Positions 1 through 64,000 of a DNA stretch of 64,000 nucleotides are shown in pieces. The translations under genes were made by a program, and so were the position numbers. Within the stretch, counting starts at the first letter, position 1, and each line of letters starts with the position of its first letter. Origin of the DNA: Bradyrhizobium canariense. Its GTDB lineage: Bacteria > Pseudomonadota > Alphaproteobacteria > Rhizobiales > Xanthobacteraceae. The notes beneath the pieces were generated by a model, which was not told the DNA's origin, did no database searches, and saw only the letters and a list, made by a program, of their open reading frames with translations. The stretch covers positions 3,038,001-3,102,000 of the forward strand of contig NZ_LT629750.1 in the NCBI RefSeq assembly GCF_900105125.1, read 5' to 3'.

Positions 1-1
1 G

Positions 2-1276
2 GCGGGTGCAGCCAGCGGGCAATATGCGCATGACGTCGATACGTATTATGCGGAATCGCAGCGCGGGCTCGGATCGATTATCGCCGTGAGGGACGCCTTT
101 TACGATAATGCGGAGACGCAGCTGGTGTCCTCTTACGGGGACGCAAGGTTCAGCTTTCTTGCCGCGCTCGCAGGTCTCGTCGCAGTTTCCGCTGCGGGTA
201 TCGGCCTGGTCATTATGGTTCGTCGCCGGATTTGCCGGCCGATCGTCGAGATAACGGCCTCGATGACTCGTCTCGCTGGCGGCGACGTTGCTGGCGAAAT
301 ACCCGCGAGCGGTCGCGATGACGAGATAGGCGCGATGGCGGCTGCCGTCCGTGTATTCAAGGATAATATGATCCGCGCGGATCGCCTGTCGGCCGAACAA
401 GCCGTCGAGAGCGACACCAAATTGCGCCGCGGGCAGCTCCTTGCCGATCTCACCCATTCATTCGAGGCCAAGGTCAGTGAATTGGTCAATGGTCTATCAT
501 CCGCATCGGTGATGCTCGAAGAGGCCGCCCGATCGATGTCATCGACAGCCGCGGACACCAACCGGCAGGCCAACGTCGTGGCGGGAGCATCCGAGCAGAC
601 GTCAGCGAATGTGCAGACCGTTGCCAGCGCCACTGAGGAATTAACCTCCTCGATCGCCGAGATCGGCCGGCAAGTCGCGCAATCCGCCCAAATATCGGCG
701 CGCGCCGTAGAAAACGTGCGCCGGACCGGCGACACCGCGCAGTCGCTTGCCGCAGGCGCCCAGAAGATCGGCGACGTCGTGACTTTGATACAGAGTATTG
801 CCGCGCAGACGAATCTGCTGGCGCTCAACGCGACGATCGAGGCGGCTCGAGCTGGCGAAGCCGGTAAGGGTTTCGCTGTGGTTGCATCTGAGGTGAAGTC
901 GCTGGCTGGTCAGACGGCCAAGGCAACTACCGAGATCTCCGAGCAAGTCGCCGCCATCCAGGCCGCGAGCGATGAGACGGTCAGCGCCATCCGGAACGTC
1001 GTCGAGGTTATCGCAGAGATCGATCAGATCGGTATTGCGATCGCCAGCGCCATCAGGGAACAGGGGTCGGCGACGTCGGAGATTGCCCGAAACGTCCAGC
1101 AGGCGGCGAATGGCACCCAGCAGGTGACCTCGAATATCGTCACCGTCCAGCAAGCCGCCAACGACACCGGGGCCGCTTCAGGCCAGGTGCTGAGCGCGGC
1201 CGAGCAACTTTCGCAGCAGTCGAAAGACCTCACCAACGAGGTCAATCGCTTCCTTTCGGACGTCAGGGCCGCCTAA
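2..1276 (+). CDS. Methyl-accepting chemotaxis protein, 5' end outside the window
   Basis: This is the C-terminal part of a membrane chemoreceptor that would signal to CheA/CheW. The frame stays open to the left edge, so the start lies outside the window; the first in-window GTG at 86 is probably internal. A transmembrane segment (coded at about 150-220, ending in a basic RRR run) is followed by a HAMP domain and a long helical signalling domain. The signalling domain carries the highly conserved hairpin tip, with the motif [15 protein letters not shown] at about 820-860. The visible sensor part is too short to classify. It resembles the second chemoreceptor at 46518-48197 in the HAMP and signalling regions, so the two differ mainly in their sensor domains. 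The class is certain; the ligand is unknown. Confidence 0.93.
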
Positions 1277-1321
1277 GCGCCGACGAGGCGCACCAGCCGA
1301 CACGCTGCGCCTCTGCCCTCA

Positions 1322-1530
1322 CCTTGGCTTTCCAGCTTTTGGTAAAGAGCTTGAAGCCTCCGATGTCGCGGCAACGCGCAAGTCGTTGTCTTCGAAACGG
1401 CGGAGCGATGATTTGCATACCAATCGGCAAAGCGCCGGACACGGCATAGGTACCGCAGCGATTGGTAGACTTGCCGGAGCAGGCAGCTGCATGAGGTGGC
1501 CAAGCATGGCGCAGCATGTGATCCACGCCA
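1322..1530 (-). pseudogene. Remnant of an amidase-signature gene (3' end)
   Basis: No intact gene lies between the chemoreceptor and the flagellin, but the minus strand encodes scraps typical of the C-terminus of amidase-signature enzymes. One frame reads LPIGMQIIAPPF (about 1400-1432). After a frame change the next part reads EDNDLRVAATSEA (about 1340-1390). Intact amidases have these two pieces joined in one frame, as in 'GLPIGMQIIAPPF..... LRVAAAYE'. The upstream part reads PAPASLPIAAVPMP in the second frame, again fitting the family's 'GLPAISVP' region. I infer a decayed 3' fragment with at least two frameshifts. No catalytic region is left. It could be an old relative of the amidases at the right end of the window. 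Confidence 0.45.
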
Positions 1531-1771
1531 TTGATGCTCGTTGTAAGATCGACGGCGCGGCGTCAGCATAAAGTCCCAATTCAAACAGATCCGCAGAATG
1601 TTGCCTTTAGTAGCGATAAAGCTGCGGAGCCAAGCCCGGGCAAAGTCTGGTGCGCCGCTTGGGCAGTAGCGAAGCGCTGCTCTCGCTGAGCGGCGGAAGC
1701 CGGCCCGGATGGTTTTTCCTGCTCTACTTCAATGGACGGTATCAGCCGCCGAAGAAGGCTTTTCAAATAAT

Positions 1772-1800
1772 AAGACGGCAGGGAAAATCCCTGCCGTCTT
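1772..1800 (-). terminator. Intrinsic terminator downstream of flagellin
   Basis: A perfect 13-bp stem (AAGACGGCAGGGA paired with its complement) with an AAA loop lies 25 bases past the flagellin stop codon. An AT-rich tract follows on the minus strand, and an even better T-run on the plus strand, so it may work in both directions. Confidence 0.85.
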
Positions 1801-1824
1801 TTTTGTTTTGCTATTCGCGCGCGA

Positions 1825-4263
1825 TCAACGGAGCAGCTGGAGCACGCTCTGCTGCGACTGGTTGGCGAGCGCCAGCGCGGAGACCGCGATCGACTGGCGG
1901 GTCGACAGCGCCTGGCTGTTGGCCGCTTCCTCGTTCGGATCGGCCAGCGTCAGGTTCGAGGCGCCGGTCTGCAGCACGTTGATCAGGTTCTTGTTGAAGT
2001 CCTGACGGATCTGCACGACCGACAGGTTCGAACCGAGCGAAGAAGCTTCCGTGCGCAGCGTGGTGCTGGCCTGGGTCAACGTCGACAACACGGCATTGGC
2101 AGAGTTGCTGTCCAGGAAGTCTTTGCCGGCGGTGAGGTTCGAAAGGCCGAGGCCGGCGTCGTTGAAGGTCACGCCGGAGATCGACAGCTTCGAAGCGCCG
2201 GTTTCGTCGAACGTCAGGTCCAGGGTATCGCCGTTCAGCAGGTTGATGCCGTTGAACGAGGAATCCTGCGCGGTGGTGTTGATCTGCGCCATCACCTGGT
2301 TGTACTGCGCCACCAGGCTGGCGCGGGTCGCCTGCGAGTTCGGATCGGCGACCGGAGCCGCGCCGCCGGCCGCCACGGCGGCGAAGGCTGCCCCCGATGT
2401 TGTCACGGCCGTACCGCCGACCGCACCGACCGTGCCCGAAGCCGCGTTGTTGGTGGTCGTGATGGTGATCGCACCGCTGCTGGAGTCGATGCTGGCCTGC
2501 AGGTCATTCGCCGCCAACGCCGTATTGAGCTGGTTGAGCGTCGAAACCTGGTTGGCGCCGGTGCCGAAGGTGATGGAGGTCGCTGTCGTGCTGCTGTTGG
2601 TCGCAGCGATCGTCAGCGTTTCGGCGCTCAGTCCCGAACCCGCCGTGCCGGTGGCGGCCGTCGTCGTCGCTGTGACGCCGGTCGAGCCGGCGGTGGCCGT
2701 GCCGGTCACGGCGGTGACTGCGATGCTGGAGGTCGTACCCGTTGTATTCGAAGTGAACACCAACTTGCCGCTCGCGACCGAAGCGATGGTGGTCGCACCG
2801 GTGTTGTCGTACTGGTAGTTGACGAGGCTGGCGACATCAGCGGCGCTCAGGCTGGCCGCGTTGAGCGGCGTACCGGTGGTGTGGGCCGTGTTGTATGCGT
2901 CGACACTTGCTTTGCTGAGCGAAATGGTCTTGGCCGCAGCGCCGTCGACCGCGACAGTGAAGGTCTCGTCGTCCGCGGCAACCGCGGCAGTACCATGATT
3001 GGTGGTGTCGGTGGTGGGCAGACCGAGCGAGCCTGTGCCCAAGGTGCCTGTATAGCCAGTGATGGACACCTCCGAAGACGCACCGGGGCTGGCGGCGGAA
3101 GCGATCTGAAGCTGACCACCGCTCACGGTCACCGGACCGGTGGGGGTCGTGGTACCCGTATCACCACCGAACTGGTAATTGATGAGGGCGGCGACGTTAG
3201 CTGCGGTCAGGCTGGTTTCGGTGAGCGAAGAGCTGGTGTTGGTGTTGTATGTGTCAACCTCGGCCTTATCGAGAGTGATGGTCTTCGAAACGCCGTCAAC
3301 GTTCAGCGTGAAGGAGGCGGTGTTGGTCGTGCTGAGATCAAGCGCCGCGAAGCCGGTACCCGTAATATCAGCAGCCGTCGTCGAGCCGTCAGTACCATTC
3401 TTGGTGGTGTTGGTGGTGGGCAGACCGGTCGTGTCGGTCACAGTACCAGCGGTTGCGTAGTTGGTAATGGCTACCGACGAGGACGTACCGGTGGTGGAGG
3501 AAGTGAACTGAAGCTCACCGCTGCCGTTCACCGACGCCGGGCCGGTGACAGTGGCCGCGCCAGTGGCAGGGCTACCTGCGAGCTGGTAATTGATGAGGTT
3601 GGCGACGTCCGTCGCGGTGAGCGCGGTGGGACTGGTACCGTTGGTGCCGCTGAGAGTGCCACCGGCGGTCTTGAAGGCAGTGACATTTGCGGCATTGAGG
3701 GTAACGGTCTGCGCAGTGCCGCCGTTAACACTCAGTTTGAAGCTAACACTGGCTCCCGCGCCGCTGAGGTCGAGATTCGCGAAGGTGCCGCCCGTAACAG
3801 TAGCCGCCGTCGCGTTACCCGCACCCGAGACGTTGAGGGTCGTGAAGGCGCCCTCGGTGACCGAACCAGCCGTCGGCACATTGGCGCCGAGCAGGTTATC
3901 GGCGGTGGCGCCGCTGATGGCGGTGGAGGTGACACTGGACTTCGTGGTGTAGCCGGTGGGCGCCTGCAGCACCTGGTTGGCAATCGACTGGGCGTTTGAG
4001 ACCAGGCTCTGCAGCGAGGTCAGGCCGGTGTTGGCGGCCTGCAGCACCTGCACGCCGTTGCCGATACCGTCCAGCAGGCTGTTGATGTCGCTGGCGCGGT
4101 TGTTGAGGGACTGCGCCGTGAAATAGCTGGTCGGGTTATCGAGCGCCGAGTTGACGGCGTTGCCCGTGGCGAGATCGTTTTGGGTGGTGGCGAGGAGGGC
4201 TGCGGTCGACTGCAGCGAGAGCAGGTTCTGGCGAACCGATGCCGAGAGAACAATGCCGGACAT
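1825..4263 (-). CDS. Flagellin with internally repeated central region
   Basis: This encodes the 812-residue filament subunit of a flagellum. The N-terminal 100 residues (SASVRQNLLSLQST..., then LATGNAVNSALDNPTSYF) and the last 90 residues (ending SQQSVLQLLR) are the conserved coiled-coil D0/D1 parts of flagellin. The region between, about residues 105-640, is rich in Thr, Gly, Ala and Ser and forms the surface-exposed part. It holds related blocks marked by DVANLINYQ, NVAALINYQ and DVASLVNYQ at about residues 219, 356 and 476, each preceded by a strand-rich stretch such as FTLNVDGVSKTITL. Usual flagellins have 300-500 residues, so this one is long because of the repeats. An AGGAAGGA ribosome site sits just upstream of the ATG, and a terminator follows the stop. 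Flagellin-type genes of this size occur in Bradyrhizobium. Confidence 0.95.
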   Translation of the reverse strand: MSGIVLSASVRQNLLSLQSTAALLATTQNDLATGNAVNSALDNPTSYFTAQSLNNRASDINSLLDGIGNGVQVLQAANTGLTSLQSLVSNAQSIANQVLQAPTGYTTKSSVTSTAISGATADNLLGANVPTAGSVTEGAFTTLNVSGAGNATAATVTGGTFANLDLSGAGASVSFKLSVNGGTAQTVTLNAANVTAFKTAGGTLSGTNGTSPTALTATDVANLINYQLAGSPATGAATVTGPASVNGSGELQFTSSTTGTSSSVAITNYATAGTVTDTTGLPTTNTTKNGTDGSTTAADITGTGFAALDLSTTNTASFTLNVDGVSKTITLDKAEVDTYNTNTSSSLTETSLTAANVAALINYQFGGDTGTTTPTGPVTVSGGQLQIASAASPGASSEVSITGYTGTLGTGSLGLPTTDTTNHGTAAVAADDETFTVAVDGAAAKTISLSKASVDAYNTAHTTGTPLNAASLSAADVASLVNYQYDNTGATTIASVASGKLVFTSNTTGTTSSIAVTAVTGTATAGSTGVTATTTAATGTAGSGLSAETLTIAATNSSTTATSITFGTGANQVSTLNQLNTALAANDLQASIDSSSGAITITTTNNAASGTVGAVGGTAVTTSGAAFAAVAAGGAAPVADPNSQATRASLVAQYNQVMAQINTTAQDSSFNGINLLNGDTLDLTFDETGASKLSISGVTFNDAGLGLSNLTAGKDFLDSNSANAVLSTLTQASTTLRTEASSLGSNLSVVQIRQDFNKNLINVLQTGASNLTLADPNEEAANSQALSTRQSIAVSALALANQSQQSVLQLLR

Positions 4264-4673
4264 TTTAGATCCTTCCTGGTTTCATCAAGCCATTCTTGAC
4301 CCGCGTATCTCCGGCGAAAGAATCTAACAAAGAGTCAAACCACCCCGTACAACTCGAACTAGAAGCAAACCGCGCCCGACTCGTAATTAATGCGTCCTGA
4401 ATCGCTGGCCGGTAACCTGAATCATCAGTTTATTTCGTTGTCACCGATAACGGCGATCTCAACACACGAGTAACTATGTTCGGCTGGCCTGCAGCAAGAT
4501 CGGTATCAACCTATATCACCAACGATCTCCGCCATAACTAAGGTTAACGCGCGGAAAACCATATTGTCGAAGAGGCACAGCATATCGCCGGAAAAATCGG
4601 CGGCGGCAACTGTCTTTACGACGTGCGAAAACAAAAAGAGAAGGACTCGGAGAAGAGCAGGCAGTTCTGCTCG
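4264..4673. other. Intergenic region with flagellin promoter
   Basis: This 410-base stretch holds no convincing gene. It must contain the flagellin promoter on the minus strand; I could not pick a sigma-28 or sigma-54 site with confidence. At its left edge is only the flagellin ribosome site. At its right edge, a 6-bp hairpin (4655-4672, GAGCAG/CTGCTC) directly follows the stop of the binding-protein gene and could act as a weak terminator. Confidence 0.6.
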
Positions 4674-5606
4674 TTACTTCTGGAGCACCTTCATCAACGC
4701 GTCGCCAAGGATTATCGGCTCGCGTGGCGGCAGAAAAGTGAGGCCCGCCGCCTCAGCAAGGTTGGCTATGGTTCCTGCAGCTTGCAAATCAGAGAGTGCT
4801 TTGTTGACCTCGACGAGGAGAGTCGGGTCGCTGGCGAGGCCGGCATAGCCGCGATTGACGCCAATCGGATAAAAGTAACCCGAGCCGGTGAGCTTGGTGC
4901 CGGGATGTGCTGCGCGGTAGGCATCGAACCGACGCAGATCGAGCAGGGTCGCGTCCAGGTCGCCGCGATCGAGCGTACCCAGCAGATCGTCACGGCCGGG
5001 GACCAGATGAGTGATATCATCGATCAGCCGTCCGTTACCGAACGTCATCAAAATCGCATCGGCAAGACTTCCGCTTTCAATTCCGATGCGAAGCCCGGCG
5101 ACATCGCCGACATCGGCAATGTGGCGGTCGCGCGCTTTCGGTCCAAGGACAATCGTCAACGGTGAATAGATGTAGGGTTGGCTCGGTGCGAGCACGCCGA
5201 GCTCTACGCGGCGCCGATGATCGGGGCCGGTGGCTCCCTCGAAATCAGGCAGCTTCGCCGTCTTGACGCCCGGCACAACCAGGGAATCCCTTGTCAGAGC
5301 ATAACTGCCGACAAACGAGCAGCGGCCGTCCGAAAGCAACGCATTGGCTTCAAGCGCCGGGCTTGAATCTTCGTCCAGCTTGCTCTCGAACCATTGAATC
5401 CTGAGCGGCCGGCCGAGTCGCGCCGCCACAGCTTGCGCCAGGGCGACATCGAATCCGCTATCGGGGATGCCGCGATGATGCATCGACAGCGGAGGCAGAT
5501 CCTCATCGAGACAAACCTTCAACGTCTCCTCAGCCGCAGACGCCGGCATGACCGAGATCGCCACGAGAAATACCGCTATATGGAGCGCGTTAAGCCAGGT
5601 CCTCAT
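4674..5606 (-). CDS. XoxJ-like periplasmic solute-binding protein (family 3)
   Basis: This 310-residue secreted protein has a signal peptide (cleavage near MPASA-AEE, residue 24) and the fold of bacterial extracellular solute-binding family 3. The start VCLDEDLPPLSM, the GFDVALAQAVAARLGR helix and the LRIGIESGSLAD hinge region are typical. Its ATG overlaps the stop of the cytochrome gene by four bases (ATGA), so the two are translationally coupled. The order quinoprotein, cytochrome c, binding-like protein copies the xoxF-xoxG-xoxJ order at 14.8-18.3 kb. XoxJ/MxaJ proteins are thought to help activate or mature the dehydrogenase rather than import solute, and I infer the same here. No ABC permease is adjacent, which supports a non-transport role. 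Confidence 0.85.
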   Translation of the reverse strand: MRTWLNALHIAVFLVAISVMPASAAEETLKVCLDEDLPPLSMHHRGIPDSGFDVALAQAVAARLGRPLRIQWFESKLDEDSSPALEANALLSDGRCSFVGSYALTRDSLVVPGVKTAKLPDFEGATGPDHRRRVELGVLAPSQPYIYSPLTIVLGPKARDRHIADVGDVAGLRIGIESGSLADAILMTFGNGRLIDDITHLVPGRDDLLGTLDRGDLDATLLDLRRFDAYRAAHPGTKLTGSGYFYPIGVNRGYAGLASDPTLLVEVNKALSDLQAAGTIANLAEAAGLTFLPPREPIILGDALMKVLQK

Positions 5607-5953
5607 GGTTTCCTCTGGCTCGAAATATAGGCCCAAAGGCTCGCTATCTGATCGTCGTTCAAGAGATCGCCCCAAGGTGGCATCTTGCCGTTCTTGCCCT
5701 GCTTCACCGTGGTGAAGAAACGCTCCTTGTCGCCCGAAAATTTTCGCAGATCTGGCGTGATGGTCCCGGCATTGAGCATGCCGGGACCATGGCAGTGCGA
5801 ACATTTCTCCGCGTAATTCGCTTTACCTTTGTCGATCAGCGCCTGATCGGCGCCGGCATCTTGTTGCGCCGTGGCGGGATGTGCCGTGGTCAGCACGCTC
5901 GCGGTCATCGCAGCGGCGGCGACATGCGCCGCCGCCCAGTGGAAACGTCCCAT
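5603..5953 (-). CDS. Small c-type cytochrome, partner of the adjacent quinoprotein
   Basis: This 116-residue periplasmic monoheme cytochrome has a signal peptide (to about residue 30, PATA-QQD), one heme site CSHCH at residues 51-55 and a likely axial Met at about residue 91 (GKMPPW). I chose the ATG at 5953 because it lies just past the stop of the upstream quinoprotein gene and gives a clean signal peptide; an earlier ATG at 5998 would overlap that gene. It would accept electrons from the quinoprotein encoded immediately upstream (5971-7638). It is shorter than XoxG at 15766-16290 and lacks that protein's long tail, so it is not a simple duplicate. Confidence 0.9.
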   Translation of the reverse strand: MGRFHWAAAHVAAAAMTASVLTTAHPATAQQDAGADQALIDKGKANYAEKCSHCHGPGMLNAGTITPDLRKFSGDKERFFTTVKQGKNGKMPPWGDLLNDDQIASLWAYISSQRKP

Positions 5954-5970
5954 GATCACCCGCAAACCAC

Positions 5971-7638
5971 TTATTGGGTTTTTACCGCGAAGACCCACAG
6001 TGACCCGCCGGTCGGGACTTTGGCGAGACGTTCATCGCCTGAGAACAGCGAGTAGACGCCGCCATAGCCGCTGGCGACGGCGACATACTGGACGCCGTCC
6101 TGCTGCCACGTCACCGGCTGCCCCTCGATGCCCGAGCCGGTCTGGAACTGCCATAGCTTCTTGCCGTCGTTCGCGTCGAACGCCTCGAACTCACCGGTCA
6201 GCTGGCCGGAGAACACGACTCCGCCGGCGGTCGACAACACGCCCGAGAAGCGCGGGATGTCGCTTGGCACTTCCCATTTTGCCTTACCGGTCAAGGGATC
6301 GATGGCCGTGAGATGACCACGCGGCCCGTCACCCCACTCCCACAGATCCGTCAGATCCATGCCGAGATACCACTCGCCGGCCTTGTACGTTGCAGGCTCC
6401 GTCTTGTAGTGGCCGCCGAAAGCCAGGGTATTGGCATAGGCAAGACCGGTCTGCGGATTGAACGACATCGGCTCCCAGTTCTTGCCGCCGAGGATTGAAG
6501 GAAACACCGTGACCTTCTTTCCTTCGCGTGCATCCTTGGTGACGTCTGTCTCGATCGGTCTTCCGGTCTTCATGTCGATGCCGGTCGCCCAATTGACCTT
6601 CACATAGGGATTTGCGGCGAGCAGCTTCCCGTTGGTCCGGTCGAGCACATAGAAGAAGCCGTTGCGATTGGCGTCCATCAGGACCTTGGTCGGCTTGCCC
6701 TCGACGTTGAGATCGGCGAGCACCATTTCCGCGACCGAGTCATAATCGAACGGATTGTTCGGCGAGAACTGGTAGTGCCATTTGATCTTGCCGGTCTTCG
6801 GCTCCAGCGCGAGCACCGAGCAGGTATACAGATTGTCGCCCGGGCGCACGGCAGCGTTGAATGGCCCGGGATTACCGATGCCCCAATAAACCGTATTCAG
6901 ATCGGGATCGTAGGAGCCGGTGATCCAGGTCGATCCACCACCAAGCTTCCAGGTGTCGCCCTTCCAGGTGTCGCCGCCGGGCTCATCGGGCGTGGGAATC
7001 GAATAGGTGCGCCACAGATGCTTGCCGGTTTCCGGCTCCCATCCGTCGATGAAACCGCGGGTACCGAATTCCGCTCCGGAGATGCCGGTCAGGACGACGC
7101 CGTCGGCGACCAGCGGCGCTACCGTCATCGAATAGCCTTCCTTGATGTCAGCCGCCTTCTGACGCCAGAGTTCCTTGCCGCTCTTGGCATCGAGTGCGAT
7201 GACATTGGCGTCGAGCGTGGTGCGGAAGAGCTTGCCTTCGTAAATCGCCGCGCCGCGATTGATGATACCGCAACATACGATGCGTGGCGTTTCCGCGGGA
7301 TATTCGACCTTGGTCTTCCAGACCTGCTTTCCGGTCTTTACGTCGACGGCGATCGTGGCATTGTTGGTCGTGATGTAGATGACACCCTGATAAACGATCG
7401 GCTGCGACTCTTCGCTGCGGTCATCAGCGAGGCTGTAGTTCCAGACGGGAACAAGATTCTTGGCGTTGTCTTTGTTGATCTGCGTCAACGGGCTGAACCG
7501 CTGCAGATTGTAGCCCATTCCGTAATTGAGGACGTTCGATGTATCGGTCGCGCCCTTGACCAATTGATCGGTCGTTTGAGCGCACGCACCATACGGAACG
7601 AGAATCGCAAGGCCAGCGGCCAGCGCGATACCTTTCAT
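5971..7638 (-). CDS. PQQ-dependent alcohol dehydrogenase with lanthanide-type site
   Basis: This 555-residue periplasmic quinoprotein of the methanol/ethanol dehydrogenase family oxidises a primary alcohol with PQQ as cofactor. It has a signal peptide (cleavage near residue 20, GACA-QTT) and beta-propeller tryptophan-docking repeats. The vicinal cysteine pair is C122-C123, and the metal ligands are E190 (GAEFGTRG), N256 (GNPGPF), D298 and D300 (FDYD). The second Asp is the hallmark of lanthanide-dependent XoxF/ExaF-type enzymes; calcium-dependent MxaF has Ala there. It is the first gene of a three-gene operon with a cytochrome and a XoxJ-like protein. It diverges clearly from xoxF at 16384-18264, so substrate range may differ. 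A long divergent promoter region separates it from a third quinoprotein at 8343. Confidence 0.93.
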   Translation of the reverse strand: MKGIALAAGLAILVPYGACAQTTDQLVKGATDTSNVLNYGMGYNLQRFSPLTQINKDNAKNLVPVWNYSLADDRSEESQPIVYQGVIYITTNNATIAVDVKTGKQVWKTKVEYPAETPRIVCCGIINRGAAIYEGKLFRTTLDANVIALDAKSGKELWRQKAADIKEGYSMTVAPLVADGVVLTGISGAEFGTRGFIDGWEPETGKHLWRTYSIPTPDEPGGDTWKGDTWKLGGGSTWITGSYDPDLNTVYWGIGNPGPFNAAVRPGDNLYTCSVLALEPKTGKIKWHYQFSPNNPFDYDSVAEMVLADLNVEGKPTKVLMDANRNGFFYVLDRTNGKLLAANPYVKVNWATGIDMKTGRPIETDVTKDAREGKKVTVFPSILGGKNWEPMSFNPQTGLAYANTLAFGGHYKTEPATYKAGEWYLGMDLTDLWEWGDGPRGHLTAIDPLTGKAKWEVPSDIPRFSGVLSTAGGVVFSGQLTGEFEAFDANDGKKLWQFQTGSGIEGQPVTWQQDGVQYVAVASGYGGVYSLFSGDERLAKVPTGGSLWVFAVKTQ

Positions 7639-8342
7639 GGCTTCCCTCCCAAATGAATTTCTTTGCGCGCCTATTTGTTGACGCTACTGCTAACAATCTT
7701 CCCGAAACACGAAAGCGTCAACACGAAAGTACGAAGCATCCCGCGCCGCGGCTGCCGAGCGAGTTGCATAAATTTAGTTCCATGCAGGCGTTGGCTGTGA
7801 TCGAAGGTTCTGCCGGCGCCGCGAGCCTTTGCCGATCAAAGTTACGGCGGATGTTCCGGCACATCTTGCAATCCCCCCTTCGAAGGCGCGCTTGATGGGA
7901 TACGCTTTTGGTATACAGCGGCTGCGGCTAATTCGAGCAGCCCGATAAAATCATCCAATTCGCCGATGATTAAGGGACCTGCGCAACCAAATTAAGATCG
8001 CTGCCTTGGACAAAAAAATCATGAAAACCTTTGGTGTTCACTGCCGCTGGCACGGTCGGCACCCGCACGCGGCCTTAACATTGCTGCGACGCACTATTCG
8101 CGAATTGCTAAAGACGCTGCGACGCCATCCGCGTTTTACATGCTGGAATCTACAGGACTTTACGCCCGAGACCGGTGACCCCAAGCCTTGTCACGCACGC
8201 CTCTGCGTACAGCAGCCTTCGCAAACGCCTGCGTTTGGCGTTTTCTCCTTGTAAAACTTGCCGGATGACGTCAGATTTGAATGGAACCGGTGCGCTTTTA
8301 AGATGCCGGTCGATATCAACGACAACGGTTGGGGCGAGAAAC
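7639..8342. other. Divergent promoter region between two quinoprotein genes
   Basis: This 704-base gap separates two divergently transcribed PQQ dehydrogenase genes. Short open frames exist but lack family resemblance and good ribosome sites, so I see no gene. The stretch is relatively AT-rich near 7915-8030, suggesting promoters for one or both genes. No clear operator was found. Confidence 0.55.
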
Positions 8343-10052
8343 ATGAATAGATTTTCTATTGTATGCGCCGCATTGCTCGGCGTGTCCGGCTACCTCGCAG
8401 GGCCTTCCAGCGCGCAGGAAACCAAACAGGAAAACAAGTCGACGTTGGGCACGGCGATGGTTGCGCCGGTTACTCAGGCGCAACTCAACGCCGCCGACAA
8501 GAATGCCAAGGATTTTCTGCTGACCAACGGCAATTATGCGCAGACGCGCTTTTATCCGGCCAAGCAGATCGACCGGGACAATGTCAAGAACCTGCACGTT
8601 GCCTGGATCTTCCAGACCGACGTCAAGGAATCGCTGGAGACGTCACCGATCGTGTTCGATGGCGTCATGTATGTGACGACGTCGTTCAGCCACGTCTATG
8701 CGCTTGACGCCAAAACCGGCCAGCAACTCTGGCATTACAATCACAAGATGGGGCTGGTAACGACCTACTGCTGCGGCCCCAACAATCGTGGCGTCCAGGT
8801 TCTCGGTGACCTCGTCTACGTGGCCACGCTTGATGCCAAGCTTGTCGCGCTGAATGCAAAAACCGGCGACGTCGTTTGGACCACCGACATCGCCGATCCC
8901 GAGCTCGGATACAGCGAAACCATGGCGCCGACCGTCATCAAGGACAAGGTTCTGATCGGAACCAACGGCGGCGAATATGGCATCCGGGGCTTCCTGAAGG
9001 CCTATGATGCGAAGACCGGCAAGCTGATCTGGACGTTCAACACCATCCCGGAGAATTCCGTCGGCGTTTGGGCGACTAAAGACGCTACCGGCCGCGATAT
9101 GCATCGCGACATCCAGGCCGAGAAGGATCAACTCGCCAAAACCGGCGACCCCTTCGCAAAGCTTGGCGGCGGCGTGTGGCAGAATCCTTCCGTCGATCTG
9201 GCAACCAACCGGATTTATTTTGTCGTCGGCAATCCGTCGCCCGATCTCGACGGGTCAACCCGTCCCGGTGACAATCTCTATACCGACTCGCTGGTCTCGC
9301 TCGATCTCGATACCGGAAAATACGTTTGTCACTTTCAGTATATCGCCCACGACCTGTGGGACCTCGATGCGGTAAGTCCGACGGTGCTGGTGGATGTGAA
9401 GGGCAAGGATGGCAAGACTGTCCCGGGTGTGATCCATGCCGGCAAGACCGGTCACATCTATGTTCACGATCGCAAGGATTGCAGCCTGATCCGCTTCTCC
9501 GAGGCCATGGTCCCGCAGGAGAACATGTGGGTGCTTCCCACCAAAGAAGGCGCACGCATGCTGCCGGGTGCAAATGGCGGAGTCGAATGGTCGCCGATCG
9601 CCACCGATCCGGGACAGGGGTTGGCCTATGCCATCAACCTGCATCAGCCCATGACCTATCAAGTCGAGAACTCGCCGTATCCAAACGGCAAGTTGTGGCT
9701 TGGCGGCGCCTTCAAGGCGATTCCGGGTGAAAAACAGGCGGGCAACATTACTGCCGTCAACTACAACACTGGCAAGATCAAATGGCAGGTCAAGACGCCG
9801 GAGCCGATGATCGGCGGCATTCTGGCCACCGCTGGCGGCCTTGTTTTCACGGGTGAAGGCAACGGTAAGTTCGCGGCCTACAATTCCTCCAACGGCAAGG
9901 AACTGTGGAGCTTCCACGCCGGTGCCGGTGTCAATGCGCCTCCCTCCAGCTACATGCTGGGCGGCAAGCAATATGTCGTGGTCGGCGCGGGCGGCAATAC
10001 CCAGGTTGACTTTCACCGCGGCAACAACATTATCGCCTTCACCCTCAATTGA
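8343..10052 (+). CDS. PQQ-dependent dehydrogenase (divergent, lanthanide-type site)
   Basis: This 569-residue periplasmic quinoprotein has a signal peptide (to about SSA-QET, residue 24). The ATG at 8343 was chosen because it opens the signal peptide and has GGGGCGAGAA in front. Vicinal cysteines are C143-C144 ([10 protein letters not shown]). Metal ligands are E211 (GGEYGIRG), N297 (GNPSP), D340 and D342 (WDLD). The substitution after the catalytic region (DAVSP in place of DGVNE) and an insertion around residues 240-270 set it apart from XoxF. The natural substrate may be a larger alcohol, but this is not shown by the sequence. A hairpin terminator and then a diheme cytochrome gene follow, its probable electron acceptor. 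Confidence 0.92.
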
Positions 10053-10077
10053 ACGCAGAGGCGATCATCGAACAGCG

Positions 10078-10108
10078 AAGCGGGACCGGTTACGGTCCCG
10101 TTTCTTTT
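10078..10108 (+). terminator. Hairpin between quinoprotein and diheme cytochrome genes
   Basis: The stem CGGGACCG (10081-10088) pairs with CGGTCCCG (10093-10100) around a GTTA loop, extended by A-T pairs and followed by TTTCTTTT. It fits an intrinsic terminator. It lies 26 bases after the dehydrogenase stop and before the cytochrome start at 10132, so it may attenuate rather than fully separate the two genes. Confidence 0.7.
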
Positions 10109-10131
10109 GATGGTCTGATGGAATCAAACGA

Positions 10132-10719
10132 ATGACCGGCAAGTTCAATTTTGACCTTTTTGGCGCCGTCGCACTGACGGCTGTATTGGTCGTCAGCACA
10201 ACGTCGCTGCACGCACAAAGCATCGAAGAAAAGACCCAGGTTTGCGCCGGCTGCCATGGCGTGGACGGCAAACCGGCCGACAAGACAATTCCCGTCATTT
10301 GGGGGCAACAAGCGGGTTACATTTATATCGAGCTGCGCGATTTCAAGCGGGGCGACCGCAAGAGCGACATCATGCAACCGATCGCTTCATCCATGGAGCG
10401 CGACGACATGCAGGCTATCGCCGAATATTTCTCGAAAAAGTCCTGGCCTGATCTGGGCCAGCCTCGTGCGTCAAAGGAAATTTCGGACCGGGCTTCGAAC
10501 GCCAACCGTTCGATAGGCTGCACGGGTTGCCATCTCGATCAATTCCAAGGTGACGGCACCATTCCCCGTCTGGCTGGCCAAAGCAAAGAGTACCTGACAA
10601 AAACAATGGGCGACTTCCGCACCCGTGCGCGCGGCAACAATCCCGGCATGTCCGACTTGATGATTGCCACGGCGCCCGACGATCTGGCGGCGCTGTCGGA
10701 ATATCTGTCAGGTCTCTGA
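10132..10719 (+). CDS. Diheme cytochrome c (c4-like)
   Basis: This 195-residue periplasmic cytochrome has a signal peptide (to about LHA-QSI, residue 28) and two heme-binding motifs, CAGCH at residues 38-42 and CTGCH at 130-134. The spacing of about 90 residues gives two similar domains as in cytochrome c4. Met ligands are likely in each half (DIMQPIASSM and GMSDLM). It follows the quinoprotein at 8343-10052 on the same strand and is the obvious candidate to take its electrons. The intervening terminator means it may be expressed at a different level from the dehydrogenase. Confidence 0.92.
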   Translation: MTGKFNFDLFGAVALTAVLVVSTTSLHAQSIEEKTQVCAGCHGVDGKPADKTIPVIWGQQAGYIYIELRDFKRGDRKSDIMQPIASSMERDDMQAIAEYFSKKSWPDLGQPRASKEISDRASNANRSIGCTGCHLDQFQGDGTIPRLAGQSKEYLTKTMGDFRTRARGNNPGMSDLMIATAPDDLAALSEYLSGL

Positions 10720-10822
10720 ACGTCTTTAGAGCATGGTCCGGACCCGAAGGGCCGGCTCAGCGCCAAGTGAGAACCGGCTTTCCCTTGCGACAACCGCGAA
10801 GCGTTTGCGCGGAGATCATGAT

Positions 10823-11764
10823 CTAATGCGGCATCAAGCGTTCACGCAGCGACGACAGCACCGTAAGGTCCGCGGCGCGTTTCCCGGCCTTGTCCTTGAG
10901 CGACGGGTCGGCGCCATGCGAGAGCAACAAATTGGCAATTTCGGCGTGGCCGCCTTCGGCTGCGATCATCAAAGGCGTACGGCCTCGCGCATCCCGGTCG
11001 TCGGTCCGGGCACCGGAATCCAGCAAATATGAGACGACCTCTATCGCTTGCGCCTCGGGGATACCCTCATCCGGGCCCGATGCCCACATCAGCAGGGTAA
11101 GATCGTTGGCATAGCGCGCGTTGATGTCGGTATTGCCAGCCAGCAACTGCTTGACGATATCAAGCCGGCCACTGGCCGCCGCATAGACGGCCGGCGGCTT
11201 ACCAGTATCGTCAGGCATGCGTCCATCGGCCCCTTGCGCCAGCAGCGTTTTGACAATCGAGTCCCTGCCGGCATAAGCGGCTGCTGCAACCGGAGAAACT
11301 CCGCTCGGTCCCCTCAGATTGACGTCGGCGCCGCGCTCGATCAGCCGTTGCACGACTGAGCCATGGCCGCCTTCGGCAGCATAATAAAGCGCCGTCGCAC
11401 CGGCGAGGTTACGCGCATTGATCGGCGCGCCGCGCGCGAGCAGAAGGTCCACCATTTCAAGATGGCCGGACTTCGCGGCATGGCTGAGCGGCCGGGCACC
11501 CATCCGGTCGCGGGCGTCGAGCGACGCACCCTGGTCGAGCAATTGAGTCGCGAGGTCGGTACAATTGCCATCGGCGGCGGAAAACAGCGTCAACGACACT
11601 TCAATCGCCGTGATTTGCGGTTTTCTGATTTCAAATTTGTGGCCCAATTCCCGGCAACGCTCGGAATCCGCCGCGTGAGCGATGGATGCTGTACCCAGCA
11701 AGGCGACGACAGCCGACCATAGAAAAACAGCGTGACGGTACAAGATGATCTCCTCCCAGGGCAC
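10823..11764 (-). CDS. Secreted ankyrin-repeat protein
   Basis: This protein of about 306-313 residues has an N-terminal signal peptide (LWSAVVALLGTASIAHA-AD) followed by about seven ankyrin repeats. Repeat signatures such as GARPLSHAAKSGHLEMVDLLLARGAPINARN and GRTPLMIAAEGGHAEIANLLLSHGADP recur every 33 residues; short Cys-containing stretches precede the first. Ankyrin repeats bind proteins. The start is open: a GTG at 11764, or a TTG about seven codons later that is better placed behind the GGGAGGAG ribosome site. In bacteria, periplasmic ankyrin proteins are often next to redox genes, for example catalase; here the neighbours are cytochrome and quinoprotein genes. The specific partner is unknown. 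Confidence 0.85.
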   Translation of the reverse strand: MPWEEIILYRHAVFLWSAVVALLGTASIAHAADSERCRELGHKFEIRKPQITAIEVSLTLFSAADGNCTDLATQLLDQGASLDARDRMGARPLSHAAKSGHLEMVDLLLARGAPINARNLAGATALYYAAEGGHGSVVQRLIERGADVNLRGPSGVSPVAAAAYAGRDSIVKTLLAQGADGRMPDDTGKPPAVYAAASGRLDIVKQLLAGNTDINARYANDLTLLMWASGPDEGIPEAQAIEVVSYLLDSGARTDDRDARGRTPLMIAAEGGHAEIANLLLSHGADPSLKDKAGKRAADLTVLSSLRERLMPH

Positions 11765-11833
11765 GCTTCTTCGTTACGATGAGAATGCCACGCCGACCAT
11801 CCTTTGCCAACAAAGCACCGTTTCAACGCCAAT

Positions 11834-13375
11834 CTAACGACAGGCATTGTTGGCTGCCACAGGAATGGCCAGGAACGTAATTGTGCCGGGATCGAACGTC
11901 ACCATGCCGGCAGCCACTGGCTCGCTTGCGATATTCGGCAATTCATCGCCCACATTCAGCCTAAGCGTGCTGCCGTTGAGCTTAACATCGCTGTCGCCCA
12001 AGCCCGTTGCCCCCAGACTGTAGCGCTCCGCCGCTGTCGAAAGCACCAGCGCGTGTGACGCATTGCGATCGGTGTTGATGACCAGTAACGACACCCCACC
12101 GGGTGCGCCCCTCAGACAATGCGCATAGACATGCAGGCTCGATTGAAACGATACAGCTGAGGCCAGCACGATCGTTCCCATCAGCCGGCGCCACAACAAC
12201 GCGCCCCAATAGTTCGGCCGGGGTTGCAGCGACTTCTCGTCGATCAGCCCGTAATCGCTTGCCGCCAGCGTGTTGTGCATCACGACTTGAACGCCGGCCC
12301 GTGCCAGCCGCCCGAGTTGATCAAGATAGCGGAACGTGTCCAGAAAGGTTGCGGCCCAGGGATTTCCACCGCAAGCCGCATCCGCCGTTTCCGTGAGCCA
12401 GATCGGCTTGCCGGGTTCGAACCGATCGCGAAGCGCTCGATAAAAAGACAACACGTGATCGGTCCCGGAGAGCCAATCTTCTGATAGCGTCGTCTCCGGC
12501 ACGCTCTTACCGCCGCATCGCTCCGACACCGTCTTGTAGTAATGGTAGGAAAGTGCATCCAGGTCGTGCCCGGACGCAGCGAGAAAATCTGACGCGGCCG
12601 GGGTCGCGCCGACAGCTCCGGGACCGAGGATCATGGTATCGGGACTTGCCCGTTTCATGAACGAATAAAACAGTTTGAAATCCCGTCCGTAAGCGGCTGC
12701 ATCATATCCTGCGGGCGCACCGCCCATCGCCGCGAGATTTGGTTCGTTCATGAATTCCGCAGCCGCGATCTTTCCTCCGATCGAATGCGTATAGGCGAGC
12801 AAGCGCTGCGCCTGGTCTGGTGTCCAGACGCCCGTTGCGTCGCGGTTTCCCGCACCGATGGCGAACGACATCACGATCTGTGCATTCACCGATTGCGAGA
12901 ACCTGACGACATGCAGCCATTGCTCGCGACTTAGAACTGCCTTGAAGCCGGGCGGCGAAAGCGAAGGCGGTTCATCCGAATCTGCAAAATAGGTGGTATT
13001 GGCCCAGGTGCCGCTGACCCGAACATAGGCAGGCCCCAAGGCGGCCGCGAGCATTCGCAATCGCGTATTGGTTAGATCGATCGGCGGCCGATATCGGAAC
13101 AAATGAGCGTCCATGCCTTCCGGCGTGTTCGATCCGGGGTGCGGCGGCGTGGGCTCGGCATCCGGCCTTGACCGATAGGGTCTCCAAAATCTTCCGCCGG
13201 TGATTTCGACCATTTCGATGTTGTAGGACTGGAATCGTTCATCGATCGTGCCGACCCGCGGCAAGTTTGCGGGGTCGATGCGCGGCGGATCGGCGAAGGT
13301 AGCGGAAAAGGCGGGAACAGCCAGCCATACGGACGCGATGCAGCCGCAAAGCGCTGCGGCGATACGATGGGACAC
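11834..13375 (-). CDS. Secreted glycoside hydrolase, GH79 (heparanase)-like
   Basis: This 513-residue secreted protein looks like a retaining glycosidase of clan GH-A, most like family GH79 (heparanase/beta-glucuronidase). After a signal peptide (to about FSA-TFA) it shows RVSGTWANTTYF, the acid/base Glu in EFMNEPN (about residue 211) and the nucleophile Glu in WLTETADAACGG (about residue 329). A beta-sandwich region follows. I chose the GTG at 13375 because GGGGAGG precedes it and the signal peptide begins there; the frame itself extends further upstream. It is out of place among methanol oxidation genes. Whether it acts on the cell's own polysaccharide or on plant glycans cannot be told. 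Confidence 0.8.
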   Translation of the reverse strand: MSHRIAAALCGCIASVWLAVPAFSATFADPPRIDPANLPRVGTIDERFQSYNIEMVEITGGRFWRPYRSRPDAEPTPPHPGSNTPEGMDAHLFRYRPPIDLTNTRLRMLAAALGPAYVRVSGTWANTTYFADSDEPPSLSPPGFKAVLSREQWLHVVRFSQSVNAQIVMSFAIGAGNRDATGVWTPDQAQRLLAYTHSIGGKIAAAEFMNEPNLAAMGGAPAGYDAAAYGRDFKLFYSFMKRASPDTMILGPGAVGATPAASDFLAASGHDLDALSYHYYKTVSERCGGKSVPETTLSEDWLSGTDHVLSFYRALRDRFEPGKPIWLTETADAACGGNPWAATFLDTFRYLDQLGRLARAGVQVVMHNTLAASDYGLIDEKSLQPRPNYWGALLWRRLMGTIVLASAVSFQSSLHVYAHCLRGAPGGVSLLVINTDRNASHALVLSTAAERYSLGATGLGDSDVKLNGSTLRLNVGDELPNIASEPVAAGMVTFDPGTITFLAIPVAANNACR

Positions 13376-13607
13376 GCGGAAACCTCCCCGGCTTCGGATG
13401 AGCAGTGCGCCGTCGGCGACGCGAGCTGAATTCGTTGCCACGCAGTTTCGGTAAACGATATCATTGAATGCCCGAATTTGATTTGCGACCGACAGATCAT
13501 ATCGAATAATCTGCGGCAGGCCTGCTCCCGTGCGACCTTCCCGCCATCTACCGTGGCGGCGGGTCGCGAAGCAGGAAAGCGATTGCAAATCCACAAGGAG
13601 ACGCGGC

Positions 13608-14249
13608 GTGTTTTTATCGATGCGTGATTTTGCGTTATGCCTTGTGGCTGCGGCGGCCGCGTATGGGCCGCAGTCGGCCCTTGCGCTAGACCCTCGTTAT
13701 CCGGACTGGCCTTGCCAGCAATTGAAGGTGCCCGAGATTTCGATCGCAAGCGTCTGGACCGGTCCCTCGATAGAGCCGATCGACTCAACAAAGCCGACTG
13801 ACGCGAAAGAAGCAGAACTCGTAGCCCGTCTGGCTGCACGCCGCACGCCAATCGAGGAAGCCAAGAAACTCATCGCGGACTTCGTGGTCGGAACCCAGGA
13901 GGAAAAGCAGGAAAAGGCGAAGACCTTGTTCGCCGGATTATATTCGACACTCAATGGACAGCGCGATGAGGTAATGAATGGGATCGAACGCTTCTCACGC
14001 AAGCAGAAGGCCATGGCCGGGGACATCCGCGAGGAAGCCCAGAAATTGCGAGACCTGCAGGACAAGGCAACCGATCAAGCGCAGAGCGAGGAACTCAGCA
14101 ACCGGCTTGCGTGGCAAACTCGCATTTTCGAGGATCGGCGGAAATCGACATCCTATGTCTGTGACGTGCCGGTCCTGATCGAGAAACGGCTGTTCGATTT
14201 GGGAACCGCGATCCAGAACGCCATGAACGACGACTCGCCCAAGAAATAA
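13608..14249 (+). CDS. Secreted alpha-helical protein of unknown function
   Basis: This protein of about 213 residues has a signal peptide (to about ALA-LDP) and a mature part dominated by charged helices (EAELVARLAARR, then EEAQKLRDLQDKATDQ), probably a coiled coil. Two cysteines, in WPCQQL near the N-terminus and YVCDVP near the C-terminus, could form a disulphide. The GTG at 13608 is preferred because AAGGAG lies seven bases before it; an ATG at 13620 is the alternative. It stands alone on the plus strand between the glycosidase and the xox operon. I do not recognise a named family. A periplasmic structural or chaperone role in quinoprotein maturation is possible but only a guess from position. 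Confidence 0.75.
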   Translation: MFLSMRDFALCLVAAAAAYGPQSALALDPRYPDWPCQQLKVPEISIASVWTGPSIEPIDSTKPTDAKEAELVARLAARRTPIEEAKKLIADFVVGTQEEKQEKAKTLFAGLYSTLNGQRDEVMNGIERFSRKQKAMAGDIREEAQKLRDLQDKATDQAQSEELSNRLAWQTRIFEDRRKSTSYVCDVPVLIEKRLFDLGTAIQNAMNDDSPKK

Positions 14250-14294
14250 GTTAAATGAAGTTTTCAAAACGCCCTTCAGCCGCGACGAATTGAT

Positions 14295-14849
14295 TTATTC
14301 ATCCGGACGCGGTTCCGGCGTGGCATCTTGCAGCGGCAGACCCGCGGCAAGCCAACCATCGGTCCCTTCGGGATACCACGCCACGTTCGGATAGCCGAGT
14401 GAGCGCGCACGCTTGGCGGCATTCCACGACATCCAGCAATCCGCCAGACAATACAAAACCAGCAGTCTGTCGTGATCGCCATTGGCCGCTTTCTCGAGGC
14501 CTCGCGAGAAATAGCCGGCCATGCTGGGCGCGAGTTCGCCATATCCGGTGTCGGGCAGCCAGATGCTGCCGGGAATATTGGATCGCGGCTTGTCGCGCCA
14601 AAGCGTTCCTTCAGGTAGATTCTTTGGCCGCGGTGGCCGCGGCAGCACATCGACAAAGGATGCCGAATGGCTGCGCCAGATCTTTTCGGCTTCTTCCGTT
14701 CCAACGACGCGGGCGCCGCGCAACGTGGCGGGCGTCGGCGCCCGATAATTTTCGAGGCGATAGCCTTCCGGCTCAGGCACCTCCCCCGCTCGAGCCTCAG
14801 CGGCAAATACGATCGCCACAAGCGCGAAACAGAGGGCGGCCCTGATCAT
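14295..14849 (-). CDS. PQQ-dependent catabolism-associated CXXCW protein (rhodanese-like)
   Basis: This 184-residue secreted protein (signal peptide to about ARA-GEV) matches the family known as PQQ-dependent catabolism-associated CXXCW motif protein. The family signature is visible: YCLADCWMSWNAAKRA with C134, C138 and W139, followed by LGYPNVAWYPEGTDGW. The domain resembles rhodanese, with the first cysteine at the usual catalytic position. Its ATG overlaps the xoxJ stop by four bases, so it ends the xoxF-xoxG-xoxJ operon. The family is always found near quinoprotein dehydrogenases, but its reaction is not known. Sulphur transfer or thiol redox work in the periplasm, perhaps with the SoxYZ-like carrier at 19814-20650, is an inference. 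Confidence 0.92.
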   Translation of the reverse strand: MIRAALCFALVAIVFAAEARAGEVPEPEGYRLENYRAPTPATLRGARVVGTEEAEKIWRSHSASFVDVLPRPPRPKNLPEGTLWRDKPRSNIPGSIWLPDTGYGELAPSMAGYFSRGLEKAANGDHDRLLVLYCLADCWMSWNAAKRARSLGYPNVAWYPEGTDGWLAAGLPLQDATPEPRPDE

Positions 14850-15769
14850 GGCCGCTTCGAAAGCGTCTCGGCGGTGATCGGGACGTTGGACTCGTCCAGG
14901 ATCGGGATGTTGTAACTGATCAGGAGCTTGTTGATCTCCGCCTGGTTTTCCGTGATCAGCCGATTGAGCGTGCGCTTCCATTCCTGGTCCGCCGGACGCA
15001 CCGCCATACCAATACGGTAGGTCATTTGTGGACCCGTCGTTTCCTTCAGCAGCGGCACGACGCTCAGCGGAGGGTTCGCCTGCTTGGCGTAATAGCCCGC
15101 CATCGGCCCCCACAAGATGCCGACGTCAATATCGCCCTTGGCGAGGTCGTCGATCATGGCCTGGGCGGAAGAGTCTGCGCGGGTGTCGATGAAAAGCGGG
15201 TAAGATTTAGCATGGGCCAAAAGCCCGTTCATCGCCATATTCGTGCTCGGCGGTGTTTTCGCGACAATCCCGATCCGCTTGTCCTTCAATTTTGGATCGC
15301 TGATCGTGGTCACATCCTCAAGACCGCTTCCGGGCTTGAAGATCAGCGCATAGGTGGTTCGATAATAGGGAATCGTCACCTGCGCCTGTTCGTCGCCTTG
15401 CGGGAATCCGATGATCACGTCGCAGCGGAACGAGCCCAACGTCATCCGGACGAAGCCGGTCGCTTGCGGGAAGTAGGTGTAGCTGAGTTTCTTGCCGAGC
15501 TTGGCGGCAAACAATTCGGCAAGCTTGTTTTCGAAACCCTCGCCCTTCTCGTCGGAGAACGGCAGGTTGCGCGGATCGCCACAGGCACGAAACACGTTGG
15601 GATCGACGAGTTCGAGTGAACCAGTGTCGCCGTTGGCTTGGGCGTAAGCTTCGACGGACGGCGTGACGGCAAAACCGCACGCCAGCACCCCCGCCAAGGC
15701 TGCCATGATGATCCGCCCTCGGACATGAAGTCCTGGCGTTTCCAGTTTTTCAATGCGCTCCAAAGTCAT
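14846..15769 (-). CDS. xoxJ: XoxJ, periplasmic binding-like protein of methanol dehydrogenase
   Basis: This 307-residue secreted protein has the fold of a family 3 solute-binding protein. Features include FRACGDPRNLPFSDEKGEGFENKLAELFAAKLGK at the start of the mature part and a second lobe with RIGIVAKTPPSTN. It is the third gene of the xox operon: its ATG (15769) overlaps the xoxG stop (ATGA), and its own stop overlaps the start of the CXXCW gene. XoxJ is known to have a large hydrophobic cleft and is thought to take part in XoxF activation. The start was chosen for coupling with xoxG and for the signal peptide that follows (MAALAGVLACGFAVTPSVEAYA). Confidence 0.93.
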   Translation of the reverse strand: MTLERIEKLETPGLHVRGRIIMAALAGVLACGFAVTPSVEAYAQANGDTGSLELVDPNVFRACGDPRNLPFSDEKGEGFENKLAELFAAKLGKKLSYTYFPQATGFVRMTLGSFRCDVIIGFPQGDEQAQVTIPYYRTTYALIFKPGSGLEDVTTISDPKLKDKRIGIVAKTPPSTNMAMNGLLAHAKSYPLFIDTRADSSAQAMIDDLAKGDIDVGILWGPMAGYYAKQANPPLSVVPLLKETTGPQMTYRIGMAVRPADQEWKRTLNRLITENQAEINKLLISYNIPILDESNVPITAETLSKRP

Positions 15770-16290
15770 TTGATACCTGTGCAACTGGTCTCGGCCTCCT
15801 TGGCCGCCTCCGGCTTGTCTTCGTGCGTGGGCGGCCGGCCGCCCGGGATGGCGTTGTTGGCGCGTGCGCGCAGATACACGTAGATGTCGTCGATGTAGCA
15901 CATCACATTGACGTTGGTGGCAAACGACGGCATGACCTTGTCGTTGGCGGCATCGACATGCTTGCGGCCGTTGGTGACGACATTGACGAAATCGGTGTAG
16001 CTCAGCGTCTTCAATGACTCGGCCAGCGCCGGCGCGTAGCTCGATCCCTCGCCATTGGGGCCATGGCAAACATGGCAGTCCGAATGGTAGCGGCGAAAGC
16101 CGGAGAACGTGTACCAGTCGACCATCCCGTCTGCGCTTATTTTATAGGTCGGGTTGCCGTCCTTGTCGGCGTATTTGCCGTTATCGGACGAAGCGACGGC
16201 CGGATCACCCGACCCGTCGGCGAATGCAGCACTACTTGCAGAAACGCCCAAGAACACCACGAGCGCGAACTTCCAGCGATTGATCTTCAC
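15766..16290 (-). CDS. xoxG: XoxG, cytochrome c electron acceptor of XoxF
   Basis: This 174-residue periplasmic cytochrome c has a signal peptide (to about AFA-DGS) and a single heme site CHVCH at residues 72-76. The sequence around it (GFRRYHSDCHVCHGPNGEGSSYAPALAESLK) is typical of the cytochrome cL/XoxG family. The likely axial Met is in KVMPSF. A C-terminal tail ends with a Cys (ETSCTGIK) that could pair with the Cys in NVMCYID. It lies 93 bases downstream of xoxF, separated by a strong hairpin, and is coupled to xoxJ. Confidence 0.95.
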   Translation of the reverse strand: MKINRWKFALVVFLGVSASSAAFADGSGDPAVASSDNGKYADKDGNPTYKISADGMVDWYTFSGFRRYHSDCHVCHGPNGEGSSYAPALAESLKTLSYTDFVNVVTNGRKHVDAANDKVMPSFATNVNVMCYIDDIYVYLRARANNAIPGGRPPTHEDKPEAAKEAETSCTGIK

Positions 16291-16320
16291 GTAAGACTGT
16301 CCTCATGCAACGTTGAAACA

Positions 16321-16356
16321 AAATCGGCGCGCAGCACGATTGCAGCGCGCCGATTT
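16321..16356 (-). terminator. Hairpin between xoxF and xoxG, possible attenuator
   Basis: Perfect 12-base arms (AAATCGGCGCGC and GCGCGCCGATTT) flank a 12-base loop in the short gap after the xoxF stop. On the minus strand the stem runs into TTTTGTTTC. It has the form of an intrinsic terminator inside the operon and would lower xoxGJ transcript relative to xoxF, or stabilise the xoxF 3' end. Confidence 0.7.
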
Positions 16357-16383
16357 GTCGTTGGCTCCGCCTGGTGCCGCCCG

Positions 16384-18264
16384 TTATTCGGTCGGCAACG
16401 CGAACACCGTCAACGTTCCGCCCAGCGAGGTGTAGGACGCCAGGCCGGCATAGCCACCGACGGCGCCAAGGCCCGCGGTGTCGACGGTCTTGTCCTTGGT
16501 CGGCAACTTGCCCTGGTCGACGGCGCCATGCCAGGCGGCGGCGTTTTCAGGCTGCAGCAGACCGGCCGCAAGACCGATACCCGCCCAACCGCCGACGCCG
16601 GAGAGAACGCCGACGTATTGCTTGCCACCGTGTTCATAGGTCATGACGTTGCCGATGATGCCCGACGGGGTCTTGAACTTGTAGAGTTCCTTGCCCGTCT
16701 TGGCATCGACCGCCTTCAGATAGCCTTCCAGCGTGCCGTAGAACACCACGTTGCCGGCCGTTGCCAATGCGCCGCCCCAGGCGGAGAACTGCTCCTTGTT
16801 GGACCACACGATCTTGCCGGTCTTGCCGTCCCAGGCGATGAAATTGCCCATGTTGGTATCGCCCTTGGGCGGATACATCGCCACGGCGGCACCGACATAG
16901 GCCTGACCGGCGGTGTAGGACACCTTGTAGGGCTCGTAGTCCATGCAGACATGGTTGGTCGGGACGTAGAACAGCTGCGTCTCCGGGCTATAGGCCGCGG
17001 GCTGTTCGTCCTTGGTGCCAAGTGCTGCCGGGCAGATGCCCTTCGAGTTGTGGTCTTCGCCGCCGTGCTGGGTCGAATAGGCGTCGACCACCAGCGGACG
17101 GCCATAGGTCTTGGACGACTTGTCCATGTCGACCTTGGTGGCCCAGTTCACGACAGGATCGAACTTTTCCGCAACCAGCAATTCGCCGGTCGCCCGATCC
17201 AGCGTGTAGCCAAAGCCGTTACGGTCAAAGTGCGTCAGCAGTTTGCGTGCTTTGCCGTCAATGTTCTGATCGGAGAGGATCATTTCGTTGACGCCGTCGA
17301 AGTCCCATTCGTCGTGCGGGGTCATCTGGTAGATCCATTTGACCTTGCCGGTGTCGAGGTCGCGCGCCCAGATCGACATCGACCAGCGGTTGTCACCGGG
17401 ACGTTGCACCGGGTTCCAGGTCGAGGGATTGCCTGAACCGTAATAGACGAGGTTCAGTTCGGGGTCGTAGGAATACCAGCCCCAGGTGGCGCCGCCGCCG
17501 ATCTTCCATTGATCGCCCTCCCAGGTGGAGATCGATGAATCAGGCCCGACCGGTTTGCCGAGCGAGGTCGTCTTGGCGGGATCGATCAGGGTGTCGGAAT
17601 CCGGCCCTTCCGAGAAGCCGCGCCAGGCCAGCTTGCCGTCCTTGATGTTGTAGGCGCTGACCCAGCCGCGAACGCCAAATTCGCCACCGGAAACGCCGAT
17701 CAGAACCTTGTCCTTGTAGACGAACGGCGCGTCGGTGCCGGATTGGCCCTTGCCGGCTTCGCCGTCCATCACCGACCAGACTTTTTCTCCCGTCTTGGCG
17801 TCGAGCGCGACCAGCGTCGTATCGGCCTGATGCAGGAAGATCTTGCCGTCGGCATAGGCGACGCCGCGGTTGACGGTGTCGCAACACATGATCGGAATCA
17901 CATTGGGATCTTGTCTGGGCTCGTATTTCCAGATGATCTTGCCATCGTGATTCAGATCGAGCGCATAGACCGTGTTCGGAAACGGCGTGTGCACATACAT
18001 CACGTCGCCAATCACCAGCGGCCCGCCTTCGTGACCGCGCAGCACGCCGGTTGAGAAGGTCCAGGCTACCTGCAGCTTCTTGACGTTGGAGGCGTTGATC
18101 TGATTGAGCTTGGAAAATCGGGTGTTGGCGTCATCGCCCTGCTGCATAACCCATTGTTTGGGATCCTTGGCCAGCTTGTCCAGCGCCTCGTCGGCGCGCG
18201 ACGCCGATCCCTGCAAAGCCATAAGGCCGAAGATCGACGTCGTAGCGACTAAGATCTTTTTCAT
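16384..18264 (-). CDS. xoxF: XoxF, lanthanide-dependent methanol dehydrogenase
   Basis: This 626-residue periplasmic quinoprotein oxidises methanol to formaldehyde, or on to formate, using PQQ and a lanthanide ion. A signal peptide (to about SRA-DEA) precedes the eight-bladed propeller. The PQQ-contacting cysteines are C127-C128 ([10 protein letters not shown]). The metal ligands are E195 (SGGEFGVRG), N279 (GSGNPSTWN), D321 and D323 ([11 protein letters not shown]), where D323 is the lanthanide-specific extra Asp. Gene order with xoxG and xoxJ downstream supports the call. It is the closest of the window's four dehydrogenases to classical XoxF (XoxF5 clade by memory of its motifs). The upstream gap contains inverted repeats at 18378-18390 and 18444-18486. 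Confidence 0.97.
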
Positions 18265-18377
18265 TCGCTTCCTCCCTGGGGTTTTTTGCCTAGAGGGTCG
18301 CTGACGCTCCTTGGATCCGCAAAGATTCTCCGCGGGACATCATTCGCCCTCTCTGGATGAATTATTTCGGCACCGTG

Positions 18378-18390
18378 TCACAGCCTGTGA
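18378..18390. promoter_or_regulatory. Inverted repeat upstream of xoxF
   Basis: TCACAG-C-CTGTGA is a perfect 6-base inverted repeat with a one-base centre, 114 bases upstream of the xoxF start. A further GTCAC half-site follows at about 18396. It could bind a dimeric regulator such as the MoxX-like protein at 27732-28352, but no evidence links them. Confidence 0.4.
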
Positions 18391-18443
18391 AACGAGTCAC
18401 AACGCGGGTTTTAATTAAGATGCAGCGAACAGTGCCCACTTAT

Positions 18444-18486
18444 GCCTTCAGCAACCCGCTCCCTATTCGCAGTTGCTTGTGAAGGC
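18444..18486. promoter_or_regulatory. Imperfect inverted repeat in the xoxF / metallohydrolase divergent region
   Basis: GCCTTCAGCAAC (18444-18455) is matched by GTTGCT and GAAGGC (18472-18477 and 18481-18486), with a three-base bulge. The 427-base divergent region 18265-18690 shows no gene; it must hold promoters for xoxF and perhaps for the metallohydrolase. A poly-A run follows on the plus strand, so the structure is not a plus-strand terminator. Confidence 0.35.
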
Positions 18487-18690
18487 AGAAGCAAAAAAAG
18501 TTTAGGTAACTCCCATGACATAAGCAAGTTATGATTTGGGAGAGATCGACGGCTCGTCGCTGCGCTTTCTTTGCAGTGCAACGTAGCCGGGAACCTTGGA
18601 ACTCGCGACCACGGGGGTCGGCAAAGTCACGTCACGACCAACGACTTAGCTCCATATGGCAACAGTGCTAACATAAGAATCGAAGCTGAG

Positions 18691-19722
18691 ATGCGCGACA
18701 AACCAGCCGCTCACCGGACTTCCCTGCCTTGCCTGATTAGTCGAATTGCGCATTCCACCGGGACGGTGAAATCGGTGCCGCATTTTGTCCGCGATGTACT
18801 TGGGATCATTTCGCTTTTGATCCTGATTGCGGGTGGTTGCAGTGCACAGCAGCAAAATCCGCTCACGCCGCTGCCAATCTCCGAAATCGCGCCCGGCGTC
18901 TACGTTCACATCGGCAACATCGACATGATGAGCCAGGCCAATCAAGGCGACGCCGCCAATGCCGGCTTCATCGTTGGCGACGATGCGGTCGCAGTCGTCG
19001 ACACCGGCGGCAGCACGCGCGAAGGCGCGCGCCTGCTCGCAGCGATCCACGGCGTAACGCCGAAACCGGTGCGCTATGTCATCAACACGCATGTCCACCC
19101 CGATCACATCTTTGGGAACGCGGCGTTCGTGCAAGGCGGCGTCATTTTTGCCGGACACAAGAATCTGCCGCGCGCGCTGATCGCTCGGGGCGATTATTAT
19201 CTCAAGTCGTTTCGTGCCGTACTCGGCGATGCCCTCATTGACGAGGTAAAGATCGTGCCACCGACATTGCTCGTCGACGGGGAAATGCAGATCGATCTCG
19301 GTCAGCGTGTGCTGACTCTGAAAGCCTGGCCGGCCGGGCATACCGACAACGACCTGACCGTCTTCGACAACAAAAGTTCCACGCTGTTTGCGGGCGATCT
19401 CCTGTTCGTCGAGCATGTGCCCGTCATCGACGGCAGCATCAGGGGCTTTCTCGCCGATCTCGTCGAGCTTCAGCACGCTTCCGCCGCGCGCGTTGTTCCC
19501 GGACATGGCCCGATCGTTGCCGATTGGCATGGTGCCGTTCAAGACGAACAGCGCTACCTCGATAACCTCGCCAAGGAGATCCGCGGCCTGATTGCCCAGG
19601 GAGTACCCCTCACCAACGCGGCAAGGGAAGCCGGACGAGGCGAACGGTCGCGGTGGAAGCTGTTCGATGAATACGGTTCGCGCAACGTTATCGCAGCGTT
19701 CGGCGAGCTCGAATGGGAGTGA
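18691..19722 (+). CDS. Quinoprotein relay system zinc metallohydrolase (SoxH-like)
   Basis: This is an exported metallo-beta-lactamase-fold protein of about 343 residues. A hydrophobic export signal ([14 protein letters not shown], then C50) precedes the enzyme domain; the Cys may be lipidated, though the lipobox is poor. Zinc motifs are THVHPDH (H134, H136, D138, H139), GHTDND and PGHGPI. It matches the family called quinoprotein relay system zinc metallohydrolase, related to SoxH of sulphur oxidation. It is followed by the SoxYZ-like carrier gene, its expected partner. The reaction is unproven; hydrolysis of a thioester or persulphide adduct on the carrier is an inference. The ATG at 18691 is one of several possible starts. 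Confidence 0.88.
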
Positions 19723-19813
19723 CGGTTCACCCTCGCTTAGCCATGGCGCCTTGCCGCTTGCTCCGATTTCAGATAGATTTGTCACCGCCTCATTATGGAA
19801 ACGGACTTCGACC

Positions 19814-20650
19814 ATGTCGATTTTTTCCAGAGTGATCGTCCCTGCCCTTATTGCGGCGTTCTGCTTTGCGGGGCCTCAGGCTGCGCGCGCTCAAACCGCA
19901 TCGGCCGGCACAGAGCAGCCTTCGGAAGACACCTGGAACAGCATCAAGGGCGATCTCTTTAAAAACCGCCCCATTCTCGATGGCTCGGGCCTTGTCATAC
20001 TCGATGCGCCGCGACGCGCCGAAGATGCCGCCCTGGTGCCGATCGGCATGCGGGTTAAGTTCGCCGATGACGACAAGCGCACGCTGCAATCGCTGACGCT
20101 CGTGATCGACGAAAATCCCGCACCTGTCGCTGGAACGTTTACGATCGGCCCTCGTGCCGGCGTGACCTCGATTTCCACGCGCATCAGGGTCAACAGCTAT
20201 TCCTATGTTCGCGTCGTTGCCGAACTCAGCGACGGCAAGCTCTACGGCGTCAAGGCCTATGTGAAGGCGTCCGGAGGTTGCTCCGCGCCGGCGGCCTCGA
20301 ATGCCGACGCTGCCAATGCGGTACTGGGTCAGATGAAATTCCGTACGTTCCGCTCAGAGCCCGGCGCGCCACCGGAAGCCCAGCTCATGGTGCGTCACCC
20401 GCAGAATTCCGGCCTGCAGATGGACCAGCTGACGCGGCTTTACGTGCCGCCGTTCTTTATCGACAACCTCAAGATCTGGCAGGGTGACGATCTCATCGTG
20501 GCGATGGACGGCGGGATCGCAATTGCCGAAGATCCGAACATCCGCTTTAACTACAAGCCCAACGGCGCCTCCAATTTTCGAACCGAAGCTGTCGACACCA
20601 GCAAGCACATCTTCAGGGACGAATGGACGATCGAGAAATCGATGCTGTAG
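19814..20650 (+). CDS. Quinoprotein dehydrogenase-associated SoxYZ-like carrier
   Basis: This 278-residue secreted protein (signal peptide to about ARA-QTA) is a fusion of a SoxY-like N-terminal half and a SoxZ-like C-terminal half. In the first half, KASGGCSAPA holds C156 at the place where SoxY carries the sulphur substrate on its GGCGG arm. The second half has the SoxZ-like beta sandwich (RHPQNSGLQMDQLTRLYVPPFFIDNL). The family is known from quinoprotein gene clusters. It follows the zinc metallohydrolase gene after 91 bases, on the same strand. I infer that it presents a covalently held intermediate to periplasmic enzymes; the nature of that intermediate is not known. Confidence 0.92.
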   Translation: MSIFSRVIVPALIAAFCFAGPQAARAQTASAGTEQPSEDTWNSIKGDLFKNRPILDGSGLVILDAPRRAEDAALVPIGMRVKFADDDKRTLQSLTLVIDENPAPVAGTFTIGPRAGVTSISTRIRVNSYSYVRVVAELSDGKLYGVKAYVKASGGCSAPAASNADAANAVLGQMKFRTFRSEPGAPPEAQLMVRHPQNSGLQMDQLTRLYVPPFFIDNLKIWQGDDLIVAMDGGIAIAEDPNIRFNYKPNGASNFRTEAVDTSKHIFRDEWTIEKSML

Positions 20651-20674
20651 CGGCCCGGCCTTAAGGGAATTCGC

Positions 20675-21034
20675 TCAGAAGCAGCGAATCTCGGCTTCCG
20701 CCTGGGCCCGCCTGAAATCCTGTATTGCAAGCCTGGCAGGCTCGGTCGATCGAAACTCAGAACCGACCGGCCCCGTCACCTGGGACATCGACAGAATTGT
20801 CTCGGCGGTCACGTAATGGTCGTAAGGAATGATCGACGCGATCACGTCAATCGAGCAGGAACATTTTTGCAGAATTTCCTGGGTCTCCCCGTTGGCTTTC
20901 ATGCACCCGAAGACATAATCCGCACGCGCCGACGTTGGATAATCGTTGAGGTCCTCAGCCCGCGCATGGGAGACCATGACGATCAAGCTCACCAAAAAAG
21001 CACCCGACCGGAACAAGATGCGCATACGAACCAT
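20675..21034 (-). CDS. Small secreted Cys-containing protein of unknown function
   Basis: This 119-residue protein has a signal peptide (to about ARA-EDL) and a mature part of about 93 residues with four cysteines: C44, then C58 and C60 (QKCSCSIDVIAS), and C118 at the extreme end. AAAGG lies eight bases before the ATG at 21034. The spacing C-x13-C-x-C fits a small disulphide-bonded helical protein. It is convergent with the SoxYZ-like gene and lies beside a cytochrome gene on the same strand. I have seen similar proteins only in methylotrophy clusters and know no function. Confidence 0.8.
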   Translation of the reverse strand: MVRMRILFRSGAFLVSLIVMVSHARAEDLNDYPTSARADYVFGCMKANGETQEILQKCSCSIDVIASIIPYDHYVTAETILSMSQVTGPVGSEFRSTEPARLAIQDFRRAQAEAEIRCF

Positions 21035-21129
21035 CGTTAGCGCCTTTCACTACCTCTGCCCAACGTTGGGAGCGAAGGCTGGACTTGCTGGAGCCTTGGC
21101 CCGTGCCCGTCGGTTAGCCGCGCTGCCGT

Positions 21130-21537
21130 TCAGGATTTCTTGCCGTCGGCCCCAAACTGCTTGAGATAGGCGATGACATTGTCGATGTCGTCATCCTTCG
21201 TCAAACCGGGGAAAATCATCTTGGTTCCGGGAACCTTGGCGCGGGGATTCTTGAGATATTCCTTCAGCGTCGCCTCATCCCAGGTGATGCCAGAATTCTT
21301 GTTGGCGTCGCTGTAAGAGTAATCCGGATAGGTACCGGCTTTGCGGCCCACAACGCCGTTCAACACTGGCCCGACCGCGTTCTTCGCGCCCTCGCCTATC
21401 TGATGACAAGCTCTGCACTTGAGAAAAACCTTCTCGCCAAGCGCGGCGTCCTGAGCGCTTGCAGCACCGATCGAACCCGACCAGGCCAGGCCCAACAATG
21501 CAAAGGCAGCTAAAACGTAAACCCGAGGATTTGTCAC
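21130..21537 (-). CDS. Cytochrome c of the c2/c550 type
   Basis: This 135-residue periplasmic cytochrome has a signal peptide (to about ASA-QDA), the heme site CRACH near the N-terminus of the mature part (GEKVFLKCRACHQIGEGAKN) and the axial Met in PGTKMIFPGL. This layout is that of class I cytochrome c2 or c550, which carries electrons from periplasmic dehydrogenases to the terminal oxidase. In methylotrophs cytochrome c550 or cH takes electrons from the cL/XoxG partner. I prefer the GTG at 21537, which opens the signal peptide; an ATG at 21588 would add 17 residues of no clear meaning. Confidence 0.92.
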   Translation of the reverse strand: MTNPRVYVLAAFALLGLAWSGSIGAASAQDAALGEKVFLKCRACHQIGEGAKNAVGPVLNGVVGRKAGTYPDYSYSDANKNSGITWDEATLKEYLKNPRAKVPGTKMIFPGLTKDDDIDNVIAYLKQFGADGKKS

Positions 21538-21874
21538 CGGCCCATCCGTTATTGTGTTCAATGGAATGACGAAGTTACGCAACATCATTCGAATAATTTG
21601 TCAGGATCAACAATCGAGGTCAAGCTCGCACGCGGGCAGTACTTTCGGCGGTGAAGCTAGCATTTCGTCGTAGCGTGCAGCGTGATGCGTATTGTCGTGG
21701 ACCTTGCTGCAAAAAATGCGGTAGGTTAAACGGCCAATATCGAAACCCCGGAGTCTGCGCGTCTAAAATGACCGGCATGACGCATTGCAACCGCAGCCGA
21801 TGGCGCGACTCACAGGGTTCTGCACTATTTGCCTGTCGGTCCCGTCGATGGATGCCGGGATTTTGGGAATGGTC

Positions 21875-22651
21875 ATGAAGCCATTCGAACTTGCTCAAAC
21901 TCCTGCGCTTGAAATCGACCGCGTCAGCCATCGCTATGGTGCACGGGTCGCGTTGAATGATGTAAGCTTTGCCGTCCGGCAGTCGTCCTTTACGGTTCTA
22001 TTGGGGTTGAATGGCGCCGGAAAGTCGACGCTATTTTCGTTGATCACGCGCCTCTATGCGATCCGATCAGGCCAAATTCGCATTTTTGGCCACGATGTTG
22101 CGAACGAGCCGGGCGCGGCCTTGAGCAAGCTCGGCGTGGTTTTTCAGTCGCGCGCGCTCGATATCGATATTTCGGTTCGGCAGAACCTGATGTACCACGC
22201 TGCACTGCACGGCATCGCCAGCAAGCGCGCCAACGAACGCATCGCACAAGTCCTGGACCGCGTGGCAATGACCGATCGGAGCCGGGACCGCGTCGGGAAT
22301 CTTTCCATCGGGCAGATGCGCCGGATCGAGATTGCCCGCGCCCTGCTCCACCAACCCCGCCTGCTTTTGCTGGACGAGCCGACGGTCGGCCTCGACATCA
22401 AGGCGCGCGCCGACATTCTCGATCACGTTCGCCAGTTGTCCGTGACGGAGGGAATTGGCGTGCTCTGGGCGACACATCTCATCGACGAAGCCCGTTCAGG
22501 CGACGACGTAGTGGTGCTCCACAAAGGCAGCGTGCTTGCGCGTGGTGCAATCAGCGATGTTGTCGGACAATCCGGAGGGGCCGATTTGCGAGAAGCATTC
22601 AATCGGCTGACAGGGGTTGCCGATCAGGGCGAACTGGAAGCAGCCAGATGA
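21875..22651 (+). CDS. ABC transporter ATPase of the PQQ-dependent alcohol dehydrogenase system
   Basis: This 258-residue ATPase belongs to the ABC-2 (drug/polysaccharide export) branch and matches the family tied to PQQ-dependent alcohol dehydrogenase systems. Walker A is GLNGAGKST, the Q-loop is VVFQSRALD, the signature is LSIGQMRR (Ile in place of the usual Gly) and Walker B is LLLLDEPTVGLD. Its stop overlaps the permease start (ATGA at 22648-22651). The ATG at 21875 is preceded by GGGA; upstream in-frame ATGs at 21845 and 21869 are possible. In Pseudomonas the equivalent genes sit by pedABC-type alcohol genes. Exported substrate unknown. Confidence 0.92.
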   Translation: MKPFELAQTPALEIDRVSHRYGARVALNDVSFAVRQSSFTVLLGLNGAGKSTLFSLITRLYAIRSGQIRIFGHDVANEPGAALSKLGVVFQSRALDIDISVRQNLMYHAALHGIASKRANERIAQVLDRVAMTDRSRDRVGNLSIGQMRRIEIARALLHQPRLLLLDEPTVGLDIKARADILDHVRQLSVTEGIGVLWATHLIDEARSGDDVVVLHKGSVLARGAISDVVGQSGGADLREAFNRLTGVADQGELEAAR

Positions 22652-23493
22652 CCACGACCGTCGACGTGACAGACAAACACAACTTCACGCTGGCGCAGTA
22701 CTTCATCTGTCTCAGGGGCATCGTCTGGCGTGAAGCCCTGCGCTTTATCCATCAGCGTGAACGCTTCGTTTCTGCGCTTGTGCGCCCGCTGGTCTGGCTT
22801 TTCATTTTTGCCGCCGGATTTCGACAGGTGCTCGGCGTCTCGATCATCCCGCCCTATGAGACGTATGTCCTTTACGAAGTCTATATCGCGCCGGGATTGA
22901 TTGCGATGATACAGCTCTTCAACGGCATGCAATCGTCGCTGACGATGGTGTATGACCGGGAAACCGGCGGAATGCGCACGCTTCTGGTCAGCCCGTTCCC
23001 GCGCTGGTGGCTGCTGACATCAAAGCTTTTGGCAGGCACGCTGGTCTCCGTGCTGCAGGCCTATGCTTTCCTGCTGATCGCCTGGTTCTGGGAAATCGAG
23101 CCGCCTCCCCTGGGTTATCTGGCGCTGCTGCCGGCGTTGCTGCTGAGCGGTTTCATGCTGGGCGCGTTGGGAATGCTGATTTCATCGCTGATCAAGCAGC
23201 TTGAGAATTTTGCCGGCGTCATGAACTTCGTCATCTTTCCGATGTTCTTTGCTTCCTCGGCGCTCTACCCGTTGTGGCGGGTCAAGGAATCGAGCCCGCT
23301 GCTATATTACGTATGCGAGCTCAATCCTTTCACGCATGCGACCGAGCTCATTCGCTTTGCGCTTTATGAACAGGTCGCTTGGGTTTCGCTGGCTGTCGTT
23401 GTCGGTTGCACCATCGCGTTTCTGTTTGGCGCGATATTGGCCTACGATCCGGCCCGCGGCTTCCTCGCCCGCCGCAACACGCCGGCGGGCTGA
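22648..23493 (+). CDS. ABC-2 type permease of the PQQ-dependent alcohol dehydrogenase system
   Basis: This 281-residue inner-membrane permease has about six membrane helices. Its ABC-2 features are LVSPFPRWWLLTSKLLAGTLVSVLQAYAFLLIAWF and the C-terminal YVCELNPFTHATELIRFALY. It is translationally coupled to the ATPase gene. It matches the alcohol-system permease family (PedC-like). Export is the expected direction for ABC-2 permeases. Candidate cargo includes a metallophore, a toxic by-product or a maturation factor; the sequence does not say which. The ABC-type binding protein at 37693-38895 belongs to the same family set, although binding proteins normally serve importers. Confidence 0.92.
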   Translation: MTTTVDVTDKHNFTLAQYFICLRGIVWREALRFIHQRERFVSALVRPLVWLFIFAAGFRQVLGVSIIPPYETYVLYEVYIAPGLIAMIQLFNGMQSSLTMVYDRETGGMRTLLVSPFPRWWLLTSKLLAGTLVSVLQAYAFLLIAWFWEIEPPPLGYLALLPALLLSGFMLGALGMLISSLIKQLENFAGVMNFVIFPMFFASSALYPLWRVKESSPLLYYVCELNPFTHATELIRFALYEQVAWVSLAVVVGCTIAFLFGAILAYDPARGFLARRNTPAG

Positions 23494-23510
23494 GACGGGA
23501 GCTCAAAACT

Positions 23511-25928
23511 TCAGAATGTCGCCTTCAGGCCCGCATACAAAGCGCGCGGCCGCGCCGGGCTAAGCGAACGCGGGTCCGTAAACGGCGCGCCGCCATTGGT
23601 GAAGTTAGGCACTGCGTCGGTCTCGAAGAACGTTCCATAGCTCGCATATTGATTATTGAAAATATTGTCGGCGCGCGCGTAAATCTGAAACGTCTTGTTG
23701 ATCTGATAGGACGCATGCAGGTTGAAAACGGCGTAAGACGGCAGCTTCATGAACTGATTGGATCCGTCGCCGACAAAATATTGACTGCCGACGAAAAGCG
23801 CATCGCCTCCAACCTTGAACGCGTCGGTCACTGAATAGTCCACCCTGGCCTTGAGCACGTTTCGGGGAACTGCCGGGATTTGGTTGCCCGGCATAATCTG
23901 GATATTGCCATTGTCATCGGCAAACGGGCTGTTGGAACCCACCTGCAGCGCGTTGAGGAAGCGTGCGTCCAAAAACGTATAACTGGCGCTGACCAGCAGC
24001 TTGTCTGATTTGAGCGTGGCTTCGGCCTCGAAGCCCTGGCGACGGGTCGAACCGACATTCTGGAAATAGCCGAACCCCTGCAGAACTGGACTGGGAATGT
24101 TGAGAATGTCGTCCGAATTCTCCGTGCGAAACGCCCCGAATTTCCAGCTCAGCGTGCCGAGACTGAGATTCTCCGTGTCGCGCAATCCTGCTTCCACGGT
24201 ATGGGACACAACCTGTTTCAGGGGCGGATCGGAGACCAGGAATGAAGCGATGATGCAGGGATGCGCTGGATCGGCGCATCCCAGCTCCAGCGGGGTCGGC
24301 GCCCGATTTGCTTCGGAATAGCCGGCATAGGCCGTCAAGCCCGACGTGATCTTGTAGGTGCCGCCGATGACGGGATTGAAACGGGTGTAATTGTCGCTGC
24401 CATTCAGCGCGGTGCCAAGCTGGTCCTGCAAGTTGATGTTGGCGACATTGAAGCGGCCGCCGCCTGTGATCGAGAACCTGTTGGTGACGTCGAAGGTATC
24501 GAGCGCGTACAGGCCGGTGTACTGATTGGTGGTGCGAAGGTCGACCGGGCCATCGGAAACCGGATTGCCGGACTGACCAAGGAAGATTCCAGAGCCGCTG
24601 ACGACATAGTCAGGGCCGATCGTGCCCAGTTCCGCGCTGGCCGTGAAGTGGGTGACGCTATAGTCGAAGCTGGTTCCGACCACGAAGTGATTGTTGTGCC
24701 CGAACAATTGGTCGGTATTGGTCGCCTGCAGCGAGAAGCCTGTCGTCGTCGTCTGCGTCGAAGTACGGTCGTTCTCCCCAAGCGTGGCGCTGGGGTCGAA
24801 CGGATTGGAAAGCTGAGCTCCGTTCAAGCCGTTGGCCGGCGTGCTGCCGTCGCCGAAGCAAAGCAGTGTCGCATCGGCGTCACAAGGCTGGGTTCCGGTC
24901 GGATTGCCGTCCTGGGTATTCTGGTTGAAGACCCTGACATGCCCGATGCCTTCGACCGTCCAGGTTGGTGAGACCTCGACCTTCCCGGTCAAATTGACGT
25001 AACCAACTTTATTGGTCGAAGTTTGCGGCGTGGTGTAGGTGGCGCCCCAAAATTGCTGGAGCAGCTCGACTGGTGTCGTTGCGGCTGCGCCGAAATCATT
25101 GTCGGCGACGCCCATATTGATATGAAATTCAGCGTCATCGTTTTTGGCGCCGACGTCGCCATAGAAGCGCCGAACGTTGGAGGTCTGGAAATTTCGAAAT
25201 CCGTCCTCGTGCAATCCTTCGAGCGCGCCGTAGACGGCAAAATTATCGATCTGTTTGCCCCATTGTGCCGAGCTTTGGATGCGCCCGAACGAGCCTCCCA
25301 TCGTGTCGATTTCGGCCCCATGGTAGTTGAAGCCATCCTTCATCTGCACAACGACTGCCCCGCCCAGCGCGTTCAGACCGAATGCAGGATTGTTGGTCAC
25401 GATATCGACAGACTTGATTGCGGCTGTCGGAATCAGATCCCAGTTGACGGTGTCGCCGAATGCCTCGTTGATGCGCACGCCGTTCTGGTAAACGGCAAGT
25501 CCTTGCGGCGTGCCCGAAACGGGCGATGCAGTGAAGCCACGAAACTGGATATCGGGCGTGAACGGGTTGCCGTTAACTTCATTGACAGTAATGCCCGGCA
25601 CATATTTCACGAGGGAATCGCTGATGTTCAGCGATTCCGTTTGCGAGAGCTGATTGGCGTCGATGGTGTAGACGCTCGCCGCTACCTTGTCGGATTCGAT
25701 GCCGGAGCCGGCTATGGGCGTGGTCGGATATACCGCGACAGTCGGTTTGGACCGAACCCTCGGCGTCGCAGTGCGCTCGCGTCCGGGTTTGGTGCTGGGC
25801 TTCGTTCCAGTTATCACGACGGGCGGCAATACTTGTGGATCGCTGGTTGTGCTTTGCGCGTATGCCGCTTCAATCTTGGGAAACAGGCACATCGATATCG
25901 ATACAACAAGCGGATATCGCCAAAGCAT
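23511..25928 (-). CDS. TonB-dependent outer-membrane receptor, possibly for a lanthanide complex
   Basis: This 805-residue receptor has a signal peptide (to about AYA-QST), a plug domain at about residues 75-215 (VYTIDANQLSQTESLNISDSLVKYVPGI, then QFRGF) and a 22-stranded barrel ending in LYAGLKATF, with the C-terminal Phe typical of outer-membrane proteins. TonB receptors import metal chelates or other scarce solutes. Methylobacterium uses the TonB receptor LutH for lanthanide uptake, and this gene's place inside a xoxF island makes the same role plausible; that is an inference. It could instead import iron, copper or PQQ. Inverted and tandem repeats lie 110-220 bases upstream of its start. 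Confidence 0.9.
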   Translation of the reverse strand: MLWRYPLVVSISMCLFPKIEAAYAQSTTSDPQVLPPVVITGTKPSTKPGRERTATPRVRSKPTVAVYPTTPIAGSGIESDKVAASVYTIDANQLSQTESLNISDSLVKYVPGITVNEVNGNPFTPDIQFRGFTASPVSGTPQGLAVYQNGVRINEAFGDTVNWDLIPTAAIKSVDIVTNNPAFGLNALGGAVVVQMKDGFNYHGAEIDTMGGSFGRIQSSAQWGKQIDNFAVYGALEGLHEDGFRNFQTSNVRRFYGDVGAKNDDAEFHINMGVADNDFGAAATTPVELLQQFWGATYTTPQTSTNKVGYVNLTGKVEVSPTWTVEGIGHVRVFNQNTQDGNPTGTQPCDADATLLCFGDGSTPANGLNGAQLSNPFDPSATLGENDRTSTQTTTTGFSLQATNTDQLFGHNNHFVVGTSFDYSVTHFTASAELGTIGPDYVVSGSGIFLGQSGNPVSDGPVDLRTTNQYTGLYALDTFDVTNRFSITGGGRFNVANINLQDQLGTALNGSDNYTRFNPVIGGTYKITSGLTAYAGYSEANRAPTPLELGCADPAHPCIIASFLVSDPPLKQVVSHTVEAGLRDTENLSLGTLSWKFGAFRTENSDDILNIPSPVLQGFGYFQNVGSTRRQGFEAEATLKSDKLLVSASYTFLDARFLNALQVGSNSPFADDNGNIQIMPGNQIPAVPRNVLKARVDYSVTDAFKVGGDALFVGSQYFVGDGSNQFMKLPSYAVFNLHASYQINKTFQIYARADNIFNNQYASYGTFFETDAVPNFTNGGAPFTDPRSLSPARPRALYAGLKATF

Positions 25929-26037
25929 CGCCCCCTCCTGTTCCGCCCCGGCTGTTTTTCCGCCGGTTGCGCATTACACATTATTAATGTGCCGATGGAG
26001 ACACGCTAGCTTCAAAACGTCCGAAAATGGCGGCTAT

Positions 26038-26070
26038 TTATTCCCGATATATTCGGGAATAATTCCCGAA
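26038..26070. promoter_or_regulatory. Inverted repeat with third half-site upstream of the TonB receptor gene
   Basis: TTATTCCCGA (26038-26047) and TCGGGAATAA (26053-26062) form perfect 10-base arms around TATAT. A further TTCCCGAA follows at 26063-26070, so the same half-site occurs three times. It lies 110 bases upstream of the receptor start, and also past the 3' end of the kinase gene, where it could instead terminate that transcript. Confidence 0.5.
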
Positions 26071-26120
26071 TTGGCGCATCGCAATGGTTTGGGCCAACGT
26101 CGATCTGGACACGAGTCATT

Positions 26121-26150
26121 ATATACATGTGCGTAATATACATGCGCGTA
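26121..26150. repeat. Two tandem 15-base repeats
   Basis: ATATACATGTGCGTA (26121-26135) is followed directly by ATATACATGCGCGTA (26136-26150), 14 of 15 bases identical. The pair sits between the histidine kinase stop and the TonB receptor promoter. Direct repeats of this size can be binding sites for a response regulator. Confidence 0.6.
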
Positions 26151-26167
26151 TTCCCTACTCTCTTCGC

Positions 26168-27535
26168 TTAAGAGCGCTTGCTGGTGGGAACGATGGCCTC
26201 GACAATTACCCCACTGTCGCTCGAAGCCACCGTCAGAGCACCACCCAATGCCAATACCCGCTCGCGCATTCCGGTCAGGCCGAGGCCGAGCCTGTGATCG
26301 GACCTCATCCCGCTGCCATTGTCGCGCACGCGCACCAAGGCGCACTCGCGTTTGATGCCCGCGACCTGGTCGGCGGGTTCGATGGTCACGTTGACCGAGG
26401 TCGCGCTTGCGTGACGGAACACATTCGTCAGCGCCTCCTGAACGATGCGGTAGATCGTCAGATCGGCTGTCTCTCCGGTCTCGCCAAGCGACCGCGAGAT
26501 TGCCGTCTCAACGACTACTCCTGGATGAGACTCACGCCACAGACGCACGAGAGCGCCGATGGCCTCACACAGGCCAAACTCCGCCAATCCGACCGGACGT
26601 AGCCTTTCAAGGACCCGCCGGTTGAACTGCTGCAAGGCATTTACCTGCTCCAGTAGGGCACTGCCGTGCTTTCGCAGGGTGTCCGTGTTCATCTCACGCG
26701 CGTCCGCAATCCGCATGAGCGAGCTGGCGTGGGCTCGTAGCGCGAAGAGATAAGGCCCAAATTCATCATGCAGCTCTCGGGCGATCTCCTTGCGCTCGGC
26801 ATCCTGCAGCGAAACGGCGCTTTCGGCGAGCCGCCGCTTCTCTTCGACGGCGTCTCCTAAGGTTGCCGCAAGATGATTAAGCTTGCCGCAGATCGCCGCC
26901 AGTTCGGGCGATCCGCCGGGTTTCACGCGCGTGTCGTAGCGGCCGGCTTCGATGTTCGTCATCGCCTCCGAAAGCGACTGAATTGGCGCAAGTGCCCGGC
27001 TCACCACCATCATCGTCATCAGGAAAAGCGCGACAGCGATCGCCGACCCGACCTGGAGCTGGGTGACGATGCCGTCCCAAATCTCGTTTATTTCGTCGTT
27101 CGGATGCGACGTGATCACGAGCGATCCGGGCTTGCCATGAATCGAAATCGGCACGTTCACGGCGGTCTTTTCCGGATGAACGAGCGTGACGAACCACGCC
27201 GGCGCCGGAGATGACCCGCTATCGTCGCCGGTATCGTCGGTGATTGAGGGCTTGGTCTCTACCGCATCGCCCTGCCGCGTAATACTGACGTGGCGTAGCC
27301 GGTTGAGGTCTTGAATGGTCCGACTTAGCCGCGCATCAGGATCCGGGGTTTCATTCAAACTTACGACCAATGTTTCGATAAATTCGCGAGCCAATCGTAT
27401 GACGCTCTGGTCTTCGGCCTGAACCCGAGGCCCGGCCTCCAGCACCAGCCGCGTGATATTGACGGCGAGACCGAGCATGAGAACGAGCGCGAGAAGCACG
27501 TTGAGCCGGGCTCGCAAAGATAATTTCTGCCACAT
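26168..27535 (-). CDS. MoxY-like sensor histidine kinase
   Basis: This 455-residue membrane kinase has an N-terminal membrane helix, a periplasmic region resembling the LapD/MoxY N-terminal domain (about residues 35-155), a second membrane helix (160-178), a HAMP domain (180-230) and a HisKA_3 domain with H256 in RELHDEFGPY. A HATPase domain follows, with the N-box EALTNVFRHA and the G-boxes DNGSGM and GLGLTGM. MoxY with MoxX controls methanol dehydrogenase genes in Paracoccus. The divergent response regulator at 27732-28352 is the obvious partner. Signal sensed is unknown; an alcohol, formaldehyde or metal are candidates. Confidence 0.92.
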   Translation of the reverse strand: MWQKLSLRARLNVLLALVLMLGLAVNITRLVLEAGPRVQAEDQSVIRLAREFIETLVVSLNETPDPDARLSRTIQDLNRLRHVSITRQGDAVETKPSITDDTGDDSGSSPAPAWFVTLVHPEKTAVNVPISIHGKPGSLVITSHPNDEINEIWDGIVTQLQVGSAIAVALFLMTMMVVSRALAPIQSLSEAMTNIEAGRYDTRVKPGGSPELAAICGKLNHLAATLGDAVEEKRRLAESAVSLQDAERKEIARELHDEFGPYLFALRAHASSLMRIADAREMNTDTLRKHGSALLEQVNALQQFNRRVLERLRPVGLAEFGLCEAIGALVRLWRESHPGVVVETAISRSLGETGETADLTIYRIVQEALTNVFRHASATSVNVTIEPADQVAGIKRECALVRVRDNGSGMRSDHRLGLGLTGMRERVLALGGALTVASSDSGVIVEAIVPTSKRS

Positions 27536-27731
27536 AGCATTCGTCCGGGACCCGCGCCGCGCAGATTCCTGTCCAGAGGAGCGTTGACAGGCAAAAAAGC
27601 CGGCTATCTAATTGAACCGTACAGCAATTGCACCCGAGATGCACAACGCGGTCCGCAGCGGGCGCGACGCGGTCATTCAGTCTGATGCGATGCAGCAATA
27701 GAGGTTGCCCCAAGGATTTGGACCAACGCCG

Positions 27732-28352
27732 ATGCGTGTTCTGATCGTTGACGATCATCCTATCGTGGCTTCCGGTTGCCGCGCTTTGTTCGCGGGCGAT
27801 GCCGATATGACGATACTGGAGGCCTCCGACGCGGAGAGCGGCGAGCGCGTATTTATCGCCGAACGGCCGGATGTCTGTGTGCTCGACATCAACCTGCCGA
27901 CCGTCTCGGGATTTGAACTGGCGCGGCGTATTCTCGCGCATACCGCTTCCGCGCGCATCATCATGTTCAGCATGAATGACGATCCGGTATTCGCTGCGCG
28001 CGCAATCGAGATCGGCGCCAAGGGCTATGTCTCGAAGTCCGGGGACCCATGCGACCTCGTCGAAGCCATTCGGGAAGTCGGAGACGGCAAGGTTTATTTG
28101 CCGGCGGCAATCGCACGCAGCATTGCGTTCGCTGGACCCGCTGTCGCGCAAAGCCCGCTGTCGAAACTGACGACGCGCGAAATCGAGATATTGCGCCTGC
28201 TCAGCGCCGGCAAAAGTCTTTCCGAGATCGCATGGCTGGTGCATTCGTCCTACAAGACGATTGCCAACACATCGTCCATCATCCGCCAAAAGCTCGGCCT
28301 GCGCTCGTCCTCCGAGCTGGTGCGCTTCGCAATCGAGAGCCGGCTGGTTTGA
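27732..28352 (+). CDS. MoxX-like response regulator (NarL/LuxR type)
   Basis: This 206-residue response regulator has a receiver domain with the acidic pair DD (residues 7-8), the phosphorylation site D52 (VCVLDINLP) and a conserved Lys in KGYVSKSG. A LuxR-type helix-turn-helix follows (LTTREIEILRLLSAGKSLSEIAWLVHSSYKTIANTSSIIRQKLGL). Divergent from the histidine kinase gene, with a 196-base shared promoter region. The pair probably controls the quinoprotein genes of this island, by analogy to MoxYX in Paracoccus and similar pairs in Pseudomonas alcohol regulation. The ATG at 27732 directly starts the receiver domain; an upstream ATG at 27705 is less likely. Confidence 0.93.
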   Translation: MRVLIVDDHPIVASGCRALFAGDADMTILEASDAESGERVFIAERPDVCVLDINLPTVSGFELARRILAHTASARIIMFSMNDDPVFAARAIEIGAKGYVSKSGDPCDLVEAIREVGDGKVYLPAAIARSIAFAGPAVAQSPLSKLTTREIEILRLLSAGKSLSEIAWLVHSSYKTIANTSSIIRQKLGLRSSSELVRFAIESRLV

Positions 28353-28360
28353 TCCTGGAA

Positions 28361-29122
28361 TTAGCCTTGTCTGGCGTCTTTCACAGCCTGCGCCGCCAAC
28401 GCGCGCATTTCCTCGCAGACTGATACAATGACATCGGCGCTGCGCCCTCCCCGCGGCGGCGGAAGTGTTTTCTCGAGAATGATCCGTGCCGGGCGATCGG
28501 ACAGTAAAAACAGGCGATCCGCCAGATGGACGGCCTCTTCCAGATCATGGGTCACGAACAGCGTTGTCACCTTCGCTCGCTTCGTGAGCGCCATGAGTTC
28601 GCCGCGCAGCCGGGCGGCGACAGTTTCATCGAGCGAAACGAACGGCTCGTCGAGCAGCAGAAAATCCGGCCGGACCGCAAATGCGCGGGCAATCGCCGCG
28701 CGGCGCGCAAGTCCCAGCGACAATTCGCCGGGGTATCGCGCCAGATGCGCGCCGAGGCCAAGTATCTCGACGAGATCGGTGAGATCGACGTCGGCCGGGT
28801 CGGAAGGAAGCGCTAAGCGGATGTTTTGCTCGACCGTGCGCCAAGGCAACAGGCGAGGCTCCTGAAATACCATCCCGAGGCGCCCGGATCCCGGCGCACG
28901 CAATTTGCCGCGAAAATCCGCATCGAGTCCGGCTGCAATCTTCAGGATCGTGGTCTTGCCGCAGCCGGAAGGGCCAATCAACGCACCAAATGATCCGGCC
29001 TCGAGCCGGAGCGCCAGGTCACGAACGACCTCGACTGGCGTGCCGTCGGCCGACAGGTAGCTCTTCGCATCGATGCGAAGCTCAAGCGGAGCGGCGTCTC
29101 CAGCGGTTTGCGCGTCGTTCAA
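28361..29122 (-). CDS. ABC transporter ATPase, SsuB/TauB-like
   Basis: This 253-residue ATPase is from the nitrate/sulfonate/taurine importer branch. Walker A is GPSGCGKTT, the Q-loop FQEPRLLPW and Walker B FLLLDEPF. The ABC signature is ELSLGLARR, where family members have LSGGMRQR, so it is degenerate at two positions. The start overlaps the permease gene by 41 bases. It completes a three-gene importer operon with 29082-29822 and 29826-30821. Sulfonates or other small organic anions are the normal cargo of the branch; in this island the substrate may be linked to alcohol or metal use, but nothing in the sequence fixes it. Confidence 0.88.
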   Translation of the reverse strand: MNDAQTAGDAAPLELRIDAKSYLSADGTPVEVVRDLALRLEAGSFGALIGPSGCGKTTILKIAAGLDADFRGKLRAPGSGRLGMVFQEPRLLPWRTVEQNIRLALPSDPADVDLTDLVEILGLGAHLARYPGELSLGLARRAAIARAFAVRPDFLLLDEPFVSLDETVAARLRGELMALTKRAKVTTLFVTHDLEEAVHLADRLFLLSDRPARIILEKTLPPPRGGRSADVIVSVCEEMRALAAQAVKDARQG

Positions 29123-29822
29123 GCGGTTGTACCAGAAAACTTTCGATCACAAGCATAAGCACAATGAAGCAGATCGCATAGCTCAGTATCCTGGCCATGT
29201 CGAATAGCGAGAATGCCGAGCCAAGAACGAAACCGACCCCGTTGGGCCGTCCGAGCAACTCGACCACGAGCACGATCTTCCAGACGATGGAGAGGCCGGA
29301 ACGCGAACTGGCCGCCAGATAGGGGACGAGTTGCGGTATCACGATGTGACGAATCCTCGAAAACCATGTGAATTGAAAGGCCTCCGCCATTTCATCCAGC
29401 TCGGGATCGAGCGCACGAGCCCCCTCACGCATGACGGCGGTCACGTTCGGCAGTTTATTGATTGCCACGGCGAGGATTGCCGCGGTTTCGTTGAGCCCGA
29501 TCCAGATGTAGGCGAAAATGATGATCACCAGTGCCGGCATGTTGATGAGCACGATCAGCCACGGATCGGCGAACCGATCGACGGCCTTCGAACGCCCCAT
29601 CACGTAACCTGCGATCGTGCCGAGCAGCATCGCGATCGCGAACGAACCGATCACACGTCCGAGTGTGCAGGCCATCTGGAACGGCAATTCGCCCGAGCGG
29701 ATCTCGGCGAGTGTTGCGGCGCCGATTGCCAGCGGGCCGGGCAGCAACCGCGATTGAGCCAGCGCGGCCGCGACGGCCCAAATCGCAATCATCGCAGCCA
29801 GCGAAAGAATTCTCGGCAACAA
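29082..29822 (-). CDS. ABC transporter permease, SsuC/TauC-like
   Basis: This 246-residue inner-membrane permease has about six helices and the BPD_transp_1 signature region (ALDPELDEMAEAFQFTWFSRIRHIVIPQLVPYLAASSRSGLSIVWKIVLV) where the EAA loop contacts the ATPase. This is the arrangement of the SsuC/TauC permeases. It starts four bases from the stop of the binding-protein gene and overlaps the ATPase gene at its 3' end, so the three are co-transcribed. Confidence 0.9.
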   Translation of the reverse strand: MLPRILSLAAMIAIWAVAAALAQSRLLPGPLAIGAATLAEIRSGELPFQMACTLGRVIGSFAIAMLLGTIAGYVMGRSKAVDRFADPWLIVLINMPALVIIIFAYIWIGLNETAAILAVAINKLPNVTAVMREGARALDPELDEMAEAFQFTWFSRIRHIVIPQLVPYLAASSRSGLSIVWKIVLVVELLGRPNGVGFVLGSAFSLFDMARILSYAICFIVLMLVIESFLVQPLERRANRWRRRSA

Positions 29823-29825
29823 CGC

Positions 29826-30821
29826 TCAATCTCCGCGCAGGGCTGGTCGATAATAGAGGCCTGGATCGAGCTCTTTCGAAGGGCCTGCGAGCTCCGTGCC
29901 ACCGGTCACCGCGAGGACCTTGAACAGCGCACGGGCATCGGCTTCTTCCGCGGCAATTGGCCGCTGTGGTATCCCCTCCCTCGTCCGATCTCGATAGGCC
30001 TTGAACGTCCTGTCGTCCTCGGCATGCATCAGGGGACGTAGCGCATCCCACTCCTCATCGGATCGCAGCATGATGTCGTCAGCCTTTTGCGCAGCCGCAA
30101 TAAATCGGTCGATCGCGCTCCTGTGGTCGGCTACGAACTGCTCGGAAAACACATAACCGATCAGCGCGACCGGTTCGTTCAGTCCAAGTGCTGCTTCGGC
30201 GTCGCGCACATCGAAGATCCGGCGGTAGCCCTGCGTATCCAGGCTGGCGCAGAAATTCCAGAAATTGAGGCTGGCTTCGGCTTCGCCCTGCTGCAATTTT
30301 TGGGAAATCAACGGCGGCGCACCATACTCCAGGGTCGCCTCGTGCCTGAGATCGACACCTTGGCGGGTCGCGGCGGCCTGAACGATCAGCCAGCTTTTGT
30401 CGAGCGGACCGCCTGCGACAGCGAGAACGCGGCCCTTGAGGTCTGCGATCCCATGTATGGCGGAATCGTTTTTCACCATGATGGCGCCGACCGCGCTGGA
30501 ATAAGGATAGAACAGCAATTTGGCGCCGAGGGCACGCGCACGCGCGACCCAAAGCCAATCAACGACAGCGATGTCGATCGAGCCGCTGTTGAGGGCGAGC
30601 TTGCCGGCGTCCGGCGACGCGAATTCACTGATCTTCAGATCAAGCCCGGCGCTGGCGGCAAGGTCATGGCGGCGGATCACATCCAGCTGCCAGGCAAATG
30701 TGCCAGTGCTTTGCAGGCCGATGCGCAGAGTCTCGGCGGCCCGCGTTGGCGCGACCCAGGCAACAAGACAGAGCGTCACGAGAATTTTCAACGGGTATAT
30801 CGTTCTCACTTCGCCATTCAT
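29826..30821 (-). CDS. ABC transporter periplasmic binding protein, SsuA/NMT1-like
   Basis: This 331-residue secreted protein has a signal peptide (to about TRA-AET) and the fold of NMT1/SsuA-type binding proteins (LRIGLQSTGTFAWQLDVIRRHDLAASAGLDLKISEFASPDAGKLAL). It is the first gene of the importer operon. I chose the ATG at 30821, where the signal peptide begins; the frame extends to 30881. Genes of this kind accompany quinoprotein clusters in some proteobacteria. The substrate is unknown. Confidence 0.88.
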   Translation of the reverse strand: MNGEVRTIYPLKILVTLCLVAWVAPTRAAETLRIGLQSTGTFAWQLDVIRRHDLAASAGLDLKISEFASPDAGKLALNSGSIDIAVVDWLWVARARALGAKLLFYPYSSAVGAIMVKNDSAIHGIADLKGRVLAVAGGPLDKSWLIVQAAATRQGVDLRHEATLEYGAPPLISQKLQQGEAEASLNFWNFCASLDTQGYRRIFDVRDAEAALGLNEPVALIGYVFSEQFVADHRSAIDRFIAAAQKADDIMLRSDEEWDALRPLMHAEDDRTFKAYRDRTREGIPQRPIAAEEADARALFKVLAVTGGTELAGPSKELDPGLYYRPALRGD

Positions 30822-30966
30822 GCGAGAAATTAGCTGCACTGTCCACCCGGCCAAAGGGACAAGCAAATTTGTCGCTGACACTCACCGCATCTAGGGTGCA
30901 AGGTGGCAATCTCGGCCAAGGATCGTAATAATCGCCATACCGGCCACGGCTCGTTCGGACCCCTTA

Positions 30967-31920
30967 ATGCCACGGAAGCCAGCGCGCCAATTTTGGATGC
31001 AGTGCGGTAAAACCCGACGCGGGTTCGTGCGCAGATTAGCTGTACTGGTTTGGACGGCGAAACCGGACCGAACGGCCAGATCCTGCCTGTTGCTCGCCCT
31101 CGCATTCCTTCCGACCTACGCCCGAGCAGAACCGATCGAAACCGAGCATCTGTTCGCCTTCACCATCGGAAGCGACGTGGGCGATGTCGGAGAAAGAGAG
31201 CTGGAGGGATCGGTAACCGGTCGCTTCTCGAAGCGAACCGGAACCTATGATGCGGGTTCCGGCACGATATCGGCGGAATTCGTGCCGCTGCCGAACCTTC
31301 GGACCGAATTTACCGGGGTGGTCAATTCCTACGACATTTCCGGCGTGAGCGGGTTCGCCGATCAGCGCTACACCGCGTTTGGCGGGATGTCCGCCGACGT
31401 CCGCTACCGGTTACTTGATCGCGCCTCCGCGCCGTTCGGTTTTGCAATCGGCGCCGAGCCGCATTGGAACAGGTCTGACGACATAACCGGTGAACGCGTC
31501 GGCCAATATGGCGTGGACTTCGTTGCAGCCGCCGATTGGGAAATCATTCAGGATCGGCTCGTTGCGGCGTTCAACCTGCTCTATCAACCCGATACCACGC
31601 GCTCGCAACTGACTGGAACCTGGTCGCAGGAATCCACGGCGGGGATTGCGATGGGCCTGATGGCGCAGGTCCGTTCCGGAATTTTTGTCGGCGGCGAAGC
31701 CCGTTATTTACGCCAGTATGACGGGTTTGGCCCGGATACCCTTGCTGGACAAGGCTTTTTCGTTGGGCCGACAATTTACTTCAAGCTCTCCGAACGGGCG
31801 TGGATCACAGCCGCCTGGAGCGCACAAGTCGCGGGTCACGCAACTGCCATTGCCGGTTCGCTTGACCTGGTTAATTTCGAACGTCAGCAGGCACGTCTTT
31901 TGTTCGGCGTAAACTTCTAA
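30967..31920 (+). CDS. Putative outer-membrane beta-barrel protein
   Basis: This 317-residue protein has a late signal-like hydrophobic stretch (SCLLLALAFLPTYARA-EPI, residues 38-55), so the true start may be 20-30 codons downstream of 30967. The mature part is built of alternating polar and hydrophobic strands (YDVRYRLLD-type, GIFVGGEARYLRQYDGF, GPTIYFKLSERAWITAAWSAQV) and ends in VNF, the C-terminal Phe that targets barrels to the outer membrane. I do not recognise a named family. It is convergent with the EF-loop protein at 31944-32285 and divergent from the SsuABC-like operon. A channel for the island's substrate is possible. Confidence 0.78.
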   Translation: MPRKPARQFWMQCGKTRRGFVRRLAVLVWTAKPDRTARSCLLLALAFLPTYARAEPIETEHLFAFTIGSDVGDVGERELEGSVTGRFSKRTGTYDAGSGTISAEFVPLPNLRTEFTGVVNSYDISGVSGFADQRYTAFGGMSADVRYRLLDRASAPFGFAIGAEPHWNRSDDITGERVGQYGVDFVAAADWEIIQDRLVAAFNLLYQPDTTRSQLTGTWSQESTAGIAMGLMAQVRSGIFVGGEARYLRQYDGFGPDTLAGQGFFVGPTIYFKLSERAWITAAWSAQVAGHATAIAGSLDLVNFERQQARLLFGVNF

Positions 31921-31943
31921 GTCCGTGTCAGCACTTACCGCGA

Positions 31944-32285
31944 TTATTTGGCGCAGTCCTTCAGGTCTTTCTCGTCGATCGAGAAGATCGCGCCGGTCTT
32001 GACCTGAATGTTTGGAACCACGCAAGTCCGCCCGATCTTGTCGACAAACTTGACGTCATAAACACCTGCGGCCGTGTCGGTAATCTTCAGCCGCTCGTCA
32101 TGATCCACGGTATGATCGTTATCATTGTCGGTCTGATTGCGGCCCCACTCATTCTTGCCAGGCGGCGAGAGCTGCAGCGAAGTAATTGTGTTAGCAGTCA
32201 AATTCCAGAACCGGGTATCCTTTGCGGAAGCGCCCACGGGGATGAACGCCAAAACGAAGGCCGCCAGAACAACTACCCTCGCCAT
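31944..32285 (-). CDS. Small periplasmic protein with an EF-hand-like metal loop
   Basis: This 113-residue protein has a signal peptide (to about ASA-KDT, residue 22). The mature 91-residue part contains DNDNDHTVDHDE at residues 53-64. Its acidic residues fall at loop positions 1, 3, 5, 9 and 12 (D53, D55, D57, D61, E64), with Val at 8, exactly the pattern of an EF-hand calcium loop. Asp at position 9 is a feature of lanmodulin, the lanthanide-binding protein. Position 6 is His where EF-hands have Gly, and helices around the loop are not obvious, so it may be an EF-loop in a beta-rich domain. Two Cys (in RTCVV and KDCAK) could pair. The ATG at 32285 is chosen over 32306. Metal binding is inferred; no family function is known to me. 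Confidence 0.82.
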   Translation of the reverse strand: MARVVVLAAFVLAFIPVGASAKDTRFWNLTANTITSLQLSPPGKNEWGRNQTDNDNDHTVDHDERLKITDTAAGVYDVKFVDKIGRTCVVPNIQVKTGAIFSIDEKDLKDCAK

Positions 32286-32396
32286 TTTGCGATCCTCCCA
32301 AGACACTTACCAAGACACTTAGCCCAAGACATTTAGCGCTTGTGTTACTACCAATCGGGATTGCCAGCTGCAATCGTGAGGGATCGGAGAGGAACG

Positions 32397-32930
32397 ATGA
32401 GGCCTCCTCCCAGGGCGGCGCTGACGCTAATTCTGGCGATTGTTCTCGGGACGTTGGGCTGGATCGGCAGCTCTGTGGCCGCTCCAGCCACGGCCGTCTT
32501 CCCCTTTGAGATCTACGACACCAGCGGCGAACCTCCGCAACCCGACATCACCAAGAGGCTTGCGATGGCGACGCGGGTCCTGTCGGAACTGCTGGAAAAA
32601 ACCGGCCACTATTCGCCCGTCGATCTCGGGCCGCTCAGTGCGGAAGTGACGGCAACTTCGCCGCGATACCGATGCGGCGACTGCTTCCTGCCTGTCGCGC
32701 GCCAAGCCGGCGCGGCTTGCGCCGTCGTCTCAGTGGTCCACAAGGTATCATCGCTGATCTCATCCATGGACATCTGGATCCTTGATGCTTCCAGCGGGGC
32801 GAGCCTTGCGCATCTTAGCGGCCAGATCCGCGGCGACACCCCGGAAGCCTATGACCACGGCGTGCGCTTCCTGGTCAGGAACCGGTTGCCGGCCGATGGG
32901 CCGCCGGGAGATGGTGCGCTGCCGAAATAA
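32397..32930 (+). CDS. DUF3280/DUF2380-type secreted protein
   Basis: This 177-residue secreted protein has a signal peptide (to about VAA-PAT) and a mature part that starts AVFPFEIYDTSGEPPQPD, the pattern of the DUF2380/DUF3280 families found in alphaproteobacterial quinoprotein clusters. The fold resembles the TolB N-terminal domain. Two close cysteines (RCGDCF) could bind metal or form a disulphide, with a third in GAACAVV. GGAGAGGAACG precedes the ATG at 32397. The function is not known; its island position suggests a periplasmic support role. Confidence 0.82.
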   Translation: MRPPPRAALTLILAIVLGTLGWIGSSVAAPATAVFPFEIYDTSGEPPQPDITKRLAMATRVLSELLEKTGHYSPVDLGPLSAEVTATSPRYRCGDCFLPVARQAGAACAVVSVVHKVSSLISSMDIWILDASSGASLAHLSGQIRGDTPEAYDHGVRFLVRNRLPADGPPGDGALPK

Positions 32931-32965
32931 TTCGACTGAGCAGCGGACTTGAACGCTGCGTTCGA

Positions 32966-33811
32966 TCACCGCGCCAGCCGCGCGGCATGCCAGCGCATGT
33001 GATCTTCCATGAATGTCGATACGAAATAATAGCTGTGATCGTAGCCGGTCTGGCGGCGAAGGATCAGCGGAATGCCCGCCTGTGAACAGGCCTGCTCCAA
33101 AAGTTCCGGGCGAAGCTGTTCGGTCAGGAACTGATCGGCGTCACCGTAATCGACCAGAAAATCGGAAAACCGCGCACCATCCTCGATGAGCGCGACGGTG
33201 TCGTGCTTGCGCCAGGCGGCACGCTCATCACCGAGATATCCGCCCAACGCCTTGATCCCCCATGGCACTTGTGACGGCGCGACGATGGGCGAAAGCGCGC
33301 TCGCGGCGCGATAGCGATCGGGATGACGCAGCGCGATCGTGAGCGCACCATAGCCGCCCATCGAATGCCCCAGAATCGATTGCCGTTTGGGATCGACGGG
33401 AAATTCCTGGGCGATCAATTCGGGAAGCTCTTCCGTCACATAGCTCCACATGCGGTAATTCTGGGCAAATGGCGGCCGCGTGGCGTCGACATAAAAACCG
33501 GCGCCAAGCCCGAAATCATAGGCGCCAGCGGGGTCACCCGGCACACCTTCGCCGCGCGGACTGGTATCCGGCGCCACAAAGACAAGGCCCAGCTCGGCGC
33601 AGGCGCGGCGAAATTCGCCCTTCTCCGTGACGTTGGCGTGCGTGCAGGTGAGGCCCGACAGATACCAAACCAGCGGCAGCTTCGCCCCAGCCTGATGCGG
33701 GGGGACATAGACCGAAAAGGTCATGGCCGTCTTGGTCTCGCGACTGGCATGCCTGTAAACTCCCTGCATGCCGTCATGCGATCGGTTCAGTGAAACGGTT
33801 TCAAGGGCCAT
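32966..33811 (-). CDS. fghA: S-formylglutathione hydrolase
   Basis: This 281-residue cytoplasmic alpha/beta hydrolase (esterase D family) cleaves S-formylglutathione to formate and glutathione, the last step of glutathione-dependent formaldehyde oxidation. The nucleophile elbow is GHSMGGYGA; the conserved Asp and His lie in GDADQF and GYDHSYYF. The N-terminus (LETVSLNRSHDGMQGVYRH) is typical of the family. Together with gfa and frmA on the same strand it forms a complete formaldehyde-to-formate route. The start at 33811 matches the family N-terminus. Confidence 0.96.
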   Translation of the reverse strand: MALETVSLNRSHDGMQGVYRHASRETKTAMTFSVYVPPHQAGAKLPLVWYLSGLTCTHANVTEKGEFRRACAELGLVFVAPDTSPRGEGVPGDPAGAYDFGLGAGFYVDATRPPFAQNYRMWSYVTEELPELIAQEFPVDPKRQSILGHSMGGYGALTIALRHPDRYRAASALSPIVAPSQVPWGIKALGGYLGDERAAWRKHDTVALIEDGARFSDFLVDYGDADQFLTEQLRPELLEQACSQAGIPLILRRQTGYDHSYYFVSTFMEDHMRWHAARLAR

Positions 33812-33945
33812 GCTTTTCCAACTCCGGCGCCACACCGACGCGAAGGTTATAGGTTATCAGCGGTCAGACGCGGATCACAACTCGGCCGGCGGTTGTCGCC
33901 GCCAGCCGAAGCCTAACGCAAAATCGGCCGATCTAGGCTGCCTTG

Positions 33946-34509
33946 CTAGGCTGCCTTGGATTTCGCCACATGCGTGGCGATCGCATCCATCAGCGGCGGC
34001 GACAGACAGTCATAAGGCTCAAGCCCCAGCTCCTTGAAGCGGGACCTGATTCCATCCATCTCCGCCGGAGGGACACCGGATTCGATCACCGAGGATACGA
34101 ACGCCGCAAACCCCGGAGCTGACCAGCCGCCTTCGGTGAACAGTTCGGGATGGATGAAGTCGAGACCATAGAACGGATGTCCCTTGTTCTCGATGCGGCC
34201 ATACATATGCGTGCCGCAAACCTTGCAGGCGTAGCGCTGGATCGCCGCCGAGGTGTCGACAATCTGGAGCTTGTCGCCGTTTTCAAGAACACTCACGTTA
34301 TCGCGCGGGACAACGGCGACGACCGAAAACGCCGCACCCTCCGGCTTCCAGCATTTGGTGCAGCCGCAGGCGTGGTTGTGGGCGACATCTCCCTTGATGC
34401 CGACCTTGACCGGCCGGTCCTTGCATTTGCAGACCAGCGTGCCACCGGCAAAGCTGCCCGAGCCTTTCTTTACGCCACTGTCAATCGATGGGTGGATATG
34501 AACAGTCAT
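33946..34509 (-). CDS. gfa: S-(hydroxymethyl)glutathione synthase (Gfa)
   Basis: This 187-residue zinc protein speeds up the condensation of formaldehyde with glutathione to S-hydroxymethylglutathione. Its zinc-binding cysteines are seen in LVCKCKD, CGCTKCW and YACKVCGTH. The length is usual for Gfa. It lies between frmA and fghA on the same strand, 33 bases downstream of frmA. Confidence 0.95.
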
Positions 34510-34542
34510 AGGCCTATCCTCCTTGTGTTTGACGCTTTTGAT

Positions 34543-35652
34543 TTAGAACACGACGACCGAACGGATCGACTTGCCCTCGTGCATCAGATCGAAGCCCTTG
34601 TTGATGTCCTCGAGCTTGAGGACATGGGTGATCATCGGGTCGATCTCGATCTTGCCGTTCATGTACCAGTCGACGATTTTCGGCACGTCGGTCCGGCCGC
34701 GCGCACCGCCGAACGCCGAGCCCTTCCAGACCCGCCCGGTGACCAGCTGGAACGGCCGGGTCGCAATCTCCTTGCCGGCTTCCGCCACCCCGATCACCAC
34801 CGAGACGCCCCAGCCGCGGTGGCAGGCTTCCAGCGCCTGGCGCATCACAGTGGTGTTGCCGGTGCAGTCGAAGGTGAAATCGGCGCCGCCGTCGGTCAGT
34901 CCGACCAGATGCTGGACGATATCGCCGTCGATCTTCCTGGGGTTGACGAAGTGGGTCATGCCGAAGCGGCGGCCCCATTCTTCCTTGGAATCATTGACGT
35001 CGACGCCGACGATCTTGTCGGCCCCCACCATTCGCGCGCCCTGGATGACGTTGAGCCCGATGCCGCCGAGGCCGAACACCACCACATTGGCGCCCGGCGT
35101 CACCTTGGCGGTATTGACCACCGCCCCGACCCCCGTGGTGACGCCGCAGCCGATGTAGCAGCTCTTGTCGAACGGCGCGTCCTGCCGGATTTTGGCGACC
35201 GCGATCTCCGGCAGCACGGTAAAGTTCGAGAAGGTCGAGCAGCCCATGTAATGGAAGATGGTCTGGCCCTTATGGCTGAAGCGCGAGGTGCCGTCGGGCA
35301 TCACGCCCTTGCCCTGGGTGGCGCGGATTTTGGTGCAGAGATTGGTCTTCTGGCTGAGGCAGCTTTTGCACTCGCGGCATTCCGGCGTGTAGAGCGGGAT
35401 CACGTGATCGCCCGGCTTGACCGAGGTGACGCCGGGGCCGATTTCGCGGACGATGCCGGCGCCCTCATGGCCGAGGATCGAGGGGAAGATGCCCTCGCTG
35501 TCGAAACCATCCAGCGTATAGGCATCGGTGTGGCAAATGCCGGTCGCCTTGATCTCGACCAGGACTTCACCGGCCCTCGGGCCATCCAGATCCAGCTCGA
35601 CGATTTCAAGCGGCTGCTTGGCCTGGAACGCGACTGCGGCGCGTGTCTTCAT
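34543..35652 (-). CDS. frmA: S-(hydroxymethyl)glutathione dehydrogenase (class III alcohol dehydrogenase)
   Basis: This 369-residue cytoplasmic zinc enzyme oxidises S-hydroxymethylglutathione to S-formylglutathione with NAD. Catalytic zinc ligands are in ICHTDAYT and GHEGAG, the structural-zinc cysteines in [15 protein letters not shown], and the NAD site is GLGGIGLNV. Length and motifs are those of the class III family (FrmA/AdhC). First gene of the formaldehyde-oxidation operon; it would handle formaldehyde from XoxF and the other alcohol dehydrogenases. Confidence 0.97.
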
Positions 35653-36122
35653 CTACCGTTCCTCCACTCAATTTTTTTGCTTGAGCCCGGATTTAGCTAC
35701 GGTTTTTGAAAGCCCTTCGACGTCTGGAAGACTGCGCGCCGCCAGCGTGACCAGCTACAACGTCACGCGCGCCTCACATCAACGACGAAGCGCGAAAATC
35801 CCAGGCAAGACACTTGTAACCCCGAAACATTGCACGCTTACAATCAATGTCAAGGCCGCTGATTTCGTGAGGTCTCCATCTTTCCGGCCAATCGAAATAC
35901 GGCGATTATCAATGAGGCCCGTGGCGAGCGCGTTTTGATTCAGTTTGCAATGCGGCAGAATTCTCGGGGCCATCAGCCGATAAGTCAGCATGCGTTGCGC
36001 CATCTCCATGTTTTGCAGACGATATGGGAACCGCGCGCATGGGGGCCATGCCGAAATTGGAGACGCGAGGGTCAATTCGGCGTAATATTTTCGCGTTTCA
36101 TTTTAGATAGAGGGCACAAGGA
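35653..36122. other. Intergenic region upstream of frmA
   Basis: This 470-base gap between divergent frmA and the 68-residue gene holds promoters for both. Short open frames lack support. AAGGA sits directly before the ATG at 36123. I see no operator or RNA. Confidence 0.5.
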
Positions 36123-36329
36123 ATGATTGAAATCATCCTGACCGTCTGCGCCATCGCCAATCCGACCAATTGCGAAGAAAAATATCTTCAGTTCGCTTGG
36201 GACGGTTCGATCAATCAATGCATGATGGCGGCGCAGCCCTATATCGCCGAGTGGATTGGCAAACATCCCGAATGGGTCGCTACGAAATGGAGCTGCGACT
36301 ATCCGGGCCACGAGAAGCGCAGGATCTAA
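36123..36329 (+). CDS. Small conserved Cys-containing protein
   Basis: This 68-residue protein has four cysteines (C9, C17, C33, C58) and aromatic-rich helices (QFAWDGSINQCMMAAQPYIAEWIGKHPEW). GGCACAAGGA lies directly before the ATG. No signal peptide cleavage site is clear, though the first 12 residues are hydrophobic. I recall similar small proteins in rhizobia but know no function. Its island position, next to the PQQ-associated propeller gene, is all the context there is. Confidence 0.7.
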   Translation: MIEIILTVCAIANPTNCEEKYLQFAWDGSINQCMMAAQPYIAEWIGKHPEWVATKWSCDYPGHEKRRI

Positions 36330-36435
36330 TTCGGCCGCCGGCAACGCACAGCAGTTGCCACGCAACTGCGATTTCGCTCGGGGCCAGAAGGGAAACGGGC
36401 GGCCGGATTCCGGCGCGGATCAGCGGAATCCATTT

Positions 36436-37419
36436 TCAATTCGGACCAAAGGCAACACCCCACGGCAATTCGCCTACCTGAATGGATTTGATGACTTTCT
36501 GGGCCGCTACGTCGATTACCGAAACGTCGTTCGAAACACCATTGGCGACCAGCAGGTATTTTTCATCGGGCGTAAAGGCGCCGTGCCAAACCCGCTGTCC
36601 GACCAGCAGGTATTTCAAGACGGTATGAGTGACGCCGTCGACGACCGCCACTCGATTGGCGGGCCCCAAATCGATGAATCCGAGCTTGCCATCCCTGGTG
36701 ATATTGATACCGACCGGCTGGATCGCCTCCGATCGCAGGCCCGGGATTTCAAACGTTACGGTTTGCTTGAGCTGACGTGTTGCAGGATCGATAATCGCAA
36801 GCGCGCCACCGATTTCGGACGTGACCCATAATTCCGACCCGTCGGACTTGTACTCCGAGAAGCGCGGGCGGGAACCGACCAGCAGGTTGCCGACGACTTC
36901 GCGGCTCGCCGTATCGATGAAGTGGACCATGCTGGTCGTCTCGGACGTGCATACCAGCATCTTGGAATCCGGGCTGACCGCCATGCCTTCGGGTTCGGTC
37001 CCGACCGACACCTGGCCAATGGCCGTGCGTTTTTCCATATCGATGACGGTCACCATCGCGTCGTTTTCGTTGGCGACATAGAGAAACTTGCCGGCCGGAT
37101 CGAGTGCAAACTGCTCAGGATCCGGGCCGGACGGCAAGTTGCCGGCATCGCTACGGGTCTTGGCGTCGAAGACCTGGATGGTGTCGTCGTCGCCAAGCGC
37201 GACAAAGACGAATTTACCGTCGCGGGTGACCTCGATACCGCGCGGCCGCTGCCCCGTCTTGATGGTCGCGACGGTCTCCATCTTGTCGGTGTCGATCACG
37301 GAGATCGAATTGCCCTTCTCGTTGGAAACATAGGCAAGGAAGGCGAAAGCAGGATCAAACGAGAGAAGAACGCCGAACAGGGAAAGGCCGAGTACCGCGA
37401 TCCAGCGCAAATCGAACAT
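36436..37419 (-). CDS. PQQ-dependent catabolism-associated beta-propeller protein
   Basis: This 327-residue secreted protein (signal peptide to about AFA-FLA) consists of YVTN-type beta-propeller repeats, for example VSNEKGNSISVIDTDKMETVATIKTGQRPRGIEVTRDGKFVFVA, repeated about every 42 residues, giving seven blades. It matches the family called PQQ-dependent catabolism-associated beta-propeller protein. There are no catalytic or metal residues I can name. It is divergent from the ABC binding-protein gene of the same family set. Probably a periplasmic scaffold or electron-transfer helper, by inference. Confidence 0.92.
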   Translation of the reverse strand: MFDLRWIAVLGLSLFGVLLSFDPAFAFLAYVSNEKGNSISVIDTDKMETVATIKTGQRPRGIEVTRDGKFVFVALGDDDTIQVFDAKTRSDAGNLPSGPDPEQFALDPAGKFLYVANENDAMVTVIDMEKRTAIGQVSVGTEPEGMAVSPDSKMLVCTSETTSMVHFIDTASREVVGNLLVGSRPRFSEYKSDGSELWVTSEIGGALAIIDPATRQLKQTVTFEIPGLRSEAIQPVGINITRDGKLGFIDLGPANRVAVVDGVTHTVLKYLLVGQRVWHGAFTPDEKYLLVANGVSNDVSVIDVAAQKVIKSIQVGELPWGVAFGPN

Positions 37420-37692
37420 GTGGTGTTCTCCAACGTGTCAGGGTCGAGTTCGTGTCGTTCGAATTCGAACTATTTCTGGGCTATTTGACGCTGATGCACC
37501 GAATAGACAATCGTCGTAGTTCAAAGTCCACCGACCGGCTTTGGCCTTGCTTGCGTCCGACGATAAATAGAGTAGCCTGAAAGCTCAAACGGGATGAAAT
37601 GCCGGCATCGACTGCGCGCACGGGAGCGGTTCAACGCCCCTGCTCGACGAGCAATGCTGCGGCGCAATCGGGCCATGTAGAATGTCCGAACA

Positions 37693-38895
37693 ATGCATTG
37701 GAGGCTTGATTTGCTCCGGCTTCTGATTGGCGTCTTCGCATTGATCGCATTGAGCGGAACCGGCCTGTCCGATCAACCGCTGGAAATCAAGATCGGCTAC
37801 ATTCATCAAGCCCCATCCCGGATCAGGATATCCCTGATCGACGTACCGGCCGCCAATGATGGCCTTGCCGGCGCGCAATTGGCGATCGACGACGATAACG
37901 CCACCGGACGCTTCCTCAACCAGCGGTACACCCTGCTCGAGAAATTGGTCGGCGAGAACGACGATCCGGTCGCGGCCATGAATTCGCTCGCCGACCAGGG
38001 AGCGTCATTCATCGTAACGAGCCTTGACGCGGACCGGCTGCTGAAGACCGCGGATGCCGGCAAGGCGCGCGGCGAGACGTTCATCAATGCATTTGCGCTG
38101 GATGAACGCCTGCGTGAGCAGGATTGCCGCGCCAATGTGATTCATGTCGCGCCGACGCGTTCCATGCTCGCCGACGGGCTTGCGCAGTACCTGGTCTGGA
38201 AGAAGTGGCGCAAATGGATGCTGATCGTAGGATCCCACGAAAAGGATGGGCTGTTCGCTGACGCGCTACGTCACGCCGCGACACGCTTCGGCGCCAAGAT
38301 CGTTGATGAGCGGGTGTTCAAGGACAACGGCGGAGCGCGGCGGACCGACAGCGGCGTCGCCGAGATTCAGCAGCAGATGCCGGTCGTAACGCAAGGCGCG
38401 TCCGACCACGATGTGCTGGTTGCGGCCGATGAAAGCGAGGTCTTTGCGGGCTATCTGCCGTATCGGACATGGGATCCTCGTCCGGTCGCGGGCTCCGCCG
38501 GACTCGTTCCTACCACATGGGATGCGGCGTTCGATCAATGGGGTGCCGTGCAGTTGCAGAACCGGTTTACAAAAACGTTCCAGCGCTCGATGACGGCGCA
38601 TGACATGCAGGTTTGGACGGCGGTTCGCATGATCGGCGAAGCCGCGGCCAGATCCAGCTCCGGCGAGCCCGGCAAGATGCTAGCTTATATGAAAAGCCCG
38701 GAATTCTCAGTTGCCGCCTTCAAAGGGCAAAAACTGACACTGCGCGACTGGAACCTGCAGTTGCGGCAGCCAATCCTGTTGTTCGACGGCAGGAACACGG
38801 TATCCGTGTCGCCCCAAGACGGTTTCCTTCATCAGGTATCGACGCTCGATACGCTTGGTTTGGATCGTCCGGAAACCAAGTGCACGCTGAAGTGA
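37693..38895 (+). CDS. ABC-type substrate-binding protein of the PQQ-dependent alcohol dehydrogenase system
   Basis: This 400-residue secreted protein (signal peptide to about LSGTGLS-DQP) has the Leu/Ile/Val-binding type fold. It matches the PQQ-dependent alcohol dehydrogenase system binding-protein family (EIKIGYIHQAPSRIRISLIDVP, VAPTRSMLADGLAQYLVWKKWRKWMLIVG). The cognate ATPase and permease are at 21875-23493, 14 kb away. The promoter region is shared with the divergent propeller gene. The ligand is unknown; alcohols or aldehydes have been proposed only by association. Confidence 0.92.
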   Translation: MHWRLDLLRLLIGVFALIALSGTGLSDQPLEIKIGYIHQAPSRIRISLIDVPAANDGLAGAQLAIDDDNATGRFLNQRYTLLEKLVGENDDPVAAMNSLADQGASFIVTSLDADRLLKTADAGKARGETFINAFALDERLREQDCRANVIHVAPTRSMLADGLAQYLVWKKWRKWMLIVGSHEKDGLFADALRHAATRFGAKIVDERVFKDNGGARRTDSGVAEIQQQMPVVTQGASDHDVLVAADESEVFAGYLPYRTWDPRPVAGSAGLVPTTWDAAFDQWGAVQLQNRFTKTFQRSMTAHDMQVWTAVRMIGEAAARSSSGEPGKMLAYMKSPEFSVAAFKGQKLTLRDWNLQLRQPILLFDGRNTVSVSPQDGFLHQVSTLDTLGLDRPETKCTLK

Positions 38896-38932
38896 CGATT
38901 GCTGTCCTTCAAGACCAGCATCAAACCGCTCC

Positions 38933-39313
38933 ATGCTTCGCGATATAAAGATCTGGGCGCGCGGCCTGGTACGGGACGTTCACGCACTCTACCTCGCCGC
39001 ACACGATCCCCGTGTGCCCTGGTATGCCAAGGTGCTCGCGGCCGCCGTCGCGGGCTATGCGCTGTCACCGATCGATCTCATTCCAGATTTCATTCCGGTC
39101 CTGGGATACGCCGACGACCTGATCATCGTGCCGCTCGGCATCTGGCTGGTCGTACGGTTGATACCGGAAGAGGTCATGGCGGAGTATCGCGTCAAGGCCA
39201 AGGCGGCCGAACAGCGTCCCCGCAACCGGACCGCGGCGATCATTATCATTACGATCTGGATTCTTGCCGCGGCCACGCTGTGTTGGGCCGCGTTTACCCG
39301 CTGGGTCAGTTGA
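38933..39313 (+). CDS. DUF1232 membrane protein (YkvA family)
   Basis: This 126-residue protein has the DUF1232 signature YALSPIDLIPDFIPVLGYADDLIIVPLGIWL at about residues 42-72 and a C-terminal membrane helix (AAIIIITIWILAAATLCWAAF). The function of the family is not known. It starts 37 bases after the binding-protein stop and precedes pqqA by 147 bases. Confidence 0.93.
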   Translation: MLRDIKIWARGLVRDVHALYLAAHDPRVPWYAKVLAAAVAGYALSPIDLIPDFIPVLGYADDLIIVPLGIWLVVRLIPEEVMAEYRVKAKAAEQRPRNRTAAIIIITIWILAAATLCWAAFTRWVS

Positions 39314-39459
39314 GCGAAGCTCCTATTTATCGTTGGTTCCGACGTTCAGCCGATCATTCCGAGATGTCGAGGACGCAATGTCTGCTTGCGCCGCCTCGGC
39401 GGGAGTTCTATCCTCGCCAGAGGCGGAAAACCGCCATGACATGCGGGAGGAGATCTAAG

Positions 39460-39540
39460 ATGGCTTGGAAGACTCCAAAAATCGTCGAAGTACCGGTCGG
39501 CATGGAAATCAACATGTACGCCTGTGCGGTTCGCAAATAG
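39460..39540 (+). CDS. pqqA: PqqA, peptide precursor of PQQ
   Basis: This 26-residue peptide (MAWKTPKIVEVPVGMEINMY, then ACAVRK) is the PQQ precursor. The cross-linked pair is E16 and Y20 with the conserved spacing Glu-x3-Tyr in GMEINMY. GGGAGGAG lies shortly before the ATG. No pqqB, C, D or E follows; the next gene is iorA at 40244. It is too short for ordinary gene calling. It would supply extra precursor for a pqqBCDE set located elsewhere in the genome. Confidence 0.93.
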   Translation: MAWKTPKIVEVPVGMEINMYACAVRK

Positions 39541-40243
39541 AAGACTGTATTAATTCCACATTCCGACAGAAGCGACCACCGGTTGTGCGATGCACTTTGT
39601 CGTGCGGATGTGTGCGACTGCAGGTCGCAAGGTTCGATGGTGGTTTTCTTGATGACGCTGGCCGCGTCATGGGTTTCTCCCAACTGTTGCCTCGTCCTGC
39701 CCTCTTTGTGGACGAGACATTTTTTCAACCACTGCCGTTCCTAAACGCGACTGGACGTTTCCGACGAGGGAATTTTAAAACGTTGGGAGCCTGCCGTTCG
39801 GATAGGCGCTGTAACGCGGTTTCGGATACGAGTCGGCCACGATAACTGACCTGGATGAAGATCGCTGCCTTGCAGCAACCCGATTCGTACCTCCCTCTGA
39901 CGGTTGGATTTGAAACGAAGGTTTCCGCATGAAAGGCCCTGCTTTTGAAAAAGGGGAGATACAAAACACTGGCCTGTGAAGTCAGCCGCTTTCATTTTCT
40001 GATAGCATCTCGCGACGCCGTGCCAGCTACAGCAACTCAATTGAAAAAAGACACAGGAGGGACGCGGGACACGTCGAAAATCAGGAGGTCGTAAAGGTGA
40101 CGTCTGCAGTTGCTCGTTGTGCAGATTCTCAAGAAGTGAGTCAGCGCGAAGAGAAACTTAAACCACGGCGGTGAGCGGCAGAGAAATATGTTCTCGCTCG
40201 CGCCGGTTAGACATCAGCAGCTTATGAAGAGCGAGGAACGATC
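39541..40243 (+). other. Long intergenic region downstream of pqqA
   Basis: This 703-base gap has no convincing protein gene. The part 39720-40080 is relatively poor in codon structure. The iorA ribosome site (GAGGAACG) lies at its right end. A possible tiny frame at 40097-40174 is listed separately. I see no IS ends and no tRNA. It could hold the promoter for iorAB. Confidence 0.5.
40097..40174 (+). CDS. Possible 25-residue small ORF with strong ribosome site
   Basis: A GTG at 40097 sits seven bases after AGGAGGT, a near-perfect Shine-Dalgarno, and opens 25 codons (MTSAVARCADSQEVSQREEK, then LKPRR). It ends 70 bases before iorA. It could be a leader peptide or chance. No homologue is known to me. 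Confidence 0.2.
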   Translation: MTSAVARCADSQEVSQREEKLKPRR

Positions 40244-40696
40244 ATGATCAAGGTAAAAATTAACGGCCATGAACAAAATTGGGACGGTGACCCGGATCTT
40301 CCGCTACTCTGGTTTCTCCGCGATGAAGTCGGGTTGACGGGCACTAAATTTGGTTGCGGCCAGGCGCTCTGCGGCGCCTGCACCGTGATCGTCGACAAGC
40401 AGGCGGTGCGCGCCTGTATCACCTCGGTTTCCGACGTCGTCGGCCGGGAAGTGACCACGATCGAAGGTCTCCATCCCACCGGCGATCACGCGGTTCAGAA
40501 GGCCTGGCGTCAGGTCAACGTCCCGCAATGCGGCTTCTGCCAGTCCGGCCAGATCATGCAGGCCGCAGCACTGCTCGCAGAAAATCCCAAACCCGACCAT
40601 GATCAGATACGCGAAGCGATGGCTGGCAACATCTGCCGCTGCGGCTGTTACCAGCGTATCGAAAACGCGATTCATCTCGCTTCGACGGGAGTATGA
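40244..40696 (+). CDS. iorA: Isoquinoline 1-oxidoreductase-type alpha subunit (2Fe-2S)
   Basis: This 150-residue protein carries two [2Fe-2S] clusters. The plant-type cluster uses CGQALCGAC and a later Cys (VRAC); the second cluster uses CGFCQSGQ and CRCGCYQRI. This is the small subunit of molybdenum hydroxylases of the IorAB/aldehyde oxidase type. Its stop overlaps the start of the large subunit gene (ATGA). In this island it may oxidise aldehydes formed by the quinoproteins. Confidence 0.94.
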
Positions 40697-43014
40697 TCAT
40701 GAACATCATCACAAATCCCGACAAGCTCCGCGGCTTTGCAAAGCACATCAAGGTGGAGAAGGTTTCTCGCCGCGCTATTCTCAAGAGCCTTGGCATTGCG
40801 GGCGGGCTCGTGCTTGCCGCGCCGGTAATGTCGCGTCAGGCATTCGCCTATGAGACCGGCGCCGGAAAGATGCCGCATGGCACGGTGGTCGACCCACGCG
40901 TCTTCGTCGCCATCGCGCCGGATGGCATCGTGACCATCGTGGCGCATCGTTCTGAAATGGGAACGGGTGTTCGGACCAGCCTGCCGTTGATTGTGGCCGA
41001 AGAGATGGAGGCCGACTGGTCGCGCGTAAAGGTGCAGCAGGCGCACGGCGACGAGGTCAAGTACGGCAATCAGGATACCGACGGATCGCGCAGCACGCGC
41101 CACTATTTGATCCCGATGCGCGAGATCGGCGCGTCGGCAAGGGTCATGCTCGAATCCGCGGCCGCCAAACGTTGGAACGTGCCGGCGACCGAGGTCAAGG
41201 CCGTCAACCATGAAGTGGTTCATTCCGCCAGCGGCCGTCGTCTCGGGTTCGGCGAACTGGCTGCCGATGCGGCAAAGGAATCGGTGCCCAATGTCGAAGG
41301 TCTGAAATTGAAAGACCCGAAGGACTTCCGCTACCTCGGCAAAGGCGAGATCAGCATTGTCGACCTTCGTGACATCACCGTGGGCACGGCGCATTACGGG
41401 ACCGACACGCGTCTTCCCGGCATGAAATACGCCGTGATCGCACGGCCGCCGGTGACCGGCGGCAAGCTGGTGTCGTTCGATTCAACTGACGCGATGAAGG
41501 TCTCCGGTGTCGAAAAGGTCATCGAGGTCAAGGGATGGCCGTGGCCGTCCAAATTCCAGCCGCTTGGTGGCGTGGCCGTGATTGCGCGCAACACCGGGGC
41601 TGCGATCAAGGGCCGCGACGCGTTGAAAGTCGTCTGGGATGACGGCGCCAACGCCAAATACGAGTCGGCCGCCTATCGAGCCGAACTTGAGGAAGCCTCA
41701 CGCAAGCCCGGGCTGGTCGTGCGCAAGGAAGGCGACGTCGACGCCGCCTTAAAGAGCGCCGACAAGGTCATTGTCGGTGAGTACTATCTGCCCCACCTCG
41801 CCCATGTCAGCATGGAGCCACCCGTCGCGGTCGCAGACGTTAGGGGTGACAAGGCCGAGATCTGGGCCCCCGTGCAAAGCCCCGGCGGCACGCGCGAAGA
41901 CGTCGCCAAAACCCTCGGCATCCCCGAAGACAACGTGACCGTCAATGTCACGCTGCTCGGCGGTGGATTCGGGCGCAAATCGAAGTGCGATTTCGCGCTT
42001 GAAGCCGCTCTGCTTTCAAAGGCGCTCGGAGCGCCGGTGAAAGTGCAGTGGACACGGGAAGACGACGTTCGTCACGACTTCCTTCACACAGTTTCCGTGG
42101 AACGCATCGAGGCCGGTCTCGACAAGAACGGCAAGGTGATTGCATGGCGGCACCGCAGCGTTGCACCCAGCATCGCCTCGACATTTGCCGCCAACACGGT
42201 GCATGAGGCGGCCTTCGAACTCGGCATGGGACTGATCGACATGCCGTTCGAGATCGCCAACGTCCAATGCGAGAATCCGGAAGCGGCCGCTCATACCCGG
42301 ATCGGCTGGTTCCGTTCGGTGTCGAATATCCCACGCGCCTTCGCCGTGCAGTCCATGGTCGGCGAGCTCGCGCATGCCACCAACCGCGATCAGAAGGATA
42401 TGCTGCTCGAGCTCATCGGCTCTCCGCGGATCGTCAGCCTCGCTTCCGTGAAAGATCCCTGGAACTATGGCGAGCCCTATGACAGCTATCCGATCGATAC
42501 CGCACGTCTTCGCAAGGTAGTCGAGGTCGTCGCGGACAAGGGCGGATGGGGACGGACTGTGCCCAAAGGACACGGCCTTGGTATTGCCGTGCATAGGAGC
42601 TTCGTCAGCTATATCGCGACCATCATCGAGGTGTCGATTGACGACAAGGGTAAGCTCACGGTGCCCCGGGTCGATACCGCCATCGATTGCGGAACTTACG
42701 TCAACCCGGAGCGCATCCAGTCCCAGATCGAAGGCGCCGCGATCATGGGGCTGAGCCTTGCCAAATATGGCGAGATCACCTTCAAGGACGGCAAGGTGCA
42801 ACAGGGTAACTTTGACGACTTCCCGGTGATCCGAATGGACGAGGCCCCGCTCGTGACCAACGTCCACATCGTACCGCCCGGCCCCGATACTCCGCCGAGC
42901 GGCGTCGGCGAACCGGGCGTGCCGCCGTTCGCGCCGGCACTGATCAACGCCATCTTTGCCGCAACGGGCAAACGCATCCGCGCGCTGCCGATCGGCAAGC
43001 AACTGGAGGCGTGA
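40693..43014 (+). CDS. iorB: Isoquinoline 1-oxidoreductase-type beta subunit (molybdopterin)
   Basis: This 773-residue protein is the molybdopterin-cytosine-dinucleotide subunit. A Tat-like leader ([23 protein letters not shown]) suggests export to the periplasm with its partner. Cofactor regions include GGGFGRK (at about residue 425), [18 protein letters not shown] and the C-terminal [14 protein letters not shown] with the conserved catalytic Glu. It matches the IorB family, whose members often oxidise aldehydes with electrons going to cytochromes. True substrate unknown; isoquinoline use is not implied. Confidence 0.94.
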
Positions 43015-43073
43015 AGTGGAACGTTAGACCACACAGGTCGTTGCCATCGATCTGACCGACAGGAGCCAGATCG

Positions 43074-43352
43074 ATGAACCACAAATTTATGGTGCTAAAA
43101 CCTATGGCGCTGGCGGTATCGCTACTGTCGAGCGTCTTTCTTTTGAACGTGCAAGCAGCCAAGGCCCAGTCAGCCACCTCGCCAGGCGCCACCGCAACCC
43201 GGCCCGCGAAGGCGCCGCCGGAGCAAACGTCTATCCCAAACAATAGCCCACCGGCCACGACAACCCAGACCACGGGCGAGGCTAATCAAGATGCCACCGT
43301 CAAGAAAATGAACGAAGACGAGAAGCAGAAGGTGGATACCAAGGGCAAATAG
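43074..43352 (+). CDS. Small secreted, low-complexity protein
   Basis: This 92-residue protein has a signal peptide (MALAVSLLSSVFLLNVQAAKA-QSA). The mature part is rich in Pro, Thr, Ala and Asn and ends in Lys-rich MNEDEKQKVDTKGK, so it is probably disordered. It follows iorB by 59 bases on the same strand and ends before a terminator, so it is likely part of that operon. No function is recognised. Confidence 0.65.
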   Translation: MNHKFMVLKPMALAVSLLSSVFLLNVQAAKAQSATSPGATATRPAKAPPEQTSIPNNSPPATTTQTTGEANQDATVKKMNEDEKQKVDTKGK

Positions 43353-43374
43353 CCCGAGAGGTTAGACTAAAATG

Positions 43375-43408
43375 AAAGCGGCGGACCTTTGGGTCCGCCG
43401 CTTTTTTC
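43375..43408 (+). terminator. Intrinsic terminator after the iorAB operon
   Basis: A 13-bp perfect stem (AAAGCGGCGGACC and GGTCCGCCGCTTT) with a TTTG loop is followed by a run of T. It lies between convergent genes and ends the iorAB transcript. Confidence 0.88.
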
Positions 43409-43449
43409 TTGCGCCGCGTTAATCGCCCGAAAGAAATTGCGCCCGGCGA

Positions 43450-45177
43450 TCACTTCTTGACGGCGAACACCCAAACGACGCCGCCCTGAGGCACGTTATT
43501 TTCGATCCCGACGTTATCGCCGGCCAGCGCGTCCTGGATGCGCTGTGCATCGACGCCCCAACCGGATTGAATGGCGATATATTCGGTACCATCCACTTCA
43601 TAGGCCATCGGCATGCCCATGATTCCCGAGTTGGTCTTCTGCTCCCAAAGCACTTCACCTGTCTTGGCATCGAAGGCCCGGAAATACCGGTCGTTGGTGC
43701 CTCCGGCAAAGACGAGATCGCCCGCGGTCGCCGTCACCGAACCGAACATCTGCGACTTGGCGAAGTTGTGCGACCATGCCTTCTTGCCGGTGGCCGGATC
43801 CCACGCCTGCAGCTCGCCGAAATGATCGGCGCCGGGACGCACCGACAGGCCGATATCTTCGGGCTTGGTCCCGAGCCAAAGCTGGCCGGGAACCAGTGGC
43901 ACTTTCTCGCCGGTAAAGCCGCCGCAGAAATTCTCGTTGGCGGGAACGTAGACCAATCCGGTTTTCTGGCTATAGGCTGCGGACGGCCAATCCTTGCCGC
44001 CCCACAAAGACGGACAGAAATCAACCCGCTTGCCGAGCGTGGGTTTATGGTCGGGATCGACGATCGGCTTGCCGGTCTCCGCTTCGATGCCTTTCCAGAC
44101 ATCGGTATGAACGAAAGGCCAGCCCGCGACGTAATTGATCCGGTCGGGTTTACGCTCCAGTACCCAGAAGATCGCATCGCGTCCCGGATGGATCAGGCTC
44201 TTGAAAGAGCGGCCATCCCTCTGCAGGTCGATCAGCATGGGCGCATCCACCTCGTCCCAATCCCATGAATCATTTTGATGGTACTGGTGGAATGCCTTGA
44301 TCTTGCCGGTATCGGGATCGAGCCCGAGCACGGAGCTCGTATAGAGGTTGTCACCGGGGTGGAGTCCACCGGGCCAGGGTGCGGCGTTGCCGACGCCCCA
44401 ATAAATCGTCTTGGTGTCCGTGTCGTAGGTACCGGTCATCCAGGCGGATCCGCCGCCCGATTTCCAATCGTCTCCGCTCCACGTGTCATGGCCGGGTTCG
44501 CCTTCGCCGGGGATGGTGAAAGTCCGCCATAGTTCCTTGCCATCGTTGGCGTCGAACGCGACGACGTAGCCACGAACGCCAAACTCGCCACCGGATCCAC
44601 CGACGACAACTTTTCCGTCAACGATCAACGGCATCAGGGTCATGTACTGACCCTTCTTGTAGTCCTGGACCTTCTTGTCCCAGACCACCTTGCCGGTCTT
44701 GGCGTCGAGCGCGACGACATGATCGTCCGTCGTGGCGAGATATAATTTGTCCTGCCACAATCCGACGCCGCGGCTGGTCGGGTGCAATTGAAAGAGATCA
44801 TCGGGAAGCTGGCGTTTGTACCGCCAGTACTCGTCGCCGGTCTTGGCGTTAAGGGCGATCACCTGCCCCATCGGCGTGGCGACGAACATCACGCCATTGT
44901 TGACGATCGGCGGCGCCTCGTGTCCTTCGATAACCCCGGTGGAGAAGGTCCACACCGGTGTCAGGCCTTTGACGTTGGAGGTGTTGATCTGGTCGAGCGG
45001 GCTATAGCCCTGCCCGTCATAAGTCCGTCGATAAAGCATCCAGTTGCCGGGTTCTGGATTTTCGAGACGGCTGGATGTCACCGGGCTGTAATTCTCGATC
45101 GGGCCGGCGACGGCGGCGGTAGAAATAAGGCAAGTGAACGCGACAAAGCTCGACAATAGCCACTGCTTCTTGGTCAT
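43450..45177 (-). CDS. PQQ-dependent dehydrogenase lacking the vicinal cysteines
   Basis: This 575-residue periplasmic quinoprotein has a signal peptide (to about AVA-GPI). Metal ligands E198 (GGEFGVRG), N264 (GVGNAAPW), D306 and D308 (SWDWDEVD) keep the lanthanide pattern. The neighbouring cysteine pair that touches PQQ in the other three enzymes is absent: the segment reads DDLFQLHPTSRG, with Leu131-His132 in that place. The ATG at 45177 follows GGGAGGTAGCG. It is preceded on the same strand by a Rieske protein gene. It resembles ExaF/PedH-like enzymes in motifs, so ethanol or another alcohol is possible. Confidence 0.93.
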   Translation of the reverse strand: MTKKQWLLSSFVAFTCLISTAAVAGPIENYSPVTSSRLENPEPGNWMLYRRTYDGQGYSPLDQINTSNVKGLTPVWTFSTGVIEGHEAPPIVNNGVMFVATPMGQVIALNAKTGDEYWRYKRQLPDDLFQLHPTSRGVGLWQDKLYLATTDDHVVALDAKTGKVVWDKKVQDYKKGQYMTLMPLIVDGKVVVGGSGGEFGVRGYVVAFDANDGKELWRTFTIPGEGEPGHDTWSGDDWKSGGGSAWMTGTYDTDTKTIYWGVGNAAPWPGGLHPGDNLYTSSVLGLDPDTGKIKAFHQYHQNDSWDWDEVDAPMLIDLQRDGRSFKSLIHPGRDAIFWVLERKPDRINYVAGWPFVHTDVWKGIEAETGKPIVDPDHKPTLGKRVDFCPSLWGGKDWPSAAYSQKTGLVYVPANENFCGGFTGEKVPLVPGQLWLGTKPEDIGLSVRPGADHFGELQAWDPATGKKAWSHNFAKSQMFGSVTATAGDLVFAGGTNDRYFRAFDAKTGEVLWEQKTNSGIMGMPMAYEVDGTEYIAIQSGWGVDAQRIQDALAGDNVGIENNVPQGGVVWVFAVKK

Positions 45178-45253
45178 GGACGCTACCTCCCTGTTTCGTT
45201 GTTTTTCACCCAATTTTATGGTTGTGCAGAAATCCAATATGACGGCGCCACCG

Positions 45254-45907
45254 TCACCCTGGCTGAGCACCTACCTTTCCAACAAATGTTGCAGCCACGA
45301 CGAGCGAACCGTCGGTAATCACCAACGGCAACGCCGCCAGGCGCCGGGGCGCGGGCCCGAACACGACTTCGGCGCCTTGCCGGGGATCATATTCGGAATT
45401 GTGGCAGACGCATTTGAAAACGTCCTTGTCGCCGTTTTCCGCTTTTACCCAGGCGGTGACAGGACATCCCGCATGCGCACAAATGGCTGAATAGGCGACG
45501 ATGCCGTCGGCCGAATGCGCGCGCGTTTCATCGTCAAGTTCGCCCGGATCAAGTTTGACTATCAGGAGCTCGTTCAACCGCGAGCCTTTGCGGATCACAG
45601 ACGTTTTCGGATCCTTTGGCCAGGCGTGCACCGGAGGCCCGCCGGACTTTAAATCCCCGGGCTTGATGACTTCGCCGGCATGGTCCCCTTCGGTGAAAAC
45701 GAGCAGATCAGCCTTTTGCGGTCGCTCATCACTGCCGGGCTGATCCTCGTCCGCGGCGGCCACATTGGCCGTCGCCAGGCAGGCGCCACTCGCGAGCGCC
45801 GCCAGGATCAGCGAGCGCCGCGTCTGATCCGGACAGAGCATGGCTGTCTTCGGTTCTGCGACACCAAATGAGATCGACGTTGCAATGTCGTGCTTGGATT
45901 TAGACAT
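45254..45907 (-). CDS. Rieske [2Fe-2S] protein
   Basis: This 217-residue protein has an N-terminal region with RRSLILAALASGACLA, a likely Tat or membrane anchor, and a C-terminal Rieske domain with the cluster motifs CAHAGC and CHNSEYDP. It is exported and would carry electrons in the periplasm. It lies 76 bases upstream of the quinoprotein gene on the same strand, which makes it that enzyme's possible acceptor. The pairing of a Rieske protein with a quinoprotein is unusual. The ATG at 45907 is chosen over 45937, as the leader begins there. Confidence 0.9.
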   Translation of the reverse strand: MSKSKHDIATSISFGVAEPKTAMLCPDQTRRSLILAALASGACLATANVAAADEDQPGSDERPQKADLLVFTEGDHAGEVIKPGDLKSGGPPVHAWPKDPKTSVIRKGSRLNELLIVKLDPGELDDETRAHSADGIVAYSAICAHAGCPVTAWVKAENGDKDVFKCVCHNSEYDPRQGAEVVFGPAPRRLAALPLVITDGSLVVAATFVGKVGAQPG

Positions 45908-46517
45908 GACGCAAACAGAGCGCCGAAACTCGGCCAAAAAAAGGGCGACCCACGACTCCCGCGTTTTGATTCATGCGCTTCTCATCCAATATTTAAGTTG
46001 AGAGAGAACCAACGTCGCAAAAAGCCTCCACGCATCAGACCACAGCCACGAAAAACAACAGCATGTCCATTTCGCAGGCCAGATCGAATGTCTTTGAATT
46101 TGTGCGACGCATTATAAAACGCGAGACGAAATTAGTTTGTATACCAGGCGGTCCGAGCCGCGCTGAATCGGTGCGACGATTGTCCTGAGTTCGCCTGGAC
46201 ACACGATCCCGCTCACGAGCATGCGCGTCGTGGAGTGACGACGTGATCAACGATCCGAAGTGCCAACGGCCTTTTCGACTGGACTCCGGCCATCCCGAAT
46301 GTACCGGGCATCCCATGACGCCCATTCGATCAACGGGCTGGGCGGCCGAACGAATTTGCCCGCGAAACCAGCCAAATCCAGCTGAATTCAGCCCATCATG
46401 ATGGCCCCGACATCCTCGGATCAGGGGTTTCGTTAGGAGCTATTTTATCAATTGGCGTTAATCTTTTCGGAATTTCCGCTTCCGCGCGACGGCTGCGGTT
46501 CCAAGAAAAGGTGCGCG
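45908..46517. other. Divergent intergenic region without gene
   Basis: This 610-base gap separates the Rieske gene from the Cache chemoreceptor gene. Codon structure is poor in all frames. A short inverted repeat (CGTCGT, six bases, ACGACG) at about 46225-46243 is the only structure noticed. Confidence 0.45.
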
Positions 46518-48197
46518 ATGCTGGGCAATTTGCGAATCTCCTCCAAGCTCTTGATTATGGTTGGCTTATCGGTGCTCGGCATCGCCATGGTCGCCTTCGT
46601 CGGTCTCTCCAATCTCAGAAGCAACCTGCTGGAGGATCGCAAAGCCAAGCTGCACGACGTCGTGCTGCTCGCCAGGCAGGCGGTCGATCTTGATTACCAG
46701 GCTTCGAAGAAAGCCGGCCTTTCCGATGCGGAAGCCCTGGAAAAAGGAAAAGCGCTGCTGCGCACGCTGCGCTTCGGCAAAGACGATTATTTCTACGCTT
46801 TCAACGCGCAGGGGCTGGTACAGGCCCACCCAAGTCCGAATGTCGAGAACAAGAATCTGTATAACGCGCCTGACTCCGATGGCGTGTTCTTCACGCGGCA
46901 GCAGATCGAGCTGGCCGCCCAGGGTGGCGGCTTTGTGGCGTACCGCTTTCCACGTGCCGGCGGCACCGAGCCACTGCCGAAAATATCCTATGCCACCGAA
47001 TTCAAGCCATATGGCTGGACGATCGGCGGCGGCATCTATCTCGATGATATCGATGCGATCTTCTGGCAGCAGGTATGGTCGATCGGCACGCTGGTCGGAG
47101 TGGCATTGCTGCTGGTCGTCGGCATGTCCCTCCTACTCGGGCGCAGCATCGTCGGACCGATCACGGGAATGACCGCGGCAATGCGCAAGATCGCCGCAGG
47201 CGAAACCGCGACCGTCATCCCGGCGCAAGAGCGCCGAGATGAGGTCGGCGCGATGGCGCAGTCCGTTCAGGTGTTCAAGGACAACATGATCGAAGCCGTG
47301 CGGCTGCGCGGCGAGCAAGACGAACTGAAAAAGAAAGCCGAAACCGAGAAACACGGTCTTCTCGGCAAAATGGCTGATGATTTCGAGCACAGCGTCCGTG
47401 GCTCGCTCGATGCTCTCGCCGGGGCGGCAGTCGAACTGCGTACGACCTCGAACAGCATGTCTACCACCGCCGGAGAGGCCAGCCAGCAGGCCACCACCGT
47501 CGCCGCAGTGGCCGAGCAGGCGTCCGCGAATGTGCAAACCGTTGCGGCGGCCACCGAGGAACTCTCGTCGTCAGTATCCGAAATCGGACGACAGGTCGCT
47601 CAATCGACCCGAATTGCCGGGCAAGCGGTCGAAGAGGCAAATCGCACCAATCTCACCGTGCAGGGCCTGTCGGCCGCGGCGCAGAAGATCGGTGATGTCG
47701 TCAAGCTGATCAACGATATCGCCAGCCAAACCAACCTGCTGGCTTTGAATGCGACCATCGAAGCCGCGCGGGCCGGCGAAGCCGGCAAGGGCTTCGCCGT
47801 GGTGGCGAGCGAGGTCAAGTCGCTCGCCAGCCAGACGGCAAAAGCGACGGAAGACATCTCAGCCCAGGTCGCGGCCATGCAAGGCGCGACCACGGATGCC
47901 GTGCAAGCGATCGAAAACATCGGCGGAACGATCGGCGCGATCAACGAAATCACCACCGCAATCGCCTCGGCTGTCGAAGAACAGGGTTCCGCCACCAAGG
48001 AAATCGCCCGCAATGTCCAGGAAGCCGCGCAGGGAACCAGCATGGTTTCCGGCAACATCGGCAGCGTCACTCGGGCCGCGGGCGAAACCGGCACGGCTGC
48101 AGGCCGGGTCCTGGCCTCGGCGGAAGAGCTCAACGAGCAAGCCGCGATGTTGAGATCGAAGGTCGACGGCTTCCTCGTGAATATCCGCGCCGCATAA
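46518..48197 (+). CDS. Methyl-accepting chemotaxis protein with single Cache domain
   Basis: This 559-residue chemoreceptor has an N-terminal membrane helix (residues 10-30), a periplasmic small Cache domain (about 35-190, with DDYFYAFNAQGLVQAHPSP and KPYGWTIGGGIYLDDID), a second membrane helix, a HAMP domain and a signalling domain. The signalling tip reads [15 protein letters not shown]. Small Cache domains bind organic acids and related small molecules. The start at 46518 is chosen as the ATG before the first membrane helix. Confidence 0.95.
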   Translation: MLGNLRISSKLLIMVGLSVLGIAMVAFVGLSNLRSNLLEDRKAKLHDVVLLARQAVDLDYQASKKAGLSDAEALEKGKALLRTLRFGKDDYFYAFNAQGLVQAHPSPNVENKNLYNAPDSDGVFFTRQQIELAAQGGGFVAYRFPRAGGTEPLPKISYATEFKPYGWTIGGGIYLDDIDAIFWQQVWSIGTLVGVALLLVVGMSLLLGRSIVGPITGMTAAMRKIAAGETATVIPAQERRDEVGAMAQSVQVFKDNMIEAVRLRGEQDELKKKAETEKHGLLGKMADDFEHSVRGSLDALAGAAVELRTTSNSMSTTAGEASQQATTVAAVAEQASANVQTVAAATEELSSSVSEIGRQVAQSTRIAGQAVEEANRTNLTVQGLSAAAQKIGDVVKLINDIASQTNLLALNATIEAARAGEAGKGFAVVASEVKSLASQTAKATEDISAQVAAMQGATTDAVQAIENIGGTIGAINEITTAIASAVEEQGSATKEIARNVQEAAQGTSMVSGNIGSVTRAAGETGTAAGRVLASAEELNEQAAMLRSKVDGFLVNIRAA

Positions 48198-48642
48198 AAG
48201 CGTCATATTGTCCTCGGCCTTTAGTGCTGATGTTCGGGCGACAGCGATTGATGGGCTGGTGAAAGTGGTGGCGACGCAACGGCGCCGCCACCATGACACA
48301 ACTGCTACGAGCCGGAAGAGTGAACCATCTTCGGACTCCCATGTGGGCGTGTCATCAATGAGATGACGCGCCAAGGCAACCGAAGCTCCCAGCTTCTTCG
48401 TTCAGGTCGAAATCGACGAAAGCACATCGAGGCAATGCTTCCTCGGTGGTACCCCGACCAACCATCATATCTGGATCCGTGCCGACATCAGAGCAGGCCG
48501 CCCGCGGCGCCCGGAGACGATCGTCAGCATTCATCCGGGTCTGCCAAAGAATTCGCCGCAGTCCGACACAAAATATCGATAATCGGAACGATAAACTGGA
48601 ATAGTGTGTTGAACGCTGTGACCTGCAAACAGGAGAGATCGA
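48198..48642. other. Intergenic region without gene
   Basis: This 445-base gap shows no supported gene in either direction. AT-rich stretches near 48570-48605 lie upstream of the DUF2171 gene and could be its promoter. CAGGAGAGATCGA precedes the ATG at 48643. Confidence 0.45.
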
Positions 48643-48885
48643 ATGAGTGCCTTAAGTAAAGTTAAAGAGCATATGGAGGTCATCGGTGCCGACGGAGCGC
48701 ATGTAGGAACGGTGGACAAGGTCGAAAGCGGCCGGATCAAGCTGACGAAGGCCGATAGCGGCGAAGGACACCATAGAGGACACCATCATTTCATCTCGGC
48801 GGCGTTGATTGCGGAAGTCGAGGGAAACAAGGTTCGGTTATCGGCAAACGGCGACGTCGCTGTCACATTCGAGGAAGAAAAATAG
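48643..48885 (+). CDS. DUF2171 small protein
   Basis: This 80-residue protein matches the DUF2171 pattern (KVKEHMEVIGADGAHVGTVDKVESGRIKLTKAD). It has a His-rich run, HHRGHHH, at about residues 43-49, which could bind metal. GGAGAGATCG lies before the ATG. DUF2171 proteins often appear in stress-linked contexts in Rhizobiales. Function unknown. Confidence 0.88.
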   Translation: MSALSKVKEHMEVIGADGAHVGTVDKVESGRIKLTKADSGEGHHRGHHHFISAALIAEVEGNKVRLSANGDVAVTFEEEK

Positions 48886-49088
48886 CACACCACCGCTGCT
48901 GCAGCCTGCTCCATAGTATTCGCCCATAATATTTCGGCCCCTGCGACGGTCGCGCCAAGATCGCGGCCGCCGCGTGCTGTGGCGATCGGCCTCGTCTATC
49001 GCCGGCGCGGCCCTTGCGCTATTTTGAAACTCCGTGTTGGATTTTTTCGAGCCGCCGGCGCTCCAGGCGCTGGCTAACGGGTCGTAAA

Positions 49089-49679
49089 ATGACGAACCGC
49101 GTATTGGTGTTTTACGGGTCCTATCGTGCCGACCGGGTGGGCATCCGCTTAGCCGATTACATCGTCGCACGTCTTCGCGAGCGCGGCGACGATGTCGAAT
49201 TGGTCGACGCGAAATCGGTCGGTCTGCCGATACTCGACCGAATGTACAAGGAATATGCTCCCGGCAAGGCGCCCGAGAACATGCGCCGCCTCGCAGAAAT
49301 GATCCGCGCCGCCGACGCTTTCGTGTTTGTTACCGGCGAATATAATTGGGGAGTGCAGCCCGGGCTGAAGAATCTGACCGATCATTTCCTGGAAGAATGG
49401 TTCTGGCGTCCGGCGGCGATAGCGAGCTACTCGGCCGGCCGGATTTCGGGGGCAAGGGCGGCCCTGTCCTGGCACGGGACCCTGTCGGAGATGGGGATGG
49501 TCGTGATCTCCAGCACGCTTGCCGTGGGGCCAATCGCGGAGGCTTTGTCTCCGGACGGCTCCCCGTCGGGGGAAACCGGCCAGATTCTCGACCGCAGCTT
49601 TACCAGGTTTGCCGACGACCTCGCATGGTGGGCGGAAGCCGCCAAGCTGCAAAGAACCCGCAAACACCCGCCCTATTGA
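49089..49679 (+). CDS. NADPH-dependent FMN reductase family protein
   Basis: This 196-residue flavodoxin-fold protein has the FMN phosphate loop GSYRADRVGIRLA at its start and GEYNWGVQPGLKNLTDHF, which is typical of the NADPH-dependent FMN reductase family. It is cytoplasmic. The start at 49089 places the first strand (RVLVFYGSYR) at the N-terminus. A role in quinone or flavin reduction is likely. Confidence 0.9.
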   Translation: MTNRVLVFYGSYRADRVGIRLADYIVARLRERGDDVELVDAKSVGLPILDRMYKEYAPGKAPENMRRLAEMIRAADAFVFVTGEYNWGVQPGLKNLTDHFLEEWFWRPAAIASYSAGRISGARAALSWHGTLSEMGMVVISSTLAVGPIAEALSPDGSPSGETGQILDRSFTRFADDLAWWAEAAKLQRTRKHPPY

Positions 49680-49737
49680 TCGTACCTTAGGGAGCCGGCG
49701 TCCCGGCGACGATACGCCAGGCCGAGATTCACTTGCT

Positions 49738-49926
49738 CTATTTCAGGGCTTCCCTGGCCTCAAGCAGCTGCTCAAGTTCCCTGGTCTGTTCGGCGATGCG
49801 ATCGGAAACCCTCGCTTCATCGCCTGCTCCGGATTGCGCGGCAGCTTGCTCGATAAGCTGGCGGATATTGTCCCGCAATATTGCAATCCGATCATCCATC
49901 TCGGAAGCTGAAAGTTCGTCTGTCAT
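49738..49926 (-). CDS. Short coiled-coil protein
   Basis: This 62-residue protein is almost all helix with heptad character (MDDRIAILRDNIRQLIEQAA, then RVSDRIAEQTRELEQLLEAR). No Cys or membrane segment. AGGTCACG lies just before the ATG. Similar short proteins occur in Bradyrhizobium. Function unknown. Confidence 0.65.
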   Translation of the reverse strand: MTDELSASEMDDRIAILRDNIRQLIEQAAAQSGAGDEARVSDRIAEQTRELEQLLEAREALK

Positions 49927-50053
49927 CGTGACCTCTCGATTCGATTACGGCGGCGGTCTGGATCGTCCCGTGGCACTCGAGTGCACCCGGAAGATTTTCA
50001 GAGCGACGCGCATGCGTCAATCCATTCCGATCGCTGGCACCCTGAAACTGCGC

Positions 50054-51847
50054 CTAAGCCATACGCTTTGAGGTGGGCTCGACGAGAGTCAACTTGCTGA
50101 ATGGCACGCCGGCTTTCAAAAGACCCTCACGATAATGGGCGATGTCGGCCGGCGTTTTCCAATGGAAGTTCCTGAGATGCCGTTCAACAGTGAAGCCTGG
50201 AAAGCTACTCAATAAAACGCCGGCCGCCTTTTCCGCTTCCACCGTTCGCTCCAATTGCGCCAGAGCCGCGGCGCGCACCGCGAGGACCTGAAGATGGTTG
50301 GGATTCAAATACAGGGCTTCACGCGCCCAGGACAGCGAGGCGTCATATTGTCCCAGAAGATAGTGGCTGAACGCGTTCAACGCCGTCCATTGATACCGGG
50401 GGTCGCTATTGCCGCGCTGCGCCGCGGTCGAAAATAGCTCGATTGCCTCTCGGTGCTCGCCGACAACGAGGTGACATATTCCTAGAACGCCGCGAGCGCC
50501 CATGTCATACGGGTTTAACTCGACCGCCTTGTTTGCCGCATCCAGCGCAGCCTCGTAATGTCCCTGCATCGCGTGCATATAGGCCAAAATCGAAAATGCG
50601 AATGACGAACGAGGATCGAGCCTGACGCTGGTCTCTGCCAGGCTCATCGCCTCGATCCACAATTCGCCGGTACTCCTGATCCATCCATATTGCACGCTCT
50701 GCACCATGATGGTGGCGAGATAGGCGTGAGCAATCGAAAGCGAAGGATCGAGCGCAATGGCCTCCCTGAACAGCGCAATCGAGGCTTCAAAATCGGCTTT
50801 TGTCTGCTGATAGTAGCGAGAAAGCCCCCGTAAAAACCGATCCCACGCGGTTAAATCGGTGGAGGGCGATCGAGCTGGCGCGAAAGCTTCCGCACGATAG
50901 ATTTCGGGAGCCAATGCAGCGCACAGATGCGCGGTGATTTCATCCTGCATCGCGAACAGATCGCCGATGTCCCGGTCATATCGACCGGTCCATAATTGCT
51001 CACCATTCTCAGGAGCTATCAATTCGGCGGTTACACGAATTTTAGTGCCCGCCCGCCGTACTGAACCTTGAATCAAATAGGTCGCGTCAATCTCCCGCGC
51101 GATGAGGCGCGTGCTCAGACTTTTTCCTTTGAACGAAAAAGTCGAATTTCGGCTCAGCACCCGATAAAAGGATTGCAAGGACAGAGCGTGGATCAAGTCC
51201 TCGGTGAGCCCGTCAGAAAAATATTCGTCGGTGGCATCGCTGAGATTTGCGAAAGGAAGCACGCCCACAATCGCCGTTCGATATTGGGCCGGCAGGTTTG
51301 AAGTGGTCTTGGGCTCCCGGCTGCGGGCCTCGGATCCGCCCGGCTCCCAAGCCCAGACATTTACCAACTCTTCGATGTTCTTCAAACGGTGAGCGCCAGC
51401 ATCGGCAAGGCGGGCGCTGAGATGCTTGTTAGCCTCGTCATAGGCCTTTGCCGAAACCGCCACGCCGCCCGGGGCGGCAACCGCTTCCAGCCGGACGGCC
51501 ACGTTCACGCCATCCCCGAATACTTCGTTTTCGTCAACGATGACGTCTCCCATATGAACGCCCAGCCGGAAGTGCATGGCACGGTCTGCGGGGAGATGGT
51601 TGTTCCGTTCCGCCATCAGCACCTGCATCGCGATCGCAGACTCAATCGCTTCCACGATGCTTGGAAACTCCAGCAGGAAACCGTCGCCGGTGTTCTTCAC
51701 AACCCGGCCGCCATGATTGAGAATGATCGGATATATCGCGCTACGATGGGCCTTGAACGCGGCGTGTGTACCCGCCTCGTCGGCCCCCATCATCCGCGAA
51801 TAGCCGGCGACGTCTGCGCAGACAATGGCGGCTAGGCGTCTCTCCAT
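50054..51847 (-). CDS. Adenylate/guanylate cyclase with TolB-like and TPR domains
   Basis: This 597-residue protein has a class III cyclase domain (residues about 1-170, with metal-binding Asp in IVCADVAGYSR and NTGDGFL and the later GDGVNVAVRLE). A TolB-like region (about 195-330, VGVLPFANLSDATDEYFSDGLTEDLI) and TPR repeats follow. This three-part layout is common in Bradyrhizobium, where such cyclases are numerous. The protein is probably cytoplasmic. The start at 51847 is chosen for the AGGAG before it and the match to the family N-terminus (MERRLAAIVCADVAGYS). Confidence 0.93.
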   Translation of the reverse strand: MERRLAAIVCADVAGYSRMMGADEAGTHAAFKAHRSAIYPIILNHGGRVVKNTGDGFLLEFPSIVEAIESAIAMQVLMAERNNHLPADRAMHFRLGVHMGDVIVDENEVFGDGVNVAVRLEAVAAPGGVAVSAKAYDEANKHLSARLADAGAHRLKNIEELVNVWAWEPGGSEARSREPKTTSNLPAQYRTAIVGVLPFANLSDATDEYFSDGLTEDLIHALSLQSFYRVLSRNSTFSFKGKSLSTRLIAREIDATYLIQGSVRRAGTKIRVTAELIAPENGEQLWTGRYDRDIGDLFAMQDEITAHLCAALAPEIYRAEAFAPARSPSTDLTAWDRFLRGLSRYYQQTKADFEASIALFREAIALDPSLSIAHAYLATIMVQSVQYGWIRSTGELWIEAMSLAETSVRLDPRSSFAFSILAYMHAMQGHYEAALDAANKAVELNPYDMGARGVLGICHLVVGEHREAIELFSTAAQRGNSDPRYQWTALNAFSHYLLGQYDASLSWAREALYLNPNHLQVLAVRAAALAQLERTVEAEKAAGVLLSSFPGFTVERHLRNFHWKTPADIAHYREGLLKAGVPFSKLTLVEPTSKRMA

Positions 51848-52163
51848 CTCCTGTGCTCCCGAACTGGCAGATACCACGGTACGTGGTCGACCGACCGAAT
51901 CCAATGGTCTTAAAATACACGGCTTCCGGCAGAAGCCGGATCGAAACCAGTGGTAATACAATCCGCTTGGGATTGGCAGGGGTTGGCCGCCACTCTCGAT
52001 GGAGATGGCTAACCGGAAAATTCTTGGGACGGCTTATGGCAGCGACTTCGACGGGGTTTTAGAAGGACTGGAGCCTGCTGCCACGATGCCGCACTTGGGG
52101 GACGTTGCCCATTTCGCAGCGCGCTCCAAGGCTGTGGCGCGTCCGGGAAACTCAAATGGCCCG
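51848..52163. other. Intergenic region between cyclase and transporter operon
   Basis: This 316-base gap has no supported gene. It holds the promoter of the cyclase gene and the end of the Liv-type transporter transcript. No clear terminator was found. Confidence 0.4.
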
Positions 52164-52865
52164 CTAGGGCGCCAGATACTGCATCAGCTTCGGATCGGCC
52201 CGCACCTGCGCTGCCGGCCCTGTAAGTGCTACTCTTCCACGATCCAGTACATAGGCCACGCTGGCGACTCGTAACGCCAGATCCAGATGCTGTTCGACGA
52301 TGACGACCGCGATCTCTCTGGCCAATAGAACAAGGCGGTCCGTAATCTCTTCGATCACGCCGATCCAGACACCTTCCGTCGGTTCGTCCAGCAACAATAT
52401 TCGCGGGTCCGATAGCAGCGCCCGTCCGATCGCCAGCATCTTGCGTTCGCCGCCTGATAGCGTGCCGGCGATCTGATCCATCCGCTGGCCGAGTTTTGGA
52501 AAGATCTCCAGAACCCGATTCACGGCCTGGCTGTCACGGTTTGTCAGCGCCCCAACGGCAAGATTGTCGCGCACCGAGAGCCGCCCAAACACAGAATGCT
52601 CCTGCGGAACGTATCCGAACCCGGCGCGAATGCGCTGCTCGGTCGGCAGCCGCCCGACATCACGGCCGTCCAGCGTCACGGAGCCGCCTAGCAACGGCAA
52701 CTCTCCGATGATGGCCTTCATCAACGTGGTCTTGCCGGCGCCGTTGCGGCCGAGGATCGCAACGCCACCTCGCCATGGCGCGGTCATGGTGACGCCAAAC
52801 AAGACCTGACTGCGGCCATAACCGGCATCGAGATTCTGGATTTCGAGGTATTTGTCGTCAGGCAC
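52164..52865 (-). CDS. Liv/Urt-type ABC transporter ATPase (LivF/UrtE-like)
   Basis: This 233-residue ATPase has Walker A GRNGAGKTT, the signature LSGGERKM and Walker B ILLLDEPTEGV. The sequence EPTEGVWIGVIEEI fits the LivF/UrtE branch used for amino acids, urea and amides. Overlaps the LivG-like gene by eight bases. Last gene of the amidase-linked operon (58313 down to 52164). Confidence 0.93.
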   Translation of the reverse strand: MPDDKYLEIQNLDAGYGRSQVLFGVTMTAPWRGGVAILGRNGAGKTTLMKAIIGELPLLGGSVTLDGRDVGRLPTEQRIRAGFGYVPQEHSVFGRLSVRDNLAVGALTNRDSQAVNRVLEIFPKLGQRMDQIAGTLSGGERKMLAIGRALLSDPRILLLDEPTEGVWIGVIEEITDRLVLLAREIAVVIVEQHLDLALRVASVAYVLDRGRVALTGPAAQVRADPKLMQYLAP

Positions 52866-53592
52866 GGCGGAGATAGACCTCCTGGACCTTGGGGCTCGAC
52901 TGGATGTGCGGCACCGAGCCGCAATCGAGCACGCTGCCTTGATCGAGCACGGTCAGCCGATCGCAGATATCACGGATAAAATCGAGATCGTGCTCGACGA
53001 TGACAAGCGAGCACCGCTTCTTGATGGGCTGCAGCAATTCGCCGGTGACGCGCCGTTCTTCCAGACTCATGCCGCCGGTTGGCTCATCCAGCAAGAGTAA
53101 TCTCGGCTCCGGCGCCAGCGCCATGGCAATTTCAAGCCATTGCTGCTGACCGTGAGAGAGCGCGGAGGCTGGATCCGCCGCCTGATCGACAAGGCGGAAT
53201 TGCTCAAGCATGGCCATGACACGGTCGTGCAACACGCCACGTGTCCGCGAAAACAACAGGCTGGGCAGCGACGTCTGCGCCTGCAGCGCGAGCAGAACAT
53301 TGTCATACAGCGTCAACGTCGGCAGCACGCTGGTGATCTGGAACTTCAGACTCATGCCGGCACGCGCCCGCTCCGCGGGAGGAGCCTGCGTAATATCGCG
53401 TCCGCCGAACGTCACCGTGCCGGTCGTCGGGACTTCCGCGCCGGCGACGCATTTCATCAGCGTGCTCTTGCCGGAGCCGTTCGGTCCGATCAGGCCGTGA
53501 AACTCGTTCTCCGCAACCGTGAGTTCGGCACCGTTCAAGGCCGTCAGCTTGCCGAATATCTTGGTGATGCCGCGGGCTTCAAGGAGAGCCAT
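52858..53592 (-). CDS. Liv/Urt-type ABC transporter ATPase (LivG/UrtD-like)
   Basis: This 244-residue ATPase has Walker A GPNGSGKST, the signature LSHGQQQW (typical of UrtD/LivG relatives) and Walker B LLLLDEPTGGMS. Its start overlaps the permease gene by 14 bases. It works with the LivF-like ATPase as a heterodimer. The LSHGQ signature is shared with the UrtD-like ATPase at 62030, so both operons belong to the urea/amide branch. Confidence 0.93.
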   Translation of the reverse strand: MALLEARGITKIFGKLTALNGAELTVAENEFHGLIGPNGSGKSTLMKCVAGAEVPTTGTVTFGGRDITQAPPAERARAGMSLKFQITSVLPTLTLYDNVLLALQAQTSLPSLLFSRTRGVLHDRVMAMLEQFRLVDQAADPASALSHGQQQWLEIAMALAPEPRLLLLDEPTGGMSLEERRVTGELLQPIKKRCSLVIVEHDLDFIRDICDRLTVLDQGSVLDCGSVPHIQSSPKVQEVYLRRA

Positions 53593-54628
53593 GGCGTCCC
53601 TCCTTTGGCGGGCGACCGAAACTGCCCACCCGCCCGCGCTCGCTGAGAACCAGGCTGATCAGCCCGGCCGGACGAAACAGGATCACCAGCAGCAGCAATA
53701 TGCCAAGGATGATCGGCCAAATGTCCTGGTAATTGTTCGACAGCCAGAAACTGACTGCCTCGATGACGACGGTGCCGATCACCGCTCCGATCAGTGTCCC
53801 GGCGCCGCCGAACAGGACATACAGCACGACTTGCGTCGACATCACCACGCCCAGCATATTCGGCCAGACGAAGCCCTCGTGGAAAGCATAGAGGCTGCCG
53901 GCCAACCCTGCGATGGCGCCCGCGAACGAAAAGATGATCGCCTTGAGGCGCTGCACCCGATAGCCAAAAAACGTGATGCGCTGCTCATTTTCGCGCAAGC
54001 CCGCGAGAGCCAATCCGAATTGCGATCCGACCAGAAAGCGGCACAGCAGGTAGACCAGCAACAGAATGCCCAGTGCGAGATAATAAAACACCGGCCCCTC
54101 GTCGAGGTCATAACTGCCGATGCTGATGGGCGGGATCGAGGGAATGCCGTTCTGGCCGCCAAGATAGTACCAGCCCCGCGCCAGCCGATCCAAGGCATAC
54201 GATCCGGTCAGCGTGCCCAATGAGACGAAAATGACGCTGGATTGGTGCCTGCCCAGCAGCAGAAAGCCCCCGAGCAGCAAAGCGAATGCGAACCCGATCA
54301 ACAGGCCAGCCGGCAACACGACAAAGATCGACGTCACGCCAAGATCACGCGCGATCAGCGCCACGCCGTACCCGGCCGAACCGAAGAACACGGCCTGCCC
54401 GAAGCTCATGATTCCGGCGTACCCCCACACCAGATCGAACGAGAGTGCGAACAGGCAGAGGATCATGACCCGGGTGGCGTAGATGGTCAGGTAATCCTGC
54501 AGGACGAGCGGCAGCAGTGCCCCGATCGCGAGCACCGCGATTTCCATGACCGGCAGGAGTTGCCATCGGCGAGTACGAGCAACACGAACAGGAAGTCTCA
54601 GCTCAGTCGGTGTCGTTTCTGTCATCAA
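53579..54628 (-). CDS. Liv/Urt-type ABC transporter permease (LivM/UrtC-like)
   Basis: This 349-residue inner-membrane permease has about ten helices. The LivM/UrtC features are LVWGYAGIMSFGQAVFFGSAGYG, the GLRENEQR coupling loop and GGAGTLIGAVIGT. Forms the channel with the LivH-like permease at 55910. The gene order places the binding protein between the two permeases. Confidence 0.93.
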   Translation of the reverse strand: MMTETTPTELRLPVRVARTRRWQLLPVMEIAVLAIGALLPLVLQDYLTIYATRVMILCLFALSFDLVWGYAGIMSFGQAVFFGSAGYGVALIARDLGVTSIFVVLPAGLLIGFAFALLLGGFLLLGRHQSSVIFVSLGTLTGSYALDRLARGWYYLGGQNGIPSIPPISIGSYDLDEGPVFYYLALGILLLVYLLCRFLVGSQFGLALAGLRENEQRITFFGYRVQRLKAIIFSFAGAIAGLAGSLYAFHEGFVWPNMLGVVMSTQVVLYVLFGGAGTLIGAVIGTVVIEAVSFWLSNNYQDIWPIILGILLLLVILFRPAGLISLVLSERGRVGSFGRPPKEGRHGSP

Positions 54629-54684
54629 GTTGCCAGCACATTAGCTCCAGGGCCACGACACGGCTTGCTGCCGGTGCGATACGT

Positions 54685-55905
54685 TCAGCATTCCTTGGGA
54701 TCGACGAGACCGGCGCTGCGCGCGACAATCTCGTAGTTGCCGCCCTTGGCAACCGCCGTGTACATCTTCATTTTGCAATGCCGCTTGCCAGGAACCATTT
54801 CGGCGGGCCCTCCGGGGCCCTCGGCGATCTTGGCATGATCCAGCGCCGCGGCAACCGAATCCCGGTCAACCTTGCCGGCCTCCTTGACCGCGGCTTCCCA
54901 GAGCTTGAGGCCGCGATAGGTGCCGGTTGCAGCACTTCCCGCCGCGAACAGGAACGTACCTGGAAATTGCTTGTCATAGGCGGCCTGGATCTTGGCGCTG
55001 ACCGGATCTTCCGGGGTCAGCGCCTTGAAGTAATCGAGGCAGCTCGCCAGCCCCTCGATCTCGGCCGGCTGATTGATGCTCAGGGTGTTCTCGTCGTAAT
55101 AGACGCAGGACAGCCGACCGCCGTTTTTCAGAAATCCGGCTTCATAGAGCTGCTTGAAGAACGGGCCTACTCCCGGCGGGATCACGGTGTTGAACACCAC
55201 ATCCACCTTGTTGGAGATGATCCGGTTCACCGTCGCGCTGAAATCGATCTGGTCGAGCGGATAATATTCTTCAAACACCACCTCGCCGCCATTGGCTTCG
55301 ATCACCTTGCGCGCATAGACGTTCAGCGTGTGCGGCCAGACGTAATTGGCGCTGGGCAGCGCGAACTTCTTGCCGCCGTTCTTGATCAGCCAGGGAATGA
55401 ATTCATCGCACTGCTGCGCCGGCGTCGGTCCGGTGCAGAACAGATAGGGCGTGCATTCCTTGCCCTCGTAAAGTTGCGGATAAATATACAGCGTCTTGCC
55501 GCGCGCGACGATCACGTCCTTGATCGCGTTGCGCATCGAACTGGTGACGCCTCCCAGCACGAGATCGACCTTGTCGCGCTGGATCAGCTTGCGGACGTTG
55601 CCGACAGCCACCGACTCATTCGATGCGGTGTCCTCGATGAACAGCTCCAGCGGCCGGCCGAGCAATCCGCCCGCGTCATTGATTTCCTTCACCACCATTC
55701 TCGCGACATTGGCGTCGGCATTCCCGGCGTAGCCGATCGGGCCGGTCAAATCGGTGGCGATGCCGACCTTGATGGGGTCGGAGGCGGCGTTCGCCCAGTC
55801 CGGACGAATGACCCAGCTGCCGACACCGGTTGCAAGCGCGGTGCTCGCAAAGGCAAAATTGGAGAGAAAGCGGCGCCGGCTCTGTTGGTTGTGATGGCTG
55901 GACAT
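54685..55905 (-). CDS. Amide/urea-type ABC transporter binding protein
   Basis: This 406-residue secreted protein has a Tat-type leader (QSRRRFLSNFAFASTALATGVGSW). The mature part is of the Leu/Ile/Val-binding fold (VGIATDLTGPIGYAGNADANVARMVVKEINDAGGLLGRPLELFIEDTASN). It resembles urea and short-chain amide binding proteins (UrtA, FmdD, AmiC). Start chosen at 55905, four bases after the LivH-like stop. Together with the operon's amidase gene, an amide substrate is likely. Confidence 0.92.
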   Translation of the reverse strand: MSSHHNQQSRRRFLSNFAFASTALATGVGSWVIRPDWANAASDPIKVGIATDLTGPIGYAGNADANVARMVVKEINDAGGLLGRPLELFIEDTASNESVAVGNVRKLIQRDKVDLVLGGVTSSMRNAIKDVIVARGKTLYIYPQLYEGKECTPYLFCTGPTPAQQCDEFIPWLIKNGGKKFALPSANYVWPHTLNVYARKVIEANGGEVVFEEYYPLDQIDFSATVNRIISNKVDVVFNTVIPPGVGPFFKQLYEAGFLKNGGRLSCVYYDENTLSINQPAEIEGLASCLDYFKALTPEDPVSAKIQAAYDKQFPGTFLFAAGSAATGTYRGLKLWEAAVKEAGKVDRDSVAAALDHAKIAEGPGGPAEMVPGKRHCKMKMYTAVAKGGNYEIVARSAGLVDPKEC

Positions 55906-55909
55906 CGGA

Positions 55910-56767
55910 CTAAACCCCTCTTCCTGAAACGAGGCCTTGCGGCCGGAACTTGATGAACACAATCGCGAGAACGAACACGAGGACGTCGGCGATAACCGGC
56001 GGGATGATCCACGGCAGAGCAGCCGCGAGCGTGCCGATGATACCGGCGCCGACCACCGGCCCCGCGAATGAGCCGACGCCGCCGACCATAACAGCCACAA
56101 AACCCTGAATCAGAAAGCGCAGGCCGAGATCGGCGAACAGCGAGAACACCGGAACAATCAGCGCCCCGGCGAGGCCCGCCAGGGCGGCCCCGAATGCAAA
56201 GGTCGCACCGTAGATCGCGCTGGTCGAAATTCCGGATGCGCGAGCGAGTGACGGATTTTCCAGTGACGCCCGGATTCGCAACCCGAACGCCGTACGCGCC
56301 AGCAGCAGATAACTGGATGCCATGACCAGCGCGGTGATGACGATGATCACGAGCCGCCAGGAGGAAAAATGCATGGCGCCGAGATTGACCGATCCGCCGA
56401 CCGGTTCCGGGATCGAAATATACAGGCCCCCGATTAGGCCGCGCACGATCTCCCGGATGATCAGCCCGAGCGCGTAGGTGCCGAGCATCGCGACGATCGG
56501 CGCCGCATAAAATCGCCGCACCACCAGACGCTCCAGCACAAAGCCGAGGGCTCCGACCGCGAATGGAGCAACCGCCATTCCGACCCAGACCGGCGCGCCC
56601 GCATTATGCACGACATAAGTGATGTATGCGCCGAGCAAAACGAATTCGCCCTGCGCAAAATTGAAAATGCCCATCATGCTGGCGATAATTCCAAGCCCCA
56701 GCACGACCAGAACGACGATTGAGCCGAAGCTCATAATCTCGAACAAGGCGGTGATCAGATTATCCAT
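55910..56767 (-). CDS. Liv/Urt-type ABC transporter permease (LivH/UrtB-like)
   Basis: This 285-residue permease has about eight helices and LivH features (GLGIIASMMGIFNFAQGEFVLLGAYITYV, then IRASLENPSLARASGISTSAIYGATFAFG). It lies between the amidase gene (31 bases upstream) and the binding-protein gene. Confidence 0.93.
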   Translation of the reverse strand: MDNLITALFEIMSFGSIVVLVVLGLGIIASMMGIFNFAQGEFVLLGAYITYVVHNAGAPVWVGMAVAPFAVGALGFVLERLVVRRFYAAPIVAMLGTYALGLIIREIVRGLIGGLYISIPEPVGGSVNLGAMHFSSWRLVIIVITALVMASSYLLLARTAFGLRIRASLENPSLARASGISTSAIYGATFAFGAALAGLAGALIVPVFSLFADLGLRFLIQGFVAVMVGGVGSFAGPVVGAGIIGTLAAALPWIIPPVIADVLVFVLAIVFIKFRPQGLVSGRGV

Positions 56768-56798
56768 GCGGCATCACCAGCAACCCCTCAGCCTCCGG

Positions 56799-58313
56799 CT
56801 ACATTGTTTTCCAGTCGCCGGACTGTTCAAAGGCGTGCGCGGCACGATAGATCATCGGCTCGTCGAAATGCCGGCCGATCAGCATCAAGCCGACCGGGAG
56901 TCCGTCCACCATGCCGCATGGCAGCGACATCGCCGGGTGGTGCGTGATATCGAACGGCGCGGTATTCGTGATCATTTCGAACGCGCGTCCGACCTGCTCC
57001 TCGCGGCTGGCTCCCGGAGCGGGCAAAGGCGTTGCCTTCATCGGCGTCGTCGGCATCAGCAGCAGATCGTAGGTTGCGAGCGCCTTGTCGTAAGCCGCCG
57101 TCAGCCGGCGCGACATGTTGACGGCCTTGCCGTAATAGCGCGGACCGAAATTGTTGTTGATGTAGGTGCCGAGCATCAGCATCATCTTCGTGGTCTCGGA
57201 CAGTGAATCCGCCTGCCCGCGCCAGCCGCGGTGAAAATCCATCAGCGAGGTCGAATAGAGGTCCGAGCGGCTGAGCCCGTAGCCGTCGCCATACATCATG
57301 GTCTGGGTCATCCCCTCGGTGCCAATCGGCGTCCAGATCGCCGGCGCCAGCATATGCATCGGGATGGAAATTTCCTCGACGGTGGCGCCGAGGCTAGCCA
57401 ATCGCTTCGCCGCTTCCTTGACACTCTCGTTCACGGACGCTTCGGCACCTACCTGCTCGAAACCTTCCTTGACGATGCCGATCTTCAGACCCTGGACTCC
57501 CTCACGCAGCGCCTTGGTGTATTCCTGCACCTTCGGCGCCTTTATCCGGGGATCGTAACCGTCGTCGCCCGCCAGCACCTCGAGCAGCAGCGCATTGTCG
57601 GCAACGTTCGCGGTCATAGGCCCGGTGTGATCGATGAAAATCTCGATCGGCATGATGCCGGTATATGGCACCAGGCCCCAAGTCGGCTTCATGCCATAGA
57701 TGCCACTGAAGGATGACGGCATTCGTATCGAACCGCCCTGATCGCCGCCGATTGCCATGTCGACTTCGCCGAGCGCGACCACGACGGCGCTGCCGGAGGA
57801 CGACCCGCCCGCGGAGAAGCCCATCTTGTGCGGATTATGCACCGGGCCGGTCGAATTGGTGTGGCTGCCCCCGGACATGCAAAACGACTCGCAATGAACC
57901 TTGCCGGCAATTTCGGCGCCGGCGTCCAGCATTCGCGTGACAATGGTCGCATCGAAATCCGGAATGAAGCCTTCGAGCGTCGAGGAACCGTTCATCATCG
58001 GCACTCCGGCCAGCATGATGTTGTCCTTCAGCGCAACGACCTTGCCTTTCAGCTTGCCGCTTGCGGCGCCTTTGACCGTGGATCTTCGGTACCACGCATT
58101 GCGCGGATTTTCCTCGGGCCCCGGCCGATAGCCCGGCGTCCGCGGATATTTAACGACCGGGACTTCGTCCGGCATCGCCGCGACGGCATTATACGCATCC
58201 ACCGAACCCTGCATCAGTCCACGAAAAGAAGTCACGTCTTCATCGGTCAATGCCAGGCCGCAATAGTCGGCGACGTCACGCAGTTGATCGGGAGTTGGAA
58301 GCGTTACTGACAT
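56799..58313 (-). CDS. Aliphatic amidase of the amidase-signature family
   Basis: This 504-residue enzyme hydrolyses amides to acid and ammonia. The Ser-cisSer-Lys triad is complete: K96 (VALKDN), S171 (AGGSSSGS) and S195 (GGDQGGSIRMP). These numbers equal those of the well-studied Rhodococcus nitrile-hydratase-linked amidase, and the sequence resembles it throughout, including the extra N-terminal helical domain (residues 1-70). It is cytoplasmic. First gene of the transporter operon, so imported amides would be cleaved at once. I use the ATG at 58313. Confidence 0.95.
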   Translation of the reverse strand: MSVTLPTPDQLRDVADYCGLALTDEDVTSFRGLMQGSVDAYNAVAAMPDEVPVVKYPRTPGYRPGPEENPRNAWYRRSTVKGAASGKLKGKVVALKDNIMLAGVPMMNGSSTLEGFIPDFDATIVTRMLDAGAEIAGKVHCESFCMSGGSHTNSTGPVHNPHKMGFSAGGSSSGSAVVVALGEVDMAIGGDQGGSIRMPSSFSGIYGMKPTWGLVPYTGIMPIEIFIDHTGPMTANVADNALLLEVLAGDDGYDPRIKAPKVQEYTKALREGVQGLKIGIVKEGFEQVGAEASVNESVKEAAKRLASLGATVEEISIPMHMLAPAIWTPIGTEGMTQTMMYGDGYGLSRSDLYSTSLMDFHRGWRGQADSLSETTKMMLMLGTYINNNFGPRYYGKAVNMSRRLTAAYDKALATYDLLLMPTTPMKATPLPAPGASREEQVGRAFEMITNTAPFDITHHPAMSLPCGMVDGLPVGLMLIGRHFDEPMIYRAAHAFEQSGDWKTM

Positions 58314-58493
58314 GATGTCTCTCCTGTTTCTTGACTGCATGAGAAGTTGCCGGCCCGGCCATCGCAGCGCGCCGACGTCATTTGGCTACGACTAAAGGGC
58401 GGCATATCCCGTTTGGTTCACTAGAAACGGAAATGTTTTCCTTTTCAAGTATTATTTCATGGCCTTGCCGCTCTGCAACCGCCCGGCGTGACG

Positions 58494-59678
58494 TCAGAAT
58501 CGTTTGATCAGCTGAAAATCGAGACCATCGGCCTCGGCAAGATAGATCGGCATCGAAGCACTCCCGCGGCGAACGCCGATGCGGCCTCTCGCACCGACAT
58601 AGTCCACGTTCATCGCAGTTGAGAGCAGCGGCTTGATGGCCAACGTTCCCGCCTGCGATGCGACCGTGTCGAGAAACCGGAGCCCCTCATAGTTCGACTG
58701 CCCGACGGAGCCAGGCGGCGGCGCGTAGCGGCCGTATGACGCCTGGTATTGGCAACGAAACGCATCGTTTTCGCGGGAGGCCATATCCACGAAATACCCG
58801 GATGCGCAAAAAAGATTTTCGGTGTTATCGGCTCCGATTCCAAGCAGGACGGTTTCATCCATCGCGCCTGCCAGCCGAAGCATTTTCGATGCCAAACCCT
58901 GCTCGGCAAAGGCGCGATTGAAGACAATGCTGTCGGTGCCGATCAACGAAATAAGAACGACATCCGGCTTGGCGGCGCGGATTCGCGCGAGGTGCGCGCT
59001 GTGATCGTGCTCGCCCATCCGGACAAATTCTTCGCCGACGACACTGCCGCCGGCATCAGCGATATATTTCTTGGTCGCGCGGTGGGATAGCCAGGGCCAG
59101 ACGTAGTCGCTGCCGATCAGGTACCATCGCGACGCTCTCTTGGCGCTCGCCAGCCACTCGATCGCAGGGCGCGATTGCGCCCGCGGCGTTTCGCCGATCG
59201 CCATCACGCCCGGCGTCCGTTCTCCACCCTCGTAAACGGGCGTGTAGACATAGGGAATGCGGCCTGCGACGACTTTTCGGAGCGCAACCCTGACCGCGCT
59301 GATGTGCGATCCCATGATGATATCGGCCTCCTCGGACGCGACCACGTCCGATGCGGTCCGCACGACATCCTCGATGCTGCCTCCGGTATCATGGAAGACG
59401 ATCTCGATTTCGCGCCCCAGGATGCCGCCGCGACGGTTGATCTCCGAAGCTGCCAGCAATGTGCTGTTGGTGGCGGACGGCCCCCAGATGCCGGCGGGAC
59501 CGGTCAGCGAAGCGAAGTTGGCGATCCGAAGCTTCTTGCGGTCGCGGCGCTGCCGAAAAGCATCCGGCTGCGGCGTCTGCGGAAAGCTCTCGCCGCCCGA
59601 GCCGGGCAAGCCCTTCAGCAGCCAATCTGGCGGCATCACCAGACCGCCGGCCTTTCCAATGTGCGTGGTCGAGAGCAC
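58494..59678 (-). CDS. AmiC-like cytoplasmic ligand-binding protein
   Basis: This 394-residue protein has the Leu/Ile/Val-binding fold (KKLRIANFASLTGPAGIWGPSATNSTLLAASEINRRGGILGREIEIVFHDTGGS) but no signal peptide. The likely GTG start at 59678 has AAAGGAGAGCGAA directly upstream. A cytoplasmic member of this family, AmiC of Pseudomonas, senses amides and controls the amidase operon. No adjacent AmiR-like antiterminator is seen, but a divergent MarR gene is 158 bases away. It may also be the first gene of the amidase operon. Sensing is inferred from the missing export signal. Confidence 0.85.
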   Translation of the reverse strand: MLSTTHIGKAGGLVMPPDWLLKGLPGSGGESFPQTPQPDAFRQRRDRKKLRIANFASLTGPAGIWGPSATNSTLLAASEINRRGGILGREIEIVFHDTGGSIEDVVRTASDVVASEEADIIMGSHISAVRVALRKVVAGRIPYVYTPVYEGGERTPGVMAIGETPRAQSRPAIEWLASAKRASRWYLIGSDYVWPWLSHRATKKYIADAGGSVVGEEFVRMGEHDHSAHLARIRAAKPDVVLISLIGTDSIVFNRAFAEQGLASKMLRLAGAMDETVLLGIGADNTENLFCASGYFVDMASRENDAFRCQYQASYGRYAPPPGSVGQSNYEGLRFLDTVASQAGTLAIKPLLSTAMNVDYVGARGRIGVRRGSASMPIYLAEADGLDFQLIKRF

Positions 59679-59750
59679 TTCGCTCTCCTTTCGGCTTAGG
59701 TCGGCACTATTTAGCTTATCCCGGCAACCGAAATATCCTAGTGGAAAATA

Positions 59751-59762
59751 TTGAATATTCAA
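59751..59762. promoter_or_regulatory. Palindrome in the MarR / AmiC-like divergent promoter region
   Basis: TTGAATATTCAA is a perfect 12-base palindrome, centred 73 bases upstream of the AmiC-like start and 80 bases upstream of the MarR start. MarR dimers bind such symmetric AT-rich sites, so it is a good candidate for autoregulation. Confidence 0.6.
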
Positions 59763-59835
59763 CGATTCACGTGCATACAGAACAAGCAAATTGGCTCAAT
59801 AATCATCCAGAACTCAACGAACGAAATCCAGAACC

Positions 59836-60273
59836 GTGGCTAGATCGCCGAGCAAACCCATCACCGAGCACCTCGCTTATCTGCTTGCGCAGGCTAACCG
59901 GGAAATCAATCGACAGCTGGATGCGCGCTTCCGGACGGAAGGCGTGCCGGTGGAGCAGTGGCGCATCCTGAAAGTGCTTTCGGACGGCAAGGGTCATTCG
60001 ATGGGTGAGCTTGCGGAAACGGTGCTGCTCAATCACCCGACCCTGACCAAGATGGTCGATCGCATGGTGTCCGATTCTCTGGTCTACCGCGTCCAGGACG
60101 CCGAGGACCGGCGCAAGGTGCTGATGTTCAGCTCCGACCGCGGAAAGGCTCTGACTCAGCGCTTGAATTCGCTTGCGCTGAGTCAGGAATCCCACATCGC
60201 CGAAAGTTACGGCAACAAGGCGACGGCGGAATTGAAGCGGCTTCTCGAAAGCCTGATCGAGAAGGCGAACTAG
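59836..60273 (+). CDS. MarR family transcriptional regulator
   Basis: This 145-residue winged-helix repressor has the MarR core (EQWRILKVLSDGKGHSMGELAETVLLNHPTLTKMVDRMVSDSLVYRVQDAEDRRKVLM), with the DxR wing motif AEDRRK. It begins with GTG. It is divergent from the AmiC-like gene and convergent with the formamidase gene, so it probably controls amide uptake and hydrolysis genes on one or both sides. Ligand unknown. Confidence 0.93.
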   Translation: MARSPSKPITEHLAYLLAQANREINRQLDARFRTEGVPVEQWRILKVLSDGKGHSMGELAETVLLNHPTLTKMVDRMVSDSLVYRVQDAEDRRKVLMFSSDRGKALTQRLNSLALSQESHIAESYGNKATAELKRLLESLIEKAN

Positions 60274-60299
60274 GCTTTCCATCCGCCATCCTTTCGCGA

Positions 60300-61289
60300 T
60301 CAGGCGAGGTAGGATTTCAGGATCGACGCACCGAGCGTGTATTTCGGATCGACCATGTTGCCGAGCCGCATGCGGCCGCATTGGGTCAGCAGCATATACG
60401 CGTCGAGTTCCTCGAAACCGAAATCGGCGGCCATCCAGCGGATCAGCTCGCGATAGGCAATCCGGGCGGCGTCCTCCATCGGACGGCTGGAGCCGATCGT
60501 CATGAAAAACTTTTCGTTCTCCAGCCGCGGCCATTTGAACGTCCATTTCTTGATGAGATCGACCTGCACCGTGGTGACGGTCGGATGCTCCAGCGCGACG
60601 CCGCACAACTCGCCGTCGCCCTGGATGGCGTGGCAGTCGCCCAGATAAAGTAACGCTCCGGGCGCGTTGACCGGCAGGTAGATGACCGCGTCAACGCCTA
60701 CGTCGGGCAAATCCATGTTGCCGCCATAATAGTCCGGCTGCAGCGAGGTAATCGCCTCGATTTCCGGCGACGTCCCGATGGTCCCGATGAAAGGCTGATA
60801 GGGCAGCGTGAGCTTGTCGCTCCATTTGACGCCGCCCTCCAGCGTGACTTCGACCTTCTTGACCCGTTCGGGTAATGGAGGATTGAGCAGCGCAGTGTCG
60901 CCGGTCGCGACCAGACCGCCGAATTCCCTGATCAAACAGGTCGTTCCCACCGGCTGCGGCCCGCGCGGTACGATCGATTTGATGTACACCGCCAGCGTAT
61001 CGCCCTTCTCCGCGCCGTTGACATAGATCGGCCCGTTCTGCGGATTGAGAAACGGGAAATTCAAAATCTCGCTCGGTTTATCGGTTTCATATTTGATCTT
61101 GCCCTCGAACGCATCGTGCGTTTCGGCTGAAATCACCGACCCCGGATCCACCTTCAGCACCGGCTTCGCGTACGGACCGTAGACGTAGTGATATTGGCCC
61201 TGGCTTTCTTCGGTGATCGAGTAGGCCTTGCCCGGCTTGCCTTTCGCGAGACCCTTGCGCGCCATGATGGAGGTTTCGAGCCATGACAT
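60300..61289 (-). CDS. fmdA: FmdA-type formamidase/acetamidase
   Basis: This 329-residue protein belongs to the FmdA/AmdA family, which hydrolyses formamide or acetamide and is unrelated in sequence to the amidase-signature family. Seen motifs include DPGSVISAETHDAFEGKI, GTSPEIEAITSLQPDYYGGNMD and GDCHAIQGDGELCGVALEHP, with conserved acidic and His residues in the likely metal or catalytic site. It is last in the transporter operon that runs off the right edge, 34 bases after the UrtE-like gene. Formamide would yield formate and ammonia. Confidence 0.93.
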   Translation of the reverse strand: MSWLETSIMARKGLAKGKPGKAYSITEESQGQYHYVYGPYAKPVLKVDPGSVISAETHDAFEGKIKYETDKPSEILNFPFLNPQNGPIYVNGAEKGDTLAVYIKSIVPRGPQPVGTTCLIREFGGLVATGDTALLNPPLPERVKKVEVTLEGGVKWSDKLTLPYQPFIGTIGTSPEIEAITSLQPDYYGGNMDLPDVGVDAVIYLPVNAPGALLYLGDCHAIQGDGELCGVALEHPTVTTVQVDLIKKWTFKWPRLENEKFFMTIGSSRPMEDAARIAYRELIRWMAADFGFEELDAYMLLTQCGRMRLGNMVDPKYTLGASILKSYLA

Positions 61290-61323
61290 GTTGATGGTCC
61301 TTCCTGCTGGTTGAAAATTCCGC

Positions 61324-62037
61324 TCAGACGGCAAGATGCCGTCGCACCACTTCACGATCATCGAGGTCCGCCGGCGTCAGCGCCGCGACGATCCGACCCT
61401 TGTCCATGACGTAGCAGCGCTGCGCCATCGCGCGGATCATGTCGAGATTCTGCTCGACGAAGACGATGGTGACATTGGTCCTTCGATTCAGATCGACGAT
61501 GGTGCGGGCGATGTCCTGCACGATCGACGGCTGAATGCCTTCCGACGGCTCATCGAGCAGAATCAGCGACGGCTTGCTGATCATGACGCGGCCGATCGCG
61601 AGTTGCTGTTGCTGGCCGCCGGACATGGTTCCGGCTTGCTGGCTGCGCCGCTCGGCAAGAATCGGAAACGTGGCGTAGACGCGTTTGTAATCGTCGGGAC
61701 CGACCTTGCCGCCGATCATCTCGCCGACCTTGAGGTTCTCCTCGACGCTCATGCGTGGAAAAACGTCGCGCCCCTGCGGCACATAGCCGATCCCGAGGCG
61801 GGCGCGGCGATGCGCCACCAGCGCACTGACATCCTGCCCCTTGAACACGATCGAGCCTTCGGTCGGCGGCAACAGCCCGATCAGCGTCCGCATCAGCGTC
61901 GACTTGCCGACGCCGTTGCGGCCGATCACCGCGACGATCTCGCCGGCACGGACATCCATGTCGATTCCCTGCAGAACCGGCTTGCCGCCGTACCCAGAGC
62001 GCAGCTTGAGCGCCGTGAGGACCACTTCGCTACGCAT
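61324..62037 (-). CDS. Urt-type ABC transporter ATPase (UrtE/LivF-like)
   Basis: This 237-residue ATPase has Walker A GRNGVGKST, the signature MSGGQQQQ and Walker B LILLDEPSEGIQPS. It matches UrtE (urea/amide) more than plain LivF. The start at 62037 overlaps the UrtD-like gene by eight bases. It is followed by fmdA. Confidence 0.93.
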   Translation of the reverse strand: MRSEVVLTALKLRSGYGGKPVLQGIDMDVRAGEIVAVIGRNGVGKSTLMRTLIGLLPPTEGSIVFKGQDVSALVAHRRARLGIGYVPQGRDVFPRMSVEENLKVGEMIGGKVGPDDYKRVYATFPILAERRSQQAGTMSGGQQQQLAIGRVMISKPSLILLDEPSEGIQPSIVQDIARTIVDLNRRTNVTIVFVEQNLDMIRAMAQRCYVMDKGRIVAALTPADLDDREVVRRHLAV

Positions 62038-62746
62038 GGCCGTGCCCCAGATAAATCGCCGCAACACGTTCATCGGCGACGATTTGCTCGATGGTGCCTT
62101 GCGCAAAAATCCGGCCCAGATGCAGGACCGTGACCCGCCTCGCCACCTGCCGGACAAAGCTCATATCGTGCTCAACCGCGAGAATGGTGACGCCATCGGC
62201 GTTCAAGGTCTGGACGATCTCACCGGTCGCGAACGTCTCAGCCGGTGACATGCCGGCGGTCGGCTCGTCGAGCAGCAACAGTTTCGGTTTCAGGCTGATC
62301 GCCATGCCGATCTCGAGCCATTGCTTCTGGCCGTGGCTGAGATTGCCCGCGAATTGCTCGGCCACCTCACGCAAATGAAGGAAATCAAGCAGCCGGTCAG
62401 CCTCCGCATCAAGCGAACCGCCTTCGAGATGATGCTGAAGCGCGATCTCGAGATTTTGCCGCGCACTGAGTGCCTTGAAGATGCCGGGCACCTGAAATTT
62501 GACGCTCATGCCGCGCCGGATCCGCTGGAACGACTTCAGCGGAGTGATGTCGTGTCCTGCATAAAAAATGCTGCCGGAGGACGGCGCGTGCTCGCCAAGG
62601 ATCAGACGGAACAACGTGCTCTTGCCGGCGCCGTTCGGGCCGATCAGGCAATGAATCTCGCCCTCCTCAAGCGCAAGGTTGACATCCGCGGTGACATGCA
62701 GGCCGCCGAAATGCTTGTTGAGACCGCGGGTTTCGAGAATGGACAT
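62030..62746 (-). CDS. Urt-type ABC transporter ATPase (UrtD/LivG-like)
   Basis: This 238-residue ATPase has Walker A GPNGAGKST, the signature LSHGQKQW and Walker B LLLLDEPTAGMSP. The LSHGQ signature and the AEHDMSFVR His-loop match UrtD. Although the open frame runs further upstream to 63343, the ATG at 62746 is the true start: it opens the family N-terminus (ILETRGLNKHFGGLH) and overlaps the permease stop (ATGA). Confidence 0.94.
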   Translation of the reverse strand: MSILETRGLNKHFGGLHVTADVNLALEEGEIHCLIGPNGAGKSTLFRLILGEHAPSSGSIFYAGHDITPLKSFQRIRRGMSVKFQVPGIFKALSARQNLEIALQHHLEGGSLDAEADRLLDFLHLREVAEQFAGNLSHGQKQWLEIGMAISLKPKLLLLDEPTAGMSPAETFATGEIVQTLNADGVTILAVEHDMSFVRQVARRVTVLHLGRIFAQGTIEQIVADERVAAIYLGHGHA

Positions 62747-63807
62747 CAGGCCGCTTCCTTCGGACCATGCCGCATCCGGCCGACGAACCTGGTGAACGTG
62801 ACGATCAAACCTTCCGGCGCAATCAGCACCGTCGCGACCAGCAGCAGCCCCATTACGACAAGCGCATACTGGCTGCCATAGATCGTCAGCGCTTGGAACG
62901 CCGCCAGCACCGCAAGCGTTCCGATCAGCGTCGCGGTCAGATCGCCGCGGCCACCGACGGCGACCCAGACGATCGGCAACGCCGCCGCCGTAATGCTCAT
63001 GCTCGAAGGCGTGATGTATTGGCCCCATGCCGTGTAGAGCACGCCGCTGAGCCCGGCCATGACAGCGCCGATCACGAACGCCACCAGCTGATACTTGCGT
63101 ACGTCGTAACCCAGCATCTCGGCGCGCTCGGGATTCTCCCGGATCGCCACCAGCACGTTGCCGAATTTGGAGTTCACGAGCATGCGAAGCCCGAGATAGG
63201 TCAGCACCAACAACGTGAGAACGAGATAATAAAGCCCGACATCGGGAAACAGGACAATGGGATGGCCGAACCAGGGCAGCGTCAGCGGCGGCATGCCGTT
63301 CATGCCATTGAAGCCATTCAGGCGCGCGATGCCGATGTGCCATTCGGGACCCGCGGTCTGAGCCATGAAGCGCTCTAACACCAGCGTGACCGAGAGCGTG
63401 ACGATGCCGAGGAAGACACCGCTGATCCGACCGAAGTAAAGAAAATAGCCAAGGACGGCCGCGAACACCGCGGTGCAGGCCAGCGCGGCGATCAGGGCGA
63501 TCAATGTGAAGCCGTAGGCCGCGCCGAAGTTAAGGGTGAGAACGCCGTAGGCATATCCCGATAAACCGAAGAACGCGGTCTGGCCGAAGCTGAGCGTGCC
63601 GCCATAGCCCCAGATCAGGCACAGCCCCAGCGCCATGAACGTCCAGGTGAAGAAGTAGACGGTGTTGCCGACCGTGTAGCCATCCGCCAGCAGCGGATAG
63701 ATTACCGCAACGAGCAGAACCGCGACCGCGGCGACCCAGAACAGCGGACCGCGGCCGAGTGTCTGCGGACCCTGAAGCAGACGGATGAACGGCAAATAGC
63801 GTGTCAT
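62746..63807 (-). CDS. Urt-type ABC transporter permease (UrtC/LivM-like)
   Basis: This 353-residue permease has about ten helices. UrtC features are CLIWGYGGTLSFGQTAFFGLSGYAYG, the AIRENPERAEMLGYDVRKYQ coupling loop and AVGGRGDLTATLIGTL. The start at 63807 is chosen over 63873 because the first helix region begins soon after. It is coupled to the UrtD-like gene. Confidence 0.93.
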   Translation of the reverse strand: MTRYLPFIRLLQGPQTLGRGPLFWVAAVAVLLVAVIYPLLADGYTVGNTVYFFTWTFMALGLCLIWGYGGTLSFGQTAFFGLSGYAYGVLTLNFGAAYGFTLIALIAALACTAVFAAVLGYFLYFGRISGVFLGIVTLSVTLVLERFMAQTAGPEWHIGIARLNGFNGMNGMPPLTLPWFGHPIVLFPDVGLYYLVLTLLVLTYLGLRMLVNSKFGNVLVAIRENPERAEMLGYDVRKYQLVAFVIGAVMAGLSGVLYTAWGQYITPSSMSITAAALPIVWVAVGGRGDLTATLIGTLAVLAAFQALTIYGSQYALVVMGLLLVATVLIAPEGLIVTFTRFVGRMRHGPKEAA

Positions 63808-63823
63808 GTCCGAAACCGCTCTC

Positions 63824-64000
63824 TCAACTTCGCTCGCGCAGGATGAAGCCCGAGATGCCTTTTGGCAGCACACGAATAACGACGATGACGGCGATCAGCA
63901 GTCCGATCTGCCCAAACAACTGTCCTTGCCATGACGTCATCGCAGCCTTGACCACGCCGAGCACGGCGCCGGCCGGGGCGGTGCCGAGAAAGATATCGGC
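63824..64000 (-). CDS. Urt-type ABC transporter permease (UrtB/LivH-like), 3' end only
   Basis: The last 58 codons of a permease gene are inside the window (GQLFGQIGLLIAVIVVIRVLPKGISGFILRERS, in which the final basic tail follows the last helix). The gene continues beyond the right edge. Position upstream of the UrtC-like gene and the sequence fit UrtB. The binding-protein gene of this operon is expected further upstream. Confidence 0.85.
   Translation of the reverse strand, partial: ADIFLGTAPAGAVLGVVKAAMTSWQGQLFGQIGLLIAVIVVIRVLPKGISGFILRERS

Follow-up and report, generated by a model that had tools for sequence, protein, structure and literature searches.

The small gene on the minus strand at 31944..32285 of the window (the whole 64,000-nucleotide stretch that was analysed) is best read as encoding a new accessory protein of the lanthanide cluster that probably resides in the periplasm, probably binds metal and is perhaps a partner of lanmodulin. 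Its minus-strand frame, which is supported by homologues, translates into 113 residues; the plus-strand frame at the same place gives another product. By inspection, residues 1-21 (32223..32285, minus strand) form a signal-like hydrophobic stretch with ASA at its end, and the protein is probably exported to the periplasm. With a cut before K22, also placed by inspection, the mature protein has 92 residues rather than the 91 of the initial annotation, a mass of about 10.3 kDa and a calculated pI of 5.6.

An EF-type loop (DNDNDHTVDHDE, residues 53-64, encoded at 32094..32129 of the minus strand) carries the family motif NDxDxxVDHDERL, as seen from translation and conservation. The minus-strand translation confirms the loop as annotated initially, with acidic residues at positions 1, 3, 5, 9 and 12 and Val at position 8. 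Position 11 is also acidic and is better conserved than position 1. Across the six-frame segments of the window that are at least 40 residues long (94,656 residues), the strict pattern D.D.D...D..E is found a single time, at this very loop, which bears out the earlier description of a single loop as against the several of lanmodulin. When the mature protein is shuffled 20,000 times, the same pattern arises in 15 cases. Therefore, the loop is unusual by composition, though not impossible.

Conservation was assessed on 211 rows comprising 210 unique sequences, with the window protein as P0002; L001 (equal to P0002), L016, L018 and L099-L109 were left out as duplicates or distant, and the distant homologues L014, L015 and L017, which failed the tblastn step, also lie outside the set. 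Residues D55, D63, E64, R65 and L66 are invariant across the 210 sequences, as are C88 and C111, and W27, N28, L29 and T30. D61 is kept in 209 (the single change is to Glu) and D57 in 208, so that acids occupy positions 3, 5 and 12, by which EF-hand loops are judged, in 210, 208 and 210 of 210 sequences. Residue 54 (position 2) is Asn in 207 and Pro in none, in agreement with the initial annotation, which had remarked on the missing Pro. Among the 128 sequences of the window's clade, 127 have Asp at position 1 (residue 53) and one has Glu; the 82 sequences outside it have Leu (70), Lys (9), Ala (2) or Gln (1), and none is acidic. Of the acidic positions that the initial annotation proposed to check by aligning homologues, 3, 5, 9 and 12 (and also 11) are conserved, whereas position 1 is acidic only in the window's clade. 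The search patterns for the 80 named loci (the best 80 of 197) contained the motif, and conservation among these loci is therefore partly built in. The 12 strong homologues from the order sample, recognised by whole-protein similarity, have D55, D63, E64, R65 and L66 in 12 of 12 and D57 and D61 in 11 of 12; among them, only the window's own gene has Asp at position 1. Distant homologues carry other loops, for example GVKDGALDNGRT in L016 and GDNSLENGMT in L017, so that having all of the acids sets this subfamily apart.

Position 1 of an EF-hand loop is usually acidic. One lanmodulin is described with Asn there in the available part of PMC11845868. In the AlphaFold2 (AF2) model, pLDDT is 96-98 across the loop and low over the signal-like stretch, and the protein is beta-rich, as had been guessed from the sequence. 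A short helix (residues 51-54) stands ahead of the loop, a bridge is formed at residue 60 (position 8), and a strand (residues 65-67) follows. The strand takes the place of an exit helix, so that the loop is not flanked by a helix on either side as in an EF-hand. The variable position 1 and the missing exit helix speak against a standard EF-hand. Membership in the EF-hand family, which an EF loop would suggest, is not borne out, as the Pfam EF-hand models give no match to P0002 up to E 10. One relative (L026) matches EF-hand_5 at E 0.084, below the cut-off, and no EF-hand model is among the families matched by the 17 members of profile A1.

The nearest folds among the best 50 rows of each fold list are X-modules and transthyretin-like domains (2mca, 4wi0, and 5aq0). 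These beta-sandwiches are weak matches that differ from the small protein in sequence (12-18% identity), with no metal loop seen in common, and the likeness may reflect a common arrangement alone. Neither lanmodulin nor another lanthanide-binding structure is among the best 50 rows of each list, an absence that says little.

Beyond the loop, no Pfam or NCBIfam model scores above its cut-off for the small protein or its family, including the 17 members of profile A1. A Pfam match (EVI2A, E 0.026) and an NCBIfam match (NqrC, E 0.036) are far below cut-off and were taken as chance, as were hits in the PDB to Prp8 (E 0.8) and to nitrile hydratase (E 1.7). A database search returns 2,049 homologues at E 0.001, of which the best 120 are mostly nameless or labelled 'hypothetical protein'. 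The label 'V8-like Glu-specific endopeptidase' on some homologues (P0006, P0012, P0024, and others) finds no support in the family searches and is apparently a wrong name.

The invariance of residues that are not acidic bears on whether the loop holds a metal at all. R65 and L66 vary no more than the invariant acids do, and neither do W27, N28, L29, and T30; position 1 is non-acidic outside the window's clade, the EF-hand models miss the protein, and the gene has an operon-like link with an ABC transporter (see below). All this would suit a protein that belongs to the lanthanide/PQQ system and binds no metal, its acidic DERL loop docking onto a partner such as XoxG, the NMT1-type binding protein or lanmodulin. 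We consider such docking rather improbable, since the spacing of D55, D57, D61 and E64, together with Thr/Val at positions 7 and 8, copies a LanM loop, and since Gly is found at position 6 in some members (10 of 82 outside the window's clade and 1 of 128 inside). We judge it reasonably likely that the small protein binds a metal; that it prefers a lanthanide is conceivable, at clearly less than an even chance.

Of 195 genomes sampled from the window's genus, 184 carry the small gene and, likewise, 184 carry xoxF (E 1e-200). Both genes are present in 182 genomes, neither in 9, and each alone in 2, so that 191 genomes are concordant, as the initial annotation would have it when it proposed to check co-occurrence with xoxF (Fisher p 3e-12, kinship ignored). 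Among the discordant genomes, G281 holds the small gene with a partial xoxF at 83% identity, and G279 (1,000 contigs) and G406 (660 contigs, 72% complete) hold xoxF without the small gene and may be incomplete. G374 is 99% complete, has about 5 kb between its small gene and its lanM (on C206), and encodes PQQ dehydrogenases that are only 38-41% identical to XoxF; it is a real exception. G279, G406 and G374 count against a strict tie between the two genes. The nine genomes with neither gene are all 5.5 Mb or smaller and four of them are under 90% complete, so they may represent one or a few lineages.

In the order sample, 17 of 249 genomes have a match to the small gene, and 12 of these matches are strong (E at most 1.2e-23). 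Every one of the 12 is found in a genome with xoxF, compared with 83 of 249 genomes overall (kinship ignored; 8 of the 12 come from one family), at an xoxF threshold (E 1e-100) that also lets in other PQQ dehydrogenases. Among the five weak matches, L018 (G232) looks spurious, and the distant homologues L014-L017 (G208, G068, G135, and G160) are in genomes without xoxF at E 1e-30. The class sample gives matches in 8 of 385 genomes, and the three strong ones are two genomes of the window's genus and G788, which has xoxF. As for the five genomes with weak class-level matches, PQQ dehydrogenases of 38-44% identity are present in G440, G604 and G700 and absent from G599 and G760.

This distribution also weighs on which metal might be involved. 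In folds other than the EF-hand, a lone EF-type loop with DxDxDG is often a calcium binder. The loop here could therefore bind calcium simply to stabilise the fold, with the job of the protein in the island being something else, and the weak likeness to X-modules and transthyretin-like domains would agree with this. The confinement of strong homologues with the full motif to xoxF genomes of the order sample, however, is a tie to lanthanides beyond the need of a general calcium site, and we hold the purely structural calcium site to be unlikely.

The window presents a lanthanide island, as the initial annotation had stated. The gene for the methanol dehydrogenase XoxF (16384..18264, minus strand, TIGR03075) is followed on the same strand by that for a cytochrome read as xoxG (15766-16290) and by xoxJ (14846-15706, TIGR03871). 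Three further quinoproteins are encoded at 5971..7638 (minus strand, TIGR03075), 8175..10052 (plus strand), and 43450..45270 (minus strand, TIGR03075). TIGR03075 is thus over its cut-off for three of the four quinoproteins counted initially and marginally under it for the one at 8175..10052 (477.3 against 480.05 bits). All four show Asp-X-Asp (DYD, DLD, DFD, and DWD), of the kind that is typical of lanthanide-dependent enzymes.

Homologues of the lut genes surround the small gene. They were named here from NCBIfam names and from positions in two lut-like clusters that hold lanM (L154 and L158) and served as reference for the window. NCBIfam names agree for lutA (binding protein, 37693..38895, plus strand, TIGR03863), lutB (beta-propeller, 36436..37419, minus strand, TIGR03866), lutE (ABC ATPase, 21785..22651, plus strand, TIGR03864), and lutF (permease, 22648..23493, plus strand, TIGR03861). 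A lutG homologue by position (13584..14249, plus strand) is 35% identical to its counterpart in cluster L158, which lies between lutF and the receptor there. The TonB-dependent receptor (23511..25928, minus strand) is LutH-like, with 41-42% identity to the receptors of L154 and L158. It adjoins a sensor histidine kinase (26168..27535, minus strand), as in L154, and a response regulator, also as in L154, was recognised by eye at 27705..28352 on the plus strand. The lut names originate in work on Methylorubrum extorquens (PMC7391723, available part). According to the accessible text of PMC12628762, its Bradyrhizobium and Sinorhizobium strains have homologues of lutA, B, E, F and G, and the two Bradyrhizobium among them have a less similar lutH.

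Between the receptor region and the small gene lies an ABC transporter of NMT1 type, with an ATPase (28361..29122, minus strand, by eye and synteny), a permease (29082..29822, minus strand, assigned by position and by eye), and a substrate-binding protein (29826..30881, minus strand, PF09084 and synteny). A gene for a putative outer-membrane beta-barrel of 317 residues (30967..31920, plus strand) stands tail to tail with the small gene; Pfam gives no match for it.

To describe the neighbourhood, 33 window genes (the small gene included) were searched in 91 loci, made up of the 80 named loci (the best 80 of 197) and 11 others (L099-L109) that may repeat named species. The commonest neighbours are a 119-residue protein (74 loci), the NMT1-type transporter (68-71), a SoxYZ-like carrier (66), and a metallohydrolase (65). 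They are followed by lutE (65), lutF (64), xoxJ (62), the putative outer-membrane protein (55), lutB (55), and xoxF (39). Some of the matches to lutE and abcA2 are other ABC ATPases of about 29-44% identity (L038, L067, L102-L104, and L107-L109). The 119-residue protein, encoded at 20675-21034 of the window, has a signal-like start and no family match. The NMT1-type transporter lies at 28361-30881 of the window.

Of the 57 loci between L027 and L098 in which both genes are present, 55 have the small gene downstream of the ABC ATPase gene and on its strand. The gap, estimated from tblastn ends, is 21-47 bp in 44 of the 55 and 671-1589 bp in the other 11. The short gaps suggest one operon, and the small gene is often, by all appearance, the last gene of an ABC-transporter operon. 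This order is broken in the window, where the outer-membrane gene, on the opposite strand, sits between the small gene and the transporter. Four order-level genomes (G174, G085, G210, and G053) and a Mesorhizobium locus show no island neighbours for about 10 kb around the small gene.

Lanmodulin is encoded in the genome of the window, although not in the window itself (no match at E 1). The homologue has 135 residues and four EF loops, one of which has Pro at position 2, and it matches 6mi5 at E 2.8e-30. Its gene lies at G000:C1:919550-919954 (L128:1315-1719, minus strand), 2.15 Mb from the small gene. A role of the small protein in the place of lanmodulin finds no support. The resemblance of the loops and the absence of lanM from the window would fit a small protein that is lanmodulin itself or its replacement; against this stand the true homologue elsewhere in the genome, the frequency of both genes in the genus (184 and 149 of 195 genomes), and the single loop, beta-rich model and lack of any sequence match to LanM. 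This makes the identity or replacement very improbable, and since the genome encodes its own lanmodulin homologue, the small protein is not a substitute for it. The idea of a local stand-in was dropped for the same reason.

The likeness of the loops is nevertheless real, as the initial annotation had claimed. Among 215 loops from 56 distinct LanM, the best match to the window loop is DPDNDGTVDLAE (17 of the 215), with 8 of 12 letters in common; the commonest LanM loop, DTDNDGTLDLAE (30 copies), shares 7. Such letters belong to a general consensus among EF loops, and the likeness is therefore no proof of common origin. Searches of the PDB up to E 10 with P0002 or profile A1 return no lanmodulin. 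The family profile run against the frames around lanM (f42, f35, f28, and f11) and three regions of the window's own genome gives nothing better than E 0.45, and the best five of these insignificant matches around lanM are the lanM frames.

In other genomes of the genus, lanM is frequently a neighbour of the small gene. In 55 of 91 loci (52 of the 80 named and 3 of the 11 in L099-L109; some loci are too short to tell), the two are separated by 1.0-6.4 kb. In 39 of the 91, the small gene converges with the outer-membrane gene, beyond which lanM runs opposite to the direction of the small gene. The outer-membrane barrel gene is thus a candidate for another gene of the lanthanide cluster, judging by its position. 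Distances were taken from the listings of 41 single-contig genomes, in which a lanM row is given for 35 and an xoxF row for 34, the rest being left out. The small gene has lanM at no more than 10 kb in 31 of the 35 (median 2.6 kb) and xoxF at no more than 25 kb in 33 of the 34. In contrast, the available part of PMC10875860 reports lanmodulin in one Bradyrhizobium genome, where XoxF is not co-localised; in the single-contig genomes here, lanM and xoxF are mostly within 25 kb of the small gene. Together, the tie to xoxF, the lut homologues and the nearby lanM make the lanthanide link stronger than the initial annotation could know, and we regard a link of the small gene to the lanthanide system as very likely.

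A place in the cluster need not mean an essential role. In the accessible part of PMC9260416, deletion of lanM causes no growth defect on methanol in the Methylobacterium-type strains 22A and PA1, so that a strong phenotype is not necessarily expected for the small gene.

The small protein can be compared with the known lanthanide binders. With LanM of M. extorquens (6mi5) it shares the neighbourhood in many Bradyrhizobium, the loop D.DND.TVD..E, and probably the periplasmic setting. LanM, however, is helical and has four EF-hands with loops 12-13 residues apart, whereas the small protein has one loop and a predicted beta-sandwich, and no sequence homology was found. Landiscernin (LanD) is said to be encoded beside lanM, to have an incomplete surface site with four ligands, and to work with LanM. 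By analogy, a site with few protein ligands may be conceivable in the small protein. LanD, a small periplasmic lanthanide binder of M. extorquens, is named as the partner of LanM (PMC11996626, available part). No such chain is among the PDB matches of profile A1 up to E 10, though the copy of the PDB that was searched may not include LanD. LutD and LanPepSY are, according to the accessible parts of PMC7391723 and PMC12482762, further accessory proteins in the periplasm of bacteria that use lanthanides. Two PepSY domains make up part of LanPepSY (PMC12482762), in contrast to the small protein, which has no Pfam domain above cut-off.

We infer the following about export, the disulphide, metal binding, the identity of the metal and the partners. 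The small protein would be exported to the periplasm as a beta-sandwich of about 10 kDa, probably closed by a disulphide (C88-C111). Its gene stands with that of the ABC transporter, often near lanM, and alongside the lut genes and xoxF, and the protein would work in the lanthanide uptake and trafficking system of Bradyrhizobium and relatives. The loop NDxDxxVDHDERL would most likely hold a hard cation, lanthanide or calcium, which the protein may pass to, or sense for, lanmodulin, the NMT1-type transporter or the outer-membrane protein. That an exported, disulphide-closed beta-sandwich takes part in lanthanide uptake or trafficking, with its loop holding a hard cation that is passed to or sensed for its neighbours, has in our view an even chance. 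A larger claim, of a new class of lanthanide handling in which a beta-sandwich with a single EF loop and its own ABC transporter exchanges lanthanide with lanmodulin in nearly every xoxF-bearing Bradyrhizobium, is tentative and on the unlikely side.

Periplasmic metal carriage in these symbionts appears little described in the literature available. In the open-access literature searched, no description of the small-gene family was found, and a search by bradyrhizobial locus tags led to one transcriptome paper (PMC4070659), whose available part does not include the small gene. Nor does the main text of PMC12628762 mention lanmodulin. The family points to a bradyrhizobial lanM neighbourhood for which we found no earlier description. 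In the genus sample it equals xoxF in frequency (184 of 195 genomes each), and its members often stand beside lanM and carry a putative metal loop. Lanthanide binding by a loop in a beta-sandwich, if it occurs here, would offer a new scaffold for proteins that separate rare earths. If the reading of lanthanide exchange is true, the small protein would be a main undescribed part of the lanthanide pathway of legume symbionts.

Two further regions of the same genome bear on lanthanides or EF loops. The region G000:C1:1484377-1484529 (L129) encodes another protein that begins with a signal-like stretch and has several EF loops. At G000:C1:2345949-2347820 (L133) lies a second xoxF, 98-99% identical to the first, with copies of xoxG, frmA and gfa at 99-100% identity. 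Despite this second set, the genome has no second small gene. Part of the island appears to have been duplicated here recently.
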